Assembly (NCBI RefSeq): GCF_030012215.1
Contig: NZ_JASCXX010000002.1
Location: 186,001 to 250,000, forward strand
DNA: 64,000 nucleotides
Origin: Anaerobaca lacustris
Lineage (GTDB): Bacteria > Planctomycetota > Phycisphaerae > Sedimentisphaerales > Anaerobacaceae
Direction: 5' to 3'
Below the pieces are notes generated by a model that worked only from the letters and a program-made list of their open reading frames with translations, made no database searches and was not told where the DNA came from. Made by a program: the position numbers and the translations under genes. Position 1 is the stretch's first letter, and every line of letters begins with the position of its first letter. This document shows, piece after piece, positions 1-64,000 of the stretch.

Positions 1-1131
1 ATTGCCAAGGAAGTCAATCCCCGTGTGATGACCGTTTGTGGCGGGCCGCATGTGAGCTGCGTCCCCGAAGATGTCACTTACGCCACTGGGTTTGACTACG
101 GCGTCCTGGGTGAGGGTGAACATGCCATGGTCCGCCTTATCGAGGCCAGTTCATGCGACGAACGGGCTCGCATCTCCGGCATTCTCGCATTCAGGGATGG
201 ATCAAGCCGAGGTGCATCATGTGCGATGATCGAGAACCTCGATGTGCTGCCTCTGGACGGACGCGAGGCGCTGATGGATGTGGACAGCTACGACAAGCTC
301 GGGCTTGGCGCCCTCATGACGGCCAGGGGATGCCCCTTCCCATGCAAGTACTGTGCCTCACACAAGATATGGGGAAGAAAGGTACGCTATCGTTCGCCGG
401 AAAACGTGTTGGCCGAGATCGATCTCCTGGTCAATGAGTACGGTTTGAACTATTTCGAGTTCTGCGACGACACCTTCACTGTGAACGAGCGGCGGGCCAG
501 GATGATCTGTGACATGCTGGCCCGGCGATATGGCAACCTGCAATGGAAATGCACGACACGCTGTGACTGCATCAGTTCAGAGCTGCTGGCATCCATGAAG
601 CGTGCAGGTTGTTCCGAGGTCTCCATCGGAGTCGAGTCCGGCAGCCCCCGCATTCTCGATTGGATCAAGAAGAACGAAACCAGAGAACAGATAGCCGAAG
701 GATGCCGACTGTTGCGGGCAGCCAGAATCCCATTCGTGGCGTTCATTATGATCGGATTTCCCACGGAGACAGTGGACGAAGCCTGGGAAACGCTTCATTT
801 TGCCAAGGCTCTTGGGGCAGATTCGTTGTGCGGCAGTATCGCGACTCCGTATCCGGGCACGAGGATGTATGAATGGGCGGTCGAGGCGGACAAGGTTCCA
901 CACGAGGGCGATTGGCACAAGTACTACCATCAGAGTGGCAGTATGGGGCTTTGGGATGTGGAGCCGGGGACCGCAAGATCGGTCATCCATGAATGGTTCA
1001 CGCAGATCGAGGCCTACAATCAGCGTCCGACTCGCTTGACCCGGCGCTTTCTGACGAAGTTCAAAGGCGATCCCGTCGGCACCATACGCCGGGCCGGCTC
1101 TGTCCTACATAGGAAACTGGCCAACCGATGA
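1..1131 (+). CDS. B12-binding-type radical SAM protein (5' end outside window)
   Basis: The reading frame is open from base 1, so the start lies upstream of the window; about 376 residues are present. The first part (GGPHVSC, GEGEHAM) is the C-terminal half of the cobalamin-binding domain found in front of many radical SAM enzymes. The 4Fe-4S/SAM-binding cysteines follow as CPFPCKYC at about residues 111-118. Later blocks (FCDDTF, IGVESG, FIMIGFP) fit the TIM barrel of this family. The substrate cannot be read from sequence. The next gene overlaps by four bases (ATGA), so it belongs to the glycan locus that follows; modification of a polysaccharide or lipid is an inference from that context. 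Confidence 0.85.
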   Translation: MAKEVNPRVMTVCGGPHVSCVPEDVTYATGFDYGVLGEGEHAMVRLIEASSCDERARISGILAFRDGSSRGASCAMIENLDVLPLDGREALMDVDSYDKLGLGALMTARGCPFPCKYCASHKIWGRKVRYRSPENVLAEIDLLVNEYGLNYFEFCDDTFTVNERRARMICDMLARRYGNLQWKCTTRCDCISSELLASMKRAGCSEVSIGVESGSPRILDWIKKNETREQIAEGCRLLRAARIPFVAFIMIGFPTETVDEAWETLHFAKALGADSLCGSIATPYPGTRMYEWAVEADKVPHEGDWHKYYHQSGSMGLWDVEPGTARSVIHEWFTQIEAYNQRPTRLTRRFLTKFKGDPVGTIRRAGSVLHRKLANR

Positions 1132-2429
1132 GATCACATACTGTTCATTCATCAGTAAGGACCGCATCCATCCTGGACTCTGGTCTACCGCAAGAAGGAA
1201 TTGGCGTTCAACTGCGGGTGGTGCCGTATCCGTATCGGGCGATGCTGGCGATTTGCAGCGATCTGGACGAGACGCCCGACCGGCATGCGTATTGGGAGAT
1301 CATGCGATTTCTGAACACCACGGAACAGACGGCGATGGGGCCCGGCGTGGGGCTCGAGGTCGGCAATACGATCTATTTCGACATGCCACCCGACCAGTTC
1401 GCCTACTGGAACACCGACGACGCCGGCCGGGAGATGGTCCGAACACTGATTCGGAGCGGGCATGTCGATTGCCTGCACTCCTATGGCGATCTGGCTACAA
1501 CACGCGGGCATGCGGGCAGGGCGTTGGATGAGCTGGCTCGGCATGACTGCAAACTCCAGGTCTGGGTCGATCATGGCACGGCAGCGACGAATCTCGATCC
1601 GGACATCATGCACGGCCACGGCGACGAGGTCGGTCACGAGGCCTATCACGCCGATCTGACGACCGACTACGGCGTCCAATACGTCTGGCGGGGACGCGTC
1701 ACGAGCGTGATCGGACAGGATGTTCGTCCCCGCTTGCGCGGTATCTTCGATGGGACACATCCGGTGGCATCCGGGCGGACGCTGCTGAAGGAGGCGGCCA
1801 AGCACAGGCTCGCCCAGGCCGGCAACACGAAGTATGCCATGCACGGGCCCAATGAGACGCTGCGTCGTACGACGCTGCGGGATGGCAGGGGCGTGTACGA
1901 ATTCATGCGGTGCAACCCGCACTGGGGCGGCGTCAGCTCGTGCGACCAGGGCCGGCATATCGGCAAGGTTCTGACACACAACATGCTGGACCATCTCGTC
2001 GAGCTGGAGGGCACCTGCGTGCTCTATACCCACCTGGGGAAGATCGATAATCCTCGCGTCCCATTTAACGAAGAAGCCGTGCGGGCCTTCCGTCGGCTGG
2101 CCGATGCGTTCCACAGAGGGCGGATTCTCGTGACGACGACACGCCGCCTCCTCGGGTACCGGCGTGCCCTTCGTGAGATTGAGCGTGGGGGTGCACTTGA
2201 CGACCGAGGTTTACACATCGAGGTCACCGCGAAGGTGGGCGAGGCGTCCGGTGGCACGTTGTCTGCCGCGGATGTGGCCGGACTGACGTTCTACGTTCCT
2301 GACCCGGCCAACACGCACGTGACCGTTGCCGGCAAGACTGTCGGCGACCTCAAGCGCAATCCACCCGACCACACGGGCCGGCCCAGCGTTTCGCTGCCCT
2401 GGCCCTCACTGGAGTTCCCAATACGATGA
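1128..2429 (+). CDS. Polysaccharide-deacetylase-like protein of the glycan locus
   Basis: 433 residues; the start overlaps the stop of the radical SAM gene. The N-terminal part resembles the carbohydrate deacetylase/glycoside hydrolase NodB-like barrel: a first strand with acidic residues (AICSDLDETP, about residues 41-50), then a His-rich turn (DCLHSYGD) and a WVDHG block where metal ligands would sit. I cannot place the full set of catalytic residues with certainty, so activity is tentative. No signal peptide is evident. It overlaps the next glycosyltransferase gene by four bases, so the three genes are translationally coupled. A role in trimming or deacetylating an envelope glycan is inferred from context. 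Confidence 0.55.
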   Translation: MRSHTVHSSVRTASILDSGLPQEGIGVQLRVVPYPYRAMLAICSDLDETPDRHAYWEIMRFLNTTEQTAMGPGVGLEVGNTIYFDMPPDQFAYWNTDDAGREMVRTLIRSGHVDCLHSYGDLATTRGHAGRALDELARHDCKLQVWVDHGTAATNLDPDIMHGHGDEVGHEAYHADLTTDYGVQYVWRGRVTSVIGQDVRPRLRGIFDGTHPVASGRTLLKEAAKHRLAQAGNTKYAMHGPNETLRRTTLRDGRGVYEFMRCNPHWGGVSSCDQGRHIGKVLTHNMLDHLVELEGTCVLYTHLGKIDNPRVPFNEEAVRAFRRLADAFHRGRILVTTTRRLLGYRRALREIERGGALDDRGLHIEVTAKVGEASGGTLSAADVAGLTFYVPDPANTHVTVAGKTVGDLKRNPPDHTGRPSVSLPWPSLEFPIR

Positions 2430-3748
2430 ATGGAAGTTCCATGCTTACGACCGCAGCCTCTCCCAGATTTGGTAGTGTGACTGCCGAATCGCGGATGAAG
2501 GGCACGACTCAACAGAAGCCAAGCCTTCGAAACCGGCTTTGTCAGTGGGGCGGTGATGCGCGTGAACGGACGATCATGATGATATCGGAATGGGCCATCG
2601 TTGTTGCGGCCTGGATCGGGCGCAGGCCCCAACCCATCGGGCCCGATGGCTGCGAGATCATGCTGACAGGCCGCTTTGATTCCATCAATTGGATCTTAGC
2701 CCACTTGGGTCCACTGGCTGCGTCGAAGGAGTGCAAACGGCTCTGGATGGTCTCGACAAATCCTGTGCCCGACCTGCCCAAAGTCACGGCCCTCTATCCT
2801 CCGAAGTGGCTGGTGACGGTTGCCGGAGCCACGCTCGCCAGACTCCTAACGTTTCTGTGGGCGGCCCTGCACAAACGTCCCCATGTGGTGGGCGGGTTCC
2901 ATCTTATGTACAACGGGATCGCTGCCGCCATCGCAGGGCGCCTTGCCGGTGCCCGGTCGATGTACTTCTGCATAGGTGGAACTGAAGTGGCCAACGATGG
3001 AGTTATCGATCAGCCTAACTGTTTCATTAGAAAGACCAAGGCGAATGCACGCGCCCAACGCCGACGTCTTGCCGTCGTCTCTGCATTTGACACAATTGTC
3101 ACCATGGGCACTCGCGCCGCTCGCTTCTTCCAGGACCACGGCGTCGTCTCCGACTTCCACGTGGTATCCGGCGGCATTGATTCCATGCGATTTCACCCGG
3201 CCCATGAACCGAAGCCCATTGATCTCATTCTGACCGCTCGGCTTTCGTCTGAGAAGAGGATCGACATCTTTCTCCAAGCAGTACGGCTCGTCGCCGGCCA
3301 ATTGCCCGATGTGCGGGCCGTCATTGTCGGCGACGGTCATCTGAGAGCCGAACTGGAGCAGATGGTGGCGGAGCTAGGTGTTCAGAGCAACGTCACGTTC
3401 ACCGGCCATCAGAACGATGTCGAGAATTGGCTCGGTCGCTCCAAGATCTTTGTATTGACCTCTGATTTGGAGGGATTGGCTCTTTCGGTCATTGAAGCCA
3501 TGATGAGCGGTCTACCGGCAGTGGTTTCCGACGTTGGCGATCTTGGCGACCTCGTCGAGAGCGGTGTGAACGGCTATCTGGTCCCACGTCGATCTCCACA
3601 GTTGCTTGCTGGCCACCTGCTTGAATTGCTGTCCGACGGCGAAAAGCTCAAGGTGTTCTCTCACGCAGCACACCAGTCTGCAATGAGATACGAAAAAGCA
3701 GCGACCACCCAACGCTGGGATCGCATTCTCTCGTCTTTTCGAACCTAA
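2426..3748 (+). CDS. Family-4-type glycosyltransferase (GT-B)
   Basis: 440 residues. The C-terminal half has the classical retaining GT4 signature: LTARLSSEKRIDIFLQA, then VGDGHLRAELE, then the EGLALSVIEAM block carrying the E-x7-E nucleotide-sugar motif near residues 346-356. It therefore probably transfers a sugar from a nucleotide donor at the cytoplasmic side of the membrane. The N-terminal acceptor domain is diverged and its first 40 residues look like a low-complexity extension; a start further inside is possible. It overlaps the upstream gene by 4 bp and is followed by a 111-bp gap before the CapK-like gene. Confidence 0.85.
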   Translation: MNGSSMLTTAASPRFGSVTAESRMKGTTQQKPSLRNRLCQWGGDARERTIMMISEWAIVVAAWIGRRPQPIGPDGCEIMLTGRFDSINWILAHLGPLAASKECKRLWMVSTNPVPDLPKVTALYPPKWLVTVAGATLARLLTFLWAALHKRPHVVGGFHLMYNGIAAAIAGRLAGARSMYFCIGGTEVANDGVIDQPNCFIRKTKANARAQRRRLAVVSAFDTIVTMGTRAARFFQDHGVVSDFHVVSGGIDSMRFHPAHEPKPIDLILTARLSSEKRIDIFLQAVRLVAGQLPDVRAVIVGDGHLRAELEQMVAELGVQSNVTFTGHQNDVENWLGRSKIFVLTSDLEGLALSVIEAMMSGLPAVVSDVGDLGDLVESGVNGYLVPRRSPQLLAGHLLELLSDGEKLKVFSHAAHQSAMRYEKAATTQRWDRILSSFRT

Positions 3749-3859
3749 CTTGCCGTTTCTTTCGCGATCCACCCACCTGCGTTGGCGTTGTGAGCGGATC
3801 GCTGCAACAACAGAGCTGCGACGAGGTCCTTTGATACAGACGGATCAGCAATCGGCGCT

Positions 3860-5299
3860 ATGAAGAAAGCACTCTCCAAGAAGAACCTTTGGGAAAAGAC
3901 TCCCCTGTGGGCCAGGAGCATTCTGGGTAGAGGACTTGGAATTGTCCCTTTGCCATGGCTGCTGGGCCGGAGATTTCGGGAACAGTGTGCGTTCGTGCGA
4001 GAGGCGCAGTGGTGGCCGGCCGAGCGTGCCCAAGGCTACCAACTGGGCAGACTGCGCGAGATTCTCACGTTGGCCTATGAGAATACGGAGTTCTACCGCA
4101 GGGCATTTGACCGTGTTGGCTTCCATCCGCAAGACCTTCGGTCGCTTGACGACGTGACCCGACTGCTCACCATCGACAAGTCCGTGGTCGTCGAGAACCT
4201 CACCGACATGTGTACCCGATCGGTGGATGGGCACGATGTGGACTACATTTCCACCGGCGGTACAAGCGGCAAGCCGCTGGAATTCTATATCAACGCGAAC
4301 CGTTCCGGTACCGAATATGCCTATCTGACCACGAGCTGGGAGCGAGCCGGGTACCATCTTGGCACGCCCACGGGCGTATTGCGCGGACGAACGCTGAATG
4401 CCGGGCCAGATGGCCTGTTGCACGAGCACGATCCCGTTCTGCGGCATCACTACTACAGCAGCTTCCACATGTCCGATGAGAACATGGGACGCTATGTCGA
4501 GCACATGGCGAAGATTGGTCCCTGCTTTCTGCACGTTTATCCGTCTACGGTGGCAGCTCTTGCCCGGTATGTGCGCCGTACGGGAATGCGCGGTCCCTCA
4601 AACGTTCGCGGCATCATTGCTGAATCGGAAATCATCTATCCCGAGCAGCGGCAGATGGTGGAAGAAGTGTTCGGTTGTCGATATTTCTCCTGCTACGGCC
4701 ACACCGAGAAACTCGTCCTGGCGGCCGAGTGCGAGCATTCCAGCGACTACCACGTCTGGCCCACGTACGGCTACTTCGAACTTCTCGACGAGCGAGGCGA
4801 GCCGGTGACGACGCCGGGACGGCGAGGTGAGATCGTGGGGACGGGTTTCATCAATACGGTGATGCCGTTCATTCGCTACCGGACCGGCGACTGGGCCACA
4901 TACGTCGGCGATCGCTGTGAGGCGTGCGGCCGTGAGCATACTGTCATCCGCGACATCCAAGGCCATCGGACCCAGGAGGTGCTCATTGCCGCGGATGGCT
5001 CGGAAATACCGTGGACGGCGCTGAACATGCACGACGACACGTTTGTCCGGGTCAGGCAGTTTCAATTCGTGCAGAAGACCTTAGGGAGAGCGGTTCTCCG
5101 GATTGTGCCGGCTGCGGGGTTCCGCGAAGACGATGCCGGACGCATAGCTCGCAAGCTCGGCCGCAAGCTTGATGGTCAATTGACATTTCACATCGAACTG
5201 GTCGATGCGATCTCGCTGTCGCCCAGAGGCAAGGCTGTCTATGTGGACCAGAGGATTCCGCACCAGAGTATCCCGTCGGCGAGGACGGCTGAATTGTAG
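3860..5299 (+). CDS. Phenylacetate-CoA-ligase/CapK-like adenylate-forming protein
   Basis: 479 residues, the usual size for the PaaK/CapK family. Visible marks are the P-loop-like TGGTSGKPLEF near residues 131-141, SCYGHTE near 275, YRTGDW near 340 and the CxxCGR pair (CEACGREH) close to the C-terminus, followed by a small C-terminal domain. Relatives in exopolysaccharide clusters (CapK type) are common beside exosortases, and the natural substrate is generally unknown. Here the gene sits between a glycosyltransferase and a heparinase-like gene, so I infer activation or transfer of an acyl or carboxylate group during glycan synthesis rather than phenylacetate catabolism. Confidence 0.8.
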   Translation: MKKALSKKNLWEKTPLWARSILGRGLGIVPLPWLLGRRFREQCAFVREAQWWPAERAQGYQLGRLREILTLAYENTEFYRRAFDRVGFHPQDLRSLDDVTRLLTIDKSVVVENLTDMCTRSVDGHDVDYISTGGTSGKPLEFYINANRSGTEYAYLTTSWERAGYHLGTPTGVLRGRTLNAGPDGLLHEHDPVLRHHYYSSFHMSDENMGRYVEHMAKIGPCFLHVYPSTVAALARYVRRTGMRGPSNVRGIIAESEIIYPEQRQMVEEVFGCRYFSCYGHTEKLVLAAECEHSSDYHVWPTYGYFELLDERGEPVTTPGRRGEIVGTGFINTVMPFIRYRTGDWATYVGDRCEACGREHTVIRDIQGHRTQEVLIAADGSEIPWTALNMHDDTFVRVRQFQFVQKTLGRAVLRIVPAAGFREDDAGRIARKLGRKLDGQLTFHIELVDAISLSPRGKAVYVDQRIPHQSIPSARTAEL

Positions 5300-5312
5300 T
5301 GAGCGAGCACCC

Positions 5313-7352
5313 ATGCAGAAACTTGATTGGTACTATCGACGCCTGAAAGCCATGTCGGCAGATGAAATTGCCTGGCGGGTGCGGTCGTCTTTGCGCGATC
5401 GCACCGACCGATTGTTCGTCTCCCGGCGGCAGCAGTGGAGGGAGCCGTCTGTCTTTCTCAATGGCCATGGCTGGAGCGATGGGCATGGTTTTCGCGTTTG
5501 TGAGATGGCGGTGGGAGAGATCGCCGCGAGAAGCGAAGACAACCCTGTCGAGAAGGCTCGGTATGCGTCTCTTTTTGCCAAGGCGGAGAAGATCGTCGAG
5601 CACCGGCTGAGTTTCTTCGATCTGACCGATGTGCATCTCGGTGATCCGATTGTCTGGAACCGGGACCACAAACGCGGGCAAGACACACCTATGGTATTCT
5701 GTCCGGCGCTGGATTATCGCGATGTGGATGCGGCAGGAGACTGCAAGTTCGTCTGGGAGCCGAACCGGCACCATCAGCTTGTGGTGCTGGGCCGGGCCTA
5801 TCGGGCCAGCGGTGACATCCGCTTCGCCGAGGCAATCGCCGAGCAACTGGACAGTTGGCTCCAGCAGAACCCGTATGGCGTCGGCATGAATTGGCGCAGC
5901 GGCCTGGAACTGGGCATCCGCCTGATCAACTGGGTCTGGGCCCTGGACTTGATCGCCGAGTCGCAGGCCATCGGCCCGGAACTGCATCAGCGGCTGATGG
6001 ATTCCATTTCCCGCCATATCTGGGAGATCGATCGGAAGTACTCACGCGGCTCCTCGGCCAACAATCACCTGATCGGCGAGGCCGCCGGCGTGTTCATCGC
6101 CACGAACTACTTCAGGAACCTCAAGAACGCTGCGACGTGGCGCCGGCGGAGTTGGGAAATCCTGAATCGCGAGATCATCAACCAAACGTATCCCGACGGA
6201 GGAACGCAGGAACAGGCGATCGGCTATCACCTGTTCGTGGTTCAGTTCTTCGTCGCAGCCGGTCTTGCATCGCGGGCCACCGGACAGGAGTTTCCGCAGC
6301 CGTACTGGTCTCGGCTGGAGAAGATGTTCGCGTTCTTGGCCATATTAAGCGAAGGCGGGGAGAACCTCCCTCAATTCGGCGACGGCGACGACGGTTATGT
6401 CCTGGACCTTGGCAGCCACGCGCGCAGCGTCAGGGAATGGCTGGCCGTTGGCGCCGCGTTGTTCGGCAGGGCGGATTTCAAGACCCTGGCCGGCAAATGC
6501 GCCGAACCGGTCGAATGGCTGCTGGGCAAGAGCGGATGCGAGAGATTCGAGGCGGTCGATGAGCCACGGGACAAGACGATCTGTTCCAGTGCCTTCAGCG
6601 ACACGGGATACTACCTTCTTCAGCATGGCGAGGTAGACTCGCCCGACCGGATCAGCGTGGTGTTCGATTGCGGTCCGCTCGGCATGGGGGCCCTGGCGGC
6701 CCACGGGCATGCCGATGCCCTGAGCTTCACGCTTCGGGCCTTCGGCGTCGATGTTCTCGTGGACCCAGGAACGTTCGACTACTTCAGTTATCCGGCGTGG
6801 CGACAGTACTTTCGCAGCACGCGGGCCCACAACACGGTTGTGGTCGATGGCCGGGACCAGTCCGAGATGCTCGGTCTGTTTCTCTGGGGCCGGCGCGCCG
6901 TGGCACGCTGTCAGGGCTGGGAACCAGCCGAGACCGGCGGGAAGGTGGCAGGCGAGCACGATGGCTATGCCTGTCTTCCCGACCCGGTAACACACAGACG
7001 CACGCTCAGGCTGGATGGTCCAGGTCGCACGCTGCACATATGTGACGAGATCGTGGCCAAGGCCAGACATGATGTTGAGGTGTACTTCCACTTTGCCGAG
7101 CATTGTGTTGTGAAGCCGACAGGGCCGAATCGTTACGTCGTGGACGCCGGGCCGGGAATCGTTGAAATCGAGCTGGACTCGCGCCTTGCGGTCGAATCGT
7201 TCTGCGGCAGCGAGAATCCCATCTGCGGCTGGGCCAGCCGGGGCTACCACCACAAGCAACCCGCCCCCACCCTGATCGGCCGCTCCACCTGCGAAGGCAA
7301 CACGTTATTGGCATGTCGGATCGGCATCAGCCCGGCAGTGGGGAGCAAATAG
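5313..7352 (+). CDS. Heparinase II/III-like protein
   Basis: 679 residues starting at MQKLDWYYRRL; the frame is open further upstream, but that extension overlaps the previous gene and has no family character. The N-terminal part is an alpha-helical toroid (WRSGLELGIRLINWVWAL, SANNHLIGEAAG). The C-terminal part is the heparinase II/III beta domain with HGHADALSFTLRAFG near residue 463 and RSTRAHNTVVVDG. Members act as polysaccharide lyases on uronate-containing polymers, and copies in exosortase-linked EPS loci are thought to act on the cell's own exopolysaccharide. I see no signal peptide, which is normal for this EPS-associated subtype. Confidence 0.85.
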   Translation: MQKLDWYYRRLKAMSADEIAWRVRSSLRDRTDRLFVSRRQQWREPSVFLNGHGWSDGHGFRVCEMAVGEIAARSEDNPVEKARYASLFAKAEKIVEHRLSFFDLTDVHLGDPIVWNRDHKRGQDTPMVFCPALDYRDVDAAGDCKFVWEPNRHHQLVVLGRAYRASGDIRFAEAIAEQLDSWLQQNPYGVGMNWRSGLELGIRLINWVWALDLIAESQAIGPELHQRLMDSISRHIWEIDRKYSRGSSANNHLIGEAAGVFIATNYFRNLKNAATWRRRSWEILNREIINQTYPDGGTQEQAIGYHLFVVQFFVAAGLASRATGQEFPQPYWSRLEKMFAFLAILSEGGENLPQFGDGDDGYVLDLGSHARSVREWLAVGAALFGRADFKTLAGKCAEPVEWLLGKSGCERFEAVDEPRDKTICSSAFSDTGYYLLQHGEVDSPDRISVVFDCGPLGMGALAAHGHADALSFTLRAFGVDVLVDPGTFDYFSYPAWRQYFRSTRAHNTVVVDGRDQSEMLGLFLWGRRAVARCQGWEPAETGGKVAGEHDGYACLPDPVTHRRTLRLDGPGRTLHICDEIVAKARHDVEVYFHFAEHCVVKPTGPNRYVVDAGPGIVEIELDSRLAVESFCGSENPICGWASRGYHHKQPAPTLIGRSTCEGNTLLACRIGISPAVGSK

Positions 7353-7379
7353 GCCCGCCAGGGTCGGAGGGTGATTGTT

Positions 7380-10300
7380 ATGTACACTGTGTTGAGACGC
7401 GCAAGACGCATGAAAGAGCAGGCACTCCTATTCCCACTGCTGCTCCTGCTTATCGCCTGCTGGGCAGCGAGCGAGGCCCAGGCAGCGACGTACACGCTGA
7501 CTGTAACAGCCGATCACGGCTCTGTAAGAATCGACCCCGACAAAGCCCAGTACGAAGAAGGCGAGACCGTCGATTTGATCCCCCGGCCCGATGTCGGCTA
7601 CAGCTTTAGCCACTGGTCCGGCGACCTGCGGGGCAAGCGCCTGGTGGGTCGTGTCACAATGGATTCGAACAAATCCGTCACGGCCACTTTCGCAGCGTGG
7701 ACCGCGCCCCTCGGCATCCCCGATCCGAACTTCGGCATCACGGAAACCTACCGTATGTACGACACGGAGGGCAACCGCAGCGGGGATCTGACGTATCGGG
7801 AGGACGGCTCCGGGGGCTATTACACGCACTACATCGACAACACGCACGCCAGCGCTACGAACACCAACAACGACTATGGGACGATGGACATACCCCGAAC
7901 CTCCATTCCCAACCCCCTCCCGGCCGGGTCGGTAGTCCTTGTGGCGGGCGGACCCTACTCCTCCGGCGCGGGGAGCATCTTCGTTAAGGGCTACGGCACC
8001 ATCCACCTGCCGATCTTCGTTCGCGGTGTGGCGGACAGTACGCCCTACTTCTCGACCAAGCTGCGCGTCGAAGGGACGCATCTGATCGTCGAAAACATCG
8101 AGGCAGTTGGCTGCAACATCATGGGGGAATTCAACGGGGACCGGGACACGGAATACGTCTGCGTTCGCCAATGCGAACTGTATAGTACGAATCAGGGCGC
8201 AGGGGGGTTCTTCTTCGGTCAGTATTCTGCCTCGGACTCCGTGGGAATCGACAACGTCGTCGCATACGCCAACACCGTCCACGATTTCGGGGATGTGAAC
8301 TCTGTAGAGGACCAGGATTACGGAGGGGCCCTGATCGGTTCGCGCGCCACCCGTGTGTGGTTGGTAGACAATACGCTGCATGAGTTCAGCGGCAGCGGCG
8401 TTCAGGTTCTCCCGGCCAACAGCACAGAAGGTCAGACGGCGCAATACATCTACGTGGGGCGCAACCACATCTATAGGGCGAGGCAGTCCGGCGTCTGGGC
8501 GAAGTACGGCCGCGATATCGTTGCCTCGCAGAACCTCATTCACGACATCATTCACACCTCCTGGTCGCCCAGCAAAGCGATGGGGTTCCAGTACGGCCCG
8601 CAGAACGTCTGGTATCTCTTCAACGAGATCCACGATTGCGCTATGGGGTTCTACGGCCCTGGTGTGGATGGGGGAACCGACATCTACGCCTATGTCGTCG
8701 GCAATCTGATTTACGACCTCGTCCTTCCAGACGGGTATTCGTTCAACCCCGATGACGCCTACTGCTTCGCCGCTGTGACGTGGTATGGGACGGCGCATCG
8801 GAACATCGTCGCCAATACTTTCCACAATGTTCCCGCAGGCGTTCATGGATCAGCGGACACAGGGGAGTATCTGATCGCCGGGAACATCTTCTCCGAAATG
8901 ACGGACGGCAAGCACGTCTTCATCGACTCCTCGACGGCGGCGGGCAATTCGTCGTTGGAGTACAATCTGTTCCACCAAACCGAAGGGTCGGTCGTGGTCG
9001 AGTGGGGCACTGTCGTTACGGGGGATATGGCCGCTCTTCGTTCCCAGACTTCCACCGGGGATGGCTGTGTCGTCGCTGATCCCGGCTTTGCCGACGCAGA
9101 CGAATCGGACTTCTCGCTCCTGTCGGACAGCAGTGCGATTGACGCCGGATCGGACTCCGGCGTTCTGAAGGATGTGTTTGACCAATTCTACACCCTGTAT
9201 GGGATTGATCTCCGTGAAGACATCGAAGGGCGGACAAGGCCGCAGGGCGAGGGGTGGGATATTGGGGCGTATGAGCATAGGCCGGGAGTGGTTGGGGATT
9301 TGGCGGTGTCGGGGGCGGGGCGGAATTCGGTGACGTTGACCTGGACGGTGCCGGGGGCGGATGGGAGTTCGGATCGGCCGGGGCGGTATGATATTCGGTA
9401 CGCCACCAGTGCGATTACGGAGGCCAACTGGAGCTCGGCGACACAGGCCCAGGGCGAACCGACACCCGGCGGCGCGGGCACGTCGCAGTCGTTCACGCTG
9501 ACCGGCTTGAGTTCCGGCACCACCTACTATGTCGGCATAAAGACGAGCAACACGTCCGGAAGCACCGTATCGGCCTTGTCCAATATCGCGTCGGGGACCA
9601 CCACGGGCACCGGCAACCACGCGCCGGTGTTCACGCCGATTGGCGACAGGACGGTAGGGGGGGGCCAGACGCTGACGTTTTCGGTCAGTGCTACGGACGC
9701 TGACGGCGAGGCTCTGACGTATTCGGCGAGCGGGCTGCCGACGGGGGCGACTTTCACGGCGGGTACCCGGACGTTCTCCTGGACGCCGACGAGCGTTCAG
9801 AGCGGTACGCATTGGGTGACCTTCTCCGTAACGGACGGCCATGTGACGGTTTCGGAAACGATTGCCATCACCGTCAGCCAGGTCGTCAACCGCGCGCCCG
9901 TCCTGGCGGCCATCGGCAACAGAAGCGTCAACGAGGGCCAGACCCTCACGTTCACGGTCAGCGCGACCGACCCGGACGGCGATTCGCTGACGTACTCGGC
10001 GAGCAATCTGCCGAGCGGGTCGAGCTTCGTCGGCCAGACGTTCACCTGGACGCCGACGCACGACCAGTCCGGTTCGTATTCGGTCACGTTCGCCGTCAGC
10101 GACGGTTCGTTAACCGACTCCGAACAGATCACGATCACGGTCATCAACGTTGTGGTCGATGGCCCGTCCGACTCCACCCCGCCCACAGCGGCTGCTGACT
10201 ATCCGTCCGCCGATGCGATCCAGGTTCCGTTGAACCCCATGATTCGGCTGACCGTTTCCGACGCAGGGCGCGGCGTGGACGCCAACACCGTGACGATCCG

Positions 10301-12269
10301 GGTGAACGGCCAACTCGTGTATTCGGGCAACACGGCGCGGTATGACAGCGCCTCTGGCACTTGCCGCCGCACCGGCACGAGCGCCAGCTACCGGTACTCT
10401 TTCCAGCCGGCGGGGCCGTTCCATTTTGACGAGCAGGTGACGGTGCGCGTCACCGCGTCGGACCTGGCCGGCAACGCCATGGCGCCTCACATCTACTCGT
10501 TCACCACCGAGATGCGGAGCTTCGGCGACAATCGCCCGGCCAGTTGGGCCCCCGACGAATTCGACAAGAGCCGCCCCGCAACCGTCCGAGACAGCGACGG
10601 CGGCATCTGGCTGGTTTACCACGCGGGCCCATCGGGCCAGAGGGACATCTACCTGAGCCGCCTGCCCCTGGGCAGCGCCGACGTGGGCCAGCCCATTCGA
10701 CTGACCAGCAGCAACGCCGATCAGTGCTTTCCGGCCATCGGGATCGGCACCGACGACCGGCTCTACGTGGTCTGGCAGGACAACCGCCGGGGCAATTGGG
10801 ACATCTACATCCGCACATCCCTCGACGGCCTGACCTGGTCGGCCGAGACGCAGATCACCGATTCTGACCACCATCAGATTCGGCCGGCACTCGTCGTCGA
10901 CGCGCAGTCGCCCAATCGCGTCCACGTCGCCTGGCAGGACAACGGCGCCGGCAATCAGGACATCTACGTCGCCACGTCGAGCAACGCCTTCGCGACGAAA
11001 ACTGTCACGCAGGTTACGACGAACGCCGCCGATCAAACGGCCCCGGCGATCGCGGCCGATGCCTCGAACAACGTCTATCTGGTCTGGACGGACAACCGCA
11101 GCGGCACGAGCGACATCTACGGCGCCGCCTCCAGCAGCGGTTCCTGGACCAACGTGCCGGTTGCCACGGGACCGAGCCAGCAGACGTCGGCCGTCATCGC
11201 GACGGAATCGGCAGGAGCGATGCTCCACTTCGCCTGGGTCGATAATGCCGCCGGCAATTACGACGTTCGCTACGCCTCCTCGAACGGCATGCCGAGCAGC
11301 CCATTGGCGGGCGTGAACGTTGCCGACGATACGTCCGGCGCCGATCAGACGGCCCCGACCATCGCCACGGTCGGCAGCACGGGCAACCAGTTGGGCGTTT
11401 TCGTCTGCTGGGTCGACGGCCGGAACATCAACGTCAACGGCTGGGACACCGATCTCTACGTTGTTGACGCTGCGGCCGGCCAGGGAACCAACATCCTTAT
11501 CAGCGACGGCGGGACGGGACTCGACCAGACCGAGCCGGCTATGGGGGTGGATCTCTACGGGCATCCATATGTGTTCTGGACCGACAACCGGAACGTCACG
11601 AAGTACATCTACTATGCCGGAAGCATGTATATGACGGACCCGCTGGTCTCGACGCCTGTGACGGCGGCGGCGGGTGGGACGGTAGGCAATGCCTCGCCGT
11701 CGTCTCTGTCCGATGTTTCCGTCGTGGTCCCCGCCGGAGCGTGTCCGCATGATGCGACGATCGAGATCACACGAGTGCTCAACCCGCAATCCATTGTGTG
11801 GTCCAACGTATTGGTCTATGATTTCGGGCCGAGCGGCCTGCAATTCAACCCGCCGGTGACGGTGACGATTCCCTATCCTGTGGCCGAGTTCAGCGGCGGC
11901 CCGCCGGTACCCTGCTGGTACGTCTCGCAGACCGGGACTCTCAGTCAACAGGGCATCACGAACGCGCGCGTCGTCGACATTTCCTCGACGGTCAAGGCCC
12001 TGCGTTTCGAGACCACCCACTTCACGCTGTACTATCTGCTCGAGTCCTTCATCGATGACGGCGGGGACGGCGGTTGGTCGGGAGATGACGATCCTCCCAG
12101 CGGTGGCGGGGGAGGTGGTGGCGGTGGCGGCGGGGGAGGTGGGTGCTCCCTGTCGCCGGGCGAAGCCGGCTCTGTCGGCGGCTTCCTGGTGCCGTATATC
12201 GCTCTCGCGGCGGCCATGTTGGCCCTGCGCTGGCGCGACCGCCGGGCCCGAAACGCTCGACGCGGCTGA
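7380..12269 (+). CDS. Giant multidomain surface protein with beta-helix, Fn3, cadherin-like and propeller modules and a C-terminal sorting tail
   Basis: 1,629 residues. The ATG at 7380 is chosen because GGAGG lies 8 nt before it. A signal peptide ends near AEAQA (residue 36). Next are an InlB-type B repeat (about 37-110), a right-handed beta-helix (about 150-625, ending in DIGAYE), an Fn3 domain (635-740), two He_PIG/cadherin-like modules (748-833, 837-926), a Big_5-like domain (929-1043) and repeated VVWQDNRxGNxDIY units typical of a beta-propeller (1044-1420). The end is an unbroken 14-glycine linker, a cysteine, one membrane segment and an Arg-rich tail. This resembles Gly-Cys sorting signals such as MYXO- or Synergist-CTERM more than PEP-CTERM. 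A role in adhesion or glycan binding is likely. Confidence 0.85.
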   Translation: MYTVLRRARRMKEQALLFPLLLLLIACWAASEAQAATYTLTVTADHGSVRIDPDKAQYEEGETVDLIPRPDVGYSFSHWSGDLRGKRLVGRVTMDSNKSVTATFAAWTAPLGIPDPNFGITETYRMYDTEGNRSGDLTYREDGSGGYYTHYIDNTHASATNTNNDYGTMDIPRTSIPNPLPAGSVVLVAGGPYSSGAGSIFVKGYGTIHLPIFVRGVADSTPYFSTKLRVEGTHLIVENIEAVGCNIMGEFNGDRDTEYVCVRQCELYSTNQGAGGFFFGQYSASDSVGIDNVVAYANTVHDFGDVNSVEDQDYGGALIGSRATRVWLVDNTLHEFSGSGVQVLPANSTEGQTAQYIYVGRNHIYRARQSGVWAKYGRDIVASQNLIHDIIHTSWSPSKAMGFQYGPQNVWYLFNEIHDCAMGFYGPGVDGGTDIYAYVVGNLIYDLVLPDGYSFNPDDAYCFAAVTWYGTAHRNIVANTFHNVPAGVHGSADTGEYLIAGNIFSEMTDGKHVFIDSSTAAGNSSLEYNLFHQTEGSVVVEWGTVVTGDMAALRSQTSTGDGCVVADPGFADADESDFSLLSDSSAIDAGSDSGVLKDVFDQFYTLYGIDLREDIEGRTRPQGEGWDIGAYEHRPGVVGDLAVSGAGRNSVTLTWTVPGADGSSDRPGRYDIRYATSAITEANWSSATQAQGEPTPGGAGTSQSFTLTGLSSGTTYYVGIKTSNTSGSTVSALSNIASGTTTGTGNHAPVFTPIGDRTVGGGQTLTFSVSATDADGEALTYSASGLPTGATFTAGTRTFSWTPTSVQSGTHWVTFSVTDGHVTVSETIAITVSQVVNRAPVLAAIGNRSVNEGQTLTFTVSATDPDGDSLTYSASNLPSGSSFVGQTFTWTPTHDQSGSYSVTFAVSDGSLTDSEQITITVINVVVDGPSDSTPPTAAADYPSADAIQVPLNPMIRLTVSDAGRGVDANTVTIRVNGQLVYSGNTARYDSASGTCRRTGTSASYRYSFQPAGPFHFDEQVTVRVTASDLAGNAMAPHIYSFTTEMRSFGDNRPASWAPDEFDKSRPATVRDSDGGIWLVYHAGPSGQRDIYLSRLPLGSADVGQPIRLTSSNADQCFPAIGIGTDDRLYVVWQDNRRGNWDIYIRTSLDGLTWSAETQITDSDHHQIRPALVVDAQSPNRVHVAWQDNGAGNQDIYVATSSNAFATKTVTQVTTNAADQTAPAIAADASNNVYLVWTDNRSGTSDIYGAASSSGSWTNVPVATGPSQQTSAVIATESAGAMLHFAWVDNAAGNYDVRYASSNGMPSSPLAGVNVADDTSGADQTAPTIATVGSTGNQLGVFVCWVDGRNINVNGWDTDLYVVDAAAGQGTNILISDGGTGLDQTEPAMGVDLYGHPYVFWTDNRNVTKYIYYAGSMYMTDPLVSTPVTAAAGGTVGNASPSSLSDVSVVVPAGACPHDATIEITRVLNPQSIVWSNVLVYDFGPSGLQFNPPVTVTIPYPVAEFSGGPPVPCWYVSQTGTLSQQGITNARVVDISSTVKALRFETTHFTLYYLLESFIDDGGDGGWSGDDDPPSGGGGGGGGGGGGGGCSLSPGEAGSVGGFLVPYIALAAAMLALRWRDRRARNARRG

Positions 12270-12318
12270 TTGGATCGCCGGGCGGCAGTCTTCAGTGGAA
12301 CGGACGGAGGTGGAGTCA

Positions 12319-13026
12319 ATGTCGAAGAATACGAACGGCAGCCAGCGGCCGATGGTCGCAGCGGCGGTGGTGGGCGGTGTGTTGATGCTGGCCTTTGGGC
12401 TGGGCTTTCGTGCGGTGGCCTCGCATCTGAGGACGCCGGTCGATGCCACGCCGGTTTCGCAGGAGGCCCTGAACCAGTTGCCGCTGGAGATCGGGACCTG
12501 GGTCGGCCAGGACACCCCGCTCGATACGGCGATCATCGAGGCCACGGACACCGATGCCCATGTCAATCGCCAGTATGTCTCGCACGGCGGGCTCGGTTCG
12601 GTCTCGCTGTGGATCGCTTCGGGCGTCCGCGCCCGCGACCTGATGCCGCACCGCCCGGAGGTCTGCTACACGGGCAGCGGCTACACGCTCGTGGCGCGTG
12701 AATCGCTCGATCTGCCGCTGGCCGACGGCGAGGTGCTGCCCTGCAACGCGATGCAGTTCTCTCGCGGCACGCTGACGAGCAACCGCGTGCTGGTGCTGTA
12801 CTACTACCTCGTGGACGGCCAGTTCTGTCGCGACGTCGCGGAATGGCGGTACAAGCTGATCTGGACACCCATCGGCTACGTCGCGCAAGTCCAGGTGATT
12901 GCAGCGATTACCGATGCCATGCCCGCCGACACGGCGCTGCGGCACGCGACCGCCTTCGCCGTCGAGTCGGCGCCGCTGATTGCCGATCTGTTCCAGGACG
13001 AGAAGGCGACCGCCGATGTCGACTGA
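12319..13026 (+). CDS. epsI: EpsI-family exosortase-associated protein
   Basis: 235 residues with one N-terminal membrane anchor (about residues 13-31) and the EpsI domain. The diagnostic block HRPEVCYTGSGY contains a conserved cysteine near residue 116, followed by the conserved VLYYYLVDG and WRYKLIW strands. GGAGG precedes the ATG by 7 nt. EpsI domains occur either fused to the exosortase C-terminus or as a separate gene next to it. Here the gene overlaps the exosortase start by 11 bp, so the two are co-translated and probably work together in the membrane in protein sorting or EPS export. Confidence 0.9.
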   Translation: MSKNTNGSQRPMVAAAVVGGVLMLAFGLGFRAVASHLRTPVDATPVSQEALNQLPLEIGTWVGQDTPLDTAIIEATDTDAHVNRQYVSHGGLGSVSLWIASGVRARDLMPHRPEVCYTGSGYTLVARESLDLPLADGEVLPCNAMQFSRGTLTSNRVLVLYYYLVDGQFCRDVAEWRYKLIWTPIGYVAQVQVIAAITDAMPADTALRHATAFAVESAPLIADLFQDEKATADVD

Positions 13027-14020
13027 GTCCGTCGCTGCCTTGGATGTGTCAATGGAGGAATCCGACGTGGTTGATCGAGCCATTTCCCGCAGAGCGACAG
13101 TAACGCGATCTGCCGACGGTCTGCTGTCCGAAACAGCCGTAAAGCTGATTGCCATCGTGGTTCTGTTGGCCGCGGTCACGGGCTGGGCTTACTGGGCGAC
13201 GATGGTGGACCTGTTCAAGGAGTGGCAGCGGGACGACGACTATTCGGCCGGCCAACTCGTTCCGCTGGTGGCGATCCTGTTCCTGTGGGTCGAGCGGAAG
13301 AATCTGGCCGCCGCGTCGCTCAAGCCGTGCTGGCTGGGCGGGCTGGCCTTGCTGCTTCTGGCGCAGGCGGGCCGGGCTTACGGCGTGTTGTTTCTGTTCG
13401 AATCGGCCGAGCGATACTCGCTCGTGCTCGTGATCGCGGCCCTGGTCCTGCTGGTGGCCGGGACAGGCGTGTTCTGGCGGATGAAGTGGATTCTGCTGTT
13501 TTTGTTCCTGATGGTGCCTTTGCCGGGCCGCGTCCACAACCTCATCAGTGGCCCGCTCCAGGGCTTCGCCTCGACCGGCTCGGTATTCGTGCTTGAGGCC
13601 TTCGGCGTCCGCGTCAGCCAGCAGGGCAATGTGATCACGCTCAATCAGCAGGTCCCACTGGCGGTGGCCGAGGCGTGCAGCGGGCTGCGGATGCTCACGG
13701 CGTTCATCATCGTGGCCGTCTTCGTCGCCTACATGGTTAAACGCCCGCGATGGCAGAGGGCGGTCCTTGTCTTCTCCAGTATCCCCGTGGCCGTACTATG
13801 CAATGTCATTCGGATCGTCGCCACCGCGATCCTGTTCCTGCACGCCAGCTCGGAGGTGGCCGAGAAGTTCTTCCACGACTTCGCCGGGCTCGTGATGATG
13901 CCTGCGGCCGTCATGTTCATGTTCGCCCAACTGTGGATCATGGCGATGCTGACCGTCGATGAGGGCAAACCCGCCCAGAAGGCCGTTGTTATCGGCCGTC
14001 GCAAGCCCCGCAGCCGATAG
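13016..14020 (+). CDS. Exosortase (polytopic transpeptidase-like sorting enzyme)
   Basis: 334 residues, about eight hydrophobic segments. The catalytic triad of the exosortase/archaeosortase family is visible: Cys221 in AEACSGLRML, Arg266 in CNVIRI and His287 in FHDFAG. The enzyme is expected to cleave C-terminal sorting signals of exported proteins in the inner membrane and transfer them to an envelope acceptor. Substrates lie directly downstream (15115 and 15774). The start at 13016 overlaps the epsI stop. The gene is followed by a 393-bp stretch with two promoters, so the substrates are transcribed separately. Confidence 0.93.
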   Translation: MSTESVAALDVSMEESDVVDRAISRRATVTRSADGLLSETAVKLIAIVVLLAAVTGWAYWATMVDLFKEWQRDDDYSAGQLVPLVAILFLWVERKNLAAASLKPCWLGGLALLLLAQAGRAYGVLFLFESAERYSLVLVIAALVLLVAGTGVFWRMKWILLFLFLMVPLPGRVHNLISGPLQGFASTGSVFVLEAFGVRVSQQGNVITLNQQVPLAVAEACSGLRMLTAFIIVAVFVAYMVKRPRWQRAVLVFSSIPVAVLCNVIRIVATAILFLHASSEVAEKFFHDFAGLVMMPAAVMFMFAQLWIMAMLTVDEGKPAQKAVVIGRRKPRSR

Positions 14021-14232
14021 GCGTTTCTCCCTCCGCATTTCCCCCAACTCTGCCACCGCAAGAGGCCTTCAGTCGCCCCTTCGCGGGCCCTATTCCCCCA
14101 AATCACAGGGCCTCCGGTCCGATCCCCAATCCGCCTACGGCGGATGAGGCTGCCACCCCCGAGACGAAGACTGCAAATCTGCGTCTGGCACTGTAAACTC
14201 CCTATATTGCCAATATTTACGGCAAAGTTCTA

Positions 14233-14261
14233 TTGACATGGCCCTATGTTTCGGGTACAAT
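14233..14261 (+). promoter_or_regulatory. Sigma-70-type promoter P1 upstream of the secreted-protein genes
   Basis: A perfect -35 TTGACA (14233-14238), a 17-bp spacer and TACAAT as -10 (14256-14261). The transcript would start near 14268 and run through the second promoter toward the gene at 14414. Confidence 0.7.
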
Positions 14262-14337
14262 ACAGGGGTGTGTAGGCGATGGTCTTCAGGAAGACTGAAA
14301 AAAAGAGGGAAATCGAGGATTTGGCGGCAACTTTCCG

Positions 14338-14367
14338 TTGACAAGATAGGTAGTATTTTGGTATCAT
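14338..14367 (+). promoter_or_regulatory. Sigma-70-type promoter P2 close to the gene at 14414
   Basis: A perfect -35 TTGACA (14338-14343), an 18-bp spacer and TATCAT (14362-14367). It gives a leader of roughly 40 nt before the chosen ATG at 14414. Confidence 0.6.
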
Positions 14368-14413
14368 CGCATTGTCAAGATGCGTCTTTAAGAGCTATTG
14401 GATAGCAGTGTCT

Positions 14414-14989
14414 ATGGTCGAACTGAGAAAAACCATCCTTGCGGTTGCGGCGATCCTCGCTGTGGCCGCGTCCGTGCGCGCCGGCCTGACGCCGGCCTTG
14501 ACGGTGGACGGCGCCTCAGAAGCGGCCTACGCACTCGATCTGACGGAGTGCCGGGAGGTGCTGCTGTTCGGCGTCTCGGACCGGGACCCCATCGTGGCCG
14601 ACGTGGGCGCGAAGGGGCATTTCGAAGCGGAAGCCGAGCCGACGAACGCCGAAGAGGCGATCGCGCTGACCGACGGCCGAAGCAGTTTTGATATCTGCCT
14701 GTATACCCTGCTCGGCCTGGGCGTGTTCCGCTCGGGCCACTGGGTTCGTCGAACTTCGCTGGGTTTCATTCCCGAATGGTACCACAGCGGTGCTCCGCAG
14801 CAGATCGGCCACAGCCATGCTGTGGGGCCCGATGCCTACTGTCATGCGGCGGTCTGCTTCGTCCAGCCGGACGTGATGCCCGACCGTCTCATGCCGCTTT
14901 ACGACCAGGGTACGATACCGTTCCTGGTGCGCACTTCGCAGTTTGTCTCCCAAGTACTTGCCTCTCGGGCCCCTCCGAGCCTGTCATGA
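14414..14989 (+). CDS. Secreted protein of unknown function beside the exosortase
   Basis: 191 residues starting at MVELRKTILAV; an N-terminal extension of 14 residues is possible but lies over the promoter region. A clear signal peptide ends near VRAG (about residue 23). The mature part has three Cys residues and no domain I recognise. Unlike the next two genes it has no C-terminal hydrophobic sorting segment, so it is not an obvious exosortase substrate. Its place between the exosortase and two substrates suggests an envelope function only by association. Confidence 0.7.
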   Translation: MVELRKTILAVAAILAVAASVRAGLTPALTVDGASEAAYALDLTECREVLLFGVSDRDPIVADVGAKGHFEAEAEPTNAEEAIALTDGRSSFDICLYTLLGLGVFRSGHWVRRTSLGFIPEWYHSGAPQQIGHSHAVGPDAYCHAAVCFVQPDVMPDRLMPLYDQGTIPFLVRTSQFVSQVLASRAPPSLS

Positions 14990-15114
14990 GCCCTGACGGC
15001 CTCGCCCGCTTTGCCGGGCGCGCCGTCGCCGATGCGAACCTTCCGCTCGCATGAGCGGAAGGCAAACAAAGCGAATCATGACAGAGTTTTCACACAAGAA
15101 AAAGGAGCAAGTAC

Positions 15115-15669
15115 ATGAAGAAGTTCAGCATTGCAGTCGTCGTGGCCTGCCTGATGGCCCTCACCGCCGGCACTGTCTTCGCCGATATGATACCCGGCGA
15201 CCCAGACTTTGTGGATACCAAATACTTTAATCAATGGATTGGTACTGGTGCGTGGTTCTATTACACACATGCGATTACCGGGCCTTACACTCCCATTCCA
15301 GATGCGTATACGGTGGACCCGGACAGCGTGAAACTGGAGATCACCTATTACGATGGTGGTGGCAGGGAGAGCATATGGCAGTATGCGTACGGTGAGGGGG
15401 AGTGGCACTTCCTCGGCAGCACCGGGAGCATGAGCGGTTATGAAGACTTCGAGTTCCAGATTGATGCCGACTGGCTCAATAGTAGTGGTGGTAGTCTTAC
15501 GGTGGCCCTCCGCGCTAACAGTGCATACGGCTCTGATAGCGGGACTTACCTTAAGAGGTCTGTGCTGTCGGGTGATGTGTCTGTGGTTCCTGTACCGGGT
15601 GCGGTTCTGCTGGGCGTTCTGGGCCTGGGCGCGGCCGGGATGAAGCTTCGTCGCAGGAACGCGGCCTAA
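15115..15669 (+). CDS. PEP-CTERM-type exosortase substrate 1
   Basis: 184 residues. An AAGGAG lies 7 nt before the ATG. The signal peptide ends around TVFA. The mature domain (about residues 24-155) is Gly/Ser/Tyr-rich with beta-strand character and no named domain. The C-terminus carries the sorting tail: VPVPGAVLLG near residue 160, a hydrophobic stretch and a terminal KLRRR cluster. Proteins with this tail are predicted substrates of the exosortase encoded 1.1 kb upstream. The tail is nearly identical to that of the following gene, although the mature domains are unrelated. Confidence 0.85.
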   Translation: MKKFSIAVVVACLMALTAGTVFADMIPGDPDFVDTKYFNQWIGTGAWFYYTHAITGPYTPIPDAYTVDPDSVKLEITYYDGGGRESIWQYAYGEGEWHFLGSTGSMSGYEDFEFQIDADWLNSSGGSLTVALRANSAYGSDSGTYLKRSVLSGDVSVVPVPGAVLLGVLGLGAAGMKLRRRNAA

Positions 15670-15687
15670 GACCCCATACGACAATCG

Positions 15688-15731
15688 CCTGATCGGGGCC
15701 GCCAACCCAACGTTTGCGGCCCCGGATCAGG
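15688..15731 (+). other. Strong intergenic hairpin between the two PEP-CTERM genes
   Basis: Arms 15689-15702 and 15716-15730 pair over 14 bp with a single bulged C around a 13-nt loop. There is no T-run after it, so it is more likely an mRNA stabiliser or attenuating hairpin than a full terminator. Confidence 0.5.
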
Positions 15732-15773
15732 AGCTCGAAACAGAAGTATTCTTTTTTGGGTGGAGATAGAACG

Positions 15774-16556
15774 ATGAGAAGAACAATGATACTCGCCGCA
15801 TTCGCCGCAATCCTGACCCTCACCACCGCCCCGGCGATGGCCATCATGTATCCGACGGCGCCGGTGACCTTTGGACCCGGCACTGCTGGGGAGGGCTCGT
15901 TGCAGGATGTTCTTAACAGCATCACGGTTGCTCCGACCGCTGGCGTCAGCAGTGTGAACACCGCGACGGATGCAATCCGGGATGACCTTGATTCCTATTG
16001 GAGCATCTCGGGATCGTCTCAGTCGGCGGCAACGATGATCATCGAGCTTTCGGCTTGGAAGGATCAGACGTCGTTCGGCGTATTTGACATGTTCAATCCA
16101 TTGAGCAGGGTTGAAATCTTCTCGGGTGCCGATGCGCCGGGCATTGCCAACGGCGGCCTGAAGAACCTCGTGATCGACGCGGATGGTAAAGTGTACGTCA
16201 ACTACGTTCTGCAGGGCACATTCGTCGGTAATGCGTTCGGCTACTATATCACGACCCCGCAGCAGAATACGTGGTACAGTGATACCGACCTCAACGCGGA
16301 CGAGTTCGACCACATGCTTGTCTACCAGGGAAAGAACATAGATAGCGTGCAGATTGCGGGTCTGAGCAAAGGTCTGTGGACGAACAACGAATTCATTCTG
16401 GCCTTCGAAGATCAGTGGGGTGGTGGCGATGGCGACTGGCAGGACCTGGTCCTGATGGTCGAGTCGGTCGTTCCCGTTCCGGTTCCTGGCGCGGTTCTGC
16501 TGGGCGTGCTGGGTCTGGGCGCTGCGGGGATGAGACTGCGGAAGCGGCAGTCGTAA
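15774..16556 (+). CDS. PEP-CTERM-type exosortase substrate 2 with DUF4114-like domain
   Basis: 260 residues starting at MRRTMILAAF, with GGTGGAGA upstream. The signal peptide ends near AMA (about residue 23). The segment NEFILAFEDQWGGGDGDWQDLVL (about 205-228) matches the acidic core of DUF4114-type domains, which are common in PEP-CTERM proteins. The tail VPVPGAVLLGVLGLGAAGM followed by RLRKR is the exosortase recognition signal, here with P-G-A in place of the classical P-E-P. Expected to be exported, cleaved and attached outside the cell. Confidence 0.85.
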   Translation: MRRTMILAAFAAILTLTTAPAMAIMYPTAPVTFGPGTAGEGSLQDVLNSITVAPTAGVSSVNTATDAIRDDLDSYWSISGSSQSAATMIIELSAWKDQTSFGVFDMFNPLSRVEIFSGADAPGIANGGLKNLVIDADGKVYVNYVLQGTFVGNAFGYYITTPQQNTWYSDTDLNADEFDHMLVYQGKNIDSVQIAGLSKGLWTNNEFILAFEDQWGGGDGDWQDLVLMVESVVPVPVPGAVLLGVLGLGAAGMRLRKRQS

Positions 16557-16891
16557 AGGAGCAGGCCTGACAACCGGCACGCTCTGTAGTGAATTGACGT
16601 TTCGACGGCCGGCAAGGCTCCGATAATCGGGTCTTGCCGGCCGCTTCTTTGCGCTGCGGCGGTCGTTGAATCGCCGGCAGCAACCTCCGGTCCTATAATC
16701 TCCCTCGGTTTCGCCTTCCACGATGCGTTTGCGCGCCGGGACGGCAACGCAGCGGGTGCAGGCAGAGCCTCCTGCCCGCGCCTGGTGGAAAAAGCCATCC
16801 GTCCGCTAAGGGGGCCCATCCGGCAAGCCGATACGTTCCTTATGGCAAACGTCCATAGACCGGCAATGCTCTTGCTTGAGGGAACCTAATC
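16557..16891 (+). other. Intergenic region before the giant TPR gene
   Basis: Contains the terminator at 16606-16647. Downstream is a perfect TATAAT (16694-16699) without a good -35 at the right distance, a possible but weak start site for the TPR gene at 16892. No further gene is supported. Confidence 0.5.
16606..16647 (+). terminator. Hairpin terminator after the PEP-CTERM genes
   Basis: Perfect 11-bp stem (16606-16616 with 16633-16643), 16-nt loop, followed by a pyrimidine-rich CTTCTTT. The T-run is imperfect, so termination may be partial. Confidence 0.6.
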
Positions 16892-19800
16892 ATGCGTGGT
16901 CCGAATCGCAGTGGAAAAGTCAACGTCAAGGTGCTCGTTATTCTGCTCCTGGTCGTCGTGGCTCTGGGGGTGTCGCTTGTGGTCGCCCGTCAGGTGCGGC
17001 GGAAGGTCCTGTCGAAGATGGACCTGGAAGCGGGAACGGCCGCCTTCGAGCAAGGCGATGAGACAGCCGCCTACAAGCATTTCCAGGAGTACCTCGGCCG
17101 CAACCCCGACGACATCGAGGTCCTGAAGAAGTACGCGCAGTCGCGGCTGCTCGTGCGGCCGCTCGAGAGCCCGCACGTTTTGCAGGCGATCGGCGCGTAT
17201 CGCCGGGTGATCCAATTGGACGCCGCCGACGAGGAGGCGTATGAGAAGCTGGCGATGATCTACGCGTCGATCGGCAACGCCAGCGAGCTGGCCTATATCG
17301 CCGGCCGCCGGCTGGAACACGCTCCCGACGACGCCAATGCCTCGCTGCGTCTGGCCGAGGCGATGGACCGCATGGACGATGCGAAGGGCGCCCGTGAGGT
17401 GCTCGTTTCGCTGGTCGAGCGGCTGGAGAACGACGCACAGCGGACGGAGCAATACGTGCAGGCGTGCCTGCAGATCAGCGCGATCGAGGAGGCCGAAGAG
17501 GTCGAGGCCAATGCCCTGACGTGGGTCAACAAGGCGCTGGACCGCTCGAACACGAGCGCCCCGGCCCTGGCAGCGCGGGCGAGGCTGTATCGTCTGCGTG
17601 CGTCTGCGTCCGAGGCGGACGCCGTGGCCCATCGCGCGCAGGCGCACCGGGACCTGCTGGCCGCCGAGGAGCAGGGCACCGACGACCCGAAAGTCCGCCT
17701 GAGCCTGGCGAGCGAGTGGATGATGCTGGGCGAGTTCGACCGCGCCGACGCCGGACTCGCGGCCGCCGGCGGCATGCCCGAGGCGGTCATTCGCGAGCAC
17801 TTCCTGTACGCCGACGACTGGGTTCTGGCTCGTGCGCTTGTGGGCGTCGAGCTGGCCATTCGCAAAGGGACGATCGAGGAAGGTCTCGCCGAGGTCGATA
17901 AGGCGCTGGCGGCGCTGGAACGACCGGGGCATCGGTTCCGAATTCTCCCTCTGGCCATACGGCTGTACGTCGCCTCCGGCGGCGAACAAGGCGCGTCGCA
18001 GGCGGCTGCCGGTCTGGTGGAGTACGAAGAGCTTCTCTATGCCCGAACGGACACGGCGTCGTTCCGGGTCGAGTTGGCCTACCTTCGGGCCCTGGTCGCC
18101 CGGGCGCGTGGCGAGATGTACGACGTTATCAATGCCCTCCAGCCGGTGGTGGGGGCCGGCTCGTCCGATCCCGAGCCGTGGCGGTTGCTGGCCGAGGCCT
18201 ATGGCAGGACCGATCAGCCCAGACGGGCGACCGATGCCATCCGGCGGTACCTTCAGGTACGGCCCGGCGATACGGCCATGCTCGCAACGCTGGCCAATGA
18301 GTATTTCCGCATGCAGGACTGGGCCAGGGCCGCTGAAGTGGCCCGGATCGTGGAGGAGCGCAATCCCGACAACATCGATATGAAACTGCTGCGGATGGAG
18401 GCGAACGTCCAGATGGCCACCGCGCAAGGCGAGTCGCCGGACATGTCGCGCCTGCTGGAAATCGAGAAGGAATCATCCGAACTGCGTCGCAGCGGGCAGA
18501 ACGCCAAGCGGGCCGATCTCCGCGTGCTCGCCGCGATGATCGGCGTACACCTCGCCCAGGCCGAGTCCGATCCCGAGACCAAAGCCCGGAAGCTGGCGGA
18601 GGTGGAGGCGGGGCTCAAGCAGGCGGTCGAGCAGTCGGACCAGCCGCTGCGAGCGGAGATGCAACTGGTGCGATTCTACTCTCAGACCCGCCAGAGGGAG
18701 CAGGCCGTCGCGCGGGCCCGTGCAATCTGCAGCCAGCGTCCCGTGCTGGCCGAGCCCTGGATGCTGCTGGCCGGCCTGGAGGCCGACAGTGGCGATACGG
18801 CAGCGGCGCTCCGTACGCTTGCGGAGGCCGGCGAAGCGGTGGCCAGCGATCGGGGCAAACGGTCCATCGCGCTTCGGCGGGCCCTGCTGGAGTTGACGCG
18901 GGGCGACCGCGCCACGGGCATCCGCCTTCTCGGCGAGATGGCGGCGGCCGACCCCGGAGAGATTCGCGCCCGCGCGCTGCTGCTGGACACCCGCGAGGTG
19001 CGTCAGGACCCGGCGCGGACGGAGCAGTTGATCAGTGAATTGGAGCAGGCGGAGGGTCCGGGCGGCCTGATGTGGCGTTTCTGTCGGGCCTCGACGTGGC
19101 TGGCCGGCGACCAGTGGCGGTCGCAGCAGCAGGGGATTGTCGATCTGCTGCAATACTGCATCGATGCCGATCCGCGGTGGGAAGGTCCGCCGCTGCTGCT
19201 GTCGCAGTTGTACGAGAAGCTGGGCGACGTCAAGCGGGCCGAGGACGTCTGCCGACAGGCGTTGACCCGGAACCCGTCCGCGACGGCGATTGCCGACCGG
19301 CTCATGCTGCTATTGGAGCGGCAGAATCGCGTGGCGGACGCCGAGGCGGTGCGCCAGCAGATCGAGGCCGATCCGCGCGTGGCCAGCGGCTGGAACATTC
19401 GCTCGGCACTTCGGACCGGGGATTACTCACAGGCCATCGATGAGCTGCGGCTGCGAATCTCCAACGACGATCGCGACGCCGAGTCGCGCATCCTGCTGGC
19501 GCGACTGCTCTACTGGCAGACGCGCGACACCGATCAGGCCCTGGCGTATCTGGACGAAGCGGAGCAGATCGCGCCGCGTTCGCTGGTGGGCACGAGCGTG
19601 CGTGCGGCGATCCTCCGGGCGGAGGGTCAGCACGATCAGGCCCAGCGATTGTTGAACGAATACGTTGCGGACAGGGACGATTTCACCGCCTACCTGATGC
19701 GGGCGAACTACTACGTCGCACAGGAGCAGTGGGACCAGGCGGAGGCCGACTACAAGACCCTGACAACGCTCGAGGGCGAGGCGAGCAACCGGGCGACCGG

Positions 19801-21460
19801 GTACGTACTGCTGAGCGATTTCTACTCCCGCCGGGACCGGGTCGCCGAGGCGGTCCAGACGCTGGAAGAGAGCCTCGCGGCATATCCCGGCAATCTGTCG
19901 CTGCGGCGGATGCTGATGCACACGCTGTTCCGGCGCGAACAGGACCAGGACAAGGACAGGGCCCTGGCGATGCTGGCGGCCCTGGAAAAGGAGTATCCGG
20001 ATGATCTGGACCTGATCAACGTGCGTATCCGCGAACTCTTGCGGGATGGTGATCCCGAGTCGATCCAGACAGCGATGGGCAAGCTGGAAGAGCTGGTGAA
20101 GCTCCAGCCGACGGCTGTGAAGGCCTACGTCACTCTGATCGATCTGTCGATCCGATCGGGTCAGTATGAGGCGGCGCGCAACTACGCCATTCGCGCGGCC
20201 GGCGCCAATCTGCGTGATCCGGCTTTGCTATCGGCCAGGAGCCGGGCCGAGATGGCCTTGGGCAATACGCAAATGGCGATCGAAGTGGCCCGTCTGGCGC
20301 TTCGCGAGGACCCGAATCATGTGCCCGCTCTGGATATGCTGGTGGAGATCGGACTGACAGAACGGAACGAGGCCCTCCTGTTGGAGGCGGTCGGGGGCGT
20401 ACGTTCGATCCCGGATCGCGATCCCAACAGGGGCGAAGCACTCAACCTGCTTGCCGCAAGGGCCCTGAACAGCCGACATCCGACGCTCCTGCGTGAAACC
20501 GAATCGCTGATCGAGTCCGAATTGGGCCGGGCCCCGTCGAACACATGGCAGTTGTTGCTGACCCAGGCCCAGATCCTGGCCGCTCAGGGGACCCCGGCGA
20601 AGGGAATTCCTGAGGTGCTCGCTTACTGTCAGAGCGAAGAGGGCCGAACGAACGTCGATGCCATTGTGGTGCTGTCGGATTTGTATCGCATGAGCGGCGA
20701 TTTGGATGAGGCGCATGCGTGGATCGAGCGAGCCGAACAAATCGACCCGAGAAGACAGACGGTGGTGCACGCACGCTTCTTGTGGCGAATGGTGCAAAAG
20801 CAATATGACGAGTTGACAGGAATCAGCTCGGCCTACATCGACTGTTCGGATCAGAACCCGAATCTGGTTCTCCGAGCGGCGGCGGTCCTTGGTGCGGCGG
20901 ATTCGGCGGTCCTCAAGAAGGAGGGACTGGCGCTCTTCGAGCACGCTGTGGCCCTCTGGCCGACTCTGCTCGACGCCCGTTTGGGTCTGGCGTCCGCGCT
21001 GTATCAGGTCGGCGAGATGGCCCGAGCCAAGCAAGCCTACCAGGAATTGCTCGAACAGTATCCGAACAACACGCAGGTCCTCAACGACCTGGCGTGGATC
21101 CTTCAGGAGCACGACGGCGACTATAACACGGCGCTGCAACTGGCCAATCGGGGTCTGAACCTCGAACGTGACGACGCCCGCAGGCGGCACCTTCTGGACA
21201 CGAGGGGAACGATTCTTTCGAAGATGCGCGGCCGCTTCCCCGATGCCAAGGCCGACTTCGAAGAACTGCTGAAACTGACGGCGCCTGATACGCCCCAGCG
21301 TGCCAAAGCGCTGCTCAATCTTGCACGGATCTGCGCCAGGCTGGGAGACCTTGCCGAGACCAAGCGGCATGTTGACGCTGCGATGGAGATCGATCGGGCC
21401 AAGACCGTGTTCACCCCTGAAGAGCGAGCTGAAGCCAAGGGCCTCCTTGAGGGACGTTGA
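16892..21460 (+). CDS. Giant membrane-anchored TPR protein
   Basis: 1,522 residues with one N-terminal membrane segment (about 10-33) and then almost continuous tetratricopeptide-type helix pairs (for example PDDANASLRLAEAM, PGDTAMLATLANEYF, PNNTQVLNDLAWIL) to the end. The protein is expected to sit in the periplasm or on the cytoplasmic membrane as a scaffold. Large TPR proteins (PrsT type) accompany exosortase/EPS systems, and this one follows the exosortase locus directly, so a scaffold role in EPS assembly or sorting is an inference. There is no lipobox, unlike PrsT. It lies alone after the terminator and is convergent with the GH16 gene. Confidence 0.85.
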   Translation: MRGPNRSGKVNVKVLVILLLVVVALGVSLVVARQVRRKVLSKMDLEAGTAAFEQGDETAAYKHFQEYLGRNPDDIEVLKKYAQSRLLVRPLESPHVLQAIGAYRRVIQLDAADEEAYEKLAMIYASIGNASELAYIAGRRLEHAPDDANASLRLAEAMDRMDDAKGAREVLVSLVERLENDAQRTEQYVQACLQISAIEEAEEVEANALTWVNKALDRSNTSAPALAARARLYRLRASASEADAVAHRAQAHRDLLAAEEQGTDDPKVRLSLASEWMMLGEFDRADAGLAAAGGMPEAVIREHFLYADDWVLARALVGVELAIRKGTIEEGLAEVDKALAALERPGHRFRILPLAIRLYVASGGEQGASQAAAGLVEYEELLYARTDTASFRVELAYLRALVARARGEMYDVINALQPVVGAGSSDPEPWRLLAEAYGRTDQPRRATDAIRRYLQVRPGDTAMLATLANEYFRMQDWARAAEVARIVEERNPDNIDMKLLRMEANVQMATAQGESPDMSRLLEIEKESSELRRSGQNAKRADLRVLAAMIGVHLAQAESDPETKARKLAEVEAGLKQAVEQSDQPLRAEMQLVRFYSQTRQREQAVARARAICSQRPVLAEPWMLLAGLEADSGDTAAALRTLAEAGEAVASDRGKRSIALRRALLELTRGDRATGIRLLGEMAAADPGEIRARALLLDTREVRQDPARTEQLISELEQAEGPGGLMWRFCRASTWLAGDQWRSQQQGIVDLLQYCIDADPRWEGPPLLLSQLYEKLGDVKRAEDVCRQALTRNPSATAIADRLMLLLERQNRVADAEAVRQQIEADPRVASGWNIRSALRTGDYSQAIDELRLRISNDDRDAESRILLARLLYWQTRDTDQALAYLDEAEQIAPRSLVGTSVRAAILRAEGQHDQAQRLLNEYVADRDDFTAYLMRANYYVAQEQWDQAEADYKTLTTLEGEASNRATGYVLLSDFYSRRDRVAEAVQTLEESLAAYPGNLSLRRMLMHTLFRREQDQDKDRALAMLAALEKEYPDDLDLINVRIRELLRDGDPESIQTAMGKLEELVKLQPTAVKAYVTLIDLSIRSGQYEAARNYAIRAAGANLRDPALLSARSRAEMALGNTQMAIEVARLALREDPNHVPALDMLVEIGLTERNEALLLEAVGGVRSIPDRDPNRGEALNLLAARALNSRHPTLLRETESLIESELGRAPSNTWQLLLTQAQILAAQGTPAKGIPEVLAYCQSEEGRTNVDAIVVLSDLYRMSGDLDEAHAWIERAEQIDPRRQTVVHARFLWRMVQKQYDELTGISSAYIDCSDQNPNLVLRAAAVLGAADSAVLKKEGLALFEHAVALWPTLLDARLGLASALYQVGEMARAKQAYQELLEQYPNNTQVLNDLAWILQEHDGDYNTALQLANRGLNLERDDARRRHLLDTRGTILSKMRGRFPDAKADFEELLKLTAPDTPQRAKALLNLARICARLGDLAETKRHVDAAMEIDRAKTVFTPEERAEAKGLLEGR

Positions 21461-21501
21461 TCCGGAGTCAGCGGCTTGCGACAGCAGGCCAAGCGGCGCG
21501 G

Positions 21502-22344
21502 TCAGGGCTTCCGGTAGACGCGGACGTAGTCGATTTCGAAGCGGGCGGGGAATTCGGTCGCTGAGGGATCTCCGCCGTTGGTGCCGCCGATGGCGAGGTT
21601 GAGCAGGATGTAGTGCGGCTCGTGGAACGGATTGGCCCTGTCCGGCGTGCGGTTGATCGTCTTGCTCAGCTCGATGGTGTTCAGCAGTTCGCCATCGATG
21701 TAGAGCTTGATGTTGTCCCTGTCCCAGTCCATCCGCCAGACGTGGAACTTGGACGACCACTCGTCGGGATCGCCGAAGTCCGTGATGGGTTTCTTCAGAT
21801 CGTCCCAGATCGCCACCCACCTGCGCTCGCTGGCCCAGCAGGCATTGGCCAGCAGCATGCCTCGATAGTACTCCATGATGTCGATCTCGCCGCAGCCGGG
21901 CCAGGGCCGTGCCGAGCCGAGCGTCCAGAAGGCGGGCCACAGGCCGGCGTGTGTGTCGATGCGTCCGCGCATCTCGAAGCGGCCGAAGGTCCAGTTGTGC
22001 AGTCCGGCGGTCTTAAGGCAGGCGGACGTATACTCGGCGTAGGGCCGGCTGCGCCGCCAGTTGGTGCCGTCGGGGTCATAATTCGGGTTGGGCAATCGCT
22101 CGCGTCGCGCCTCGATGACGAGCAGGCCGTTCTCGCAGCGGGCGTTGTCCGGCTGATACCACTGCAGCTCCTCGTTCCGAACGAAACCGTGCTCGTAAAC
22201 CCAGTGGTTCGGATCGGGCCACCCGTCCTTGTTGAATTCATCCGCCCAGACGAGCTTGTAGCCATCCGTTTCCTCGGCGGCAGACATGTGCGTCAGAGGA
22301 GCAGCCGATACCAGGATCGCGATTGTGCAGAATGCCGTTTTCAT
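21502..22344 (-). CDS. Secreted GH16-family beta-glucanase-like enzyme
   Basis: 280 residues with a signal peptide (about 1-22). The GH16 catalytic signature E-I-D-I-x-E is present as EIDIMEY, with nucleophile Glu153 and acid/base Glu158, flanked by the usual WPAFW and aromatic cleft residues (RMDWDRDNIKLYIDG). Length fits a single catalytic domain without carbohydrate-binding modules. Substrate (laminarin, carrageenan, agarose or porphyran type) cannot be assigned by eye. It is the last gene of a leftward group with a GH127 gene 23 bp upstream. Confidence 0.92.
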   Translation of the reverse strand: MKTAFCTIAILVSAAPLTHMSAAEETDGYKLVWADEFNKDGWPDPNHWVYEHGFVRNEELQWYQPDNARCENGLLVIEARRERLPNPNYDPDGTNWRRSRPYAEYTSACLKTAGLHNWTFGRFEMRGRIDTHAGLWPAFWTLGSARPWPGCGEIDIMEYYRGMLLANACWASERRWVAIWDDLKKPITDFGDPDEWSSKFHVWRMDWDRDNIKLYIDGELLNTIELSKTINRTPDRANPFHEPHYILLNLAIGGTNGGDPSATEFPARFEIDYVRVYRKP

Positions 22345-22367
22345 ACTTGTCCTTGTTTCACAGCGGG

Positions 22368-24185
22368 TTAAAACGGGATTTTACAGCCGGCCAGCTCATC
22401 TTCGACCGGGCCGTCGGCGTCAGGGTTGGGGACCAGAAAGTACGTCCATTCGGCTCCCGAATCGGCGTATTCGGTCAGCGTCAGCTTCAGCGGCGCGGGC
22501 CCGGCGGCATTGTAGTCCTCCGGCTTCCAGAACGACGCCTGACAGGTCAGTCCATCGGGACGAATCGTCCGGTCTGCGTCGCCGGCTCGCAGCGACGAGA
22601 CGTCCAGACGCAGCAGTTCCATGGTCTGCGGATCGAGGCCGTCCTGCTTCTGCGGGTTCAGACAGAACAGCAGGGGGCCCCGCATCACCGCCACGCGTCC
22701 TTCCTGGGCCTTTCGCCCTCGGATCGCCCGCCAGGGCATGGGCATGTGCAGCCGGACCACGTCGCTGGCCCGCCAGGTGCGAGCGAGGGCGAAGAACGCG
22801 CCGCCGGCGGCGGTCATCTCCACAGTGTCACCGTTGACTGCGATCCGGGCGCTGTCGCACCATCGCGGGATTCGTAAGAAGAGCGGGAAGCGGGTGGGCT
22901 TCGAGGGTGTGAGCCGGATCGTTACATCGCCTGAATTAGGGTAGTCCGTCTCCTGATGGACGTCGACCGTCACGCCGTCGGCAAACTTGGCCGTAGCGGC
23001 GGACTGCGCGTAGAGGTTGATCGCCAGGCCGTCGTCACGCCGGTAGCAGATCATCTGGGGCAGCTCAGCGACGATCCGCCGGTAATTGCATGGACAGCAA
23101 TACGTATCGCCCTGGAAGTATTCGCGTTTGCCCTCGAACGGTGCGTAATAGCGCAGGCGACGGCCGTCGGGGGACTGTGCCGCGAACAGGCCGTTGTAGA
23201 TCGCCCGCTCGATGATGTCGCCGTAGAGCGAATCGCCGTTGTGACGCAGCAGGGCATCGAGCCAGCGGATCAGGTAGGCGGTCGCGCACGTCTCGCCGAG
23301 TTTGTAGAAGCCCTGCTGGTTGCTGTGCCAGCATTCATGATATCCGCAGAGCCCCGGCGCCAGCAGGCCGTCCTTTCGCAAGAGGAAGTCGAGCGTCGTT
23401 CGCGATTGGTTCAAGAGTCGGGCCTCGGGTTGGATCTCGTTCAGTCGCAGTTGCGCCAGGCAGTGCGCCATATGATAGTAGGCATGCCCTTCGAGATTGC
23501 CCCAGCGGCCCTGGATCAGCGGCGTGTTCCACGCGGCCAGCTTGCGGTGCTGCACGACGAAATCCACGTATCGTTCGTCACCGGTCCGGCCGTGGAGAGC
23601 GAGCATCGCCTCGGCCAGTCCCGTCGTGGCCACATAGGTCGAGACCCAGCCCTCCGTCTTGCGGTCGGGGTCCATGGACCAGTGGGTGATGATATAGTCG
23701 GCGAGTCTTCTGGCCGCGTCGAGCGACGGCTTTTCGTCGAAATAGGCGTGGTCGGCGGTCAGCCCCATGACCAGATAGCCCATCTCGTGGATGTCCCAGA
23801 GGTGCCACATTCGCCTCTCGGGCACGCAGATGCCGATGTAGCCGTCGGCCTTCTGTGTGGCGATCGTCTCGCGGACGACGTGCTGCTTGAGGGCAAGCAC
23901 CTTCGGATCTTTGCTGTAGGCGGCGAAGCGGACGAGGCTGTCGATGAACTTGCCCAGGCCGATGTAGCCACCCTGGCTGCTCCGTCGTCGGAAGGGCTCA
24001 ATGAAGTCTCTGTCGGCATCGATGGCCAGCACGTTGTTGGCGATCGTAATATCGATCCGCCGACCGATCTCGCCGCCCACTCTGACGTCACCGATGTCAA
24101 GAGGCGCCATACGTGTCGCCCAAGCGCACGATGCCCCTGCCAGAGCGAGACACAAGATGAGCGAATTCTGTTTCGTCACGGTCAT
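22368..24185 (-). CDS. GH127-type (DUF1680) beta-L-arabinofuranosidase-like protein
   Basis: 605 residues with a signal peptide ending near CAWA (about residue 23). The (alpha/alpha)6 barrel is followed by beta-sandwich domains (FPLFLRIPRWCDSARIAVNG). The zinc-thiolate centre known from GH127 is recognisable: Glu298-x-Cys300 (LGETC) and Cys363-Cys364 (TYCCPCN). This predicts removal of beta-L-arabinofuranose or a related pentose from plant or algal glycans in the periplasm. Neighbouring GH16 and sugar-isomerase-like genes on the same strand suggest a small glycan-utilisation operon. Confidence 0.9.
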   Translation of the reverse strand: MTVTKQNSLILCLALAGASCAWATRMAPLDIGDVRVGGEIGRRIDITIANNVLAIDADRDFIEPFRRRSSQGGYIGLGKFIDSLVRFAAYSKDPKVLALKQHVVRETIATQKADGYIGICVPERRMWHLWDIHEMGYLVMGLTADHAYFDEKPSLDAARRLADYIITHWSMDPDRKTEGWVSTYVATTGLAEAMLALHGRTGDERYVDFVVQHRKLAAWNTPLIQGRWGNLEGHAYYHMAHCLAQLRLNEIQPEARLLNQSRTTLDFLLRKDGLLAPGLCGYHECWHSNQQGFYKLGETCATAYLIRWLDALLRHNGDSLYGDIIERAIYNGLFAAQSPDGRRLRYYAPFEGKREYFQGDTYCCPCNYRRIVAELPQMICYRRDDGLAINLYAQSAATAKFADGVTVDVHQETDYPNSGDVTIRLTPSKPTRFPLFLRIPRWCDSARIAVNGDTVEMTAAGGAFFALARTWRASDVVRLHMPMPWRAIRGRKAQEGRVAVMRGPLLFCLNPQKQDGLDPQTMELLRLDVSSLRAGDADRTIRPDGLTCQASFWKPEDYNAAGPAPLKLTLTEYADSGAEWTYFLVPNPDADGPVEDELAGCKIPF

Positions 24186-24221
24186 ACCTCCTGGATCGGC
24201 AACGGGATGCGGCCGATGTCC

Positions 24222-25757
24222 CTACGCGGTGGACAAATCCGTCCAATCGATGCCGATCTTCCGTGCGGCGTAGCCCAGCTCTTTGAGATGGTCGCCGTAG
24301 GCCATCATCCAGTGCGAGTCGCGGACCTCGCTGCACAGCTTTTTCCAGTCGCCCTGAATCTCGACGTCCTGCTGCGACCGGCAGACCTCGTAGAACGGGT
24401 TGCTCTTGACCACGCCGGTGAAGCCGATCCATCGGCGGGTGCTGTATTCCGGATCGACGAACGTCACCTGTCGGCCCACGGGGATCTCAACCTTCGGCGC
24501 TGCGCCGTATTCCGATTCGTAGTGCGTCATGATCCTGACTGGTTCGTAGTGCACGCCGTCGAGGCGGCGGGGGGCGCTGCAATGGGCTGCCGTTACGATC
24601 CGGTCGTGGGGGAAGGTCGAATTGTGCATGAAGACGGGCTTGCCCGTGATGTAGTGCAGCAGGATGCCCGCCGGGATGATGACGAAGTCCGACTCGCAGA
24701 ACGCGATCAGGCCCTCATCGTTCAGGAGGCCCAGCGTCAGGCACGGCGTCGTCCTGGCGATGGGCAGGATCGTGGTCATGCACTCGCGAATGGTGAAGGC
24801 CGGCGCCTCGTGCTCGCGCATCAGGTCCTTGAACAAACCGTGAAGCAGAAAGGCGTTCGTTACGAACTCCTTGTCCGTCATCAGGGTCGTATCGGGAAGC
24901 GCCAGATACGTCTCCGCCATGCGCTGCGCCATCCGGAGGCGGTCCTTGTCTCTCAGGGCGACCTCGATCCGTCCGGAGACCTCGTCGTACGGAACGTCGA
25001 TGATATTCAGCCTGTAGCGGTCGCGGGCCACCTGCGGTGCATCGGGGGCGTACTTGCCCCATGGGCCGCCCAGCGCCACGATGCGGGCGCCGACGAAGTT
25101 CTTGATTCCATAGAGGGCCCGCAGCCGCCACAGCAGTTTGCCGCAATCGTCCACAACGACGTCATCGACGTGGACGGGACCGTGATCGAGACAGGAGTTC
25201 TGGAGGAACTGCGCGCTGCCGCTGGCCAGGTACCGCGTGCTGAGCGCCTCGTACCAGTAGTATGAGGGCCCCGAGCGGTGACGGACGAAGACCAGCGTGT
25301 CGCGGTCCTTTCGCTGTGCGAAGCAGGCCTTGAGAGTCTCGCCGGATCCCGTGGCGGGGTAGACGATCACGCAGTCGTAATCGTTCTGATGAACTCGGGC
25401 GGCCTCTTCGGGCGAACGGGCCTTCACGACAGGAAGCATCTCCACCGGGAAACCGGCCTGGGTCGCCAGCGTTCGCAACTCCTCGGTGATTCGGCCGCAT
25501 TCGCTCTCCGCCGCCTGGTCGTCCTGCACGCCACCCCAGGACTTCCACGAGGTGGCCTCTCGCCTCTGGGCGACACGGTACATCAGGACCGGCTGGACCC
25601 TCAGGGCCTTGCCCGTGACCACCATCGGCGCGGTGGGGTCCCACGACTCCTGCTGGGTCGCATCTGCTGCAGCCGGCCTCAGGCCAAGAACACTTCCAGC
25701 AACCCCCGCAGCCGACAGACCTATGAATTCTCTGCGATTTATCTCATCTGAAGCCAT
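24222..25757 (-). CDS. Tat-exported sugar-isomerase-like (FucI/AraA fold) protein
   Basis: 511 residues starting at MASDEINRREF; the open frame extends far upstream but without coding character. The N-terminus has a twin-arginine signal (RREFIGLSAAGVAGSVLGL). The body resembles the N-terminal and C-terminal domains of the L-fucose/L-arabinose isomerase superfamily: YDCVIVYPATGSGETLKAC, then FAQRKDRDTLVFVRH and PCLTLGLLNDEGLIAFCESD. Exported members are common in Planctomycetota and their substrate is unknown; I cannot confirm metal ligands. A GGGAG lies upstream of the ATG. It is the first gene of the leftward glycan operon. Confidence 0.7.
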   Translation of the reverse strand: MASDEINRREFIGLSAAGVAGSVLGLRPAAADATQQESWDPTAPMVVTGKALRVQPVLMYRVAQRREATSWKSWGGVQDDQAAESECGRITEELRTLATQAGFPVEMLPVVKARSPEEAARVHQNDYDCVIVYPATGSGETLKACFAQRKDRDTLVFVRHRSGPSYYWYEALSTRYLASGSAQFLQNSCLDHGPVHVDDVVVDDCGKLLWRLRALYGIKNFVGARIVALGGPWGKYAPDAPQVARDRYRLNIIDVPYDEVSGRIEVALRDKDRLRMAQRMAETYLALPDTTLMTDKEFVTNAFLLHGLFKDLMREHEAPAFTIRECMTTILPIARTTPCLTLGLLNDEGLIAFCESDFVIIPAGILLHYITGKPVFMHNSTFPHDRIVTAAHCSAPRRLDGVHYEPVRIMTHYESEYGAAPKVEIPVGRQVTFVDPEYSTRRWIGFTGVVKSNPFYEVCRSQQDVEIQGDWKKLCSEVRDSHWMMAYGDHLKELGYAARKIGIDWTDLSTA

Positions 25758-25899
25758 GCTTGTCTCCCGCATTCGATAGAGCGTACCGGTGGACCTGTCG
25801 CTGTGTAGGATACCGTCAACGGACCGACCTATCAACACGCAAGCCCACCGCTTATCGCAGAGCCGCCAACCGCACGAGATTTGTCGGCAGGGTTCGGTC

Positions 25900-25929
25900 T
25901 TGACATGCCCGGCTCCAAACGGGTATAAA
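25900..25929 (+). promoter_or_regulatory. Sigma-70-type promoter for the PD40/LamG protein gene
   Basis: A perfect -35 TTGACA (25900-25905), an 18-bp spacer and TATAAA (25924-25929), giving a leader of about 37 nt before the ATG at 25974, which is preceded by AGGAGG. Confidence 0.75.
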
Positions 25930-25973
25930 GGAGGTGCGTTGGCTTTCGGAGAGCAAGAGAAGGAGGGTGTACG

Positions 25974-27626
25974 ATGAGAAGCCTGCACGTGATGCGTTTT
26001 GTAGTCGCCGTCGTATTGGGAGCGCTGGGTGTTGTTCTGCCGACGATTGAAACCGCCCGCGCCGAGATTGTCTTTGGGCCTCCCGTCCATCTTGGAGCGC
26101 CGCTGAACACGGCTGACAGTGACGGTTCGCCGAGCATATCGGCCGACGAGCTTACACTCTACTTCGATTCCGATCGCCCCGGCGGCTCCGGAAGTTGGGA
26201 CATCTGGATGGCGACACGTTCGGCCAAAGACCAGCCCTGGGGGACCCCGCAAAACGTCGGTTGGCCGGTCAACACATGGAACACGGAAGCGCAGCCGGAT
26301 ATCTCGGCTGACGGCCTGTCGCTGTTTTTCATGTCCGACCGGGCGGGCGGCTATGGCGGCCGGGACCTGTGGGTGGCAACCCGTCGAACGCCGGACGATC
26401 CATGGGGGATTCCCGTCAATCTCGGCCCACGCGTTAACAGTGCAGGTTCGGAGGGCCAGCCGAGCATCTCTGCCGATGGACTGCAACTTTACTTTCACTC
26501 GAATCGGTCCGGGGGGTTCCAGGACCTCTGGGTGACCACGCGCCAGACCATCGACAGTGACTGGGAAACCCCGAACTACGTCGTCGGTGTCAACAGCGCC
26601 TTGCTGGATCAGGGGCCGGGGATCTCCAGCAACGGCCTGGCCCTGTTCTTCGAGTCGACCCGATCGGGCGGCGCGGCCCCCAACATCTACGTCAGCACGC
26701 GTCCGACAGTCGCCGATCACTGGCAGACTCCGATCTACATCGACGCCATAAACAGTTCCTGGCGCGATGCCGATCCGGATCTGTCGTTCGACGGCCGGAC
26801 GCTCTACTTCACCTCGCACCGGCTCGAAGGCTTCGGCTATGAGGACCTCTGGCAGACGTCCCTGATCCCCATCGTGGATTTCAACGGGGACGGCAAAGTC
26901 GACGGCGCGGAGATTCGCAGGCTGGCCGATGTTTGGGGGCAGTACCAGCCTGCCTATGACGTGGGACCTTTCCCGCTCGGCGACGGAGTTGTGGGGGTGG
27001 AGGATCTGGCCGTGCTGGCCGAGTACATTGGGACGGACATCACTGAACCCGCACTGATCGCCCATTGGACTCTGGACGAAGGGCAGGGCGTCACTGTCGG
27101 TGAGACTGTCAGCGGTAAAGAGGGAATGCTCTTTGGCAACCCTCACTGGCGGCCCGATGGCGGCATGGTCGGCGGCGCGCTGCAACTCGATGGAAAGGAC
27201 AATTTCGTCGCGACGAACGTGTGGATCGATCCGTCCGAGGGCCCTCTCAGCGTCTTTGCATGGGTCAAGGGAGGCCGACCCGGCCAGGTGATCCTCGCCC
27301 AGGAAACCGGCGCCAACTGGCTTCTGGCCAATGCAGCGGACGGATCGCTCGCAACGGAGTTGATCGGAGAGGGACGATTCACCACGCCGCTTCTGTCGCA
27401 GAGTCGTATCACCGACGGCCAGTGGCATCGAGTCGGCGTAACCTGGGACGGCGTCACCCGGGCATTGTACGTCGACGATGTTGTCGTCGCCGAGGATATG
27501 CAGGGGCCATTGCCGCGCGTACAGGGTGAACTCTATCTTGGCGGCGGAGCCAACCTGACCAACGAGAGCCTCTGGTCGGGCATGATTGACGAGGTCCGGA
27601 TCTACAGTCGCTGCGTGCGACCGTAG
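25974..27626 (+). CDS. Secreted PD40-propeller / dockerin-like / LamG protein
   Basis: 550 residues with a signal peptide ending near ARAE (about 32). Residues 45-300 contain five or six repeats of the form S-x-D-G-L-x-L-x-F-x-S-x-R-x-G-G, the PD40/TolB-type propeller blade. Residues about 302-345 hold two Ca-binding-like loops (FNGDGKVDGAEI and LGDGVVGVEDL) spaced like a type I dockerin. The C-terminal 190 residues are a LamG/concanavalin-like sandwich (ALIAHWTLDEGQG, FVATNVWIDPSEGPLSVFAWVKG). This layout is frequent in secreted proteins of Planctomycetota. No cohesin partner is visible, so the dockerin-like unit may simply be a calcium spacer. Confidence 0.82.
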   Translation: MRSLHVMRFVVAVVLGALGVVLPTIETARAEIVFGPPVHLGAPLNTADSDGSPSISADELTLYFDSDRPGGSGSWDIWMATRSAKDQPWGTPQNVGWPVNTWNTEAQPDISADGLSLFFMSDRAGGYGGRDLWVATRRTPDDPWGIPVNLGPRVNSAGSEGQPSISADGLQLYFHSNRSGGFQDLWVTTRQTIDSDWETPNYVVGVNSALLDQGPGISSNGLALFFESTRSGGAAPNIYVSTRPTVADHWQTPIYIDAINSSWRDADPDLSFDGRTLYFTSHRLEGFGYEDLWQTSLIPIVDFNGDGKVDGAEIRRLADVWGQYQPAYDVGPFPLGDGVVGVEDLAVLAEYIGTDITEPALIAHWTLDEGQGVTVGETVSGKEGMLFGNPHWRPDGGMVGGALQLDGKDNFVATNVWIDPSEGPLSVFAWVKGGRPGQVILAQETGANWLLANAADGSLATELIGEGRFTTPLLSQSRITDGQWHRVGVTWDGVTRALYVDDVVVAEDMQGPLPRVQGELYLGGGANLTNESLWSGMIDEVRIYSRCVRP

Positions 27627-27695
27627 CGATGACGTGACCGCCTGCGGCGCTGTGAGCGAACTGCCATGCGCACGGGTTCGCCGCCTCGTTTTTCC

Positions 27696-27725
27696 TTGAC
27701 CGCATTCGTGGGCGGCCGCTATCAT
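27696..27725 (+). promoter_or_regulatory. Promoter for the aminotransferase gene
   Basis: TTGACC (27696-27701), an 18-bp spacer and TATCAT (27720-27725), about 60 bp before the start codon at 27785. Confidence 0.55.
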
Positions 27726-27784
27726 GTCCGACGGGCCGATCTTCGACGATTGGCTGTTTTCGGGTGAATTCTGACAGGTGAACG

Positions 27785-28894
27785 ATGAAGAAACTCGTGG
27801 CGGATCGGACGCGTTTGATCGACTCAAGCGGGATACGGAAGGTCTTCGCCCTGGCGGCCGAGCTGAAGGACCCGATCAACTTCTCCATCGGCCAGCCTGA
27901 TTTTGACGTGCCCGAGCCGCTGAAACGCGAGGCCATCAAGGCCATCGAGACCGGCATGAACCGCTACTCACAGACGGCCGGCGACAAGGACCTTCAGGAC
28001 AAGATCGCCGCCCAGATGGCCACGGAGTTCGGCTGGGACAACCCCGGCGTGCTGGTCGCCAGCGGCGTCAGCGGGGGGCTGCTGCTGGCCTTTCTGGCCC
28101 TGATCGACCCGGGCGACGAGGTGATTATCCCCGATCCGTATTTCGTTATCTACAAACACGTGGTCAACCTGCTGGGCGGCAAGTGCGTCTTCGTCGATTC
28201 CTATCCCGATTTCGACCTGCCGGTGGAGGGCATCGCCAAGGCCATCACCGACAAGACGAAGATGATCATTCTCAACTCGCCCTGCAACCCGACGGGCATC
28301 GTCTACAGCGACGAGCAGATCCAGGCCTTGGCGAAAATCGCCGCCGAGAAGGACATTCTGGTCCTAACCGACGAGATTTACGAGCAATTCTCCTACGATG
28401 GCCCGTGTGCGAGCATCGCGAAGTACCACGAGAAGGTGCTCCTGATGCGTGGGTTCAGCAAGAGCTATGCGATGACGGGTTGGCGTCTGGCCTACGTGGT
28501 GGCGCCGGCGTCGATGCGGCCGGTGATCGAGGAGATGACCAAGATCCAGCAGTATACGTTCGTGTGCGCTCCGAGCCCGTTCCAGCGAGCGGCCGTGGCG
28601 GCATTGGACTACGACGTCAGCGATCTCGTCGCCCAGTACGTTCGGAAGCGCGACTTGCTGTACGACGGCCTGCGCGACACGTTCGAGCTGGCCCGGCCGG
28701 GAGGGGCGTTCTATGCCTTCGTCAAGGCCCCCGGCGGCTCCAGCACCGAATTCGTGAAGAAGGCCATCCAGAACAACGTCCTGGTCATCCCCGGCAACGT
28801 CTTCAGCGAGAAGGACACCCATTTCCGGATCAGCTTCGCGACGACCGATGAGAAGATCCGCCAGGGCGTGGAGGTCCTGCGCGGTCTCACGTAG
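27785..28894 (+). CDS. Class I pyridoxal-phosphate aminotransferase (aspartate aminotransferase type)
   Basis: 369 residues. Fold-type I markers are all present: NFSIGQPDFDVPE near the N-terminus, the NSPCNPTG block, LTDEIYEQF with the PLP-contacting Asp/Tyr, the Schiff-base Lys226 in GFSKSYAMTGWR, and the substrate-carboxylate Arg in FRISFATTD. This is the Ib subgroup of aspartate/aromatic aminotransferases. It acts in the cytoplasm and may supply aspartate or another amino acid. Nothing in the neighbours fixes the exact substrate. Confidence 0.9.
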   Translation: MKKLVADRTRLIDSSGIRKVFALAAELKDPINFSIGQPDFDVPEPLKREAIKAIETGMNRYSQTAGDKDLQDKIAAQMATEFGWDNPGVLVASGVSGGLLLAFLALIDPGDEVIIPDPYFVIYKHVVNLLGGKCVFVDSYPDFDLPVEGIAKAITDKTKMIILNSPCNPTGIVYSDEQIQALAKIAAEKDILVLTDEIYEQFSYDGPCASIAKYHEKVLLMRGFSKSYAMTGWRLAYVVAPASMRPVIEEMTKIQQYTFVCAPSPFQRAAVAALDYDVSDLVAQYVRKRDLLYDGLRDTFELARPGGAFYAFVKAPGGSSTEFVKKAIQNNVLVIPGNVFSEKDTHFRISFATTDEKIRQGVEVLRGLT

Positions 28895-28992
28895 GCCGGT
28901 CGAGTATGGCAGGGCGGCTGGGAGAGGGATTTTGTTGCCGACGTCCCCGATGCATGTTGCCTGCGCGCAATCGGACCGGTACAATCGGCGGC

Positions 28993-30513
28993 ATGAGACC
29001 AAGGCATCTGAGCATTGTGGCTGTCATCGTCTGCGGGTTGGCCTCGATTCATGCGTTCGCCGCCGAGCCCAACGACGTCGCGCGTCCCGCCAAGGCCGCG
29101 ATCATCTCCTGTAAAGGGATGATCGATCAAGGCCTGTTCGACTCCATCGAACGCCGCAGCGAGATGGCGATGAAGGCGGGAGTCGATTACCTGATCTACG
29201 AAATCGAGACTTACGGCGGCCTTGTCGACGCGGCCGACAGCATCGCCAAGTACTTCATCCAGACGATCGGAAGCCGTGCCACCACGGTTGCTTACGTGCA
29301 GACCGAGGCGATTTCAGCCGGTGCGCTGATCAGCGTCTCGTGCAACGACGTGATCATGCGCGAGAACACGACCATCGGCGACTGTGCGCCGATCTCGCTG
29401 GGGGGCAAGCTCGAAGGTGTTGAACGCGAGAAGGCCGAGAGCTTCATTCGGGCGGCGTTCCAGCGGGCGGCCGAGGCCAATGGATACCCCGAAGCGTTGC
29501 TCAAGGCGATGGTGACGATGCAGGTCGAGGTCTGGCGCATCCGAGACCTCGAAACCGGACAATGGGAGTTCTACGAGCGCAGAGACCTTCCCGACGATGT
29601 GGATCGATACGACGTCGACGGGGCCGAGGAGATCGTCGGGAGTGACGAACTGCTGACGCTGACGGCTTCGCAGGCCCTGGAGTACGGCGTGGCCCGTGCG
29701 GTGGTGGGGGGGCTGGACGAAGCGCTGGTGTTTCTGGAAGGGCGGGACGGGGTCCGGTTCGTCGAGCCTCCGATGAGGCTCCAGACCACCTGGTCGGAGG
29801 AAATGGTGCGCTGGCTCAACTCGCCGGCGGTCATGGGCGTGTTGATTATGCTGGCCCTGCTGGGCGTCTACCTGGAGCTCAGCACGCCGGGTGTGGGACT
29901 GCCGGGGCTGGTCGCGGTGATCTGTTTTGCCGTGATCATCGGCAGCAAGTACCTCACCGGCCTGGCGAACTGGGTGGAGATCGTACTCTTCTTCGCCGGG
30001 ATTATCTTGCTTCTGGTCGAGTTGCTTGTCCTTCCGGGTTTCGGGGTCGCCGGGATCCTCGGCATCCTGTTCATCCTGGGCGGCCTGTTCGGGATGCTCG
30101 TTAAGAATGCCCCGGGCGAATTGCCCTGGCCCGAAGGCCCGCAAGACTGGGCCACGCTGACCAATGGGGTGCTGGGAATCGTATACGGGTTTGTCGGGTT
30201 CCTCGTGCTGGCGTCGGTGCTGTCTCGGTATCTGCCGAAGCTGCGTTTCATGAGCGGCCTGATCCTGTCGCCGACGTCGGCCGTCGCGAACGGCGCGGGT
30301 CTCGTGGACCCGCCGGACGGCGTTCAGCGCGGTATCCGGGTGGGCGATGTCGGCAGGGCGATCTCCAGCCTGCGTCCGGCCGGGAAGGCGCGATTCGGAG
30401 ACGACGTGGTCGATGTCGTCGCGACAGCGGAATTCCTCGATCGGGGAGCCGCTGTGGAGATCATCGAAATCCATGGAAACCGCGTGGTTGTCAAGGACCG
30501 GGATAACGCATAG
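28993..30513 (+). CDS. Long NfeD protein (ClpP-class membrane serine protease)
   Basis: 506 residues with a signal peptide (about 1-23). Residues 30-250 form the ClpP-like protease domain of NfeD1b proteins, including the nucleophile region TEAISAGALISVSC. Several membrane segments follow (about 275-420), then a soluble OB-fold NfeD domain at the C-terminus (VGRAISSLRPAGKARFGDDVVDV). NfeD proteins form operons with flotillin-like proteins, and the two membrane partners follow here in order. The ATG at 28993 is preferred because it begins the signal peptide. Confidence 0.9.
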   Translation: MRPRHLSIVAVIVCGLASIHAFAAEPNDVARPAKAAIISCKGMIDQGLFDSIERRSEMAMKAGVDYLIYEIETYGGLVDAADSIAKYFIQTIGSRATTVAYVQTEAISAGALISVSCNDVIMRENTTIGDCAPISLGGKLEGVEREKAESFIRAAFQRAAEANGYPEALLKAMVTMQVEVWRIRDLETGQWEFYERRDLPDDVDRYDVDGAEEIVGSDELLTLTASQALEYGVARAVVGGLDEALVFLEGRDGVRFVEPPMRLQTTWSEEMVRWLNSPAVMGVLIMLALLGVYLELSTPGVGLPGLVAVICFAVIIGSKYLTGLANWVEIVLFFAGIILLLVELLVLPGFGVAGILGILFILGGLFGMLVKNAPGELPWPEGPQDWATLTNGVLGIVYGFVGFLVLASVLSRYLPKLRFMSGLILSPTSAVANGAGLVDPPDGVQRGIRVGDVGRAISSLRPAGKARFGDDVVDVVATAEFLDRGAAVEIIEIHGNRVVVKDRDNA

Positions 30514-30577
30514 GATGGGCGCGGGTGTCTCGCTCCCGGTGACACCCGCCAAAGGGTCTTGAAGAGGGATACGACGC

Positions 30578-31072
30578 ATGGGTTGGTGGTTGTTGTTTGC
30601 GGTCTTTCTTTTTGTGGCCTGCGCGGCACTGATCGTGGCGGAGGTCTTCATCCCCAGCGGCGGGATTCTGAGCATCTGCGCTCTGGCCTGCGTCGTTGGC
30701 GGTGTGGCTATTTTCTTTCGGTTCAGCACGCTGGCCGGCTGGCTCGGCGTCGTCGTCGCCGTTCTGATGGTCCCGATGCTGCTGATCGGTGCGTACAGAC
30801 TGCTGCCGAAGACCCGGTTTGGTCAGCACGTGATTCTGGCGGGCCCGGTGCGGGAGCGGGGAGACGCCATACCGGATGGCCCGGAGCTGATCAAGCTCCT
30901 GGGCCAGGTGGGCGAGGTGCTGACGCCGCTGCGTCCGGTGGGCATGTGCCGGTTTGACGGGCGCCGGGTCGAGTGTGTCGCGGAAACCGGATACGTCCAG
31001 AAGGGCGCAACCGTCAAGGTGATTCGGGTCGAAGGAACGCAACTGACCGTTCGGGTAACCGACGAGGCTTAG
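30578..31072 (+). CDS. Short NfeD-family membrane protein
   Basis: 164 residues. Hydrophobic segments near residues 4-24, 30-50 and 55-75 precede a C-terminal OB-fold NfeD domain (GEVLTPLRPVGMCRFDGRRVECVAETGYVQKGATVKVI). No protease domain is present, so this is the short type that normally partners FloA. It lies 64 bp after the long NfeD gene and 15 bp before floA. Confidence 0.88.
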   Translation: MGWWLLFAVFLFVACAALIVAEVFIPSGGILSICALACVVGGVAIFFRFSTLAGWLGVVVAVLMVPMLLIGAYRLLPKTRFGQHVILAGPVRERGDAIPDGPELIKLLGQVGEVLTPLRPVGMCRFDGRRVECVAETGYVQKGATVKVIRVEGTQLTVRVTDEA

Positions 31073-31087
31073 GGAAAGGATGGATCG

Positions 31088-32098
31088 ATGTCCGGAATAG
31101 GACGTGTGTTGATGCAGCAGGAAGGTATGGACCCCGTGATCGTTGGGATTCTTATCGTTGTGGGTCTTGCGGCACTGGTCTTCGTGCTGATTCTCCTGAA
31201 GTTCGCGCGGCTGTGGCTCCAGGCGTATTTCTCCCGGGCCGACATCAAGCTCAGCGAGTTGATCGGCATGTGGCTGCGGAAGGTGGACGCCAAGGCGATC
31301 GTACTGAGCAAGATCACGGCGATCCAGGCCGGTTTGGAGCTGACCACCAAGGACCTCGAAAGCCACTATCTGGCAGGGGGGCGCGTGCCCAACGTGGTGC
31401 GGGCGTTGATCGCGGCCAACCGCGCCAACATCGACCTGACGCTCAAGGTAGCAACCGCAATCGATCTGGCCGGCCGCGATATTCTCGACGCCATTCAGAC
31501 GAGCGTGAACCCGAAGGTGATCGACTGCCCGGATCCGAAGAAGGGCAAGGAAACCATCGATGCCGTAGCCCAGGACGGTATCCAGCTCCGGGCCAAGGCC
31601 CGGGTGACGGTTCGGACGAATATCCAGAGGCTCGTCGGCGGTGCCACGGAAGAGACGATTATCGCGCGTGTCGGCGAGGGCATCGTAACAACCATCGGCA
31701 GCGCCATCACCTACAAGAGCGTGCTGGAGAATCCCGACAAGATCTCCAAGGCGGTCCTGAGCAAAGGCCTCGACGCCGGCACGGCGTTCGAGATCCTTTC
31801 GATCGACATCGCGGACGTGGACGTCGGCGAGAACGTCGGGGCCCAGCTCCAGGCGGCGCAGGCGGAAGCCGACATGCGTCGGGCCAAGGCCGAGGCCGAG
31901 AAACGCCGGGCGATGGCCGTAGCGCGCGAGCAGGAAATGCGGGCGCTCGTCGTCGAGAACGAGTCGAAGGTCCCGCTGGCGATTGCCGAGGCGTTCCAGA
32001 AAGGCAATCTCGGAATCATGGACTACTATCGGCTCAAGAACATCGGCGCCGACACGCAGATGCGCGAGTCGATCGCCAAGCCGAAGAAGACGGAGTAG
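31088..32098 (+). CDS. floA: Flotillin-like protein FloA
   Basis: 336 residues, the normal FloA (YqfA/UPF0365) length. One membrane segment near residues 16-40 is followed by conserved blocks: [42 protein letters not shown], the SPFH core [19 protein letters not shown], and an Ala/Glu-rich coiled coil ([25 protein letters not shown]) before the C-terminus. FloA oligomerises at ordered membrane microdomains, with NfeD partners encoded just upstream. AGGA precedes the ATG. Confidence 0.95.
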
Positions 32099-32172
32099 CA
32101 TCGTCATTGACTTCCAGCCGGTCGGCTGTCTGGCTTGCGCATGGGACAGCGACCGGCGGAGGATGTGGTTGT

Positions 32173-32910
32173 ATGTTTGACTGGATCGCACAATTGCGCG
32201 TGTTGGCTCAGAGGGACGGCGAGGAATGGGTCAATATCCTCTTCATCGTCGCCGTGGCCGTCTTCTGGGCGATTGGCGGGTTGATCAAGGCGGCCGGGGC
32301 GAGAAAGAACGCGCCGCAGAACCGCCGGGAGGATCGCCCCAGACCGGTGGACGCCCAGAGAAAGGATACGTGGCAGCAGCGGCTGGCTCGCAAGGCCGAG
32401 GAGATCAAGCAGGCGGCCGATGAACGCATCCGAACGCTGCAAGAGCGGGTCGAATCGCCGTCCAGCGCCCCAGAGGCGCCTGGCCGGGACCGCTCGAACC
32501 AGGGTCGCGTCACCGTACGCACCCGGCGGGGGGGCGAATCAGTTCTGGTCTACGAGCGGAACGACCCTCGCAAGGCCGCCGAGGAGAAACAGCGACGCGC
32601 CGCCGCGCAAGCGGCTCAGGCGCAGCACGCCGCCGAAAGCAGACGCCGCGCGCATCTGGCGCCGAAACCGCCACGGGCCACGCCAGTCCACGGCTCCCTG
32701 CCAGACGCTCTTACGGCAATGGGACAGAGGCCCGAGCCACTGGATCTCGACGAATCGCTCCCCGACGCGGCGCCTCAAGCCGGTTATTCGGCCTCCTCGT
32801 TGATTGACTCCACGGATGCCGATGCGTTGAAACGGGCGATCCTGCACTGCGAAATCCTGGGTAAGCCGTTGTCCCTTCGCGATCGGTTCCCGTCAGCCTC
32901 TGATTTCTAA
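32173..32910 (+). CDS. Small membrane-anchored basic coiled-coil protein downstream of floA
   Basis: 245 residues starting at MFDWIAQLRVL. One membrane segment at about residues 20-38 is followed by a long charged helix rich in Lys, Arg, Gln and Ala (RLARKAEEIKQAADERIRTLQERV) and a Pro-rich middle. The last 25 residues (DADALKRAILHCEILGKPLSLR) form a conserved-looking terminal motif. I do not recognise the family. Position 74 bp after floA suggests it is part of, or depends on, the flotillin domain machinery. Confidence 0.75.
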   Translation: MFDWIAQLRVLAQRDGEEWVNILFIVAVAVFWAIGGLIKAAGARKNAPQNRREDRPRPVDAQRKDTWQQRLARKAEEIKQAADERIRTLQERVESPSSAPEAPGRDRSNQGRVTVRTRRGGESVLVYERNDPRKAAEEKQRRAAAQAAQAQHAAESRRRAHLAPKPPRATPVHGSLPDALTAMGQRPEPLDLDESLPDAAPQAGYSASSLIDSTDADALKRAILHCEILGKPLSLRDRFPSASDF

Positions 32911-32940
32911 GCCCCCTTTTGCGACGAGATATTTATCGGA

Positions 32941-33450
32941 CTATTTGCGGGCGTTCTTCGCGCACTCCACGAAGACATCGCCGGGATGCGGCGACAGAAC
33001 GAGCTTGGCGCCATCGCGTAGCGTAATCAGTACGAGGTCCTTGCGGTTGGTGATGTAGCCGCGAAATCGGCCCAGTTGGCGGCTGTAGAACCGTCCAAAG
33101 AACCCGAAGAATCCGCCCGAACCGAATACGCGGAATCCCAGTCCGATCTGACTTGCCTCAATCCGTTCCACGCTGGCGATCTCATCGTGCCGGATATAGA
33201 TGTTGCGTCCCAGACGGTGGATGATAACGCCGACGGAATCGACGGTGAAACCCAGCGGCGCGAACAGGATCGTGACGGAAAGCACCGCGGCCGGCACGAA
33301 CGCCAGCGGAGCGAGCCATGTCGGACCCGGTCCCGTGGCGATTCGCAGCATGACGCCGACGACGAAAATCGTCGCAAAGATCACGACCGCCGTGGTGATG
33401 CGTACCGCCATCGACCATTCCGCGCCAAATCGCTGAGCCCCGTTCGTCAT
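32941..33450 (-). CDS. Membrane protein with bacterial PH-like domain
   Basis: 169 residues starting at MTNGAQRFGAEW; the frame extends upstream into the element's boundary repeat but without a ribosome-binding site. Two hydrophobic segments (about 15-33 and 40-60) are followed by a pleckstrin-like core (FTVDSVGVIIHRLGRNIYIRHDEIASVERIE) and a Gly/Phe-rich stretch, typical of bacterial PH domain proteins. Function unknown. Its start lies only 135 bp from the integration site, so its upstream control region has been replaced or separated by the provirus. Confidence 0.75.
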   Translation of the reverse strand: MTNGAQRFGAEWSMAVRITTAVVIFATIFVVGVMLRIATGPGPTWLAPLAFVPAAVLSVTILFAPLGFTVDSVGVIIHRLGRNIYIRHDEIASVERIEASQIGLGFRVFGSGGFFGFFGRFYSRQLGRFRGYITNRKDLVLITLRDGAKLVLSPHPGDVFVECAKNARK

Positions 33451-33584
33451 GTGCCGTCTCCAAAGGTCCCGTCGAATCCCGCCATCGCGGCGAGTTGGAT
33501 CAGGCGGGTATTGTACACGCGGCGGCAGCCGGTCGCCAGAGCCGGCTGGTCGCCATTCCGGCCCGGAAAACGAGACGACCTTGA

Positions 33585-33612
33585 ACGTCCCATAAGATAT
33601 GTTATGTTTCAT
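33585..33612 (+). other. Xer dif-like site at the left junction
   Basis: A 28-bp site with the dif architecture: XerC-like arm acgtcccataa (33585-33595), 6-bp centre gatatg, XerD-like arm ttatgtttcat (33602-33612). The inner arms CATAA and TTATG are perfect inverted repeats. By hand comparison, it matches the Bacillus subtilis dif at about 19 of 28 positions and the Escherichia coli dif at about 18 of 28, with the XerD arm 9 of 11 identical to E. coli. The left arm belongs to the host and the right arm came with the element. Confidence 0.65.
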
Positions 33613-33615
33613 TCG
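33596..33615 (+). repeat. Left boundary direct repeat (attL) of the provirus
   Basis: The 20-bp sequence gatatgttatgtttcattcg occurs here and again, perfectly and in the same orientation, at 45804-45823. The two copies exactly bracket the block of leftward virus-like genes. The repeat covers the dif centre, the XerD arm and three further bases. Confidence 0.88.
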
Positions 33616-33654
33616 CTCGATCGCGAACGAAGAGAGGAGAACACCGGCGTTGAT

Positions 33655-33942
33655 TTATTCGGACTTCCCTTCCAGAGCTTTCAGCCGACGATCCACACGC
33701 CCCATCAGGATCGTCTGGTACACCATGCCCGCGACGGCGGCCGTAAAGCCCACGCCGACTGCGATCGCGACGATCGCACTGGTGCCCATGGCGCCGTTGT
33801 GCGAGTCGATCAGTTGATTGATCTGTTCGCGGAGCTGGCGGATCTCGGCGTCGTGGGCCTGGGCGATTGTGGCCAGGTTGGCGACCTTCGTCGCCAGGTC
33901 GCTGTCCTTGGCGAGCTGAAGCAGTTGCAGTAGTTCGATCAT
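33655..33942 (-). CDS. Provirus protein: coiled coil plus one membrane segment
   Basis: 95 residues starting at MIELLQLL, chosen because GGGAG lies 9 nt upstream. A heptad-like helix (about 5-45, AHDAEIRQLREQINQLID) precedes a membrane segment (about 52-76, SAIVAIAVGVGFTAAVAGM) and a short basic tail. It is the last gene of the element, 40 bp from the left repeat, and has its own strong promoter, so it may be made independently of the structural genes, even in the lysogen. No function can be assigned; a virion membrane, lysis or exclusion role are all possible. Confidence 0.7.
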   Translation of the reverse strand: MIELLQLLQLAKDSDLATKVANLATIAQAHDAEIRQLREQINQLIDSHNGAMGTSAIVAIAVGVGFTAAVAGMVYQTILMGRVDRRLKALEGKSE

Positions 33943-34074
33943 GCGGAGTCGCTCCCGTTGGATCGCTTCGGTGGTCTCGATCGGGTGCCGCCCATCGCAA
34001 CTCCCTTGAACCGCCGGCGGCGTCAGCCGCCCTGCCTGCCGTTGTGGGGAACCATTCCCCAACCCTGTACACAG

Positions 34075-34103
34075 AGTATAGCCCGCCCTGGGCCGGTTGT
34101 CAA
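34075..34103 (-). promoter_or_regulatory. Near-consensus promoter inside the provirus
   Basis: Reading leftward: perfect -35 TTGACA (34103-34098), 17-bp spacer, -10 TATACT (34080-34075). It would drive only the last gene of the element with a leader of about 125 nt. Confidence 0.8.
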
Positions 34104-34175
34104 CAAGAAAATGCCGGCTCAGCCGGCTTTCCGCTTGCGAGCACGGCGGCGTCTGTTAAGATGACGCCGTGCGCG

Positions 34176-34217
34176 ATTGGATATCTCCTCTTCCGGCGGG
34201 GAGAGGAGATAGCCAAT
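34176..34217. repeat. 16-bp inverted repeat in the provirus control region
   Basis: Arms 34176-34191 and 34202-34217 pair at 15 of 16 positions around a 10-nt loop, without a T-run on either strand long enough for an ordinary terminator. Confidence 0.7.
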
Positions 34218-34315
34218 CCTCCCGCCCAGCCACAGGGTACTGATTCCTCTTCCGGCTGTAAAGATGTAACAGGGTCCCGAGGGCAGGAATCTCGAAGATT
34301 TTTTTTGCCAGGTGG

Positions 34316-34582
34316 TCAGGCCGTGGACGGCAAGGCCGGCGTCTCGGCCGGCTCGGCAGACGGCTCAAAGGGGTCCTCTCCGCTCAGCCAGGCGGAGATC
34401 TCGTCCAGGGTGTAGGTTACGCTTGTGGGAATGCGGTGATGGTGGATCCTCTCGCCGACCAGGATCGACAGGACCATCTCTCCGGCAGCCTGGTCATAGT
34501 CGATGCGCGCCGCCTGGACGCCGCTGGCCGCCAGGGCCAGCTTGATCGCCACGGGGCTTGACAGGGCCTTCATTAGTCTCAT
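34316..34582 (-). CDS. Provirus hypothetical protein
   Basis: 88 residues. An N-terminal helix (ALSSPVAIKLALAASGV) is followed by a possible small beta domain (ARIDYDQAAGEMVLSILVGERIHHHRIP) and an acidic/Pro-rich C-terminus. I do not recognise it. It lies 21 bp downstream of the holin-like gene and ends before the hairpin cluster, so it is probably the last gene of the long structural transcript. Confidence 0.6.
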   Translation of the reverse strand: MRLMKALSSPVAIKLALAASGVQAARIDYDQAAGEMVLSILVGERIHHHRIPTSVTYTLDEISAWLSGEDPFEPSAEPAETPALPSTA

Positions 34583-34603
34583 ATGGTCAATCCACCACGG
34601 TGG

Positions 34604-34804
34604 TTATAGTCCGAACAGTTTGGCCAGGCTGAACACCGCACTGGCGCCGACCATGCCAACGCCCGCAGCCAGGCCGACGATTTTCGCCTGGAGAATCGCC
34701 AGATTGCGACCGTGCGGACAGGCCTCAATATGGCGGTCCAGAACCCTCTCGATGATCGCGGCGGCGATCTCGCGGCACTCTCGCTGTTGGTCCGGATCGA
34801 GCAC
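34604..34804 (-). CDS. Provirus small membrane protein, holin candidate
   Basis: 66 residues starting at a GTG with GGAGG 9 nt upstream. The soluble N-terminal helix (DQQRECREIAAAIIERVLD) and a Cys-Pro-His-Gly segment precede one hydrophobic C-terminal segment (about 43-64, VGLAAGVGMVGASAVFSLAKL). Size and topology fit small phage holins or virion membrane proteins; its position directly after a lipoprotein gene resembles lysis cassettes, but no endolysin is recognisable nearby. Confidence 0.6.
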   Translation of the reverse strand: MLDPDQQRECREIAAAIIERVLDRHIEACPHGRNLAILQAKIVGLAAGVGMVGASAVFSLAKLFGL

Positions 34805-34808
34805 GTGG

Positions 34809-35453
34809 TCAGCCCTCCTTGATGCGGTTGACGGTCGCGGCGATCGCCGTGCCCTGGTCTTTTTGGAGGATCTTCTTGGCGCCGGCGACGTCGGTGACGA
34901 TCGGGCTGGCCAGGAGCGTGTCGATTGAGCTGATGATCCGCTCGGTCACGTGGCGTGCGTCCGCCGCCGATCGCGAGCCCTTGAGCACCCCGGCCGCCCC
35001 GGCGATCAGACCGCCGACCAGGCCCAGCCAGGCGCCCGTCTTGCCCCCGGCCGATTGACCCGCCGCCGCCAGGCCCGATCCGATCAGCGAGATCTCGTCG
35101 GCGACGTCGAGCGATCCGGAGGCCTTCAGGGCCTCGATCTGGGCCCGGATCTGGGCCAGGGCGGCATCGACCCGCCCCTTGGCCTCGATCGCGTCGTCAC
35201 GGCGAGCCAGGGCCGCCTCGATGCCCGTCAGGATCTCCGTCGCCGCGTCCCCGAGGTTCGGGTCCGCCAGGGCCGTCTTCGCCTGGCCCAGGAACGCATC
35301 GATCGACGCCAGTCGCTCGTCGATCGCCGCACTCGTCGCTTCCAGTCTCGCCACCGCCTGGTCGTAGACGGCCAAGCGATCGGTGGTATTTGTCCCGCAG
35401 CCGGCGAGGCCACAGACCCCGCAGACGACCGCGATCATCGCAAATCGCTTCAT
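34809..35453 (-). CDS. Provirus lipoprotein with helical body and glycine-rich membrane segment
   Basis: 214 residues starting at MKRFAMIAVV, chosen for AAGGA 9 nt upstream. The signal peptide ends in a lipobox (GLAGC, Cys near 19). Long Ala-rich helices (residues 25-125) follow, then a hydrophobic Gly/Ala stretch (TGAWLGLVGGLIAGAAG) near 145. The combination of lipoprotein and second hydrophobic stretch recalls spanin-like or membrane-fusion roles in lysis, but this is speculation. It lies just upstream of the holin-like gene, which supports a lysis module. Confidence 0.65.
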   Translation of the reverse strand: MKRFAMIAVVCGVCGLAGCGTNTTDRLAVYDQAVARLEATSAAIDERLASIDAFLGQAKTALADPNLGDAATEILTGIEAALARRDDAIEAKGRVDAALAQIRAQIEALKASGSLDVADEISLIGSGLAAAGQSAGGKTGAWLGLVGGLIAGAAGVLKGSRSAADARHVTERIISSIDTLLASPIVTDVAGAKKILQKDQGTAIAATVNRIKEG

Positions 35454-35546
35454 CGTGAGCATCCTTGCCGGATTCCATTGCGCCAGAGCCCGCAGGGCGA
35501 ACGATCTCGACCCGGTCCGACCCGCAGCACCCCCGTAAACCGCTCG

Positions 35547-35678
35547 TCAGCGACGACGGCGGCGACGTCGCCGCTTGGCGGCACTGACGCGCCAGCCCCC
35601 CTTGACCTTGTAGACGCTGCCGCCTTTTCGTTTGGCGTTCTTTGCCGATGCCTTCTTCTTGTAGGTCTTCTTCGCCAT
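35547..35678 (-). CDS. 43-residue Lys/Arg-rich basic protein, candidate viral DNA-condensing protein
   Basis: A very short gene with an AGGGAG ribosome-binding site about 11 nt before its ATG, 8 bp after the preceding gene. The protein has 11 Lys and 10 Arg in 43 residues, no acidic residue, an N-terminal KK-x-Y-KKK block, a central GGSVYKVKGGW and a tail of eight consecutive arginines. Such composition is that of nucleic-acid-condensing virion peptides (compare the small basic core proteins of adenoviruses and the basic virion protein of PM2-like viruses). Function is inferred from composition and its place among virion genes. Confidence 0.75.
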   Translation of the reverse strand: MAKKTYKKKASAKNAKRKGGSVYKVKGGWRVSAAKRRRRRRRR

Positions 35679-35686
35679 GCTCTGCG

Positions 35687-36271
35687 TCACTCCCTTCTAG
35701 ATCTGCCTGTCATAACCATCGCCCCAACCAGGCCCGCTGCCAGGAGCCACGGAACCCAGTCGCCCAGCGACGCGACGCCGGGGATCTGGACGTCCACCGA
35801 CCCCGTCTTCTCGTAGGCGCCCAACGCCGCGACCTTGGTCTCCTCTGGGATTCCTGGGTCCTTCACGGTTCGGTGGATGACGTACGACCGGTATATGATT
35901 GCTGCCGGATACGCCGCCACAGCAGCGGCCAACATCGCAACGATAAGCGTCAGCGGAATCCAAATCCCGGCTTCCTGGATCTCTCGCTCCGGCTCCGGCT
36001 CGCCGCGCGGGTAGCGGCGGACGATCGCCTGGACGATCAGGTACTCGACTCTGACCAGGCTTCCGGACCCGACGGATCCGCCGCTCCACTCCCAGCGGTA
36101 CTCCCGCCAGCCACTCTGGTAGTCCAGGCGGGGATCGCTATGGACCGTGTCCTTGATCGCCTTGACCGCCAGGGCGATCATCGTCTCGTTGGATCCGACG
36201 ATCTGGTATTCCAGATCGATCATGTCCCCGCTTTTCAGCACGTTCGTATCGATCGGCGCCGTCTCGGCCAT
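35687..36271 (-). CDS. Provirus two-span membrane protein, putative virion component
   Basis: 194 residues starting at MAETAPIDTN with GGAGA 9 nt upstream; an in-frame extension into the fibre gene lacks a binding site. A soluble N-terminal domain of about 95 residues (EYQIVGSNETMIALAVKAIKD, then SGWREYRWEWSGGSVGSG) precedes a membrane segment near 105-128, a charged loop and a second one near 170-188, ending in RSRRE. I recognise no family. It follows the fibre gene and precedes the basic protein, so a virion or entry-related membrane role is likely. Confidence 0.65.
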   Translation of the reverse strand: MAETAPIDTNVLKSGDMIDLEYQIVGSNETMIALAVKAIKDTVHSDPRLDYQSGWREYRWEWSGGSVGSGSLVRVEYLIVQAIVRRYPRGEPEPEREIQEAGIWIPLTLIVAMLAAAVAAYPAAIIYRSYVIHRTVKDPGIPEETKVAALGAYEKTGSVDVQIPGVASLGDWVPWLLAAGLVGAMVMTGRSRRE

Positions 36272-36285
36272 GATGTCACTCTCTC

Positions 36286-38079
36286 CTAATTCAGGGCCAC
36301 CCAATCGGTGTCGGTCAGGCCCGTGGATTTGTACCACTTCGTTGCGACCGTATCGAGGTACTCCTGTCCGATGTAGTCCGGCGTCACCGCCCCGCTGGGC
36401 GAGCCGCTGCCGGTGGCGCAGTTGACCAGCGTGCCGCCGGCGTCGGGCATTTCGATTGCAATGCCCGCCGTACCGCCATAGGCCGTCATGCCGCCGATGT
36501 ACTCATTCTGTTCGATTCGCAGATCCGTGGCCGCCGCCGCCCGATTGATGCACGTGGTCGCGTCGCTGGCGGACCGGGTCTTGCCGATCAGGTTGCGGGC
36601 GATCCGGGTCCGCCCGCTCGATGCCAGGGTCAGCAGCTGCAGCGCCGAGCCTCGATTCCACGATCCATCGAACAGGCGGCTATCTGTGACGATCAGCTCC
36701 GTCGTCGCGGTCGCCCGCGCGTCGATCAGGTAGCCGCGATAGGCGTCGATGGTCGAATCGGCGATCTGAAGCGAGCCACCGGCCGCTGGATAGATCAGGA
36801 TGCCGTCCGTGTAGCCGCCCTCGAACCGGCAGCCGTTCATGCGCACGTTGTTGACGCCGTCGAATCGCATTCCATAGCGCGCGTTCGCGATGCGCACGTT
36901 GGACAGTGTGACGTCGTTGCAGTCGCCCGCGAATCGCAGCCCGTGGTTGAATCGACTGTAAGTGCTGCTGGCGTGGTTCACGTCGCCGATGAACTGCGCG
37001 TTCGACAGGGACAGGCTGTTGACGTCGGTCGCATACAGGCCGTCGGCGTTCACCGCCGATCCGCCGATGGCGTCCCAGCCCAGCACGATATTCGACAGGA
37101 CCACCTGTGTGACCGTCTGAAAGTAGAACGCCCCCCCTACGGCGTTGGCCTGGCGGGCGAGTCGGCAGTTGTTCACCAGGATCGAGCCGTGGCGATTGCC
37201 TCCGCCCGGATCCGACAGCCTTACCGCCTCTCCGATCTGCCGATAGAACGTGCAGTCGGAGATAATCAGACTGCCCGTGTAGGTCGTGACGTCCGAGTCG
37301 GACAGATAGCCCACGCTGCCGAACTCGAAGACGCAGTTGCGAATGGTCGAATGGAACGCCCGCGCGTGAATCGCCGCCTTGTTGGCGTTGGCACCGGAGA
37401 ACCAGCAGTTCTCGATCACCGAGTCGATCAGGGAACCGTCCGTTGCTCGAATCAGAGCGCCGGTATGGGACCCGGCGACGGGATAGCCGCTGAACAGCAG
37501 GCCATGAATGTGCGTCTGCATCGAGGAGCCCGTCGCCATGATGTCGAGTAGCGTGTCCAACGTGCCGTCCGCCGGCTTGAGGATCGCGCGATGGCCGAAC
37601 AGTTCGACGTTCGTCCGGTTGATCTCGACCGGCGTGCCCAGGACGTAGACACCAGGCGGAAAGTAGATCCTCCTTGCGCCGCCCGTGGCCTTCTCGATGG
37701 CCGCCTGGATCGCCGCCGTATCGTCGGTGGTCCCGTCGCCCAAGGCCCCGAAATGCGTGACGTTGTAGACGCCCGCCTGGCGCGTGACTGCCAGTTCCGC
37801 GTTGTTCGCGTCGGCAATCCACGACTGAATCCACGGCGAGATGCCCAGGCCCGTCAGGCGCGCGGCCGCGTCGGCGTCGCCGATCCGCGTCTGCATCCAC
37901 GCCGACGCCCCCAGGTCCGTCAGTGCCGCTGCATCGTTCGCGTGCGTGAGCCAGTTGACGGACCACGGGGTGGTCACGACGTTGACCCGGCCGGGGTTGA
38001 CCGCCTGGCCGAACGCTCCGGAGCTGCCACAGGCGATCACGAGGATCGCCAACGGGAGACTATGTGATTTCATACGCAT
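36286..38079 (-). CDS. Beta-helix fibre/spike-like protein with secretion signal
   Basis: 597 residues. The N-terminus looks like a Sec signal with a possible lipobox (LVIAC, Cys near 17). Residues 45-100 contain imperfect repeats of the phage-fibre neck type (NDAAALTDLGASAWMQ, DADAAARLTGLGISPWIQ). From about 105 a pectate-lyase-3-type right-handed beta-helix begins (VTHFGALGDGTTDDTAAIQAAIEKA, then FPPGVYVLG) and continues with many strand turns to about 540. A small C-terminal domain ends in KWYKSTGLTDTDWV. Family members bind or cleave surface polysaccharide. It overlaps the previous gene by 20 bp. A signal peptide on a virus fibre is unusual. Confidence 0.82.
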   Translation of the reverse strand: MRMKSHSLPLAILVIACGSSGAFGQAVNPGRVNVVTTPWSVNWLTHANDAAALTDLGASAWMQTRIGDADAAARLTGLGISPWIQSWIADANNAELAVTRQAGVYNVTHFGALGDGTTDDTAAIQAAIEKATGGARRIYFPPGVYVLGTPVEINRTNVELFGHRAILKPADGTLDTLLDIMATGSSMQTHIHGLLFSGYPVAGSHTGALIRATDGSLIDSVIENCWFSGANANKAAIHARAFHSTIRNCVFEFGSVGYLSDSDVTTYTGSLIISDCTFYRQIGEAVRLSDPGGGNRHGSILVNNCRLARQANAVGGAFYFQTVTQVVLSNIVLGWDAIGGSAVNADGLYATDVNSLSLSNAQFIGDVNHASSTYSRFNHGLRFAGDCNDVTLSNVRIANARYGMRFDGVNNVRMNGCRFEGGYTDGILIYPAAGGSLQIADSTIDAYRGYLIDARATATTELIVTDSRLFDGSWNRGSALQLLTLASSGRTRIARNLIGKTRSASDATTCINRAAAATDLRIEQNEYIGGMTAYGGTAGIAIEMPDAGGTLVNCATGSGSPSGAVTPDYIGQEYLDTVATKWYKSTGLTDTDWVALN

Positions 38080-38665
38080 GTGCGATTTCCGTTCCGTTTT
38101 CGCTGGCCGCCCAGACGGCGCCGGTGTACTGTTCTCGCCACGATCCGCCCGCCATCATGCCGAAGAAGGTGTCCGCGACGTCGGTGACCGCGTTGGTCGG
38201 TCCGAGATACAGGTTGCCCGCGTTCGTCAGATCCGCCGTGACCAGGGCCCACTTGCGGGCCGGGTTGGCGGCGAGGATCTGCGTGGAGCCGACGCCCGTC
38301 TGTGCGACCGGGTTGTGGTCGCTCTGCGTCATCGTGGCGCCCGGCACCAGGCCGGCCTCGATGTTGGCCAGGCTCGCGACCATCGCGACGATCAGCGAGT
38401 CCGATGCGATCAGGACCGGGCTGTCGGCGATGTAGAGCTGGACCGTGGCGGCGACGCCGCCGGCGTTGAGCAGCTCGATCCGCTCATAACTGGCCTCGAT
38501 CGGGAACTGAAGGCCGGCGACGATCTGCTGAGGGGGATCGTCATCGACGCCCATCAGGATCGTGCTGGCCGAGATATTCAGCACGGTGATGAACTTGCCC
38601 CATGCGCCGATCCGTGCCCGGGCGCCGGCGGCAAGGGTTCGCGACTCATAACGTGGTGTCCTCAT
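38060..38665 (-). CDS. Provirus beta-rich protein, candidate penton or minor capsid protein
   Basis: 201 residues, rich in predicted short beta strands with two similar halves (ITVLNISASTILMGVD...ERIELLNAGGVAATVQLYIADSP and ARKWALVTADLTNAGNLYLGP). This pattern is common in vertex, spike-base or minor capsid proteins of tailless viruses. The start overlaps the upstream stop by ATGA and the next gene is the fibre protein, which fits a vertex complex of penton plus spike. Assignment is by character and position only. Confidence 0.6.
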   Translation of the reverse strand: MRTPRYESRTLAAGARARIGAWGKFITVLNISASTILMGVDDDPPQQIVAGLQFPIEASYERIELLNAGGVAATVQLYIADSPVLIASDSLIVAMVASLANIEAGLVPGATMTQSDHNPVAQTGVGSTQILAANPARKWALVTADLTNAGNLYLGPTNAVTDVADTFFGMMAGGSWREQYTGAVWAASENGTEIAHAYEIT

Positions 38666-39087
38666 CGTCGCCTCACTACGGCAATCGCGATCACACCGAC
38701 GATCGCGAAGGGAATGTACTGTTTCCAGTCGATCGAGCGGCCCTGCGTCGCCGCCGTGACGCCGGTGATCGTCAGCTCGGCGAGACGGTGCGCGGCATCA
38801 TCGCTTTGGCGATTGATCTCCTGCTGGGCCTCCATGATCTTGAGCAGGTCGTCGCCCCCCATGCCGCTGTAGTTGTAGGCGACGTCCTGGGTGACGTTCG
38901 CCTTGGGCCCCGCGACGATCGCCCCGAGCTGCCCGCTGGCGGCGCCGGCGCCCACGACCGAGCCGGGCGAGCCTCCGATCTGGATGTCGCCCTGGGTGGC
39001 CTGGGTGTACGTTTCGGTCGTCGCGGTCTGGTAGGTCTTCTTTTCGCTGGTTCCGCCGCCGAAGAAGCCGCCGCTGAACATGCTCAT
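38662..39087 (-). CDS. Provirus Gly/Thr-rich protein with C-terminal membrane anchor
   Basis: 141 residues. A Gly/Ser/Thr/Gln-rich N-terminal half (residues 1-75) leads to a helix (DDLLKIMEAQQEINRQSDDAAHRLAEL) and a C-terminal membrane segment (about 121-138) ending in RRR. Overlaps its upstream and downstream neighbours by ATGA. The same plan (flexible part, then anchor, then RR) recurs in the two genes upstream, suggesting a set of virion membrane proteins. Confidence 0.7.
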   Translation of the reverse strand: MSMFSGGFFGGGTSEKKTYQTATTETYTQATQGDIQIGGSPGSVVGAGAASGQLGAIVAGPKANVTQDVAYNYSGMGGDDLLKIMEAQQEINRQSDDAAHRLAELTITGVTAATQGRSIDWKQYIPFAIVGVIAIAVVRRR

Positions 39088-39311
39088 TTGCGTCGCCCTC
39101 CCAACGCCAGGACCAGCACCACGGCCACCGCCGCGACGGCGACGACCATCGACGTGTTGGAGTCCATCGAAAAGCCGGTCTTCGGCAGTCCGCCGCCGAA
39201 CGTGACGTTGCCGGCAGAGACCGACTGCGTGTCACCGCCGAGCGATTGCGGGGCGTTGGCGCCCTGGGCGCCCCCGCCTGACGAACTCATGGCACCGAGC
39301 AAACCGAGCAT
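39084..39311 (-). CDS. Provirus 75-residue single-span membrane protein
   Basis: Begins MLGLLGAMSSSGGG with a strong GGAGGT 4 nt before the ATG. A Gly/Ser-rich segment (residues 9-45) is followed by one membrane helix (about 54-70, MVVAVAAVAVVLVLAL) and GGRRK at the end. In size and layout it resembles small membrane proteins of lipid-containing phages; a resemblance to filamentous-phage coat proteins is superficial given the capsid gene nearby. Confidence 0.75.
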   Translation of the reverse strand: MLGLLGAMSSSGGGAQGANAPQSLGGDTQSVSAGNVTFGGGLPKTGFSMDSNTSMVVAVAAVAVVLVLALGGRRK

Positions 39312-39313
39312 GG

Positions 39314-39562
39314 CTACCTCCGGAACAACAGGATCAGCAGGACGATCGCGGCCCCGAGGAACAGCAGGTTCGCCCCGGCGCTGTCGGCCTGGGTCGTGCC
39401 CTGTGGCTGCGCCGTGGTCTGCGGCGTGACCGGCTGTTCGGCTATGCCGCCCGTGCTCGTGGACGTCTTGCCCGTGACCTTGTCGATCGCGTCCATGCCG
39501 TGTCCGATGATCGCGCTGATGTCGGCGGCGCCCTTCTGGATGTCTTCGAGCGTCCAGCCCAT
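39314..39562 (-). CDS. Provirus 82-residue single-span membrane protein
   Basis: Begins MGWTLEDIQKGAAD; this ATG is preferred over one four codons upstream because GGAGG sits 5 nt before it. An amphipathic N-terminal helix, a Thr/Gln-rich linker (GGIAEQPVTPQTTAQPQGTT) and a C-terminal membrane helix (LLFLGAAIVLLILLF) ending in RR. Lies 64 bp after the capsid gene, consistent with an abundant virion membrane protein. Confidence 0.75.
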   Translation of the reverse strand: MGWTLEDIQKGAADISAIIGHGMDAIDKVTGKTSTSTGGIAEQPVTPQTTAQPQGTTQADSAGANLLFLGAAIVLLILLFRR

Positions 39563-39626
39563 ACGGGCCTCCATTCACCAATCACTTAACGAGGAGCTGC
39601 GAGTTACACCGATCATCTAACGCGGA

Positions 39627-40523
39627 TCACTCGCGGATCGTCGTGTGGACCTCTTCGGAGAGGATCACCGTGCCGGCGCCCGGAGCGACGTTGCAGTTGG
39701 GGATCACGTTCCACTCGCCGGCGACGCCCCCGAGCCGCTCGACGCTGTGCAGATCGTTGCCCAACGAGAAGTCGATCGTCTCGTAGCCGGCCTGGGGCGT
39801 GCGCCCCGACATGTCCTGCATGATCCGCATCACGTCCACGTGCTGCTCTTTGAAGAGGAACTCGCGGTTCTTGGTCACGCTGATCCGGTCGGTCCGCCCG
39901 GCCGCGACGACCAGGTGGTAGGCGGCGATCCCGTAGTAGGATCGCGGCAGATCGGTGATGTACAGATCGCCGGTGCCCAGCAGATCCCGCGTGGTCCGCA
40001 GGCGCCGCATGTGCAGGCCCGTCTGCTCGGCGGGATAGACGTCGCTGATGACGTGGATCTCGCCCGTGACGGCGGTCGCCACACCGGCCGTCATCGTGAC
40101 CTCGACGGTCAGCGAGTTGTAGCCGCCCCGGCTGTTGAGCATGCCCAACGCGAACCCGCGTCGCTGATCGAAGATCGGCATGTTGAAGTTCATGAACGGG
40201 ACCACGATCGTGCCCAGCGGCGCCGCCAGGGCCCCGAACTTGTCGAAGTGGTACTTGTACTCGTCCAGCGCCTCGGTCGCCGTGCGATCGTAGATCAGAT
40301 CGCCGTTGAGCCAGGCCCGGATCGTCGCCACGTCGGTGATGAGCTGGGCCCGCGTCAGCGGGGCCGGCACGACCGACGCGAAGTACAGCATGATCGCGTG
40401 GACGTTGTTGGCGGTCTGGATCGCGAAGTTGTTGACCGCACTGGCCGCCACGGACTGAAGGTTGGCGTAGCGCCAGCTCCTCAGGGTGGTCGGCAGGATT
40501 ACGTTGGTGGCCTCATTTGCCAT
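39627..40523 (-). CDS. Candidate double-jelly-roll major capsid protein
   Basis: 298 residues starting at MANEATNVILPTT, with GGAG 9 nt upstream; the longer open frame before it covers the neighbouring gene and is not coding. The sequence falls into two beta-rich halves of similar plan. Half one (about 18-165) has NNFAIQTANNVHAIMLYF, an inter-strand IRAWLNGDLIYD with an alpha-helical EALDEYKYHFDKFG, then IVVPFMNFNMPIF and YNSLTVEVTMTAG. Half two (about 185-298) has YYGIAAYHLVVAAGRTDRISVTKNR, FLFKEQHVD and so on. This order (ligand-type G-D-L-I-Y turn followed by helix, then P-F-x-N-F/MPIF strand) is what I know from PM2/FLiP-group double-jelly-roll capsid proteins, and the length fits. Structure prediction would be decisive. 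Confidence 0.75.
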   Translation of the reverse strand: MANEATNVILPTTLRSWRYANLQSVAASAVNNFAIQTANNVHAIMLYFASVVPAPLTRAQLITDVATIRAWLNGDLIYDRTATEALDEYKYHFDKFGALAAPLGTIVVPFMNFNMPIFDQRRGFALGMLNSRGGYNSLTVEVTMTAGVATAVTGEIHVISDVYPAEQTGLHMRRLRTTRDLLGTGDLYITDLPRSYYGIAAYHLVVAAGRTDRISVTKNREFLFKEQHVDVMRIMQDMSGRTPQAGYETIDFSLGNDLHSVERLGGVAGEWNVIPNCNVAPGAGTVILSEEVHTTIRE

Positions 40524-40591
40524 GATCGTCGCTCCATCAGGAGGGTGGTTGCTGGTTCCTACCGTTCGCCGCACTCGCCACTCGCCGCGCT

Positions 40592-40762
40592 TCAGACGTT
40601 CGGGAAGTACTGGGCGACGGAACCTGGGATCTTGCTGGTGATGCCGGCCGATCCCGCCAGACTCAGGACGATCTTGATCGCCACCAGGGCGACGAAGATC
40701 TGCACGCCGCCGCGAAGCGTGGGGATGTAGGCCTTCCAGCCGGTTCGCTGCCTCTTTGCCAT
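40592..40762 (-). CDS. Provirus 56-residue single-span membrane protein
   Basis: Short gene immediately upstream of the capsid gene, with GAGGTG 5 nt before the ATG. It reads MAKRQRTGWKAYIPTLRGG, then one membrane helix (about 21-37, QIFVALVAIKIVLSLAG), then ITSKIPGSVAQYFPNV. The basic N-terminus would face the cytoplasm or virion interior. It heads the second, structural gene block after the terminator at 40869. A virion membrane role is inferred from position. Confidence 0.75.
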   Translation of the reverse strand: MAKRQRTGWKAYIPTLRGGVQIFVALVAIKIVLSLAGSAGITSKIPGSVAQYFPNV

Positions 40763-40868
40763 CGCTGCACCTCATCAAATGGGTTCGTGGTCCCCTGTGC
40801 TCCCACGTTGCCCATTTGACCATCGAATTCGCCCGCGTATAGGGCAAATCCATTTTTTTTTCAGGTCC

Positions 40869-40920
40869 GAAAAAACGGCCCGGCGTCGCGGGTGGTGCAC
40901 AGGGTTGGGCGCCGGGCCGT
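40869..40920 (-). terminator. Rho-independent terminator between the two provirus gene blocks
   Basis: Reading leftward: a perfect 11-bp GC-rich stem (40920-40910 pairing with 40885-40875), a 24-nt loop and a run of six T (40875-40870). It separates the ATPase-containing block from the capsid block. No promoter of good quality is visible before the gene at 40762; a TATACG at 40841-40836 is the best candidate -10. Confidence 0.85.
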
Positions 40921-40928
40921 CGAGAGAG

Positions 40929-41409
40929 CTATCCGGGAATCCTCGCCGCGATCGCCGCGACGACCTTGTTCACTTCCCCCCAGCGTCGAAAGGCAGCTCT
41001 GCACCGCCTGCTCGTTCGCGTCCAGTGCGTCGCTCTGGGCACTGGCGTTCGCCTCGAGCCCCGCGACGAATTCGTTCAGGCGCTCCACGCGATGGCGCAG
41101 ATCCTCGATCGCCGCGTTCGCGATCCGCACTCGCTCTTTCTCGAGCGCCGCCAGGCGGTCCTTGATCGCCTGGATCTCCACGTCCTGCGTCTGACTCGCC
41201 GCCTTGATCGATCCGACGACCGAGAGCGCATCGTTGCGCCCGCGATCAGCCGCCTTGACCACCTCGACCAGGTCCGCCAGGCCGCGCTGCAACACGTCGC
41301 GGATCTCGACCAGGCAGACCGCCTCCATGTACGCCGCCCATTGCTGGTCGCTCTTGCCGTTGTTGTTATTCAGGATCAGCTCCAACTGATCTCGATCGAA
41401 CATCTTCAT
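40929..41409 (-). CDS. Provirus coiled-coil protein, reading frame apparently shifted at a G6 tract
   Basis: Starts at MKMFDRDQLELIL overlapping the upstream stop by ATGA. About 143 residues of charged helix (VLQRGLADLVEVVKAADRGR, KDRLAALEKERVRIANAA, DLRHRVERLNEFVAGLE) read well in one frame. At the run of six C on the + strand (40976-40981) the frame then runs into an Arg-rich tail through the terminator to 40861. With one G fewer it would continue STLGEVNKVVAAIAARIPG and stop at 40929, just before the terminator. I take the latter as the original end. Function unknown. Confidence 0.6.
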
Positions 41410-41621
41410 CCCTTTCCAAAGGCGTCTTTGACGATCTTGTACACCAGCTCCTCGCAGGAGCACTCGAAGTACTTGCACATCTCCGCGATGTCGGCCAGGC
41501 TCACGCTCGATCCGGCCAGCCAGCCCATCACGTGCTTCTCGTACGTCCTGCGATCGCAGCTCGGATCCGGCGGCCTCAGCTCACACAGCTTGCCGAACGC
41601 CTCGGCCTTCGTGTCACTCAT
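41406..41621 (-). CDS. Provirus 71-residue protein, possible HTH regulator
   Basis: Begins MSDTKAEAFGKL and overlaps both neighbours by ATGA. The C-terminal half (WLAGSSVSLADIAEMCKYFECSCEELVYKIV) resembles the recognition half of a Cro/C1-type helix-turn-helix, where the block S-x-x-D-I-A-x-x-C-K-Y-F-x-x-S-x-E-E-L is common. A first helix of a full HTH is not evident, so DNA binding is tentative. Would be the only candidate regulator of the element. Confidence 0.6.
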   Translation of the reverse strand: MSDTKAEAFGKLCELRPPDPSCDRRTYEKHVMGWLAGSSVSLADIAEMCKYFECSCEELVYKIVKDAFGKG

Positions 41622-41926
41622 ACCAGCTCCTTTCGGCACGGGACGCCGTCCGGGTCGTTGTGCTCGACGGGCCGGGCGATCCCGACGCGACTGGTACACT
41701 CGACGTCTTTGCCGCAACGAGGACACTGCATCCGTCGCGGCGCACCCGGCGCCCGAGCCGGCTTCTTGCCTGTTCGTCTCGTCGGCGCCCGGGCCGGTTT
41801 GCTCGGCTTCGCCTCGTTGCCGGCGGCGAGCTGAGCGCTCAGCGCGACGATGTCTTGCTCGGCTTCCTGGAAGCGACGTCCCGCCTCGATCAGCTTGCCG
41901 ACCAGTTCCGCCCGGCTGTCCATCAT
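41618..41926 (-). CDS. Provirus small zinc-finger-like protein
   Basis: 102 residues; the double ATG at 41926 has a perfect AAAGGAGG 5 nt upstream. N-terminal coiled helix (AELVGKLIEAGRRFQEAEQDIVALSAQL), a basic Lys/Pro/Arg linker (KPSKPARAPTRRTGKKP), then a C-terminal zinc-ribbon-like unit with CPRCG, a cysteine ten residues on and a further cysteine (VPC). Function unknown. Confidence 0.7.
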   Translation of the reverse strand: MMDSRAELVGKLIEAGRRFQEAEQDIVALSAQLAAGNEAKPSKPARAPTRRTGKKPARAPGAPRRMQCPRCGKDVECTSRVGIARPVEHNDPDGVPCRKELV

Positions 41927-41940
41927 GCAGCCTCCTTTGC

Positions 41941-42666
41941 TCAGTACAGCACCGGCGCCCGGTTCGGCGGCGGCGTGGCCTCGATCAGGATCGTCACGAC
42001 CGTGGCGATCGGTTCTCCGTACAGCGGCGCATCGACGGCGCGCACAACGATCGCGTGCACGCCGGGCCTCAGCTCCCCCGCCAGCGTCCAAGACCCGGCG
42101 GCAGCATCGTGCGTGACGCCGACGCCTGGCGGAGCGGACAGGACCTCGATCGTGAAGGGATCGCCGTCCGGATCGCAGGCCTCAGCGGTCCGGTTGAACT
42201 TGCCCGCGGTCACCTGGTGACAATCGATCAACAGGCCCACGATCGCGTTGGGGTCGTGCTCGAACGGGACCGGTCCGATCCAGACCGGCTGGACGCATTC
42301 GTTCGGGTCCATCGCGGCGGCGAACTTCGGCCACCACGAACGAATCTTTTGCAGGCCGTGCCAGAGCCGCTGGCGCTGGGCGACCGAGACGACCGGGTCC
42401 GCCATGCACTCGACGATCGGCCAGAGGCTCTCGGGGTTGCGGGCCCACCACTCGACGAACTCCCTCTCGCCGCCGATCCGCGTGACCTGGTCGAGAAGCT
42501 CCGCCGGTACCGGCACGCGGACCGGCGGCTCAGCGCCCGCGACGATGGGTTCGAGATACGCCAGCGCCACGAACAGCAGCGCGATCAGTGCCACGATCGA
42601 CGCGACGATCGCCCACTCCGTCAGGTTCCGTTCTTTCACGTTGTTCATGGCAGCGTCCTTTCGCAT
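41941..42666 (-). CDS. Provirus membrane-anchored protein with Ig/cadherin-like C-terminal domain
   Basis: 241 residues from MRKDAAMNN (or 235 from the second Met). One membrane helix (about 17-38) follows a short cytoplasmic tail. The middle is helical and Trp-rich (FVEWWARNPESLWPIVECM). The last 110 residues look like a small beta-sandwich of the He_PIG/cadherin kind (ACDPDGDPFTIEVLSAPPGVGV, GELRPGVHAIVVRAVDAP). It overlaps the upstream gene by 22 bp. Likely displayed on a membrane surface, either of the virion or of the lysogen. Confidence 0.7.
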   Translation of the reverse strand: MRKDAAMNNVKERNLTEWAIVASIVALIALLFVALAYLEPIVAGAEPPVRVPVPAELLDQVTRIGGEREFVEWWARNPESLWPIVECMADPVVSVAQRQRLWHGLQKIRSWWPKFAAAMDPNECVQPVWIGPVPFEHDPNAIVGLLIDCHQVTAGKFNRTAEACDPDGDPFTIEVLSAPPGVGVTHDAAAGSWTLAGELRPGVHAIVVRAVDAPLYGEPIATVVTILIEATPPPNRAPVLY

Positions 42667-42857
42667 CGTTTGCAGCGGTTCTCCGGCATCATCCGCAGCC
42701 AGATCGCCGGGTCGTTACAGTCCACTCCCAATCGTCCTTCCGGAGGAACTGCTGCGTATGCCTGCCGGCCATAACGGATTCCACAGCGTGTCACGGCGTC
42801 GCAGCCACCGTCGAACGTTCGCATGCAGTGCGAGACGATGCGTGTCATGCGGGCCAT
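42645..42857 (-). CDS. Provirus Cys-rich 70-residue protein
   Basis: Starts MARMTRIVSHCMRTF, overlapping the ATPase stop by 13 bp. Six cysteines, including C-x8-C, a central CxND and a C-terminal RCKRCE pair, suggest one or two bound zinc ions. The end fits a zinc-ribbon knuckle. No known family recognised; reading frame chosen because the longer frame upstream is a shadow of the ATPase. Confidence 0.65.
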   Translation of the reverse strand: MARMTRIVSHCMRTFDGGCDAVTRCGIRYGRQAYAAVPPEGRLGVDCNDPAIWLRMMPENRCKRCERTLP

Positions 42858-43477
42858 CGCGCCACCTCGATCTTTCCGCCCTGCTGCCAGTGGACGTGCT
42901 CGTACTGGGCGAGCTGGGCCATCTTCAATTCGACTTCGATGCCGAGCCAGTCGGACAGATAGGCCAGGTCCGCCGGCTCCTGGCTGTGGAACACGTACGC
43001 TTCGCGGGCCTCGGATCGCACCTCGATCGGGATGCCCTTGGGCCGCTGGCTCATCAGCCAGCACCGCACGCCCCGCGTGCGGCCGGCGGTCAGGAGCGAT
43101 TTGAACTCCTGGCCGTAGTCGGTCTTGCGAAAGACGCTGCTGGTCACGTAGCCGCCCAGCTCTTCGCAGACGAAGTCCATGTCGCCGCAGCGATAGACCA
43201 GGCCCGCGATCGCGTTGAACTCCTCGAAGCTCCACGGGTCGCGCGGGCGATACACGATCCGGAACCGATTCGCCCTGGCGTTGGCCAGTCGCCACCAGCG
43301 GAGCATCGTCTCCCGCTCGCCGGCCAGACCGTCGAAGTAGACCCCGTGATAGCCGCATTCCTCGCGCTTGGTCAGATAGACCAGGCAGCGGGAGCTGCCG
43401 GCGATCGCCCGCTCGACCAGGAACGTCTTTCCCGATCCCGTCTGTCCACTGACGAAGATGTTTCGCCCGTCACTCAT
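42845..43477 (-). CDS. HerA/FtsK-superfamily packaging ATPase
   Basis: 210 residues. Walker A GQTGSGKT at 11-18, Walker B MDFVCEE at 100-106, an Arg-containing AGRTRG at 131-136 and the polar SQRPKGIP at 143-150 with the following FHSQEPADL block. These are the landmarks of the genome-packaging ATPases of tailless viruses with double-jelly-roll capsids (PRD1 P9, PM2 P9 type) and distinguish it from terminases. Zot-like ATPases of filamentous phages are the main alternative, but they carry a membrane segment, and none is present here. Overlaps the upstream gene by 8 bp. Confidence 0.85.
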   Translation of the reverse strand: MSDGRNIFVSGQTGSGKTFLVERAIAGSSRCLVYLTKREECGYHGVYFDGLAGERETMLRWWRLANARANRFRIVYRPRDPWSFEEFNAIAGLVYRCGDMDFVCEELGGYVTSSVFRKTDYGQEFKSLLTAGRTRGVRCWLMSQRPKGIPIEVRSEAREAYVFHSQEPADLAYLSDWLGIEVELKMAQLAQYEHVHWQQGGKIEVARWPA

Positions 43478-43724
43478 CCGGCTCTTTCAGATACGAGAAG
43501 CCCGGCAGCGGCTCCGCCAGGCGGACGCTTTCGTCGAATGCGATCGGCTCCCGCCGCCAGGTGTCGCTCTTCATGTCCACGAACTGCCGATCGTCGCCGG
43601 CGGTCCGCATGAACCCGACGCAGTGGACGCCGGACATCAGGCGCCAGTACGACCAGCGGCGAACCACGTTGCCGGCCGGCGCTGCGCTCCGTCGCGGCCG
43701 GCCGGCAGGTTTCGGAGATGTCAT
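43470..43724 (-). CDS. Provirus 84-residue protein before the ATPase
   Basis: Starts MTSPKPAGRPRRS at an ATGA overlap with the preceding gene. A basic disordered N-terminus leads to a compact part (VVRRWSYWRLMSGVHCVGFMR, then DRQFVDMKSDTWRREPIAFDESVRLAEPLPG). Not recognised. Its coupling to the ATPase gene suggests involvement in packaging. Confidence 0.6.
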   Translation of the reverse strand: MTSPKPAGRPRRSAAPAGNVVRRWSYWRLMSGVHCVGFMRTAGDDRQFVDMKSDTWRREPIAFDESVRLAEPLPGFSYLKEPDE

Positions 43725-44416
43725 CCGTGCTTCTCCACGTTTGCGGCGGTCCCCGCCGCCCGCTCCGTCTGTTGTTCCCGTCGGCGCCGGACGAGGGCCC
43801 GGTCGACCACGATGATCTCGGCCAGCTCCTCGGCGATGTCGGCGGCGACCAGGCCGGTGGCCACGATCGCCAGACTGACCGGATCGTCCGGATTGAGGCT
43901 CGCGTAGCGCCGCGCGTAGTGGTCGAAGATCACGTAGCTCGGCCTGGCCAGATCCGGCGCGCGTTTCTTCGCCAGGTTGCCGATCGCCGTCTGGCCGTCC
44001 TTGTCGATGACGCCCAGCGTGCACAGCACCAGGCCCAGCGTGCGAAACGGCACGCGGCAGACCCCTTCCCAGGCGCTCCGGGTCAGCAGGGCCTCGTCTG
44101 CGAGAGGACCGGCCGGCGCCTGTTGTGACGTGCCGACACGATCGGCGCCGTCCGCCGGCCGGTCCTGTGAAGAAAAGGAATCTGAAGTCTGAGTCTGCTT
44201 CAGCTCGGCGTCGATCGCGGCGTTGAACTCCTCGACGCTTCGCGGCTCTGCCTTGCGGTCCGTCGGCTTGGGCGCCGGCGTCTCGGGTTTGCCGGAGGCC
44301 TCCGCGTCAGCTCGAGCGCGCTGCGCTGCCTGCCTCTTGCGGATCGCGTTCGGCGTCATCGACAGCGCCGGTTTCTTGCGTGGCTTTTTGTCCTTGGCTC
44401 CCTTAGTGCGTGCCAT
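43721..44416 (-). CDS. Provirus 231-residue protein of unknown function
   Basis: Starts MARTKGAKDKKPRKK, overlapping the preceding stop (TGATG). A strongly basic N-terminus (residues 1-45) and a disordered, Ser/Gln-rich middle precede a folded helical C-terminal half (WEGVCRVPFRTLGLVLCTLGV, YVIFDHYARRYASLNPDDPVSLAIVATGLVAADIAEEL). The C-terminal half may associate with membranes. The basic part could bind DNA, so a packaging or replication role is possible, but I recognise no motif of a replication initiator. Confidence 0.6.
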   Translation of the reverse strand: MARTKGAKDKKPRKKPALSMTPNAIRKRQAAQRARADAEASGKPETPAPKPTDRKAEPRSVEEFNAAIDAELKQTQTSDSFSSQDRPADGADRVGTSQQAPAGPLADEALLTRSAWEGVCRVPFRTLGLVLCTLGVIDKDGQTAIGNLAKKRAPDLARPSYVIFDHYARRYASLNPDDPVSLAIVATGLVAADIAEELAEIIVVDRALVRRRREQQTERAAGTAANVEKHG

Positions 44417-44706
44417 CAAAAGTCCTCGTCCTCGTCGTCTTCGTCCCCGTCGTCGTCATCCGGTTCGTCGGGTTCGTCCGTCGGTTCGTCGGCGTTGCTC
44501 GATCCGCCGGAGATCTGTTCGCGGAGCTTGCGGATCTCGTCATCCTGCTCGGCGACCTTCTTCTTGAGCTGGTCGAACTCGGCGACGGCTTCGAGCTTCG
44601 CCTCGCCGGCCCGAAACCGGAACGTGCCGCCGCAGCCGGTGCAGACGACCTTGCCGCCCTCGCCGGCGACGGCCGGCGTGCCACAGTTGGGGCATTTCAA
44701 CTCCAT
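44416..44706 (-). CDS. Provirus zinc-ribbon / coiled-coil / acidic-tail protein
   Basis: 96 residues. An N-terminal zinc ribbon (CPNCG at 5-9, CTGCG at 22-26), a helix with heptad spacing (FDQLKKKVAEQDDEIRKLREQI, about 44-66) and a tail made almost entirely of Asp and Glu. Strong acidic tails of this kind often mimic DNA or contact basic partners; the basic 43-residue protein of the same element is an obvious candidate, by inference only. Confidence 0.7.
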   Translation of the reverse strand: MELKCPNCGTPAVAGEGGKVVCTGCGGTFRFRAGEAKLEAVAEFDQLKKKVAEQDDEIRKLREQISGGSSNADEPTDEPDEPDDDDGDEDDEDEDF

Positions 44707-44709
44707 GCG

Positions 44710-44895
44710 TCACCCCCTGCTCATCTTGTCGAGGAGCGTGCTGATCGCGTCGAGGTTCGCCCTGGCCTCGGCCAGGCCGGCCTCCAGCTCGGCGATCCGG
44801 CCCTCCAGGTCGTGCGCGTTGACCCGGAACGATCGACCCCGCGGCGACGTCGCCTTGATCGGCGTCTTGACGGCCTCTTCCTGCTTCTTGCCCAT
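44710..44895 (-). CDS. Provirus 61-residue coiled-coil protein
   Basis: Starts MGKKQEEAVKTP with GGAG 8 nt upstream. Basic N-terminus, then one heptad helix (VNAHDLEGRIAELEAGLAEARANLDAISTLLDKM). Only 3 bp separate its stop and the next gene. No further assignment possible. Confidence 0.65.
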   Translation of the reverse strand: MGKKQEEAVKTPIKATSPRGRSFRVNAHDLEGRIAELEAGLAEARANLDAISTLLDKMSRG

Positions 44896-44898
44896 GAG

Positions 44899-45114
44899 TC
44901 ACTCCTTTGCAAAGTCAAACCACAACTGTCCTCGCTTGGGCTCGGCGGCGATCCGCCGAAGCGTCCCAAGCCAGTAGATCTGCTGCCGGCACTTGTCGCA
45001 GAGATCTCCGCAGGCCTCCGCTCGATCCAGCTCGATCGTCCGCTGTCCCGTGTCCCGCCGGCCGCACGCCAGCCGGTCGCGGCGATCGCGGATGTGCACC
45101 CTCTGCCCCCGCAC
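44899..45114 (-). CDS. Provirus 71-residue zinc-binding-type protein
   Basis: Starts at a GTG with GGGGA 6 nt upstream; the frame is closed shortly before. Four cysteines are arranged as C-G-R-R ... C-G-D-L-C-D-K-C, consistent with one zinc site, followed by QIYWLGTLRRIA. Ends 3 bp before the next start. Not recognised beyond that. Confidence 0.6.
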   Translation of the reverse strand: MRGQRVHIRDRRDRLACGRRDTGQRTIELDRAEACGDLCDKCRQQIYWLGTLRRIAAEPKRGQLWFDFAKE

Positions 45115-45183
45115 GTCGCGTCCCCCGTCCGAACGTCGAACGCCTCCATGTCACCATGTCGCTGTCCTTATCCAAAGTATGAA

Positions 45184-45756
45184 CTATGAACCGACCTTCT
45201 GCACCTTTCGCGGCCTGGTCGCCGCCTCTTTCGCGGCCTTCGCGAGAATCTTCCGCCCGGCGGCGCCCACACCATCCTTGCCCAGCGGCGCCGGCTCGAC
45301 CGTGTACACCTTCTCATAGTGCCCGTGATTGGTCATCAGCTTGCCTTTGTAGGTGATGGTGATGCGCTGCCAGAGGCACTTGCTTTTGTCGATCAGCTTG
45401 CGGAGTCGGCGGTTGTTCGGCAGATAGACCAGGCTGTTGTCATCGAGCACCAGGGGAAAGAGATATTCGAAGGACGCGGACGTGCCGCGCGGGATCTGCG
45501 CCTTCTGCGATTCGCCAAGCACGCCGGTGAGCGATTCGCCCGGCGTGTGGAAGTAGTGAATGACGGCGCCGTCGGCCGTGCGGCGATCGTAGTTGAACCG
45601 GCGGGACCGCATCGTCGCCGCCGAGTACCGCTTGCCCGCGGCGAAGGCCTCCGGGTCCGGCTTGCTCCGCCCCGCATGCTCGCGAATCTGTTTGACGATC
45701 TGCTTTTCGCTGGGCCGCTCGGCCGCCGTGCCCTGTTTGAGCGCCTTCTTTGCCAT
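45184..45756 (-). CDS. First gene of the provirus, unknown 190-residue protein
   Basis: Starts MAKKALKQGTAAE with GGGAG upstream, 47 bp inside the right repeat. Basic ends flank a predicted beta-rich core (RFNYDRRTADGAVIHYFHTPGESLTGVLG, then SFEYLFPLVLDDNSLVYLPNN, then LWQRITITYKGKLMTNHGHYEKVYTVEP). The last part resembles the OB-fold strands of single-stranded-DNA-binding phage proteins that fall in early operons. I do not see the His-hydrophobic-His or Tyr motifs of rolling-circle initiators. ssDNA binding is a hypothesis only. Confidence 0.65.
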   Translation of the reverse strand: MAKKALKQGTAAERPSEKQIVKQIREHAGRSKPDPEAFAAGKRYSAATMRSRRFNYDRRTADGAVIHYFHTPGESLTGVLGESQKAQIPRGTSASFEYLFPLVLDDNSLVYLPNNRRLRKLIDKSKCLWQRITITYKGKLMTNHGHYEKVYTVEPAPLGKDGVGAAGRKILAKAAKEAATRPRKVQKVGS

Positions 45757-45803
45757 CGACCGGTTCTCCCGGCCGGCGTCCCCATCCCATTCCAGACCTG
45801 CTG

Positions 45804-45823
45804 GATATGTTATGTTTCATTCG
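45804..45823 (+). repeat. Right boundary direct repeat (attR) of the provirus
   Basis: Perfect copy of the left repeat. Here the 11 bases to its left (cagacctgctg) do not match a XerC arm, so this junction has only the centre and XerD half of the dif-like site. The degenerate XerC side would come from the element's own attachment site, the XerD side from the host. Confidence 0.88.
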
Positions 45824-45878
45824 GCCTGGCGCAGGCCTCGGCTCGTTGCGGACGGCTTTGCGGGCCTTACGGGGCTTC

Positions 45879-47480
45879 TTAAACGGCTGAAACCGATGCG
45901 TGGGCGGCTGTCTGGCAGAGGTTTTCCCACATCAGACCCACCGTATCGGCCAGGCCGAGGTTCTGCAGGACGATCGATATGTTGGTCGCCGGGTCGAGGT
46001 CGGACATGGCCGTCGTGTCCAGGTGGTGCTGGAGGTTGATCATCGACGAGGCGAACTTGATGCGGTTGCAGTACAGCAGCGCCGTCTGGTAGTACAGCTC
46101 CAGCGTGGCCGGATCGTAGGAAAGCGGCGTGTCGATGCGGTCCAGGGCCTCACTGTCGCGTCCCGAGTCCAGGAGGCACAGGGCCAACTTGGTTCGGGCT
46201 CTGGCGAATGTGGGATTGATCTGAAGCGCGGCTTCGAAGGACTCGGCTGCCTGTGCGTGCTGGTTGGCATGGATTCGGAGCATGCCCAGGCGATAGTGCA
46301 GATCGGGGTTGTACGGGAAGCGAGCGATATGTCTTTGATGGGCGTCGAGGATGGCCCGATCGAGGGTGAAGCCGTCTTCGGGGGCCGGGACGAGATTGGC
46401 CTCGAATGCGGCCTTGAGGACGAGTTTGGCTGTCTCGGCGTAAAGGAACGCACTGTTGGGCTGAATGGCCGCTGCCAGAGAGAGTGTTTGCCGTGCCTCG
46501 TGGGCCTGTCCGTCGAGTTTCTGGGCGGCGGCGAGCCCGACGTACGCGGCGACGATCTTGTCGTTGATCTCAACGGCGCGGTTGAACTGCTGAGCCGCCA
46601 ACTGCTCGGCGTGCATTTTCAGGTAGTTGGTGCCGAGTTTGATCGTCGCTTCGAGGTAGTCCGGGCACAGGCGGATCGCATGCTGGTACTGGGCGATGGC
46701 GTCCGAGGTGGCGCCCGATGCGGCGAGAATGTCGGCGCGCAACGCCACGAGATCGGCTCGATCGGGCTGGTCGGACAACAGCAGATCGACCGAGTCGATC
46801 GCCTCCTGGAGGTTTCCGTCGCTCATCATCTCGTCGATGGCGTCGTCCCGCGCCGTGAAATTGTCGGGGTGGATCAGGATGGCGGTGTTGAACGTCTCGA
46901 TGGCCTTGGCCGGCTGGGCGGTAGCGAGATAGAGATGGCCGAGAATCACGAGGGTCGAGATGTCGTCCGGATAATGGTGTCGCAAGGGCTCGTATTGGGC
47001 GATGGCTTCATCGAGGCGTCCTTCCTTGAAATAGATCGCCCCGAGCCGCTGGGCGGGCAACTGGAGATAGCCCTTGAATTTCAGGCAGTCCTGGTAGAAC
47101 TCGATGGCCTGGGCCCGATGGCCGAGGCGTTCGTAGCAGTGTCCCAAGGCATAGAGGGCCAGCGTGTTTGTAGGCTGGCGCATGTAAATCGACTGCAATT
47201 CCGCGATGGCTTCCTCGAGGTTGTTCGACCTCAAGGACAGGCCCACGGCCGCCATTCGGCCGACCGTACAGGTCGGATGCTCGAACAGGTACAGCCGCAA
47301 TTGCTCCTGGGCCGCGTCGTCTCTGCTGTCACCGATGAGGTCGATAATGTGGCCGAGGTGGCGCTCCTGTAAGGAGAGTGGCTCGACACGCGCCTGATGA
47401 CGCTCGTCCAGCCAGTGCCAGATCAGGTCGGATGTATCAACGGCAATCGCCCTGCCGAATATCTCAAGCAATCCACTCAT
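45879..47480 (-). CDS. Cytoplasmic TPR-repeat protein
   Basis: 533 residues with no signal peptide or membrane segment. From about residue 40 nearly the whole chain is TPR-like: NTLALYALGHCYERLGH, PDDISTLVILGHLYLATAQPAKAIETFNTAI, NPDLHYRLGMLRIHANQHAQAAESFEAALQINP and others, about ten units. Its partner is not evident. Its 3' end faces the provirus; before integration the dif-like site lay between this stop and the PH-domain gene start. An extended -10 promoter lies directly before the start. Confidence 0.85.
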   Translation of the reverse strand: MSGLLEIFGRAIAVDTSDLIWHWLDERHQARVEPLSLQERHLGHIIDLIGDSRDDAAQEQLRLYLFEHPTCTVGRMAAVGLSLRSNNLEEAIAELQSIYMRQPTNTLALYALGHCYERLGHRAQAIEFYQDCLKFKGYLQLPAQRLGAIYFKEGRLDEAIAQYEPLRHHYPDDISTLVILGHLYLATAQPAKAIETFNTAILIHPDNFTARDDAIDEMMSDGNLQEAIDSVDLLLSDQPDRADLVALRADILAASGATSDAIAQYQHAIRLCPDYLEATIKLGTNYLKMHAEQLAAQQFNRAVEINDKIVAAYVGLAAAQKLDGQAHEARQTLSLAAAIQPNSAFLYAETAKLVLKAAFEANLVPAPEDGFTLDRAILDAHQRHIARFPYNPDLHYRLGMLRIHANQHAQAAESFEAALQINPTFARARTKLALCLLDSGRDSEALDRIDTPLSYDPATLELYYQTALLYCNRIKFASSMINLQHHLDTTAMSDLDPATNISIVLQNLGLADTVGLMWENLCQTAAHASVSAV

Positions 47481-47492
47481 CCCTCACTCCCA

Positions 47493-47501
47493 ATTATACC
47501 A
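47493..47501 (-). promoter_or_regulatory. Extended -10 element before the TPR gene
   Basis: Reading leftward, TGGTATAAT (47501-47493), the extended -10 form, 12 nt before the ATG at 47480; no good -35. The leader would be only 5-6 nt, so either initiation is nearly leaderless or the true start is further in. Confidence 0.45.
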
Positions 47502-47694
47502 GGGACGTCGAACAATCTTCTGCTGAAGTATCGTCCAGTTTCGCAGGGGGGTTAACCTGAGTTGACGCCGAGGCGGTATTGTGGCGGCCGTCCGGCCCGT
47601 GGGCATGGCGGTTGTGCGCCCTGTAACGGTTGGTGGGGTCCTACAAGGGCTGTTATCGGACGCGTGGACGTGGGCGGGCTTGCGGCGACGGCGA

Positions 47695-48168
47695 CTACAA
47701 CGCCTGCGCCTGCTTCTCGACCTCGCTCAGATAGGCGACGGTGCGCTGGAGTGTGTCGCTGAGGTGCTTGAGTTTGAGCATGGTCTTGACGCGCGTGAGC
47801 AGTTCGAGGCGGTTGACAGGCTTGCTGACAAAGTCGTCGGTGCCGGAATCGATGCCGCGTTCGATGTCTCGGAATTCGTTGAGTGCCGTGACCATAATCA
47901 CCGGGATATCGTTTGTGGCCGGGTCGCTCTTGAGCCGATGGCAGACCTCGAACCCGCTCATCTTCGGCATCATCACGTCGAGCAGGACCAGGTCCGGCTT
48001 GGCTTTGGCGACGGCATCCAGCGCCTCGATTCCATCGCGGGCGGCCACGACCTTGCACTCGACGTCCTCCAGATAGGCCTGGATCAGTTCGAGATTCTGT
48101 GCGTTGTCATCCACGACAAGGATGACGGGCAACCTGTCCGACTCTGCGGGACGCTGCTTCTGGCTCAT
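47695..48168 (-). CDS. Receiver-domain response regulator without output domain
   Basis: 157 residues. The CheY-like fold is complete: acidic pair Asp20/Asp21, phospho-acceptor Asp64 in LLDVMMP, Thr94 and Lys116 in FVSKPVN. After residue 130 only a helix remains (TMLKLKHLSDTLQRTVAYLSEVEKQAQAL), so output is through protein contact. The sensor-less histidine kinase encoded divergently 570 bp away is a plausible partner. Confidence 0.9.
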   Translation of the reverse strand: MSQKQRPAESDRLPVILVVDDNAQNLELIQAYLEDVECKVVAARDGIEALDAVAKAKPDLVLLDVMMPKMSGFEVCHRLKSDPATNDIPVIMVTALNEFRDIERGIDSGTDDFVSKPVNRLELLTRVKTMLKLKHLSDTLQRTVAYLSEVEKQAQAL

Positions 48169-48296
48169 GGATCAAGCTCCGGGTGTCCGTGACTTTGTAG
48201 ATCGCCATGTGCCGGCCGCCGGCCGGGCACATGCTGCCCATTGTTTTGCCCTGTTCTCGGCCGGATTTCAAGCGATTTCTTCCGGCCGCCCGTCTT

Positions 48297-48563
48297 TCAC
48301 ATGGCAGAACCGGAATGTTCCTCGATGAATCGGCGCACTTCCGGGCGGATGTAGATGCTCTCGATGTCGAGCACCTTGGCGACGGCTTCGGCGCACAGGG
48401 CGGCCGACTCACCCGATCCGGCCTGCGTATCCAGGAAGAAGACGTGCTGGCCCCGGACGGAGCACAACCCCCCGCCCGCCCCCCCGAGCGGTTCGGCGCG
48501 AATCACGACCCCGCCGCCGGTCAGCAAAGCCACAAGCTCGTCCAGAATTCTCTGCTCGTTCAT
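48297..48563 (-). CDS. Small hypothetical protein
   Basis: 88 residues starting at MNEQRILDELVALL; in-frame codons upstream lack a binding site. An alpha/beta pattern with a Gly-rich turn (AEPLGGAGGGLCSVRGQHVFFLD) and a helix (ESAALCAEAVAKVLDIESIYI). It reads as a real but uncharacterised conserved gene. It lies between a response regulator and a divergent histidine kinase, so involvement in that signalling set is possible. Confidence 0.6.
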   Translation of the reverse strand: MNEQRILDELVALLTGGGVVIRAEPLGGAGGGLCSVRGQHVFFLDTQAGSGESAALCAEAVAKVLDIESIYIRPEVRRFIEEHSGSAM

Positions 48564-48735
48564 CGCGGCTGTCCCCGTGGATTCGGTCGGTCCGGCGGAT
48601 CGCATCGCCCCGCCGGGCCGGTCACGAAAAAAAGGGCACCCAGGTCGATACAGATGCTTGTAAGAGCATGAGTTCCAATAGATAATGCCTTGCGTACGAA
48701 TACGATGGATCGCATTCTACAGAAGGAGTCGTCCG

Positions 48736-49521
48736 TTGGCAAGTATCATCGAAAAACGCCTTGCTCTGCACCAGCGACTGGCCAGGAAAGAGCAGGAATA
48801 CGCGGCACTGAAATCGCAGAACGTACAGCTTCAAGCGCTAGCCAACCTCGGTTCGGCCACCAGCATGATCGCTCACGAGATCAACAATCTTCTGACCCCC
48901 CTGGCCAATTATGCGGCCCTGGCGGCGAAGAATCCGCAAGACGCCGACCTGGTGGCCAAGGTGTTGGACAAGACGACGCGCAACTGCGAGCGCGCGTCGA
49001 AGATTATGAACAGCATGTTGGCCCTGGCGAACGGGCGGACGCAGGACAAGCACCGGGTGTTTGTGGGCGCGCTGGTCGATGACGTATTCACCTGTCTGTG
49101 CCGGGACTTCAACAAGGACGGTATCGTCGTTCGGATCGATGTGCCCGATACCCTGGAGGTGGCGTGCGTGCCGGTGCAGGTCCAGCAGGTGTTCATGAAC
49201 CTGATCCTCAACGCGCGGGACGCCATGCTGCCGGGCGGGGGCCTGCTGAGGATTGCCGCCGCGGAGAACGGCGGGCACGTTGACATCACCGTAAGCGACA
49301 CAGGCAGAGGCATCCCGGCCGAGAATATCGAGAGCATCTTCGAGCCTTTTTTCACCACCAAGGCCGCATCGGAGGGCCCTGCCACATATTCCGGCTCCGG
49401 AGTCGGACTGGCGTTCTGCAAGCGGGTGGTGGACGCGCATGCGGGAACCATTTCCGTCGACTCGCATCCAGGCCAGGGCAGCACGTTTCACGTTCGCCTT
49501 CCCCAATCGTCGTCCCCATGA
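48736..49521 (+). CDS. Cytoplasmic sensor-less histidine kinase (TTG start)
   Basis: 261 residues. I place the start at TTG 48736 (MASIIEKRLAL) because AAGGAG sits 7 nt upstream; an ATG 51 bp earlier has none. A coiled coil (about 3-35) leads to the H-box SMIAHEINNLLTP with His47, then the N box MNLILNARDAM, G1 DTGRGIP, F box FEPFFTTK and G2 GSGVGLAF. No membrane segments or sensor domain: signals must come from a partner through the coiled coil. It ends 4 bp into the following CNNM gene. Confidence 0.88.
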   Translation: MASIIEKRLALHQRLARKEQEYAALKSQNVQLQALANLGSATSMIAHEINNLLTPLANYAALAAKNPQDADLVAKVLDKTTRNCERASKIMNSMLALANGRTQDKHRVFVGALVDDVFTCLCRDFNKDGIVVRIDVPDTLEVACVPVQVQQVFMNLILNARDAMLPGGGLLRIAAAENGGHVDITVSDTGRGIPAENIESIFEPFFTTKAASEGPATYSGSGVGLAFCKRVVDAHAGTISVDSHPGQGSTFHVRLPQSSSP

Positions 49522-50789
49522 TCCCGATCGCCACGGTCTATCAGAACGTCGGTCACATCGTTGCGATGCTGGTCCTTCTCGCAGGCTCGGCGTTCTTCTC
49601 CGGCGCGGAGACGGCGTTCTTCAATCTCACGCGGCGACAGATCAAGCAGATCACCGGTTCCAGGCATCGTGTCCAGAAGCTCCTGGCCCGTCTTCTCAAA
49701 CGGCCCGGACAGTTGCTCAACTGCCTGTTGCTGGGCAACATCACGGTCAACGTCCTGTTCTTCGCCGTCTCCAGCGTTCTCGTACTGCGCGCCAAGGCCG
49801 AATGGGGGATGACCGGCGCGGCGGCCTTCGCATCCCTGACCTTTCTGATGCTGGTGGTGTTCGGAGAGATCCTGCCCAAGTCGCTGGCCTACTCGAATTC
49901 CGGGAGATTCGCCACGGCGGCCGCCCTGCCGACCTTCCTGTGGGTTCATGTGATCGGACCTCCGGCCTTTCTGGCCCGTCTGCTGGTCGTCGAGCCGTTC
50001 CTGCGAATCCTGTTGGGGCATCGGCAGCAGCCCAAGGCGATTACGCTGACGGAGTTCCGCTCGCTCATCGAGATCAGCCGGCAGCGAGGATTGATCACCG
50101 AGGATGAGAATCGGCTTCTGGCCGAGGTGGTCGAACTCGGTTTTCTCAAAGTCCGCCACGTCATGCAGCCCCGCGTGGATATGTTCGCGTTCGATGTCTC
50201 CGAGCGGCCGTCGCGGGTGAAGGAACGCATGCGGAAGCACGGGCTTACCAAGGCGCCGGTCTACGTCAGGAACATCGATCGGGTCGTCGGCATGGTCCAT
50301 CTTCGGCAATTGCTTCTGCGACCTGACGCATCCCTGGATCGACTCGTGCAGCCGGTCCCGTTCGTCCCCGAGCAGAAGACGGTCGAGTCGTTGCTGGAGT
50401 TCTTCCGCAAGACGGAGACCGACGTGGCCATCGTTGTGGATGAGTACGGCGGGATCGCCGGTTCGGTGCGTCTGGAAGACATTGCCGAGGAGCTTTTCGG
50501 TGCGGTCGACCCCGGTGACGGCGTCGAGCCCATCGCCCAGCTTGGTCCGTTCGAGTATCGTCTCTCCGGGAGCCTGGCGATTCACGACTGGGCGGATGTG
50601 TTCGGGCTCGAACTCGGCGAGATGAAGGCGGCAACGATCGGCGGACTGGTGACTGCCCTTCTTGGGAAGGTCCCCAAACCGGGCGATGCGGCGTCTCTGA
50701 AGAACCTGCGGTTCACCGTCGAACGGGTGCGAAGGCATCGTATCGAGACCGTAATTCTCTCTCTGGAACCGATTGCGGAGGGCGGGTGA
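49518..50789 (+). CDS. CNNM/CBS-domain membrane protein (CorC/hemolysin-C-like family) 1
   Basis: 423 residues. An N-terminal DUF21/CNNM membrane domain with four hydrophobic segments (GSAFFSGAETAFFNLTRR, LNCLLLGNITVNVLFF, LTFLMLVVFGEILPKSLAY), a pair of CBS domains (LKVRHVMQPRVDMFAFDV, TDVAIVVDEYGGIAGSVRLEDIAEELFG) and a C-terminal CorC_HlyC-type domain (YRLSGSLAIHDWADVFGLEL). Members move or regulate Mg2+ and other divalent cations. Overlaps the kinase gene by 4 bp and the next paralogue's open frame. Confidence 0.9.
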   Translation: MIPIATVYQNVGHIVAMLVLLAGSAFFSGAETAFFNLTRRQIKQITGSRHRVQKLLARLLKRPGQLLNCLLLGNITVNVLFFAVSSVLVLRAKAEWGMTGAAAFASLTFLMLVVFGEILPKSLAYSNSGRFATAAALPTFLWVHVIGPPAFLARLLVVEPFLRILLGHRQQPKAITLTEFRSLIEISRQRGLITEDENRLLAEVVELGFLKVRHVMQPRVDMFAFDVSERPSRVKERMRKHGLTKAPVYVRNIDRVVGMVHLRQLLLRPDASLDRLVQPVPFVPEQKTVESLLEFFRKTETDVAIVVDEYGGIAGSVRLEDIAEELFGAVDPGDGVEPIAQLGPFEYRLSGSLAIHDWADVFGLELGEMKAATIGGLVTALLGKVPKPGDAASLKNLRFTVERVRRHRIETVILSLEPIAEGG

Positions 50790-50793
50790 GATC

Positions 50794-51789
50794 GTGATTG
50801 CGGGATTGGCTGTGTTCGCCGTATTGCTCTCGGCCGTGTTCAGCGGGTTGGAGACCGGCATGTACCGCGTGAGCCGGCTGCGCGTGCGCCTCGGGGCCGA
50901 ACAGGGCAACTGGCGGCAGCGGGTCCTCGGCCGCCTCCTGCCCGACGGGGCCGGTCTTCTGCTGTCACTTCTCGTGGCCAACAATCTGGCCAATTACGCG
51001 GCAAGCAGCAGTGTGACCTATCTCCTGCTGGAGGTTGTGGAATCGGAGCATACGGCCGAGTTGTTGACGACCGCGCTGATGGCCCCACTGTTGTTCGTCT
51101 TTGCCGAGTCGCTGCCGAAGAACGTGTTTCTGGCGCGGGCCGACGCGCTCATGGCCTTCTTCGCACCGATGCTGCTGGTCACGCACCGCGTCCTGACCTG
51201 GTGCGGGATCGTCCCGCTGCTCAAGGGGCTGGCGTATCTGTTCGGCCGTGCGATTGGATCGCCGGTCCCGTCCCGAACGATGATCGCGTCAGCCCAGCGC
51301 CATCAGGTCCAGGCGATCCTGCGTGACACGCGGGAGGAAGGGCTCCTGAGTCCCGTACAGACCGACATCGTCGATCGCATCGTCACGATCCCGGGCCTTC
51401 GACTGAGTGCGGTGATGGTTCCTTTTCGCCAGGTTCAATCGGTTGACGTTCGATCGGGTCGAGCGGCCCTGCTGAATGTGCTCAGACGGCGCGCATGGAC
51501 CCGACTGCCGGTCTGGCAGGATGCGCCGACCCACGTCGTCGGGTTCGTCAACGTGTATGACGTGCTGAGCTCGAACGAGAGCTTCGACGATCTGAGCCGG
51601 TTTGTCCGGCCGCTGCGGAGGATGGATGTCGGCACCTCCGTGATCGACGCCATTGATACGATGCGTTCCGATCGCGTGAAGATCGTGCTGGTGATGCGAA
51701 CTCGGCGCGGAGGCCATGAGGTCCCGATTGGAATCGTCACGATGAAGGACCTCGTGGAGGAGCTTCTGGGCGAACTGGCGGAATGGTGA
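50794..51789 (+). CDS. CNNM/CBS-domain membrane protein 2
   Basis: 331 residues from a GTG (VIAGLAVFAVLLSAVFSGLE), selected because GGAGGG lies upstream. The DUF21 membrane domain (GLLLSLLVANNLANYAASS, FVFAESLPKNVFLAR) is followed by CBS repeats (VMVPFRQVQSVDV, IGIVTMKDLVEELLGEL). It lacks the C-terminal CorC domain of its neighbour, so the pair may form a hetero-complex. Starts 4 bp after the first CNNM stop. Confidence 0.88.
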   Translation: MIAGLAVFAVLLSAVFSGLETGMYRVSRLRVRLGAEQGNWRQRVLGRLLPDGAGLLLSLLVANNLANYAASSSVTYLLLEVVESEHTAELLTTALMAPLLFVFAESLPKNVFLARADALMAFFAPMLLVTHRVLTWCGIVPLLKGLAYLFGRAIGSPVPSRTMIASAQRHQVQAILRDTREEGLLSPVQTDIVDRIVTIPGLRLSAVMVPFRQVQSVDVRSGRAALLNVLRRRAWTRLPVWQDAPTHVVGFVNVYDVLSSNESFDDLSRFVRPLRRMDVGTSVIDAIDTMRSDRVKIVLVMRTRRGGHEVPIGIVTMKDLVEELLGELAEW

Positions 51790-51790
51790 G

Positions 51791-53371
51791 ATGATGACTC
51801 CTGCAAAGCCCAAACGGGATGAGCCGTACACGGCCGAACGCGTTGCACAGGCGTGCGCGGCGATGCTCGTCGTGATTCTGGCGGCCGCGATTCTGGCCAA
51901 CAGCATGATGAAGCCCGTCAGCCGTGACGAGCATATGTACTGTAGCGCAGGCGTGCTGCTCGAGCAGGGCCGGTCGATCTACCGTGATTTCGCGTATCCG
52001 TCTCAACTGCCCTACCATCCGCTGCTGCTCCGCATTTTGTACAGCGTTCTTCCGACGAGCCGCTATCTCCTGGTGGGCCGGATGGTGTCCGTCTTGTGCA
52101 ATCTCGGCGTCGTCGCATTGATCCTGGCGATCTATCGCCGCGCATTCGGCGCCCACAAGCAGACGGGACGATGGCTCGGTTTTGCCGCCGTGATCCTGTA
52201 CACCTTCAATCCTGTGGTCGCCTATACGAACGGTTTCGCCTGGAACCACGATGTTGTGACGCTGTGCGTGGTCCTGTCCTTCTGGCTCTTCGCATGCACC
52301 GACTTTCGACGAGGGCCGCATCCGTGGCGGCTCGCTTCTATGGGGGCCCTTCTGACGTTTGCCACCTGCATGCGTGTCACCACGGTGCTGGCGGGGGCGG
52401 TGTTCCTGGCGGCCATCCCGGTCGCCGCCGGAGGGTCGATACGACACCGCGTGCGAACCGCCCTGCCCTTCATCATCGCGGGCGTCCTGATGCTGTTGTG
52501 GCCGCTCTGGACCGTCATGCAGGCGCCGAGGGCGGCCTGGTTGAACCTGGTCCGGATACCGGCCCTCTATGGGCGTTGGCTGCACGAACTCGGCCTGGCA
52601 TACGACAAAATGTCCCTGACGATCGATTGCCTGACCACCCCCGGATACCTGTCTGTCCTGGCATTGACGGGGTGCCTTGGCGCCGTTCTGCTCATGCGCC
52701 GGTCGCGCCTCGACGGTACCATGCGCCGAGATCTTCTCGTTGCCGCTGCATTGGCGGCGGTCTTCTGCCTGGTCGCGTTCATTCCGCCAACGATGTGGCA
52801 TCAGTACTGGGCCGTTCCCGTCCCGTTTCTGCTCATCGTGTGCGCCTATCCGATCGCGGCGTTGCGTCACGCTGCCGACGAGACGGGTGGCAGACGATCT
52901 TTCCGGGTGGCTTGCGGTCTGGCTGTCGTCGCTGCGACCGTTGCGGTCGTGGCCAATCTGAACGTTCTGCGTCGCTTGCCGGCGGTCCTCGTGCCCGAAC
53001 GCTGGGCCCCCGTCATGCTCCATGACGTGGCGACAGACGTCGCACGCAAGACGGCCGGACACGGGCCCGTTCTGACTCTGGGACCACTCTATGCACTCGA
53101 AGGGGGTTGTGACATCTATCGCGAGCTGGCCTCTGGCAGCATCATCTATCGCGTCGCCGATATGATGTCGGTCGAGGACCGCAGGATCACCCATACGGTC
53201 GGGCTCGGGACGCTTGGGGCCCTTGTGGACCAATCGCCTCCATCAGCCGTGATTCTCGGTGTGGAGCCGGCGCATTTCTCGTATCTGGAAGAGCCATTGT
53301 TCCAGGCTGTCGGCCCCGGCTGGCTCTGCGAAGTCCACGAGCACGGGATCGAGGTGTACTTCCGCCCCTGA
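51791..53371 (+). CDS. GT39-like polytopic glycosyltransferase
   Basis: 526 residues, about ten membrane segments. The first extracytoplasmic loop carries the acidic D-E pair (VSRDEHMYCSAG) typical of dolichyl/undecaprenyl-phosphate-sugar-dependent enzymes of the ArnT/GT39 group, followed by YRDFAYPSQLPYHPLLL. Such proteins transfer a sugar from a polyprenyl carrier to lipid A, protein or glycan on the outer face. A C-terminal soluble stretch (about 430-526, GPVLTLGPLYALEGG) is usual for the family. The acceptor is unknown. Confidence 0.85.
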   Translation: MMTPAKPKRDEPYTAERVAQACAAMLVVILAAAILANSMMKPVSRDEHMYCSAGVLLEQGRSIYRDFAYPSQLPYHPLLLRILYSVLPTSRYLLVGRMVSVLCNLGVVALILAIYRRAFGAHKQTGRWLGFAAVILYTFNPVVAYTNGFAWNHDVVTLCVVLSFWLFACTDFRRGPHPWRLASMGALLTFATCMRVTTVLAGAVFLAAIPVAAGGSIRHRVRTALPFIIAGVLMLLWPLWTVMQAPRAAWLNLVRIPALYGRWLHELGLAYDKMSLTIDCLTTPGYLSVLALTGCLGAVLLMRRSRLDGTMRRDLLVAAALAAVFCLVAFIPPTMWHQYWAVPVPFLLIVCAYPIAALRHAADETGGRRSFRVACGLAVVAATVAVVANLNVLRRLPAVLVPERWAPVMLHDVATDVARKTAGHGPVLTLGPLYALEGGCDIYRELASGSIIYRVADMMSVEDRRITHTVGLGTLGALVDQSPPSAVILGVEPAHFSYLEEPLFQAVGPGWLCEVHEHGIEVYFRP

Positions 53372-53392
53372 CGCGAACCCGCCCCGTCCGGT

Positions 53393-54814
53393 TCAGTCCT
53401 GTCTGCGATACTCGTCCATCACCGCCTGTGCAATGGCATTGATCGCGTCGCGGCTGAGGCTGGATCGGTTGGAGAGGATCGCGAACAGATACGGGCCGCG
53501 ACCGGTCAGGCAGACGCCGGAAAACGACCGTACCCCGCTGATGTAGCCGGTCTTGCCCAGAACGTCCGCCCGGTAGGCTGATTCCTTGAAGTACCTTCCG
53601 ATGGTGCCGTCCTCGCCGCCGACGGCCAGGGACGTTCGATAGAGCTCCCAGTTGTCGCCGGCGTAGACGTCGAGCAATACGGTGACGATGGCCTGCGCGC
53701 TGAGGCGATTCTCGCGACTGAGGCCGCTTCCGTCGTCGATGTGAAACTCCTCATGTGGAATGCCCAGTCCGACGAGGTAGTCGCCGATCAGCTCGCGGCC
53801 CCGTTCCCAACTGCCGTTCTTGTTGTCCGGACTCTCGTGGGCGGCAATCGTCTTGAGCAGCGCCTCGGAGGCCAGTCCCAGGCTGTCCTTGTTGGCGCGA
53901 TGCAGGCAATCGATCAAAGGCGTCGTGTATCCGGCCACGGGCACGAACCGGCCGTTGTCGTCGAAGGGCCTCTCCACGAGGCGGCCACTGACCGGGATGC
54001 CGGCGCGGATCAGGTGTTCGGCCAGGAGAAAGCCGAAGAAGCCGCCCGGCTGCTCGATCGCCACGTCGAACGGCCCCTCCCGGTCCCGGCATCGACCCCG
54101 AAGGATGATGCGATTCGGTTGCCGGGTGCGATAGGCGCCGACGGCGCTGGGGCCTTCGGAGACGGCCTGGATTTCGTTGACCACATCGATGAACGAGGTG
54201 GTCGGCTCGACCTGCACGACAACCCGACCGCCCTGATTGCTGGTCGTGACCTGGATGCAGTTGCCGCGATAGTTGACGCCGCACACCTCGCAGGCATACC
54301 ACCGATTCAGGTCGCTTTCGAGCCAGTTCGGATGGACCCGCTGGTCGTCGAAGACGGTCGTGTCGATGATGATGTCGGTAATGGACTCGACGCCCCGTTC
54401 CTGAAGGCCGCGGATGGCCTTGTCGAAGATCCAGCCGTTTTCTCGGCCGTACCTCGCGTCGGTAACGGAATCGCCGAGAAGCGGATCGCCGCTGCCGATG
54501 ACGACCAGTGTGCCGTCGCACAACCCGATCTGCGTCCTGTATTCGAACAGGGGGCCGAGATATCGCAGGGCCGCCGCGGTCGTAATGAGCTTCATATTGG
54601 AGGCCGGAGTCATGGCCTTGGTCGCGTTGTGGCTGTAGACGGCCGTGCGCGAATTCGGCTCGACAATGTGAATCGCGTAGTCGCCCGGCCTGGCCTTGCC
54701 CACGATCTTCCCGATTCGCCCGGCCAGCCCCGCCACAGCCGGCGCGCTGAGGACGACCGAAGCGATAAGGATAAACGAAAGCTCTCTGATGCGCATTCTC
54801 ATACGATGCTGCAT
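53393..54814 (-). CDS. dacB: PBP4-type D-alanyl-D-alanine carboxypeptidase/endopeptidase
   Basis: About 473 residues. The Ser-x-x-Lys motif is SNMK (Ser72-Lys75 counted from the chosen Met, in TPASNMKLIT), with the later SxN motif (SGL, as DDGSGLSREN) and KTG (LGKTGYISG) near the C-terminus. A signal peptide ends around APAVAG. This is an S13 serine peptidase that trims peptidoglycan in the periplasm. The start is uncertain among three Met codons in 20 bp; none has a clean ribosome-binding site. Confidence 0.9.
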   Translation of the reverse strand: MQHRMRMRIRELSFILIASVVLSAPAVAGLAGRIGKIVGKARPGDYAIHIVEPNSRTAVYSHNATKAMTPASNMKLITTAAALRYLGPLFEYRTQIGLCDGTLVVIGSGDPLLGDSVTDARYGRENGWIFDKAIRGLQERGVESITDIIIDTTVFDDQRVHPNWLESDLNRWYACEVCGVNYRGNCIQVTTSNQGGRVVVQVEPTTSFIDVVNEIQAVSEGPSAVGAYRTRQPNRIILRGRCRDREGPFDVAIEQPGGFFGFLLAEHLIRAGIPVSGRLVERPFDDNGRFVPVAGYTTPLIDCLHRANKDSLGLASEALLKTIAAHESPDNKNGSWERGRELIGDYLVGLGIPHEEFHIDDGSGLSRENRLSAQAIVTVLLDVYAGDNWELYRTSLAVGGEDGTIGRYFKESAYRADVLGKTGYISGVRSFSGVCLTGRGPYLFAILSNRSSLSRDAINAIAQAVMDEYRRQD

Positions 54815-54932
54815 GATCCTCATACCTGTGACTGCATCCACCGGGTCTTGTTCGTTCTGTCGGGCCACAGCATAGCACATCTTCGATGGATGTTAAGGAT
54901 TCTTTCGACGTTCCCGCCCGACGGCGCGGTCG

Positions 54933-56996
54933 TCATCGGGCCGGACCGGCGAAATCCACGTCACGTATCCGTCTGAGCCGAGGTCGCTGCATCAGGTACA
55001 CCAGCCCATACAACGCCAGCCCGACGGCGTACATGCCGTAGCGAAGCCCATAGTCCAGATGAAACAGCCGCGTCAGCAGCGCTGGATAGAACAGGATCAA
55101 CGATGCGCCCAGGAACAGGGGAAGCTCGTACCAGCGGTTCTTGACGAGAAACCACCCTTGTGTGGCGTTGCCGAAGGCGAAGGCCGCCAGCGTGGCCATG
55201 ACGAAGACCAGGACCGCCTGGGGCACGCTCGTCACTCCATAGAGCAGCAGTTCGGCGTTGAAGACGAACATGAACGGGATCACCGCCGTTCGCAGATCGT
55301 AGAGGAAGCCCTGGATTCCCGTGGCGATCGGGTCCGACCGGGCGATAGCGGCGGCCGTGTAGGCGGCCAGGCCCACCGGCGGCGTGTCGTCGGCCAGAAT
55401 CCCGAAGTAGAAGCAGAACAGATGGGCGGCAATCGCAGGGATCAGGATCGTCTCTCCGGCCAGCGACCGTCCCTGGATGATGACCGGGACGGTGATCGAG
55501 GCCATGACGATGTACGTGGCGGTAGTGGGCAGGCCCATGCCCAGCACGAGGCTGGCCACGGCTGTGATCAGCAGCAGAAGGAAGATGTTTCCGGCCGACA
55601 GGACCTCGACGATCTCGGCGACCATGCTGCCGATGCCCATTGCGACGATCCCGACGATGATCCCGGCCGCCGCCGTCGCCAGGGCCACGGTAAGCATGTT
55701 CCTCGACCCGGCGATCAGGCCCTGGACAATGGTCCGGCCGCACCGTCCTGCCGCCACCGCGACAGACGAGCCGGTCCGAACCGCGCGGCCGACTTCGACC
55801 ACGAACGCCAGGGCCACGATGGACAAGATCGCGTTGAAGGCCGCCAGTTTCGGGCTGTGACGCAGGACTACGAGTTCGGCGATCAGCACGACCAGCGGAA
55901 TCAGATAGTAGAACCCTCCCGCCAGGACGGTCGAGAGGCGGGGAATATCCTCCTTGGGCAGGCCCTTCATCCCGAGCTTCGAGGCCTCCAGGTGCACGAT
56001 GTAGAACAGGGCCAGGTAGGAGACGAAGGCCGGGATCGCCGCCGCCTTGATGACGTCGATATACGGCTTGCCCAGATACTCGGCGATGATGAAGGCGGCG
56101 GCCCCCATGATCGGCGGCATGAGCTGCCCGTTGGTGCTGGCGGCGACCTCGGTCGCGGCGGCGATTTTCGCCGGGTACCCGACCTTCTTCATCAAGGGGA
56201 TCGTAAAAGTCCCCGTCGTCACCACGTTGGCGATGCTCGATCCGGAGACCAGCCCGGTAAGGCCGCTGGAGACGATGGCGGCCTTGGCGGCGCCCCCTTT
56301 GAAGCGGCCGAGCAACGAGATGGCCAGATCGTTGAAAAACTGCCCTGCCCCCAGCTTGGCCAGCAGCGCGCCGAGCAGCACGTAGAGGAAAATCGTATTG
56401 GCCGACACGTCCAGCGGAATGCCGTAGATGCCGTTGGTCGAGAGTGCGATCTGGCTGATGTATTTGGTCAGCGAGACGCCTTTGAAGGCGAAGATCAGCG
56501 GCAGATACGGGCCGGAGAAGGCGTAGAGTGTGAAGAACAGCGCGATGACCGACAGAGCCGGCCCAAGGACCCGCCGGGCCGCTTCGAGTACGAAGACGAT
56601 CAGGGCCACCGCGACGACCGCATCCCGCCAGATCGGAATGCCGGGCCGAAGAGAAATCCCCCTCCAGTCCAGCACGATATACAGCGAGGACAAGGCCGCC
56701 AGAGCCGCAAGAACGCAGGCGATGGCGCAGATGCGCGACGACGACCCAACCGACGTCGCCGTCCCCTTGCGAAACGGAATCGTCAGGAATACCAGGACCA
56801 GTGCGAATGCCAGATGAATCGCACGAATCGTGATGCTGTCGAGCAGCACGAAACGAGGCAGGGCCAGTTGGAACAGGGCCCAGGCAACGGCGATCGCCGA
56901 GACGACCGTCCTGCCGATGCGTCCTCCGCAGCGAAGAAAGCCCCCCTCCTCTGTCCGGAGGACCCGCTCGAGTCTTGCTTTGCGGTCAATGGCCAT
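54933..56996 (-). CDS. TRAP transporter fused permease (DctQM type)
   Basis: 687 residues from MAIDRKARLERV (11-bp overlap with the receptor gene; a Met 42 bp earlier is also possible). About 17 membrane segments. Hallmarks of the fused 4TM+12TM permease family are GLTGLVSGSSIANVVTTGTFTIPLMKKVGY, MPPIMGAAAFIIAEYLGKPY, VLGMGLPTTATYIVMA and LFCFYFGILADDTPPVGLAAY. It drives sodium- or proton-coupled uptake of organic acids in the inner membrane, with the TAXI receptor encoded just upstream. Confidence 0.93.
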   Translation of the reverse strand: MAIDRKARLERVLRTEEGGFLRCGGRIGRTVVSAIAVAWALFQLALPRFVLLDSITIRAIHLAFALVLVFLTIPFRKGTATSVGSSSRICAIACVLAALAALSSLYIVLDWRGISLRPGIPIWRDAVVAVALIVFVLEAARRVLGPALSVIALFFTLYAFSGPYLPLIFAFKGVSLTKYISQIALSTNGIYGIPLDVSANTIFLYVLLGALLAKLGAGQFFNDLAISLLGRFKGGAAKAAIVSSGLTGLVSGSSIANVVTTGTFTIPLMKKVGYPAKIAAATEVAASTNGQLMPPIMGAAAFIIAEYLGKPYIDVIKAAAIPAFVSYLALFYIVHLEASKLGMKGLPKEDIPRLSTVLAGGFYYLIPLVVLIAELVVLRHSPKLAAFNAILSIVALAFVVEVGRAVRTGSSVAVAAGRCGRTIVQGLIAGSRNMLTVALATAAAGIIVGIVAMGIGSMVAEIVEVLSAGNIFLLLLITAVASLVLGMGLPTTATYIVMASITVPVIIQGRSLAGETILIPAIAAHLFCFYFGILADDTPPVGLAAYTAAAIARSDPIATGIQGFLYDLRTAVIPFMFVFNAELLLYGVTSVPQAVLVFVMATLAAFAFGNATQGWFLVKNRWYELPLFLGASLILFYPALLTRLFHLDYGLRYGMYAVGLALYGLVYLMQRPRLRRIRDVDFAGPAR

Positions 56997-58035
56997 GCGT
57001 TCGGTCGTCGCCGGAGGCGACGGGTCTCCGTTCTCCATTCACAAGCAGTTCGGGTGGAAGATGCTCGTCCAGACCGGCCTCGCGATAGTACCGCAGGGCC
57101 CCCGGGTGCAGCGGCGCCGAGAGGCCCTCGAGCATGTTGTGTCGCGTCAGGCCCTTATAGGCGGGATGAAGCTGCCGAAACTGCTCGAAGTTCTCGAATA
57201 CAACCTTCGTGATGGCATAGACGACGTTCTCCGGGACGCGCGCGGACGTCACCAGCGTGGTCTTGACCCCGATCGTGGCGACGTCACCGTCGAGGATCGC
57301 CTTGGGGTAGTAGTCGGCCGAGATCGCCGACCTCGCATAGTAGACGTGGGTCTGCAACAAGCGTTCCGCCGTCACACCCTCGATGGGCACGATGCGAACC
57401 CTGGTCCGTCCGAACGTGGCCTCTTCGATGCTGCTGTTGGGATGGCCGACCGTGTAGAAGAAGGCGTCGATCCGCCCATCCTGGAGCAGCCCCGGCGCCT
57501 CGATGGCCTGGACGTATTCCGCATTCAGGTCCTGCTCGACCAATCCGGCTGCTGCCAGCACGTCCCTGGAATTCTGCAGGTGGCCCGAACCGATATTGCC
57601 GAGGTTGACGCGCTTGCCCCTGAGGTCGTCGATCGCCCGGATGCCGCTGCCTTGCGAGGCGATCAGCGTGATCGATTCGGGGTGGATCGAAAACACCGAC
57701 CGCAGGTCAGTCTGCGGGCCCTTGTCCGCCCATTCCGCCAGGCCGTGAAAGGCCTGATACTGGCGGTCGGACTGCACGGTCCCGAAGTCCAGATCGCCCC
57801 TGAGCACGGCGTTGATGTTGTAGACCGAGCCGCCCGTCGATTCGACGGTGGCCTTGATCCCGTAGACGGTCGCCTTCCTGTTGACCATCCTGGCGATGGC
57901 GCCGCCGGTGGGGTAGTAGATCCCCGTGACCGAACCGGTGCCGATGGTGACGAAATGAACGTTTCTCGGTCTGCACCCCGCGAACGAAATGCAGGCCACG
58001 AGCAGTACGACTCGTCGGCGACTGATCTGATCCAT
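56986..58035 (-). CDS. TAXI-family TRAP solute-binding protein
   Basis: 349 residues from MDQISRRRVVLLV. A short signal with lipobox-like FAGC (Cys near 18), then the TAXI-family opening FVTIGTGSVTGIYYPTGGAIARMVN, then TVESTGGSVYNINAVLRGDLDFGTVQSD, and SLGS-like NLGNIGSGHLQ. It binds substrate outside the membrane for the fused permease. Ligand unknown; glutamate-type dicarboxylates are usual for this family. Overlaps the permease start. Confidence 0.92.
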   Translation of the reverse strand: MDQISRRRVVLLVACISFAGCRPRNVHFVTIGTGSVTGIYYPTGGAIARMVNRKATVYGIKATVESTGGSVYNINAVLRGDLDFGTVQSDRQYQAFHGLAEWADKGPQTDLRSVFSIHPESITLIASQGSGIRAIDDLRGKRVNLGNIGSGHLQNSRDVLAAAGLVEQDLNAEYVQAIEAPGLLQDGRIDAFFYTVGHPNSSIEEATFGRTRVRIVPIEGVTAERLLQTHVYYARSAISADYYPKAILDGDVATIGVKTTLVTSARVPENVVYAITKVVFENFEQFRQLHPAYKGLTRHNMLEGLSAPLHPGALRYYREAGLDEHLPPELLVNGERRPVASGDDRTHGH

Positions 58036-58079
58036 CGACACCCTATTCACGCGAGTCTTTCGTCGCGCCCTGTGCACCG

Positions 58080-59303
58080 CTATGGCAGCGCCGAAGTGAT
58101 CTCGGCAATCGTCACCCCCAGCAGGGTCCGGGCGATGGGGTCCAGTTCGGCCTCGCTGCCCACCAGATGGAACGTGCGGTGGGTGTGAACGATGCTCTGT
58201 CCGGGGGCCAGGGCCGCAGCGGGCGAGGAGGTCTCCAGTTCGTAAAACGGCCCCAGCGGCTTGGCGCCGGGCTCGGGCGGACCGTCGTTGTATGCGTTGA
58301 TGACGTCGCCGCGATAGGGTTCGTCCTGAAGCTCCCACATGGAATTGACGTAATCGGATACGCCGTGCGGCTTGTTGTACTGCACGATCGTCAGGACCTT
58401 GCCGGCGGCATCGTAGCTTCCCGCTACGTCTCTGGCGCGTTCGGGGGAGAGCCCGATCTTGCTTCGGAACTGCCCATCGCCGCTGAAGAACAGGACCCCA
58501 TCCTTCGCCATGAGCCGCGAGGCCGGCACCTTGCCGAAGTACGCATCGTTGACGACCGGACCAAGCTGACTCTCGGGGCCGGTGTTGAAGGGAATGACCA
58601 CCGTCGTCTGAGGCGATGGGTTGAACATCCCCAGAATCCAGATCGACAGCAGGCCCGTCTGCTTTCGCCAACGTTCGCTTCCGACGTTGGTCATCCGGTT
58701 GTTCGACTCGAACGCGACCATTTTCACCGAAGAGCCAACCGAAACGCCGAGGTGTTCCAGGGCCCGCTCGCGATCCAACACGCGAACCTGGCGGTCCACC
58801 TGCACGTCGAAGGCCGTGCCGGAGTAGTTCACAAGCTTCATCGTCTTGCGGAGCGTGGCTGTATCCTGGGACTTGGAGGTCAACTTGAATGGCTCGGTGT
58901 CGATCGGGGCCGGGGTCTGCCAGTGGTCGAGGTCGAACGGAACGTCCTTCGCGAAGAAGATGGAGAACTGCCCACCCTCCGGGCCGAGCCAGAAGCGGTC
59001 CTCTCCGCCGAACGGGTTCATGTGGGGCAGGATCTCGCCGGAGGCGATCAGTTCGCGATTGATCCATCCGAAGCTGTTGCCGCCGCCCCCCCCGGCGGTG
59101 CTGGTCATCACGCGGCCTTGCATCGCCGGCAGGACGACGACCTGTCCGTCGCCGGAGCGATCCTGCAGGAGCACGACCTCGGTGTGCTTTCGCAGGAAGG
59201 CCACGTCACCGCCAAAGGTCTGGTCCTTGGCCCGGAAATCGGCCGTCGTGCAGCCCGTCAGGGCCACCGCCGTCAGGAAAAGCCCCATTGTCCTTGCGCC
59301 CAT
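58080..59303 (-). CDS. Lipoprotein of unknown function (DUF6786-like)
   Basis: 407 residues from MGARTMGLFLTAV, selected because AGGGAG lies upstream. The signal ends in ALTGC (Cys near 17), so it is probably a lipoprotein. The rest is beta-rich with aldose-epimerase/galactose-mutarotase-like sandwich character (GWINRELIASG, GEDRFWLGPEGGQFSIFF, PHGVSDYVNSMWELQDEPYRGDVINAYNDG). I know similar proteins in Planctomycetota and Bacteroidota without assigned function. Lies 44 bp from the TRAP genes, possibly related to substrate handling. Confidence 0.65.
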   Translation of the reverse strand: MGARTMGLFLTAVALTGCTTADFRAKDQTFGGDVAFLRKHTEVVLLQDRSGDGQVVVLPAMQGRVMTSTAGGGGGNSFGWINRELIASGEILPHMNPFGGEDRFWLGPEGGQFSIFFAKDVPFDLDHWQTPAPIDTEPFKLTSKSQDTATLRKTMKLVNYSGTAFDVQVDRQVRVLDRERALEHLGVSVGSSVKMVAFESNNRMTNVGSERWRKQTGLLSIWILGMFNPSPQTTVVIPFNTGPESQLGPVVNDAYFGKVPASRLMAKDGVLFFSGDGQFRSKIGLSPERARDVAGSYDAAGKVLTIVQYNKPHGVSDYVNSMWELQDEPYRGDVINAYNDGPPEPGAKPLGPFYELETSSPAAALAPGQSIVHTHRTFHLVGSEAELDPIARTLLGVTIAEITSALP

Positions 59304-59570
59304 TCTCAGTCTCCCTTCACTTGTCTGCCAATCCATGTGTCCGCAGCGCTTCGCGCGTGACCGCCCGTCACGCCGAACGTCTCAACCATAGCCGATCCCA
59401 GCGGTGCAAGCAAGCCTTCTTGGTGATGCATCGTGCACCCGTTGGGTGGTTTTTGCTTGACCGCAAACACGCGATTCGCTATTGGTTAACGACTATTTAC
59501 AGCCGTTTTGCGGGCGTCGTGTTGTGCCAATCGACCGAGGGGAGGATCGCGTGGCCGGCCCGGCCGGAGA

Positions 59571-60911
59571 ATGATAGGTGAGCTTGTGGATGAAAAACGC
59601 ATACGAGTAGGATTGGTCGGCTTCGGCACCGTCGGGACCGGCGTCGCCAGGCTGATCTGCGAGGAAGGCGATGCCATCGCCGAAAAGACGGGCGTTCGCC
59701 TGGAGCTGGCCTGCGTGGTGGACGTGGACACGACCACGCCTCGCCCGGTCCGGTTGCCCGACGGCGTGCTGACGAATGACATCCATCGGCTTCTGGCCGA
59801 CGAGAGCATCACCGTCGGGGTCGAACTGGTCGGAGGCACGGGCGTCGCCAGGACCATCCAGCTCGACATGCTCGGGGCGGGCAAAGACGTCGTTACGGCC
59901 AACAAGGCCCTGCTGGCCGAGCACGGCGCCGAACTCTATCGCGTGGCCCGCCGGCGCAGCCGGTGCATCGCATTCGAGGCCAGTTGCGCCGGCGGCATAC
60001 CGATCATTGCGGCCATCCGCACCGGGCTGGCGGCCAACAACATCCGGGCCATGTATGGGATCGTCAACGGGACCTGCAACTATATCCTTTCGAGCATGAG
60101 CGCCAAGGACGAGGAGTTTGCCGCTGCGCTGGCCCAGGCCCAGCAGCGCGGGTTCGCCGAAGCCGATCCGACGCTGGACATCACCGGCGGCGACAGCGCC
60201 CACAAGCTCGCCATCCTGGCGTCGATGGCCTTCGGATACGAGATTTCGCTGGACGATATCTTCGTCCGGGGCATCGACGGAATCGCCAAGGAGGACATTC
60301 GATACGGACGGGAGATGGGCTATTGCCTCAAGCTCCTCGCCATCGGCCTCAAGAATGAACAGGGCAAGGTTTCCCTGCGGGTGCATCCGTCGTTCATCGC
60401 CGCCGACTGCTCGCTGGCCAGGGTCGACGGCTCGTTCAACGCGATCAGTATCTTCGGCAGCGCCGTGGGTGAGACGCTGTACTACGGGCGCGGGGCCGGC
60501 ATGATGCCGACGGCCAGCGCCGTGGTCGCGGATATCCTCGACGTCGCGCTGGGCAACTCCAGAACGACGTTCGAGCACCTGCGGCTGAAGCCGCGAGAGG
60601 AAGTGGTTCCCCTGATCGAGGACATCAACGATTCGGTGAGCCGATTCTACATCCGCGTCATGGCCCAGGACGTTCCCGGCGTCGTGGCCTGCTACGGCAG
60701 GATTCTCGGCGACCATCAGATCAGCATCTCCGGCGCCCTGCAACATGAGGGTCGCGGCCCGGACAACACCGTTCCGGTCGTGATCACGACGCACCGGACG
60801 CAGGAAAGGAACATGGCGGCGGCCCTGGCGGAACTGGCCCGATCGGAACTGTTCGCGGGGCAGCCGGTGTGCATTCGAATCGAGGACATTCCCGAAGACC
60901 GGGATGTGTGA
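59571..60911 (+). CDS. hom: Homoserine dehydrogenase
   Basis: 446 residues from ATG 59571 (a GTG at 59586 with AGGTGAG before it is equally plausible). NAD(P)-binding Rossmann motif VGLVGFGTVGTG, then ANKALLAEHG, the conserved GGIPIIAAIRTGLAANNI with VNGTCNYILSSM and the catalytic-domain AEADPTLDITGGDSAHKLAIL with the conserved Asp and Lys. A C-terminal ACT domain (RFYIRVMAQDVPGVVACYGRIL) should confer threonine or other feedback control. It heads an aspartate-family operon. Confidence 0.95.
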   Translation: MIGELVDEKRIRVGLVGFGTVGTGVARLICEEGDAIAEKTGVRLELACVVDVDTTTPRPVRLPDGVLTNDIHRLLADESITVGVELVGGTGVARTIQLDMLGAGKDVVTANKALLAEHGAELYRVARRRSRCIAFEASCAGGIPIIAAIRTGLAANNIRAMYGIVNGTCNYILSSMSAKDEEFAAALAQAQQRGFAEADPTLDITGGDSAHKLAILASMAFGYEISLDDIFVRGIDGIAKEDIRYGREMGYCLKLLAIGLKNEQGKVSLRVHPSFIAADCSLARVDGSFNAISIFGSAVGETLYYGRGAGMMPTASAVVADILDVALGNSRTTFEHLRLKPREEVVPLIEDINDSVSRFYIRVMAQDVPGVVACYGRILGDHQISISGALQHEGRGPDNTVPVVITTHRTQERNMAAALAELARSELFAGQPVCIRIEDIPEDRDV

Positions 60912-60971
60912 CCGCAGATATGACTCGGCGGCGAAGCGATGTCGCCTTGTGGAGTGTGAATCAGGTAGCGC

Positions 60972-62168
60972 ATGACGAAGTATGTGATTATCGTCCCGGA
61001 TGGAGCGGCCGACGAGCCGATCGACCTGTTTGACGGCAAGACGGCCCTCGAAGCGGCGGAAACGCCCAACATGGACCGCATCGCCCTGCAAGGCCGGCAG
61101 GGGCTCGTGCGGACGGTCCCCGAAGGCATGGAGCCGGGCAGCGACGTGGCTCAGATGAGTCTGCTCGGGTACGATCCGGCGCGATGCTACACCGGACGGG
61201 CCCCCATCGAGGCGGCGGCCCAGGGGATCAAGCTGGGGGCTTCCGACTGGGTCTTTCGCTGCAACCTGGTGACCATCGCGGACGGCCGGATGGCCGATCA
61301 CAGCGCCGGGCACATCTCGACGGAAGAATCGGCCAGCCTTCTTCAAGAGTTGCAGGCCAGGATCACCGACGAGCGTCTGTCCTTGCACACCGGCGTCAGC
61401 TATCGACATCTGCTGGTCTGCAAGGGCATGGATTTCGACGTTCGGACGTATCCGCCGCACGATTTCATCGGCACGCCCGTGGAGAAGCTCCTGCCCCGAG
61501 GCAAAGGGGCCGACCTGTTGATCGAGCTGATGAACCTCTCGCAGCAGATCTTCGCCGACCACGACGTCAACCGGGTTCGCCGCGACCTCGGCGAGAATCA
61601 GGTCAGCTCGATCTGGCTCTGGGGCCAGGGCAAACGGGCGCATCTGGAGAGCTTCCGCAAGCGTTTCGGCCTGAGCGGCGTGGCGATCACCGCCGTCGAT
61701 CTGGTGCGCGGACTGGCCAAGCTGGCGGGGTTCGATCTGATCGAGGTCCCCGGCGCGACGGGGCTGTTCGATACGAACTACCAGGGCAAGGCCGCCGCCG
61801 CGATCGAGGCCCTGGCGGACCACGACCTGGTCTTCGTTCATATCGAGGCGCCGGACGAGGCCTCCCACGGGGGCAACGCGGCGATGAAGAAGGCCGCGAT
61901 CGAGCGGGTGGACAAGCACATCGTCGGTCCCGTTCTGAAGGCCCTCGAAGGTTTCGAGAGCTGGCGCATCCTGGTATTGCCCGATCATCCGACGCCGGTC
62001 CGTCACGGCGCTCATTCAGCCGAGCCGGTCCCCTTTGCGATGGCGGGCACGGGAGTCACCGGCGTTGTCCAACTCGGTTTCGGCGAATCCAATGCCGCCA
62101 GGTCGGGGGTTCGAATCGAGAACGGACACGAATTGATGGAGTACTTCCTCAAGAGCGCGGTTCGATGA
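60972..62168 (+). CDS. Phosphoglycerate-mutase-like phosphotransferase, probable alternative homoserine kinase
   Basis: 398 residues of the archaeal-type cofactor-independent phosphoglycerate mutase (ApgM) family in the alkaline-phosphatase superfamily: metal site IVPDGAADEP, catalytic-Ser-containing SDVAQMSLLGYDP, then CNLVTI, MADHSAGHIS, and the C-terminal metal ligands HIEAPDEASHGG and LVLPDHPTP ... HGAHSAEPVPF. Members located between homoserine dehydrogenase and aspartate kinase have been linked to homoserine phosphorylation in bacteria that lack a classical ThrB. The location here is exactly that, so I favour a role in threonine synthesis over glycolysis. Confidence 0.85.
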   Translation: MTKYVIIVPDGAADEPIDLFDGKTALEAAETPNMDRIALQGRQGLVRTVPEGMEPGSDVAQMSLLGYDPARCYTGRAPIEAAAQGIKLGASDWVFRCNLVTIADGRMADHSAGHISTEESASLLQELQARITDERLSLHTGVSYRHLLVCKGMDFDVRTYPPHDFIGTPVEKLLPRGKGADLLIELMNLSQQIFADHDVNRVRRDLGENQVSSIWLWGQGKRAHLESFRKRFGLSGVAITAVDLVRGLAKLAGFDLIEVPGATGLFDTNYQGKAAAAIEALADHDLVFVHIEAPDEASHGGNAAMKKAAIERVDKHIVGPVLKALEGFESWRILVLPDHPTPVRHGAHSAEPVPFAMAGTGVTGVVQLGFGESNAARSGVRIENGHELMEYFLKSAVR

Positions 62169-62229
62169 AGCGCGCGTCAATCACAGAAGCCCTGCCGCAA
62201 TCGCGGCTGACGTTGTTGAAGGGGACGAG

Positions 62230-63594
62230 ATGAAAGTCGTGAAGTTCGGTGGCTCTTCTCTGGCGGACGCCAGACAGATACGAAAGGTGGTCGATATCGT
62301 CAAGGCCGATCCGGATCGTCGGATCGTTGTGGTCTCGGCGCCGGGCAAACGGTCCTCCGACGACATCAAGGTCACGGATATGCTCATCGCTTTGGCGAAC
62401 GCCGTTATTGCCGGTGGTTCGTATACGACGGAGCTGAACGCCGTGGTCGAACGGTACGCCGGGATTCAGCGGGAGCTGGGTCTCCGTGACGCCGTCGTCA
62501 GCGAGATCGAGGCGGACCTGCGAGGCCGGATCGAGCAACGCTCCGACCATGATGCGCAGTTCATGGATACGATCAAGGCATCGGGCGAAGACAACAACGC
62601 GAAGATCGTCGCGCAGGTCTTCGCCGAGCAGGGAGTGCCGGCCCGGTACGTCGATCCGAAAGAGGCCGGCATGCTCCTCAGCGACGATTTCGGCAACGCC
62701 CAGGTCCTGCCGGAGTCCTTTGCCAACCTCAAGGCCCTGCGCGACGAGAAAGACGTCGTCATCTTCCCCGGGTTCTTTGGCTACACGCGGCATGGGCAGG
62801 TCGCGACGTTTCCGCGCGGCGGCTCGGACATCACGGGCGCCATCCTGGCGGCTGCCGTCGAGGCGGACGTCTACGAGAACTTCACCGACGTCGATTCGGT
62901 CTTCGCGCTGGACCCGCGCATCGTGTCCGATGCGCCGGCGATCGAGCTGCTGACGTTCCGTGAGATGCGCGAGCTTTCCTATGCCGGTTTCGGGGTGTTC
63001 CACGATGAGGCCGTCGTCCCGGCGGTCCGCGCCAGGGTCCCGATCTGCATCAAGAACACCAATCGGCCGGAGGCGCCCGGGACGATGATCGTGGCCGAAC
63101 GGAAATACGAGCAGGGTGAGGTCACTGGCATCGCCAGCGCCGACGGGTTCAGCGCGATCTTTCTGAGCAAGTACATGATGAACCGGGAAATGGGCTTCGG
63201 CCGCCGGTTGCTTCAGATTCTGGAGGATGAGCGGCTGTCCTTCGAGCACGCGCCATCGGGAATCGATGACATGTCCGTGATTCTCCGTAGCGCGCCGCTG
63301 ACGCCGACCAAGGAGGCGCAGGTGCTCGATCGCATCCGCACCGAGCTGGAGGTGGACGATGTGACGATCGAGCACGGCCTTTCGCTGATTATGATCGTCG
63401 GAGAAGGCATGCGGTACGCCGTAGGGGTGGCCGCCAGGGCGTGCGCCGCGCTGGCCGATGCCGGCGTCAATATCGAGATGATCAACCAGGGCTCCTCCGA
63501 GATCAGCATCATGTTCGGTGTCAAGGAGGTCGACCGCAAACACGCCGTCTATGCCTTGGGTCATGCCCTGCTCAGGATCGGCAAGAGACATTGA
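62230..63594 (+). CDS. lysC: Aspartate kinase with two ACT domains
   Basis: 454 residues. The amino-acid kinase signature VVKFGGSSLADARQI opens the protein, with FGYTRHGQVATFPRGGSDITGAILAAAVEADVYENFTDVDSVFALDP in the middle. Two ACT domains follow (about 310-454; MNREMGFGRRLLQILED and VGVAARACAALADAGVNIEMINQGSSEISIMFGV), binding lysine or threonine as feedback effectors. It is the third gene of the hom operon, with GGGGACGAG before its ATG. The insert YAGIQRELGLRDAV is typical of the long monofunctional class. Confidence 0.95.
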   Translation: MKVVKFGGSSLADARQIRKVVDIVKADPDRRIVVVSAPGKRSSDDIKVTDMLIALANAVIAGGSYTTELNAVVERYAGIQRELGLRDAVVSEIEADLRGRIEQRSDHDAQFMDTIKASGEDNNAKIVAQVFAEQGVPARYVDPKEAGMLLSDDFGNAQVLPESFANLKALRDEKDVVIFPGFFGYTRHGQVATFPRGGSDITGAILAAAVEADVYENFTDVDSVFALDPRIVSDAPAIELLTFREMRELSYAGFGVFHDEAVVPAVRARVPICIKNTNRPEAPGTMIVAERKYEQGEVTGIASADGFSAIFLSKYMMNREMGFGRRLLQILEDERLSFEHAPSGIDDMSVILRSAPLTPTKEAQVLDRIRTELEVDDVTIEHGLSLIMIVGEGMRYAVGVAARACAALADAGVNIEMINQGSSEISIMFGVKEVDRKHAVYALGHALLRIGKRH

Positions 63595-64000
63595 CCGGAC
63601 CGCGAAGACAGCCCCGCGTATTGAGCCGACGCTCGCGGGCCGTCCTCATTGGCGTGGCCTGCGCCGGACTCGTTCTCCTCGTGTGGCTCGATCGCGTCAG
63701 CATCGCGCCTCGCCGGGTCGCACGGGACCGCTCCTCTCAACACGCGGCGGCCCACGATGTTGCTCGTTATGATGGAAAGACCTTCAACGTGGCCGGCGTC
63801 GTGGATGGCGACACCGTGGACGTCGCCGCACGCGACGGCGACCGCCCGACGACCAGGGTGCGGCTGCTGGGGATCGACGCGCCGGAGACGCATGTGCCGG
63901 ACGATCGGCCGGCATATTTCGCAGCGGAGGCAACGGTGTTTGCACGCAAGCGGCTTCTCGGCCAGCGTGTCACCCTGCACCTCGACGAGGACGGTCGCAC
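63591..64000 (+). CDS. Membrane-anchored thermonuclease (SNase) domain protein, 3' end outside window
   Basis: The frame opens at a TTG overlapping the lysC stop (TTGA) and stays open to the window end, giving about 136 residues. An N-terminal membrane anchor (VLIGVACAGLVLLVWL) precedes the staphylococcal-nuclease domain: AGVVDGDTVDV, RLLGIDAPETH and AEATVFARKRLLGQRVTLHLDEDG. The Asp, Arg and Glu residues of the active site up to this point are in place. Later starts at TTG 63621 or GTG 63654 are possible. Nuclease activity on DNA or RNA outside the cytoplasm is expected. Confidence 0.82.
   Translation, partial: MTGPRRQPRVLSRRSRAVLIGVACAGLVLLVWLDRVSIAPRRVARDRSSQHAAAHDVARYDGKTFNVAGVVDGDTVDVAARDGDRPTTRVRLLGIDAPETHVPDDRPAYFAAEATVFARKRLLGQRVTLHLDEDGR

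Follow-up and report, generated by a model that had tools for sequence, protein, structure and literature searches.

The window, i.e., the whole stretch of 64,000 nucleotides of Anaerobaca lacustris DNA that was analyzed, contains a provirus of 12,208 bp (33596..45803) between two attachment (att) cores, its limits being given by repeat positions and by alignment of the joined host flanks with the empty dif sites of two other genomes (G005 and G001). The att sites form a 20 bp direct repeat and are dif-like, with the 11-6-11 layout of Xer arms. attL (33585..33614, plus strand), found by pattern search and as a repeat, is a complete dif composed of the XerC arm ACGTCCCATAA, the centre GATATG and the XerD arm TTATGTTTCAT. 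attR (45793..45823, plus strand), recognized by its repeat with attL, has the same centre and XerD arm and a divergent XerC arm, CAGACCTGCTG. Direct repeats flank all four integrated elements of this kind that were detected (those of the window, G002, G029, and G035). The left repeats are full dif sites with the XerC arm ACGTCYCATAA, a 6 bp centre and the XerD arm TTATGTTTCAT, which in G029 reads TTATGTTACAC; the right repeats keep the XerD arm and have divergent XerC arms. The four elements occupy the same position, with a floA-like gene group on one side and, on the other, a gene encoding a TPR protein followed by a response-regulator gene (names read from the sequences).

A dif pattern allowing up to 3 mismatches occurs once per genome in 73 of the 89 genomes of the host family, and the reversed pattern, used as a control, gave 0 in all rows; in G035 nothing matches the pattern at this tolerance, and the dif sites were taken from the L010 sequence itself. 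The neighborhood of dif was inspected in 68 of the 73 genomes (G492, G493, G034, and G027 were left out) and separately for G029 in L008. In 58 of the 68 loci, 63-228 bp separate dif from the TPR gene, and thus the gap between them is normally empty. The other 10 comprise the elements of G000 and G002, two contig ends (G470 and G489) and six loci (G003, G004, G014, G466, G478, and G480) with a longer gap or with the TPR gene absent from the stretch. Enlarged gaps measure 2.1 kb in L058 (G004), more than 5.4 kb in L071 (G466), 1.4 kb in L083 (G478) and 1.2 kb in L085 (G480), and tblastn of these four with the window capsid protein and ATPase gave no match; dif apparently receives other insertions besides these elements. 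At the dif of G003 (L057, 960-1223, reverse complement) there is an adjoining 87 aa ORF related to the last gene of the window element (48% over 42 aa; E = 1e-6 when just the two proteins were compared), with no capsid or ATPase match nearby, and it appears to be what is left of a decayed provirus. GC skew, taken over the window and over 20 stretches from each of G016 and G006, did not locate the replication terminus relative to dif, and the positions of dnaA and dnaN in seven genomes were indecisive.

All the genes assigned to the provirus are encoded on the minus strand and are described here from attR to attL. Gene 1 (45184..45756), which adjoins attR, encodes a protein of 190 aa without a family match that is kept in five of the six elements known and is a candidate replication or ssDNA-binding protein. 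After several small proteins there follow a zinc-ribbon-like protein of 96 aa (44416..44706; matches to Pfam zinc ribbons all under the cut-off), a basic protein of about 230 aa (43721..44413) with orthologues in G002 and G489, a P9-like packaging ATPase of 210 aa (42845..43477) with the Walker A motif GQTGSGKT (phrog_2666, 1.8e-22) and a 241 aa protein with an N-terminal hydrophobic stretch (41941..42666) which has an orthologue in G002 only. Between the latter and a hydrophobic protein of 56 aa (40592..40762; orthologues in G002 and G489) there are small ORFs, among them one that matches an HTH family below threshold and one that is coiled-coil-like. The gene for the major capsid protein (MCP; 39627..40523) comes next and is followed by an 81 aa protein with a C-terminal hydrophobic segment (39314..39559), a hydrophobic-tailed protein of about 75 aa (39084..39311; an ORF reading), a 141 aa protein, also with a C-terminal hydrophobic segment (38662..39087), and a 201 aa protein (38060..38665), the last two present in all six elements. 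A spike of 597 aa, beta-helix/pectate-lyase-like (36286..38079; PF12708, 6.8e-18, and phage tail-spike PHROGs), precedes a membrane-protein-like ORF of 216 aa at its longest (35687..36271) with orthologues in four of the six elements, in place of which G033 and G035 have their own related ORF pair. Toward attL are found an arginine/lysine-rich peptide of 47 aa (35547..35690; five of the six elements) that is possibly a DNA-binding virion peptide, a lipoprotein-like ORF of 217 aa (34809..35462; orthologue in G002) with a signal-peptide and lipobox-like start recognized by eye, further small ORFs, and, beside attL, a last gene of up to 135 aa with a hydrophobic segment (33655..34062; orthologue in G002). 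Start codons of ORFs fall inside the att site in the window (33612, minus), L016 (5696, minus) and L009 (6523, plus), the site reading ATG-TTT-CAT on one strand and ATG-AAA-CAT on the other, so that integration could change the sequence behind such starts.

This arrangement, ATPase-(P7)-MCP-(P3)-small hydrophobic proteins-201 aa-spike-(P5), runs parallel to that of phage PM2, P9-P7-P2-P3-P4-P8-j-P1-P5-P6. The 56 aa protein stands in the place of P7, consistent with its PM2 order, the 81 aa protein in that of P3, the 75 aa protein, by position only, in that of P4/P8, the 201 aa protein in that of gp j (with no convincing PM2 match), the spike in that of P1 and the membrane-protein-like ORF in that of P5. 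The parallel is positional, confident sequence matches being confined to the ATPase and the MCP when cluster profiles were compared with 41 phage proteins of PM2, NO16, and one autolykivirus. The six-member ATPase profile matched the ATPase of NO16 (4.9e-18), PM2 P9 (5.7e-13) and also the autolykivirus ATPase; as single sequences, the window ATPase matched packaging-type ATPases of Thermus phage phiKo (1e-5) and Lysinibacillus phage phiG2 (4e-4), and that of G033 matched the NO16 ATPase at 3e-10. An FtsK/HerA-type packaging ATPase is therefore present near the MCP. The 81 aa cluster profile gave weak matches to a NO16 P3-like protein (5.9e-5) and PM2 P8 (4.1e-4), perhaps due to the hydrophobic segment; the 141 aa and 216 aa clusters reached one protein each (0.0029 and 0.001) and for the clusters of the 201 aa protein, the 230 aa protein and gene 1 no value fell below 0.016. 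As regards the internal virion membrane of the Vinavirales/PM2 group, what is seen here is limited to small hydrophobic proteins near the MCP, whose hydrophobic segments were read by eye.

The MCP gene was the starting point of this work, and the coordinates given to it in the preliminary description are correct: 40523..39627 on the minus strand is an open frame of 298 aa with an ATG start (MANEATN...) and without an internal stop, in which both motifs singled out there, GDLIY and IVVPFMNF, are found. The gene has one copy in the source genome (5.73 Mb, 117 contigs). The suggestion that it encodes a capsid protein on the PM2 plan is supported by Pfam, by profile matches and by two features of its surroundings, the packaging ATPase close by and a gene order like that of PM2. 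The protein matches both Pfam domains of the PM2 P2 family, P2_N (25.7 bits, 1e-5) and P2_C (34.4 bits, 2.3e-8), above their cut-off of 25. Of the five further homologues, those in G029 and G033 also clear both cut-offs, those in G002 and G035 clear that of P2_C alone, and the one in G489 matches neither domain. A profile of five MCPs matched, over nearly its whole length, the PDB entries 9t9v ("Double jelly roll capsid protein"; 9.8e-18) and 2vvf (PM2 P2; 5.5e-7). When the profile of all six was run with hmmsearch on the 41 phage proteins, it recovered the MCPs of NO16 (2.7e-17), the autolykivirus (5.5e-12) and PM2 (1.1e-8), every other protein scoring at 0.35 or above. The double jelly roll (DJR) guess is supported by the above-threshold Pfam domains and the profile matches to PM2 P2 and 9t9v, and the gene is, as judged from these profiles and from the tree given below, the MCP of a PM2-group provirus. 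The expectation of very low identity to any known capsid was also right at the level of single sequences: neither the window MCP nor that of G035 gave a tblastn match with E up to 1 in a set of 50,697 phage records, the best PDB chain for the window MCP alone was 9t9v at E = 0.033, and no PHROG was matched. The G033 MCP gave weak tblastn matches to NO16 and autolykivirus MCPs (E at least 0.2), mycobacteriophage tail proteins being matched about as well. Single-sequence MCP scans of collections of genome contigs and viral contigs returned no relatives, and alignment or single-protein scans of the viral contigs confirmed none.

Structure prediction of the MCP from its single sequence gave a mean pLDDT of 28.5, and the model built from three sequences reached 37.7, values above 50 being confined to parts of residues 29-159, i.e., only part of the first half is resolved and the second half has no resolved fold. 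The fold comparison proposed in the preliminary description was carried out on this low-confidence model with a mixed outcome: DJR capsids lead for the first half (PRD1 P3, Z 13.2; FLiP, 10.9; STIV, 10.4), but PM2 P2, at Z 7.7, lies within the background of unrelated GOLD and subtilase domains, which score 7 to 8.7 in VIA-align. Foldseek placed poxvirus D13 scaffolds at rank 1 and PM2 P2 at rank 6, with low TM-scores. The structural evidence is thus supporting only, and the MCP claim rests on sequence profiles since unrelated beta-sandwiches reach Z 8.7. As regards the claim of two similar halves, the protein does have two separately modelled domains, P2_N and P2_C, but a likeness between them is invisible in the sequence. 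No duplication of halves was found: hhalign of the N-half against the C-half profiles of the six homologues gave a probability of 0.3% and column-shuffled controls equaled or exceeded the score in 14 of 100 cases.

A maximum likelihood tree of 14 MCPs separated the six Phycisphaerae proteins from eight known ones (four of corticoviruses, three of autolykiviruses and one of an unclassified Vibrio phage) with a branch support of 100/99. The element is a deep new branch of the known PM2-type phages. The branch may be of family level or deeper, the tree having a midpoint root and a small sample, 8 of 29 candidate records; the others were 13 further PM2/Cr39582/NO16-like records, the autolykiviruses 1.008.O and 1.080.O and six large-phage records with weak matches.

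By profile search, the MCP is carried by six of the 89 genomes of the host family, the source genome included, and by two of the six genomes of the genus, in which G002 is placed; a single-sequence search had found it in five of 61 genomes, again counting the source. The same six were recovered among 161 genomes of the order, four (all within the host family) among 298 of the class and the source genome alone among 392 of the phylum, the class and phylum sets being samples. Four of the copies are in the one dif gap and span three genera, with identities to the window MCP down to 29%, and two (G033 and G489) are on circular-looking contigs. The G033 contig of 10,767 bp has a terminal overlap of 84 bp, leaving 10,683 bp, and that of G489, of 12,296 bp, an overlap of 99 bp, leaving 12,197 bp; overlaps of this sort usually mark a circular genome. 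Both contigs have dif-like sites, with a centre longer than 6 bases in G489. The two contigs may be circular for a different reason or may have been binned wrongly. In L009 (G033), two inverted dif-like sites are located about 0.9 kb apart, at 6521 (plus) and about 7440 (minus); the attP of CTXphi consists of two inverted sites folded together.

The elements vary in content. The ATPases of the window and G002 are 87% identical and their MCPs 56-57%, suggesting mosaic exchange. Large spike-sized ORFs are present in the window genome (G000; 597 aa), G029 (743 aa), G489 (827 aa) and G035 (609 aa, no family match), and none was found in the G002 and G033 elements. HNH-type endonuclease ORFs are located near the ATPase in L010 (11935-12276) and L009 (491-835); HNH_3 was matched by two of the 99 ORFs scanned, these two being assigned by reading the sequence. 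Gene 1 lies next to an att site in the five elements other than G029, in which the gene-1 place (L008, 6389-8061) is occupied by a canonical SSB (2.9e-30; 6389-6778 by sequence) and a Rep_trans replication initiator (9.1e-14). This is a replication-module swap inside one capsid clade. Outside G029, no replication initiator was recognized in the window element or the others among the 23 Pfam families, the best 25 of 37 PHROGs and 25 of 32 NCBIfam families matched by 99 of the 155 candidate ORFs of the six elements. This bulk scan passed over the MCPs, the window ATPase and spike (scanned separately) and, in G029, the spike-sized ORF; some of the very short ORFs and those on the opposite strand were likewise left aside, and G002 contributed two of its 23 ORFs.

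No integrase was found among the 23 Pfam families matched by the scanned ORFs, and no Xer-type recombinase match lies on the element contig in any of the six genomes. A host XerC above the curated cut-off is present in eight of the nine genomes tested, each with a second strong Xer match (with one internal stop codon in G035), the exception being G003, a 75% complete genome. In the window genome, the best match to the XerD model scored 321.2 bits against a cut-off of 329.6. G035 has 31 XerC-model matches, 26 of them at 93-124 bits and mostly frames of about 200-300 aa over many contigs; these make up an expanded recombinase family. Integrated elements that exploit Xer recombination are named IMEX; of their traits, dif-like flanking repeats at the chromosomal dif, together with empty sites, and the lack of a match to an integrase of their own are seen here.

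Based on this evidence, the most probable reading, to which we give a probability of about 0.93, is that of a PM2-group phage residing at the dif site of a Phycisphaerae chromosome as a provirus of 12.2 kb which looks complete, with a XerC/XerD cycle proposed for its integration and release. From the anatomy of the locus, integration and release by host XerC/XerD at dif would be the simplest account, the use of host Xer being deduced from the att structure, the empty sites, the absence of an integrase match and the presence of host Xer genes. The circular phage genome would carry a dif-like attP, as the dif-like sites on the two circular-looking contigs suggest, and host XerC and XerD would recombine it with the chromosomal dif, a phage integrase being unneeded. 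As attL has the XerC arm of the empty host sites, a complete dif would be rebuilt on that side, and the divergent XerC arm of attR is presumably phage-derived. Upon induction, and judging by homology and gene order, trimers of the P2-type protein would enclose an internal membrane in a shell, the DNA would be packaged by the P9-type ATPase and the beta-helix spike would bind the host surface. A broader reading, that the six elements constitute a DJR phage group of family level or higher, confined to one Phycisphaerae family at dif, in which five of the six have an undescribed gene-1 replication system replacing the initiator and the sixth has Rep_trans and SSB, is put forward tentatively and is, in our estimation, on the doubtful side.

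The provirus could alternatively be a defective remnant that no longer makes particles. The replication initiator, unrecognized in the window element, and the apparent decayed remnant at the G003 dif would agree with decay; however, the core genes are open and are common to two circular-looking genomes of similar size, and we regard this explanation as unlikely, although the best placed of the alternatives. Much less probable is a capsid operon that has been domesticated and is inherited vertically at a fixed locus, as a nanocompartment or something like a gene transfer agent. This idea arose from the four elements at one locus, i.e., one chromosomal gap in four genomes of three genera with MCPs diverged to 29% identity, and the missing integrase match would suit it; it was dropped because of the presence of the MCP in only six of the 89 family genomes (and two of the six of the genus) and the dif-like direct repeats at four of four integrated copies, to which the empty dif sites of relatives, the two circular-looking copies and the lone related ORF at the G003 dif can be added. 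Finally, the preliminary description proposed that the MCP may define its own capsid lineage. A separate lineage unrelated to PM2 P2 would agree with the lack of tblastn and PHROG matches and with the marginal single-sequence PDB result, but it is scarcely credible: the Pfam domains, the PDB profile matches and the cluster HMM matches to the NO16, autolykivirus and PM2 MCPs speak against it, and the tree sets the protein on a deep branch next to the known MCPs of the PM2 type.

A provirus in the dif of a Phycisphaerae bacterium extends the PM2-type tailless phages to hosts of the Planctomycetota, and the dif-site lifestyle of NO16, Jorvik, and PhiCjT23 probably occurs in this phylum too. The gap floA-dif-TPR provides a conserved landmark for finding further small Phycisphaerae phages. 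No report of a DJR, PM2 or Vinavirales phage of Planctomycetes or Phycisphaerae was found in the literature outside subscription papers, preprints and supplements; one article, the title of which deals with cellular homologues, joins DJR/Vinavirales and planctomycete terms (PMC8812541).

Among the known systems, PM2 (a Pseudoalteromonas phage of the Corticoviridae, Vinavirales) shares with the element the P2 family MCP, the P9 ATPase and the order P9-P7-P2-P3...P1-P5. Its circular genome has about 10 kb, compared with 12,208 bp for the integrated element and 10,683 and 12,197 bp for the relatives, sizes that fit the small circular genome (about 9-12 kb) of the Vinavirales/PM2 group, and a presumptive dif site is reported for it in PMC9966536. 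Unlike PM2, the element has an MCP beyond the reach of pairwise search, a large beta-helix spike at the P1 place, no recognized P12-like replication protein and a Phycisphaerae host. According to PMC9502842, nearly all members of the Vinavirales have a recognizable replication protein, and replacement of replication genes is described there. Autolykiviridae (e.g., 1.044.O) have a DJR MCP related by profile (5.5e-12) but differ in their linear record, type B DNA polymerase and putative terminal protein. FLiP and PhiCjT23 also have DJR MCPs but are ssDNA phages, and FLiP MCPs form a separate DJR group (PMC5894146).

The Vibrio phage NO16 (proposed Asemoviridae) gave the best matches to both the ATPase (4.9e-18) and the MCP (2.7e-17) among the 41 proteins, but it has a host of another phylum and the remaining protein clusters match weakly at best. 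The dif/XerCD mode itself is not new because it was already proposed for NO16, with dif-like sites and XerCD integration (PMC9966536), for PhiCjT23-like prophages, flanked by dif sites with a Xer mode (PMC9719478), and for Jorvik and Jorvik-like prophages, PM2-like and without an integrase, with dif-like attP/attB and XerCD (PMC10589892). The Jorvik MCP was absent from the tree and from the 29 candidate records. Jorvik has alphaproteobacterial hosts and an attB of varying location, whereas the four integrated elements described here occupy one conserved dif gap.
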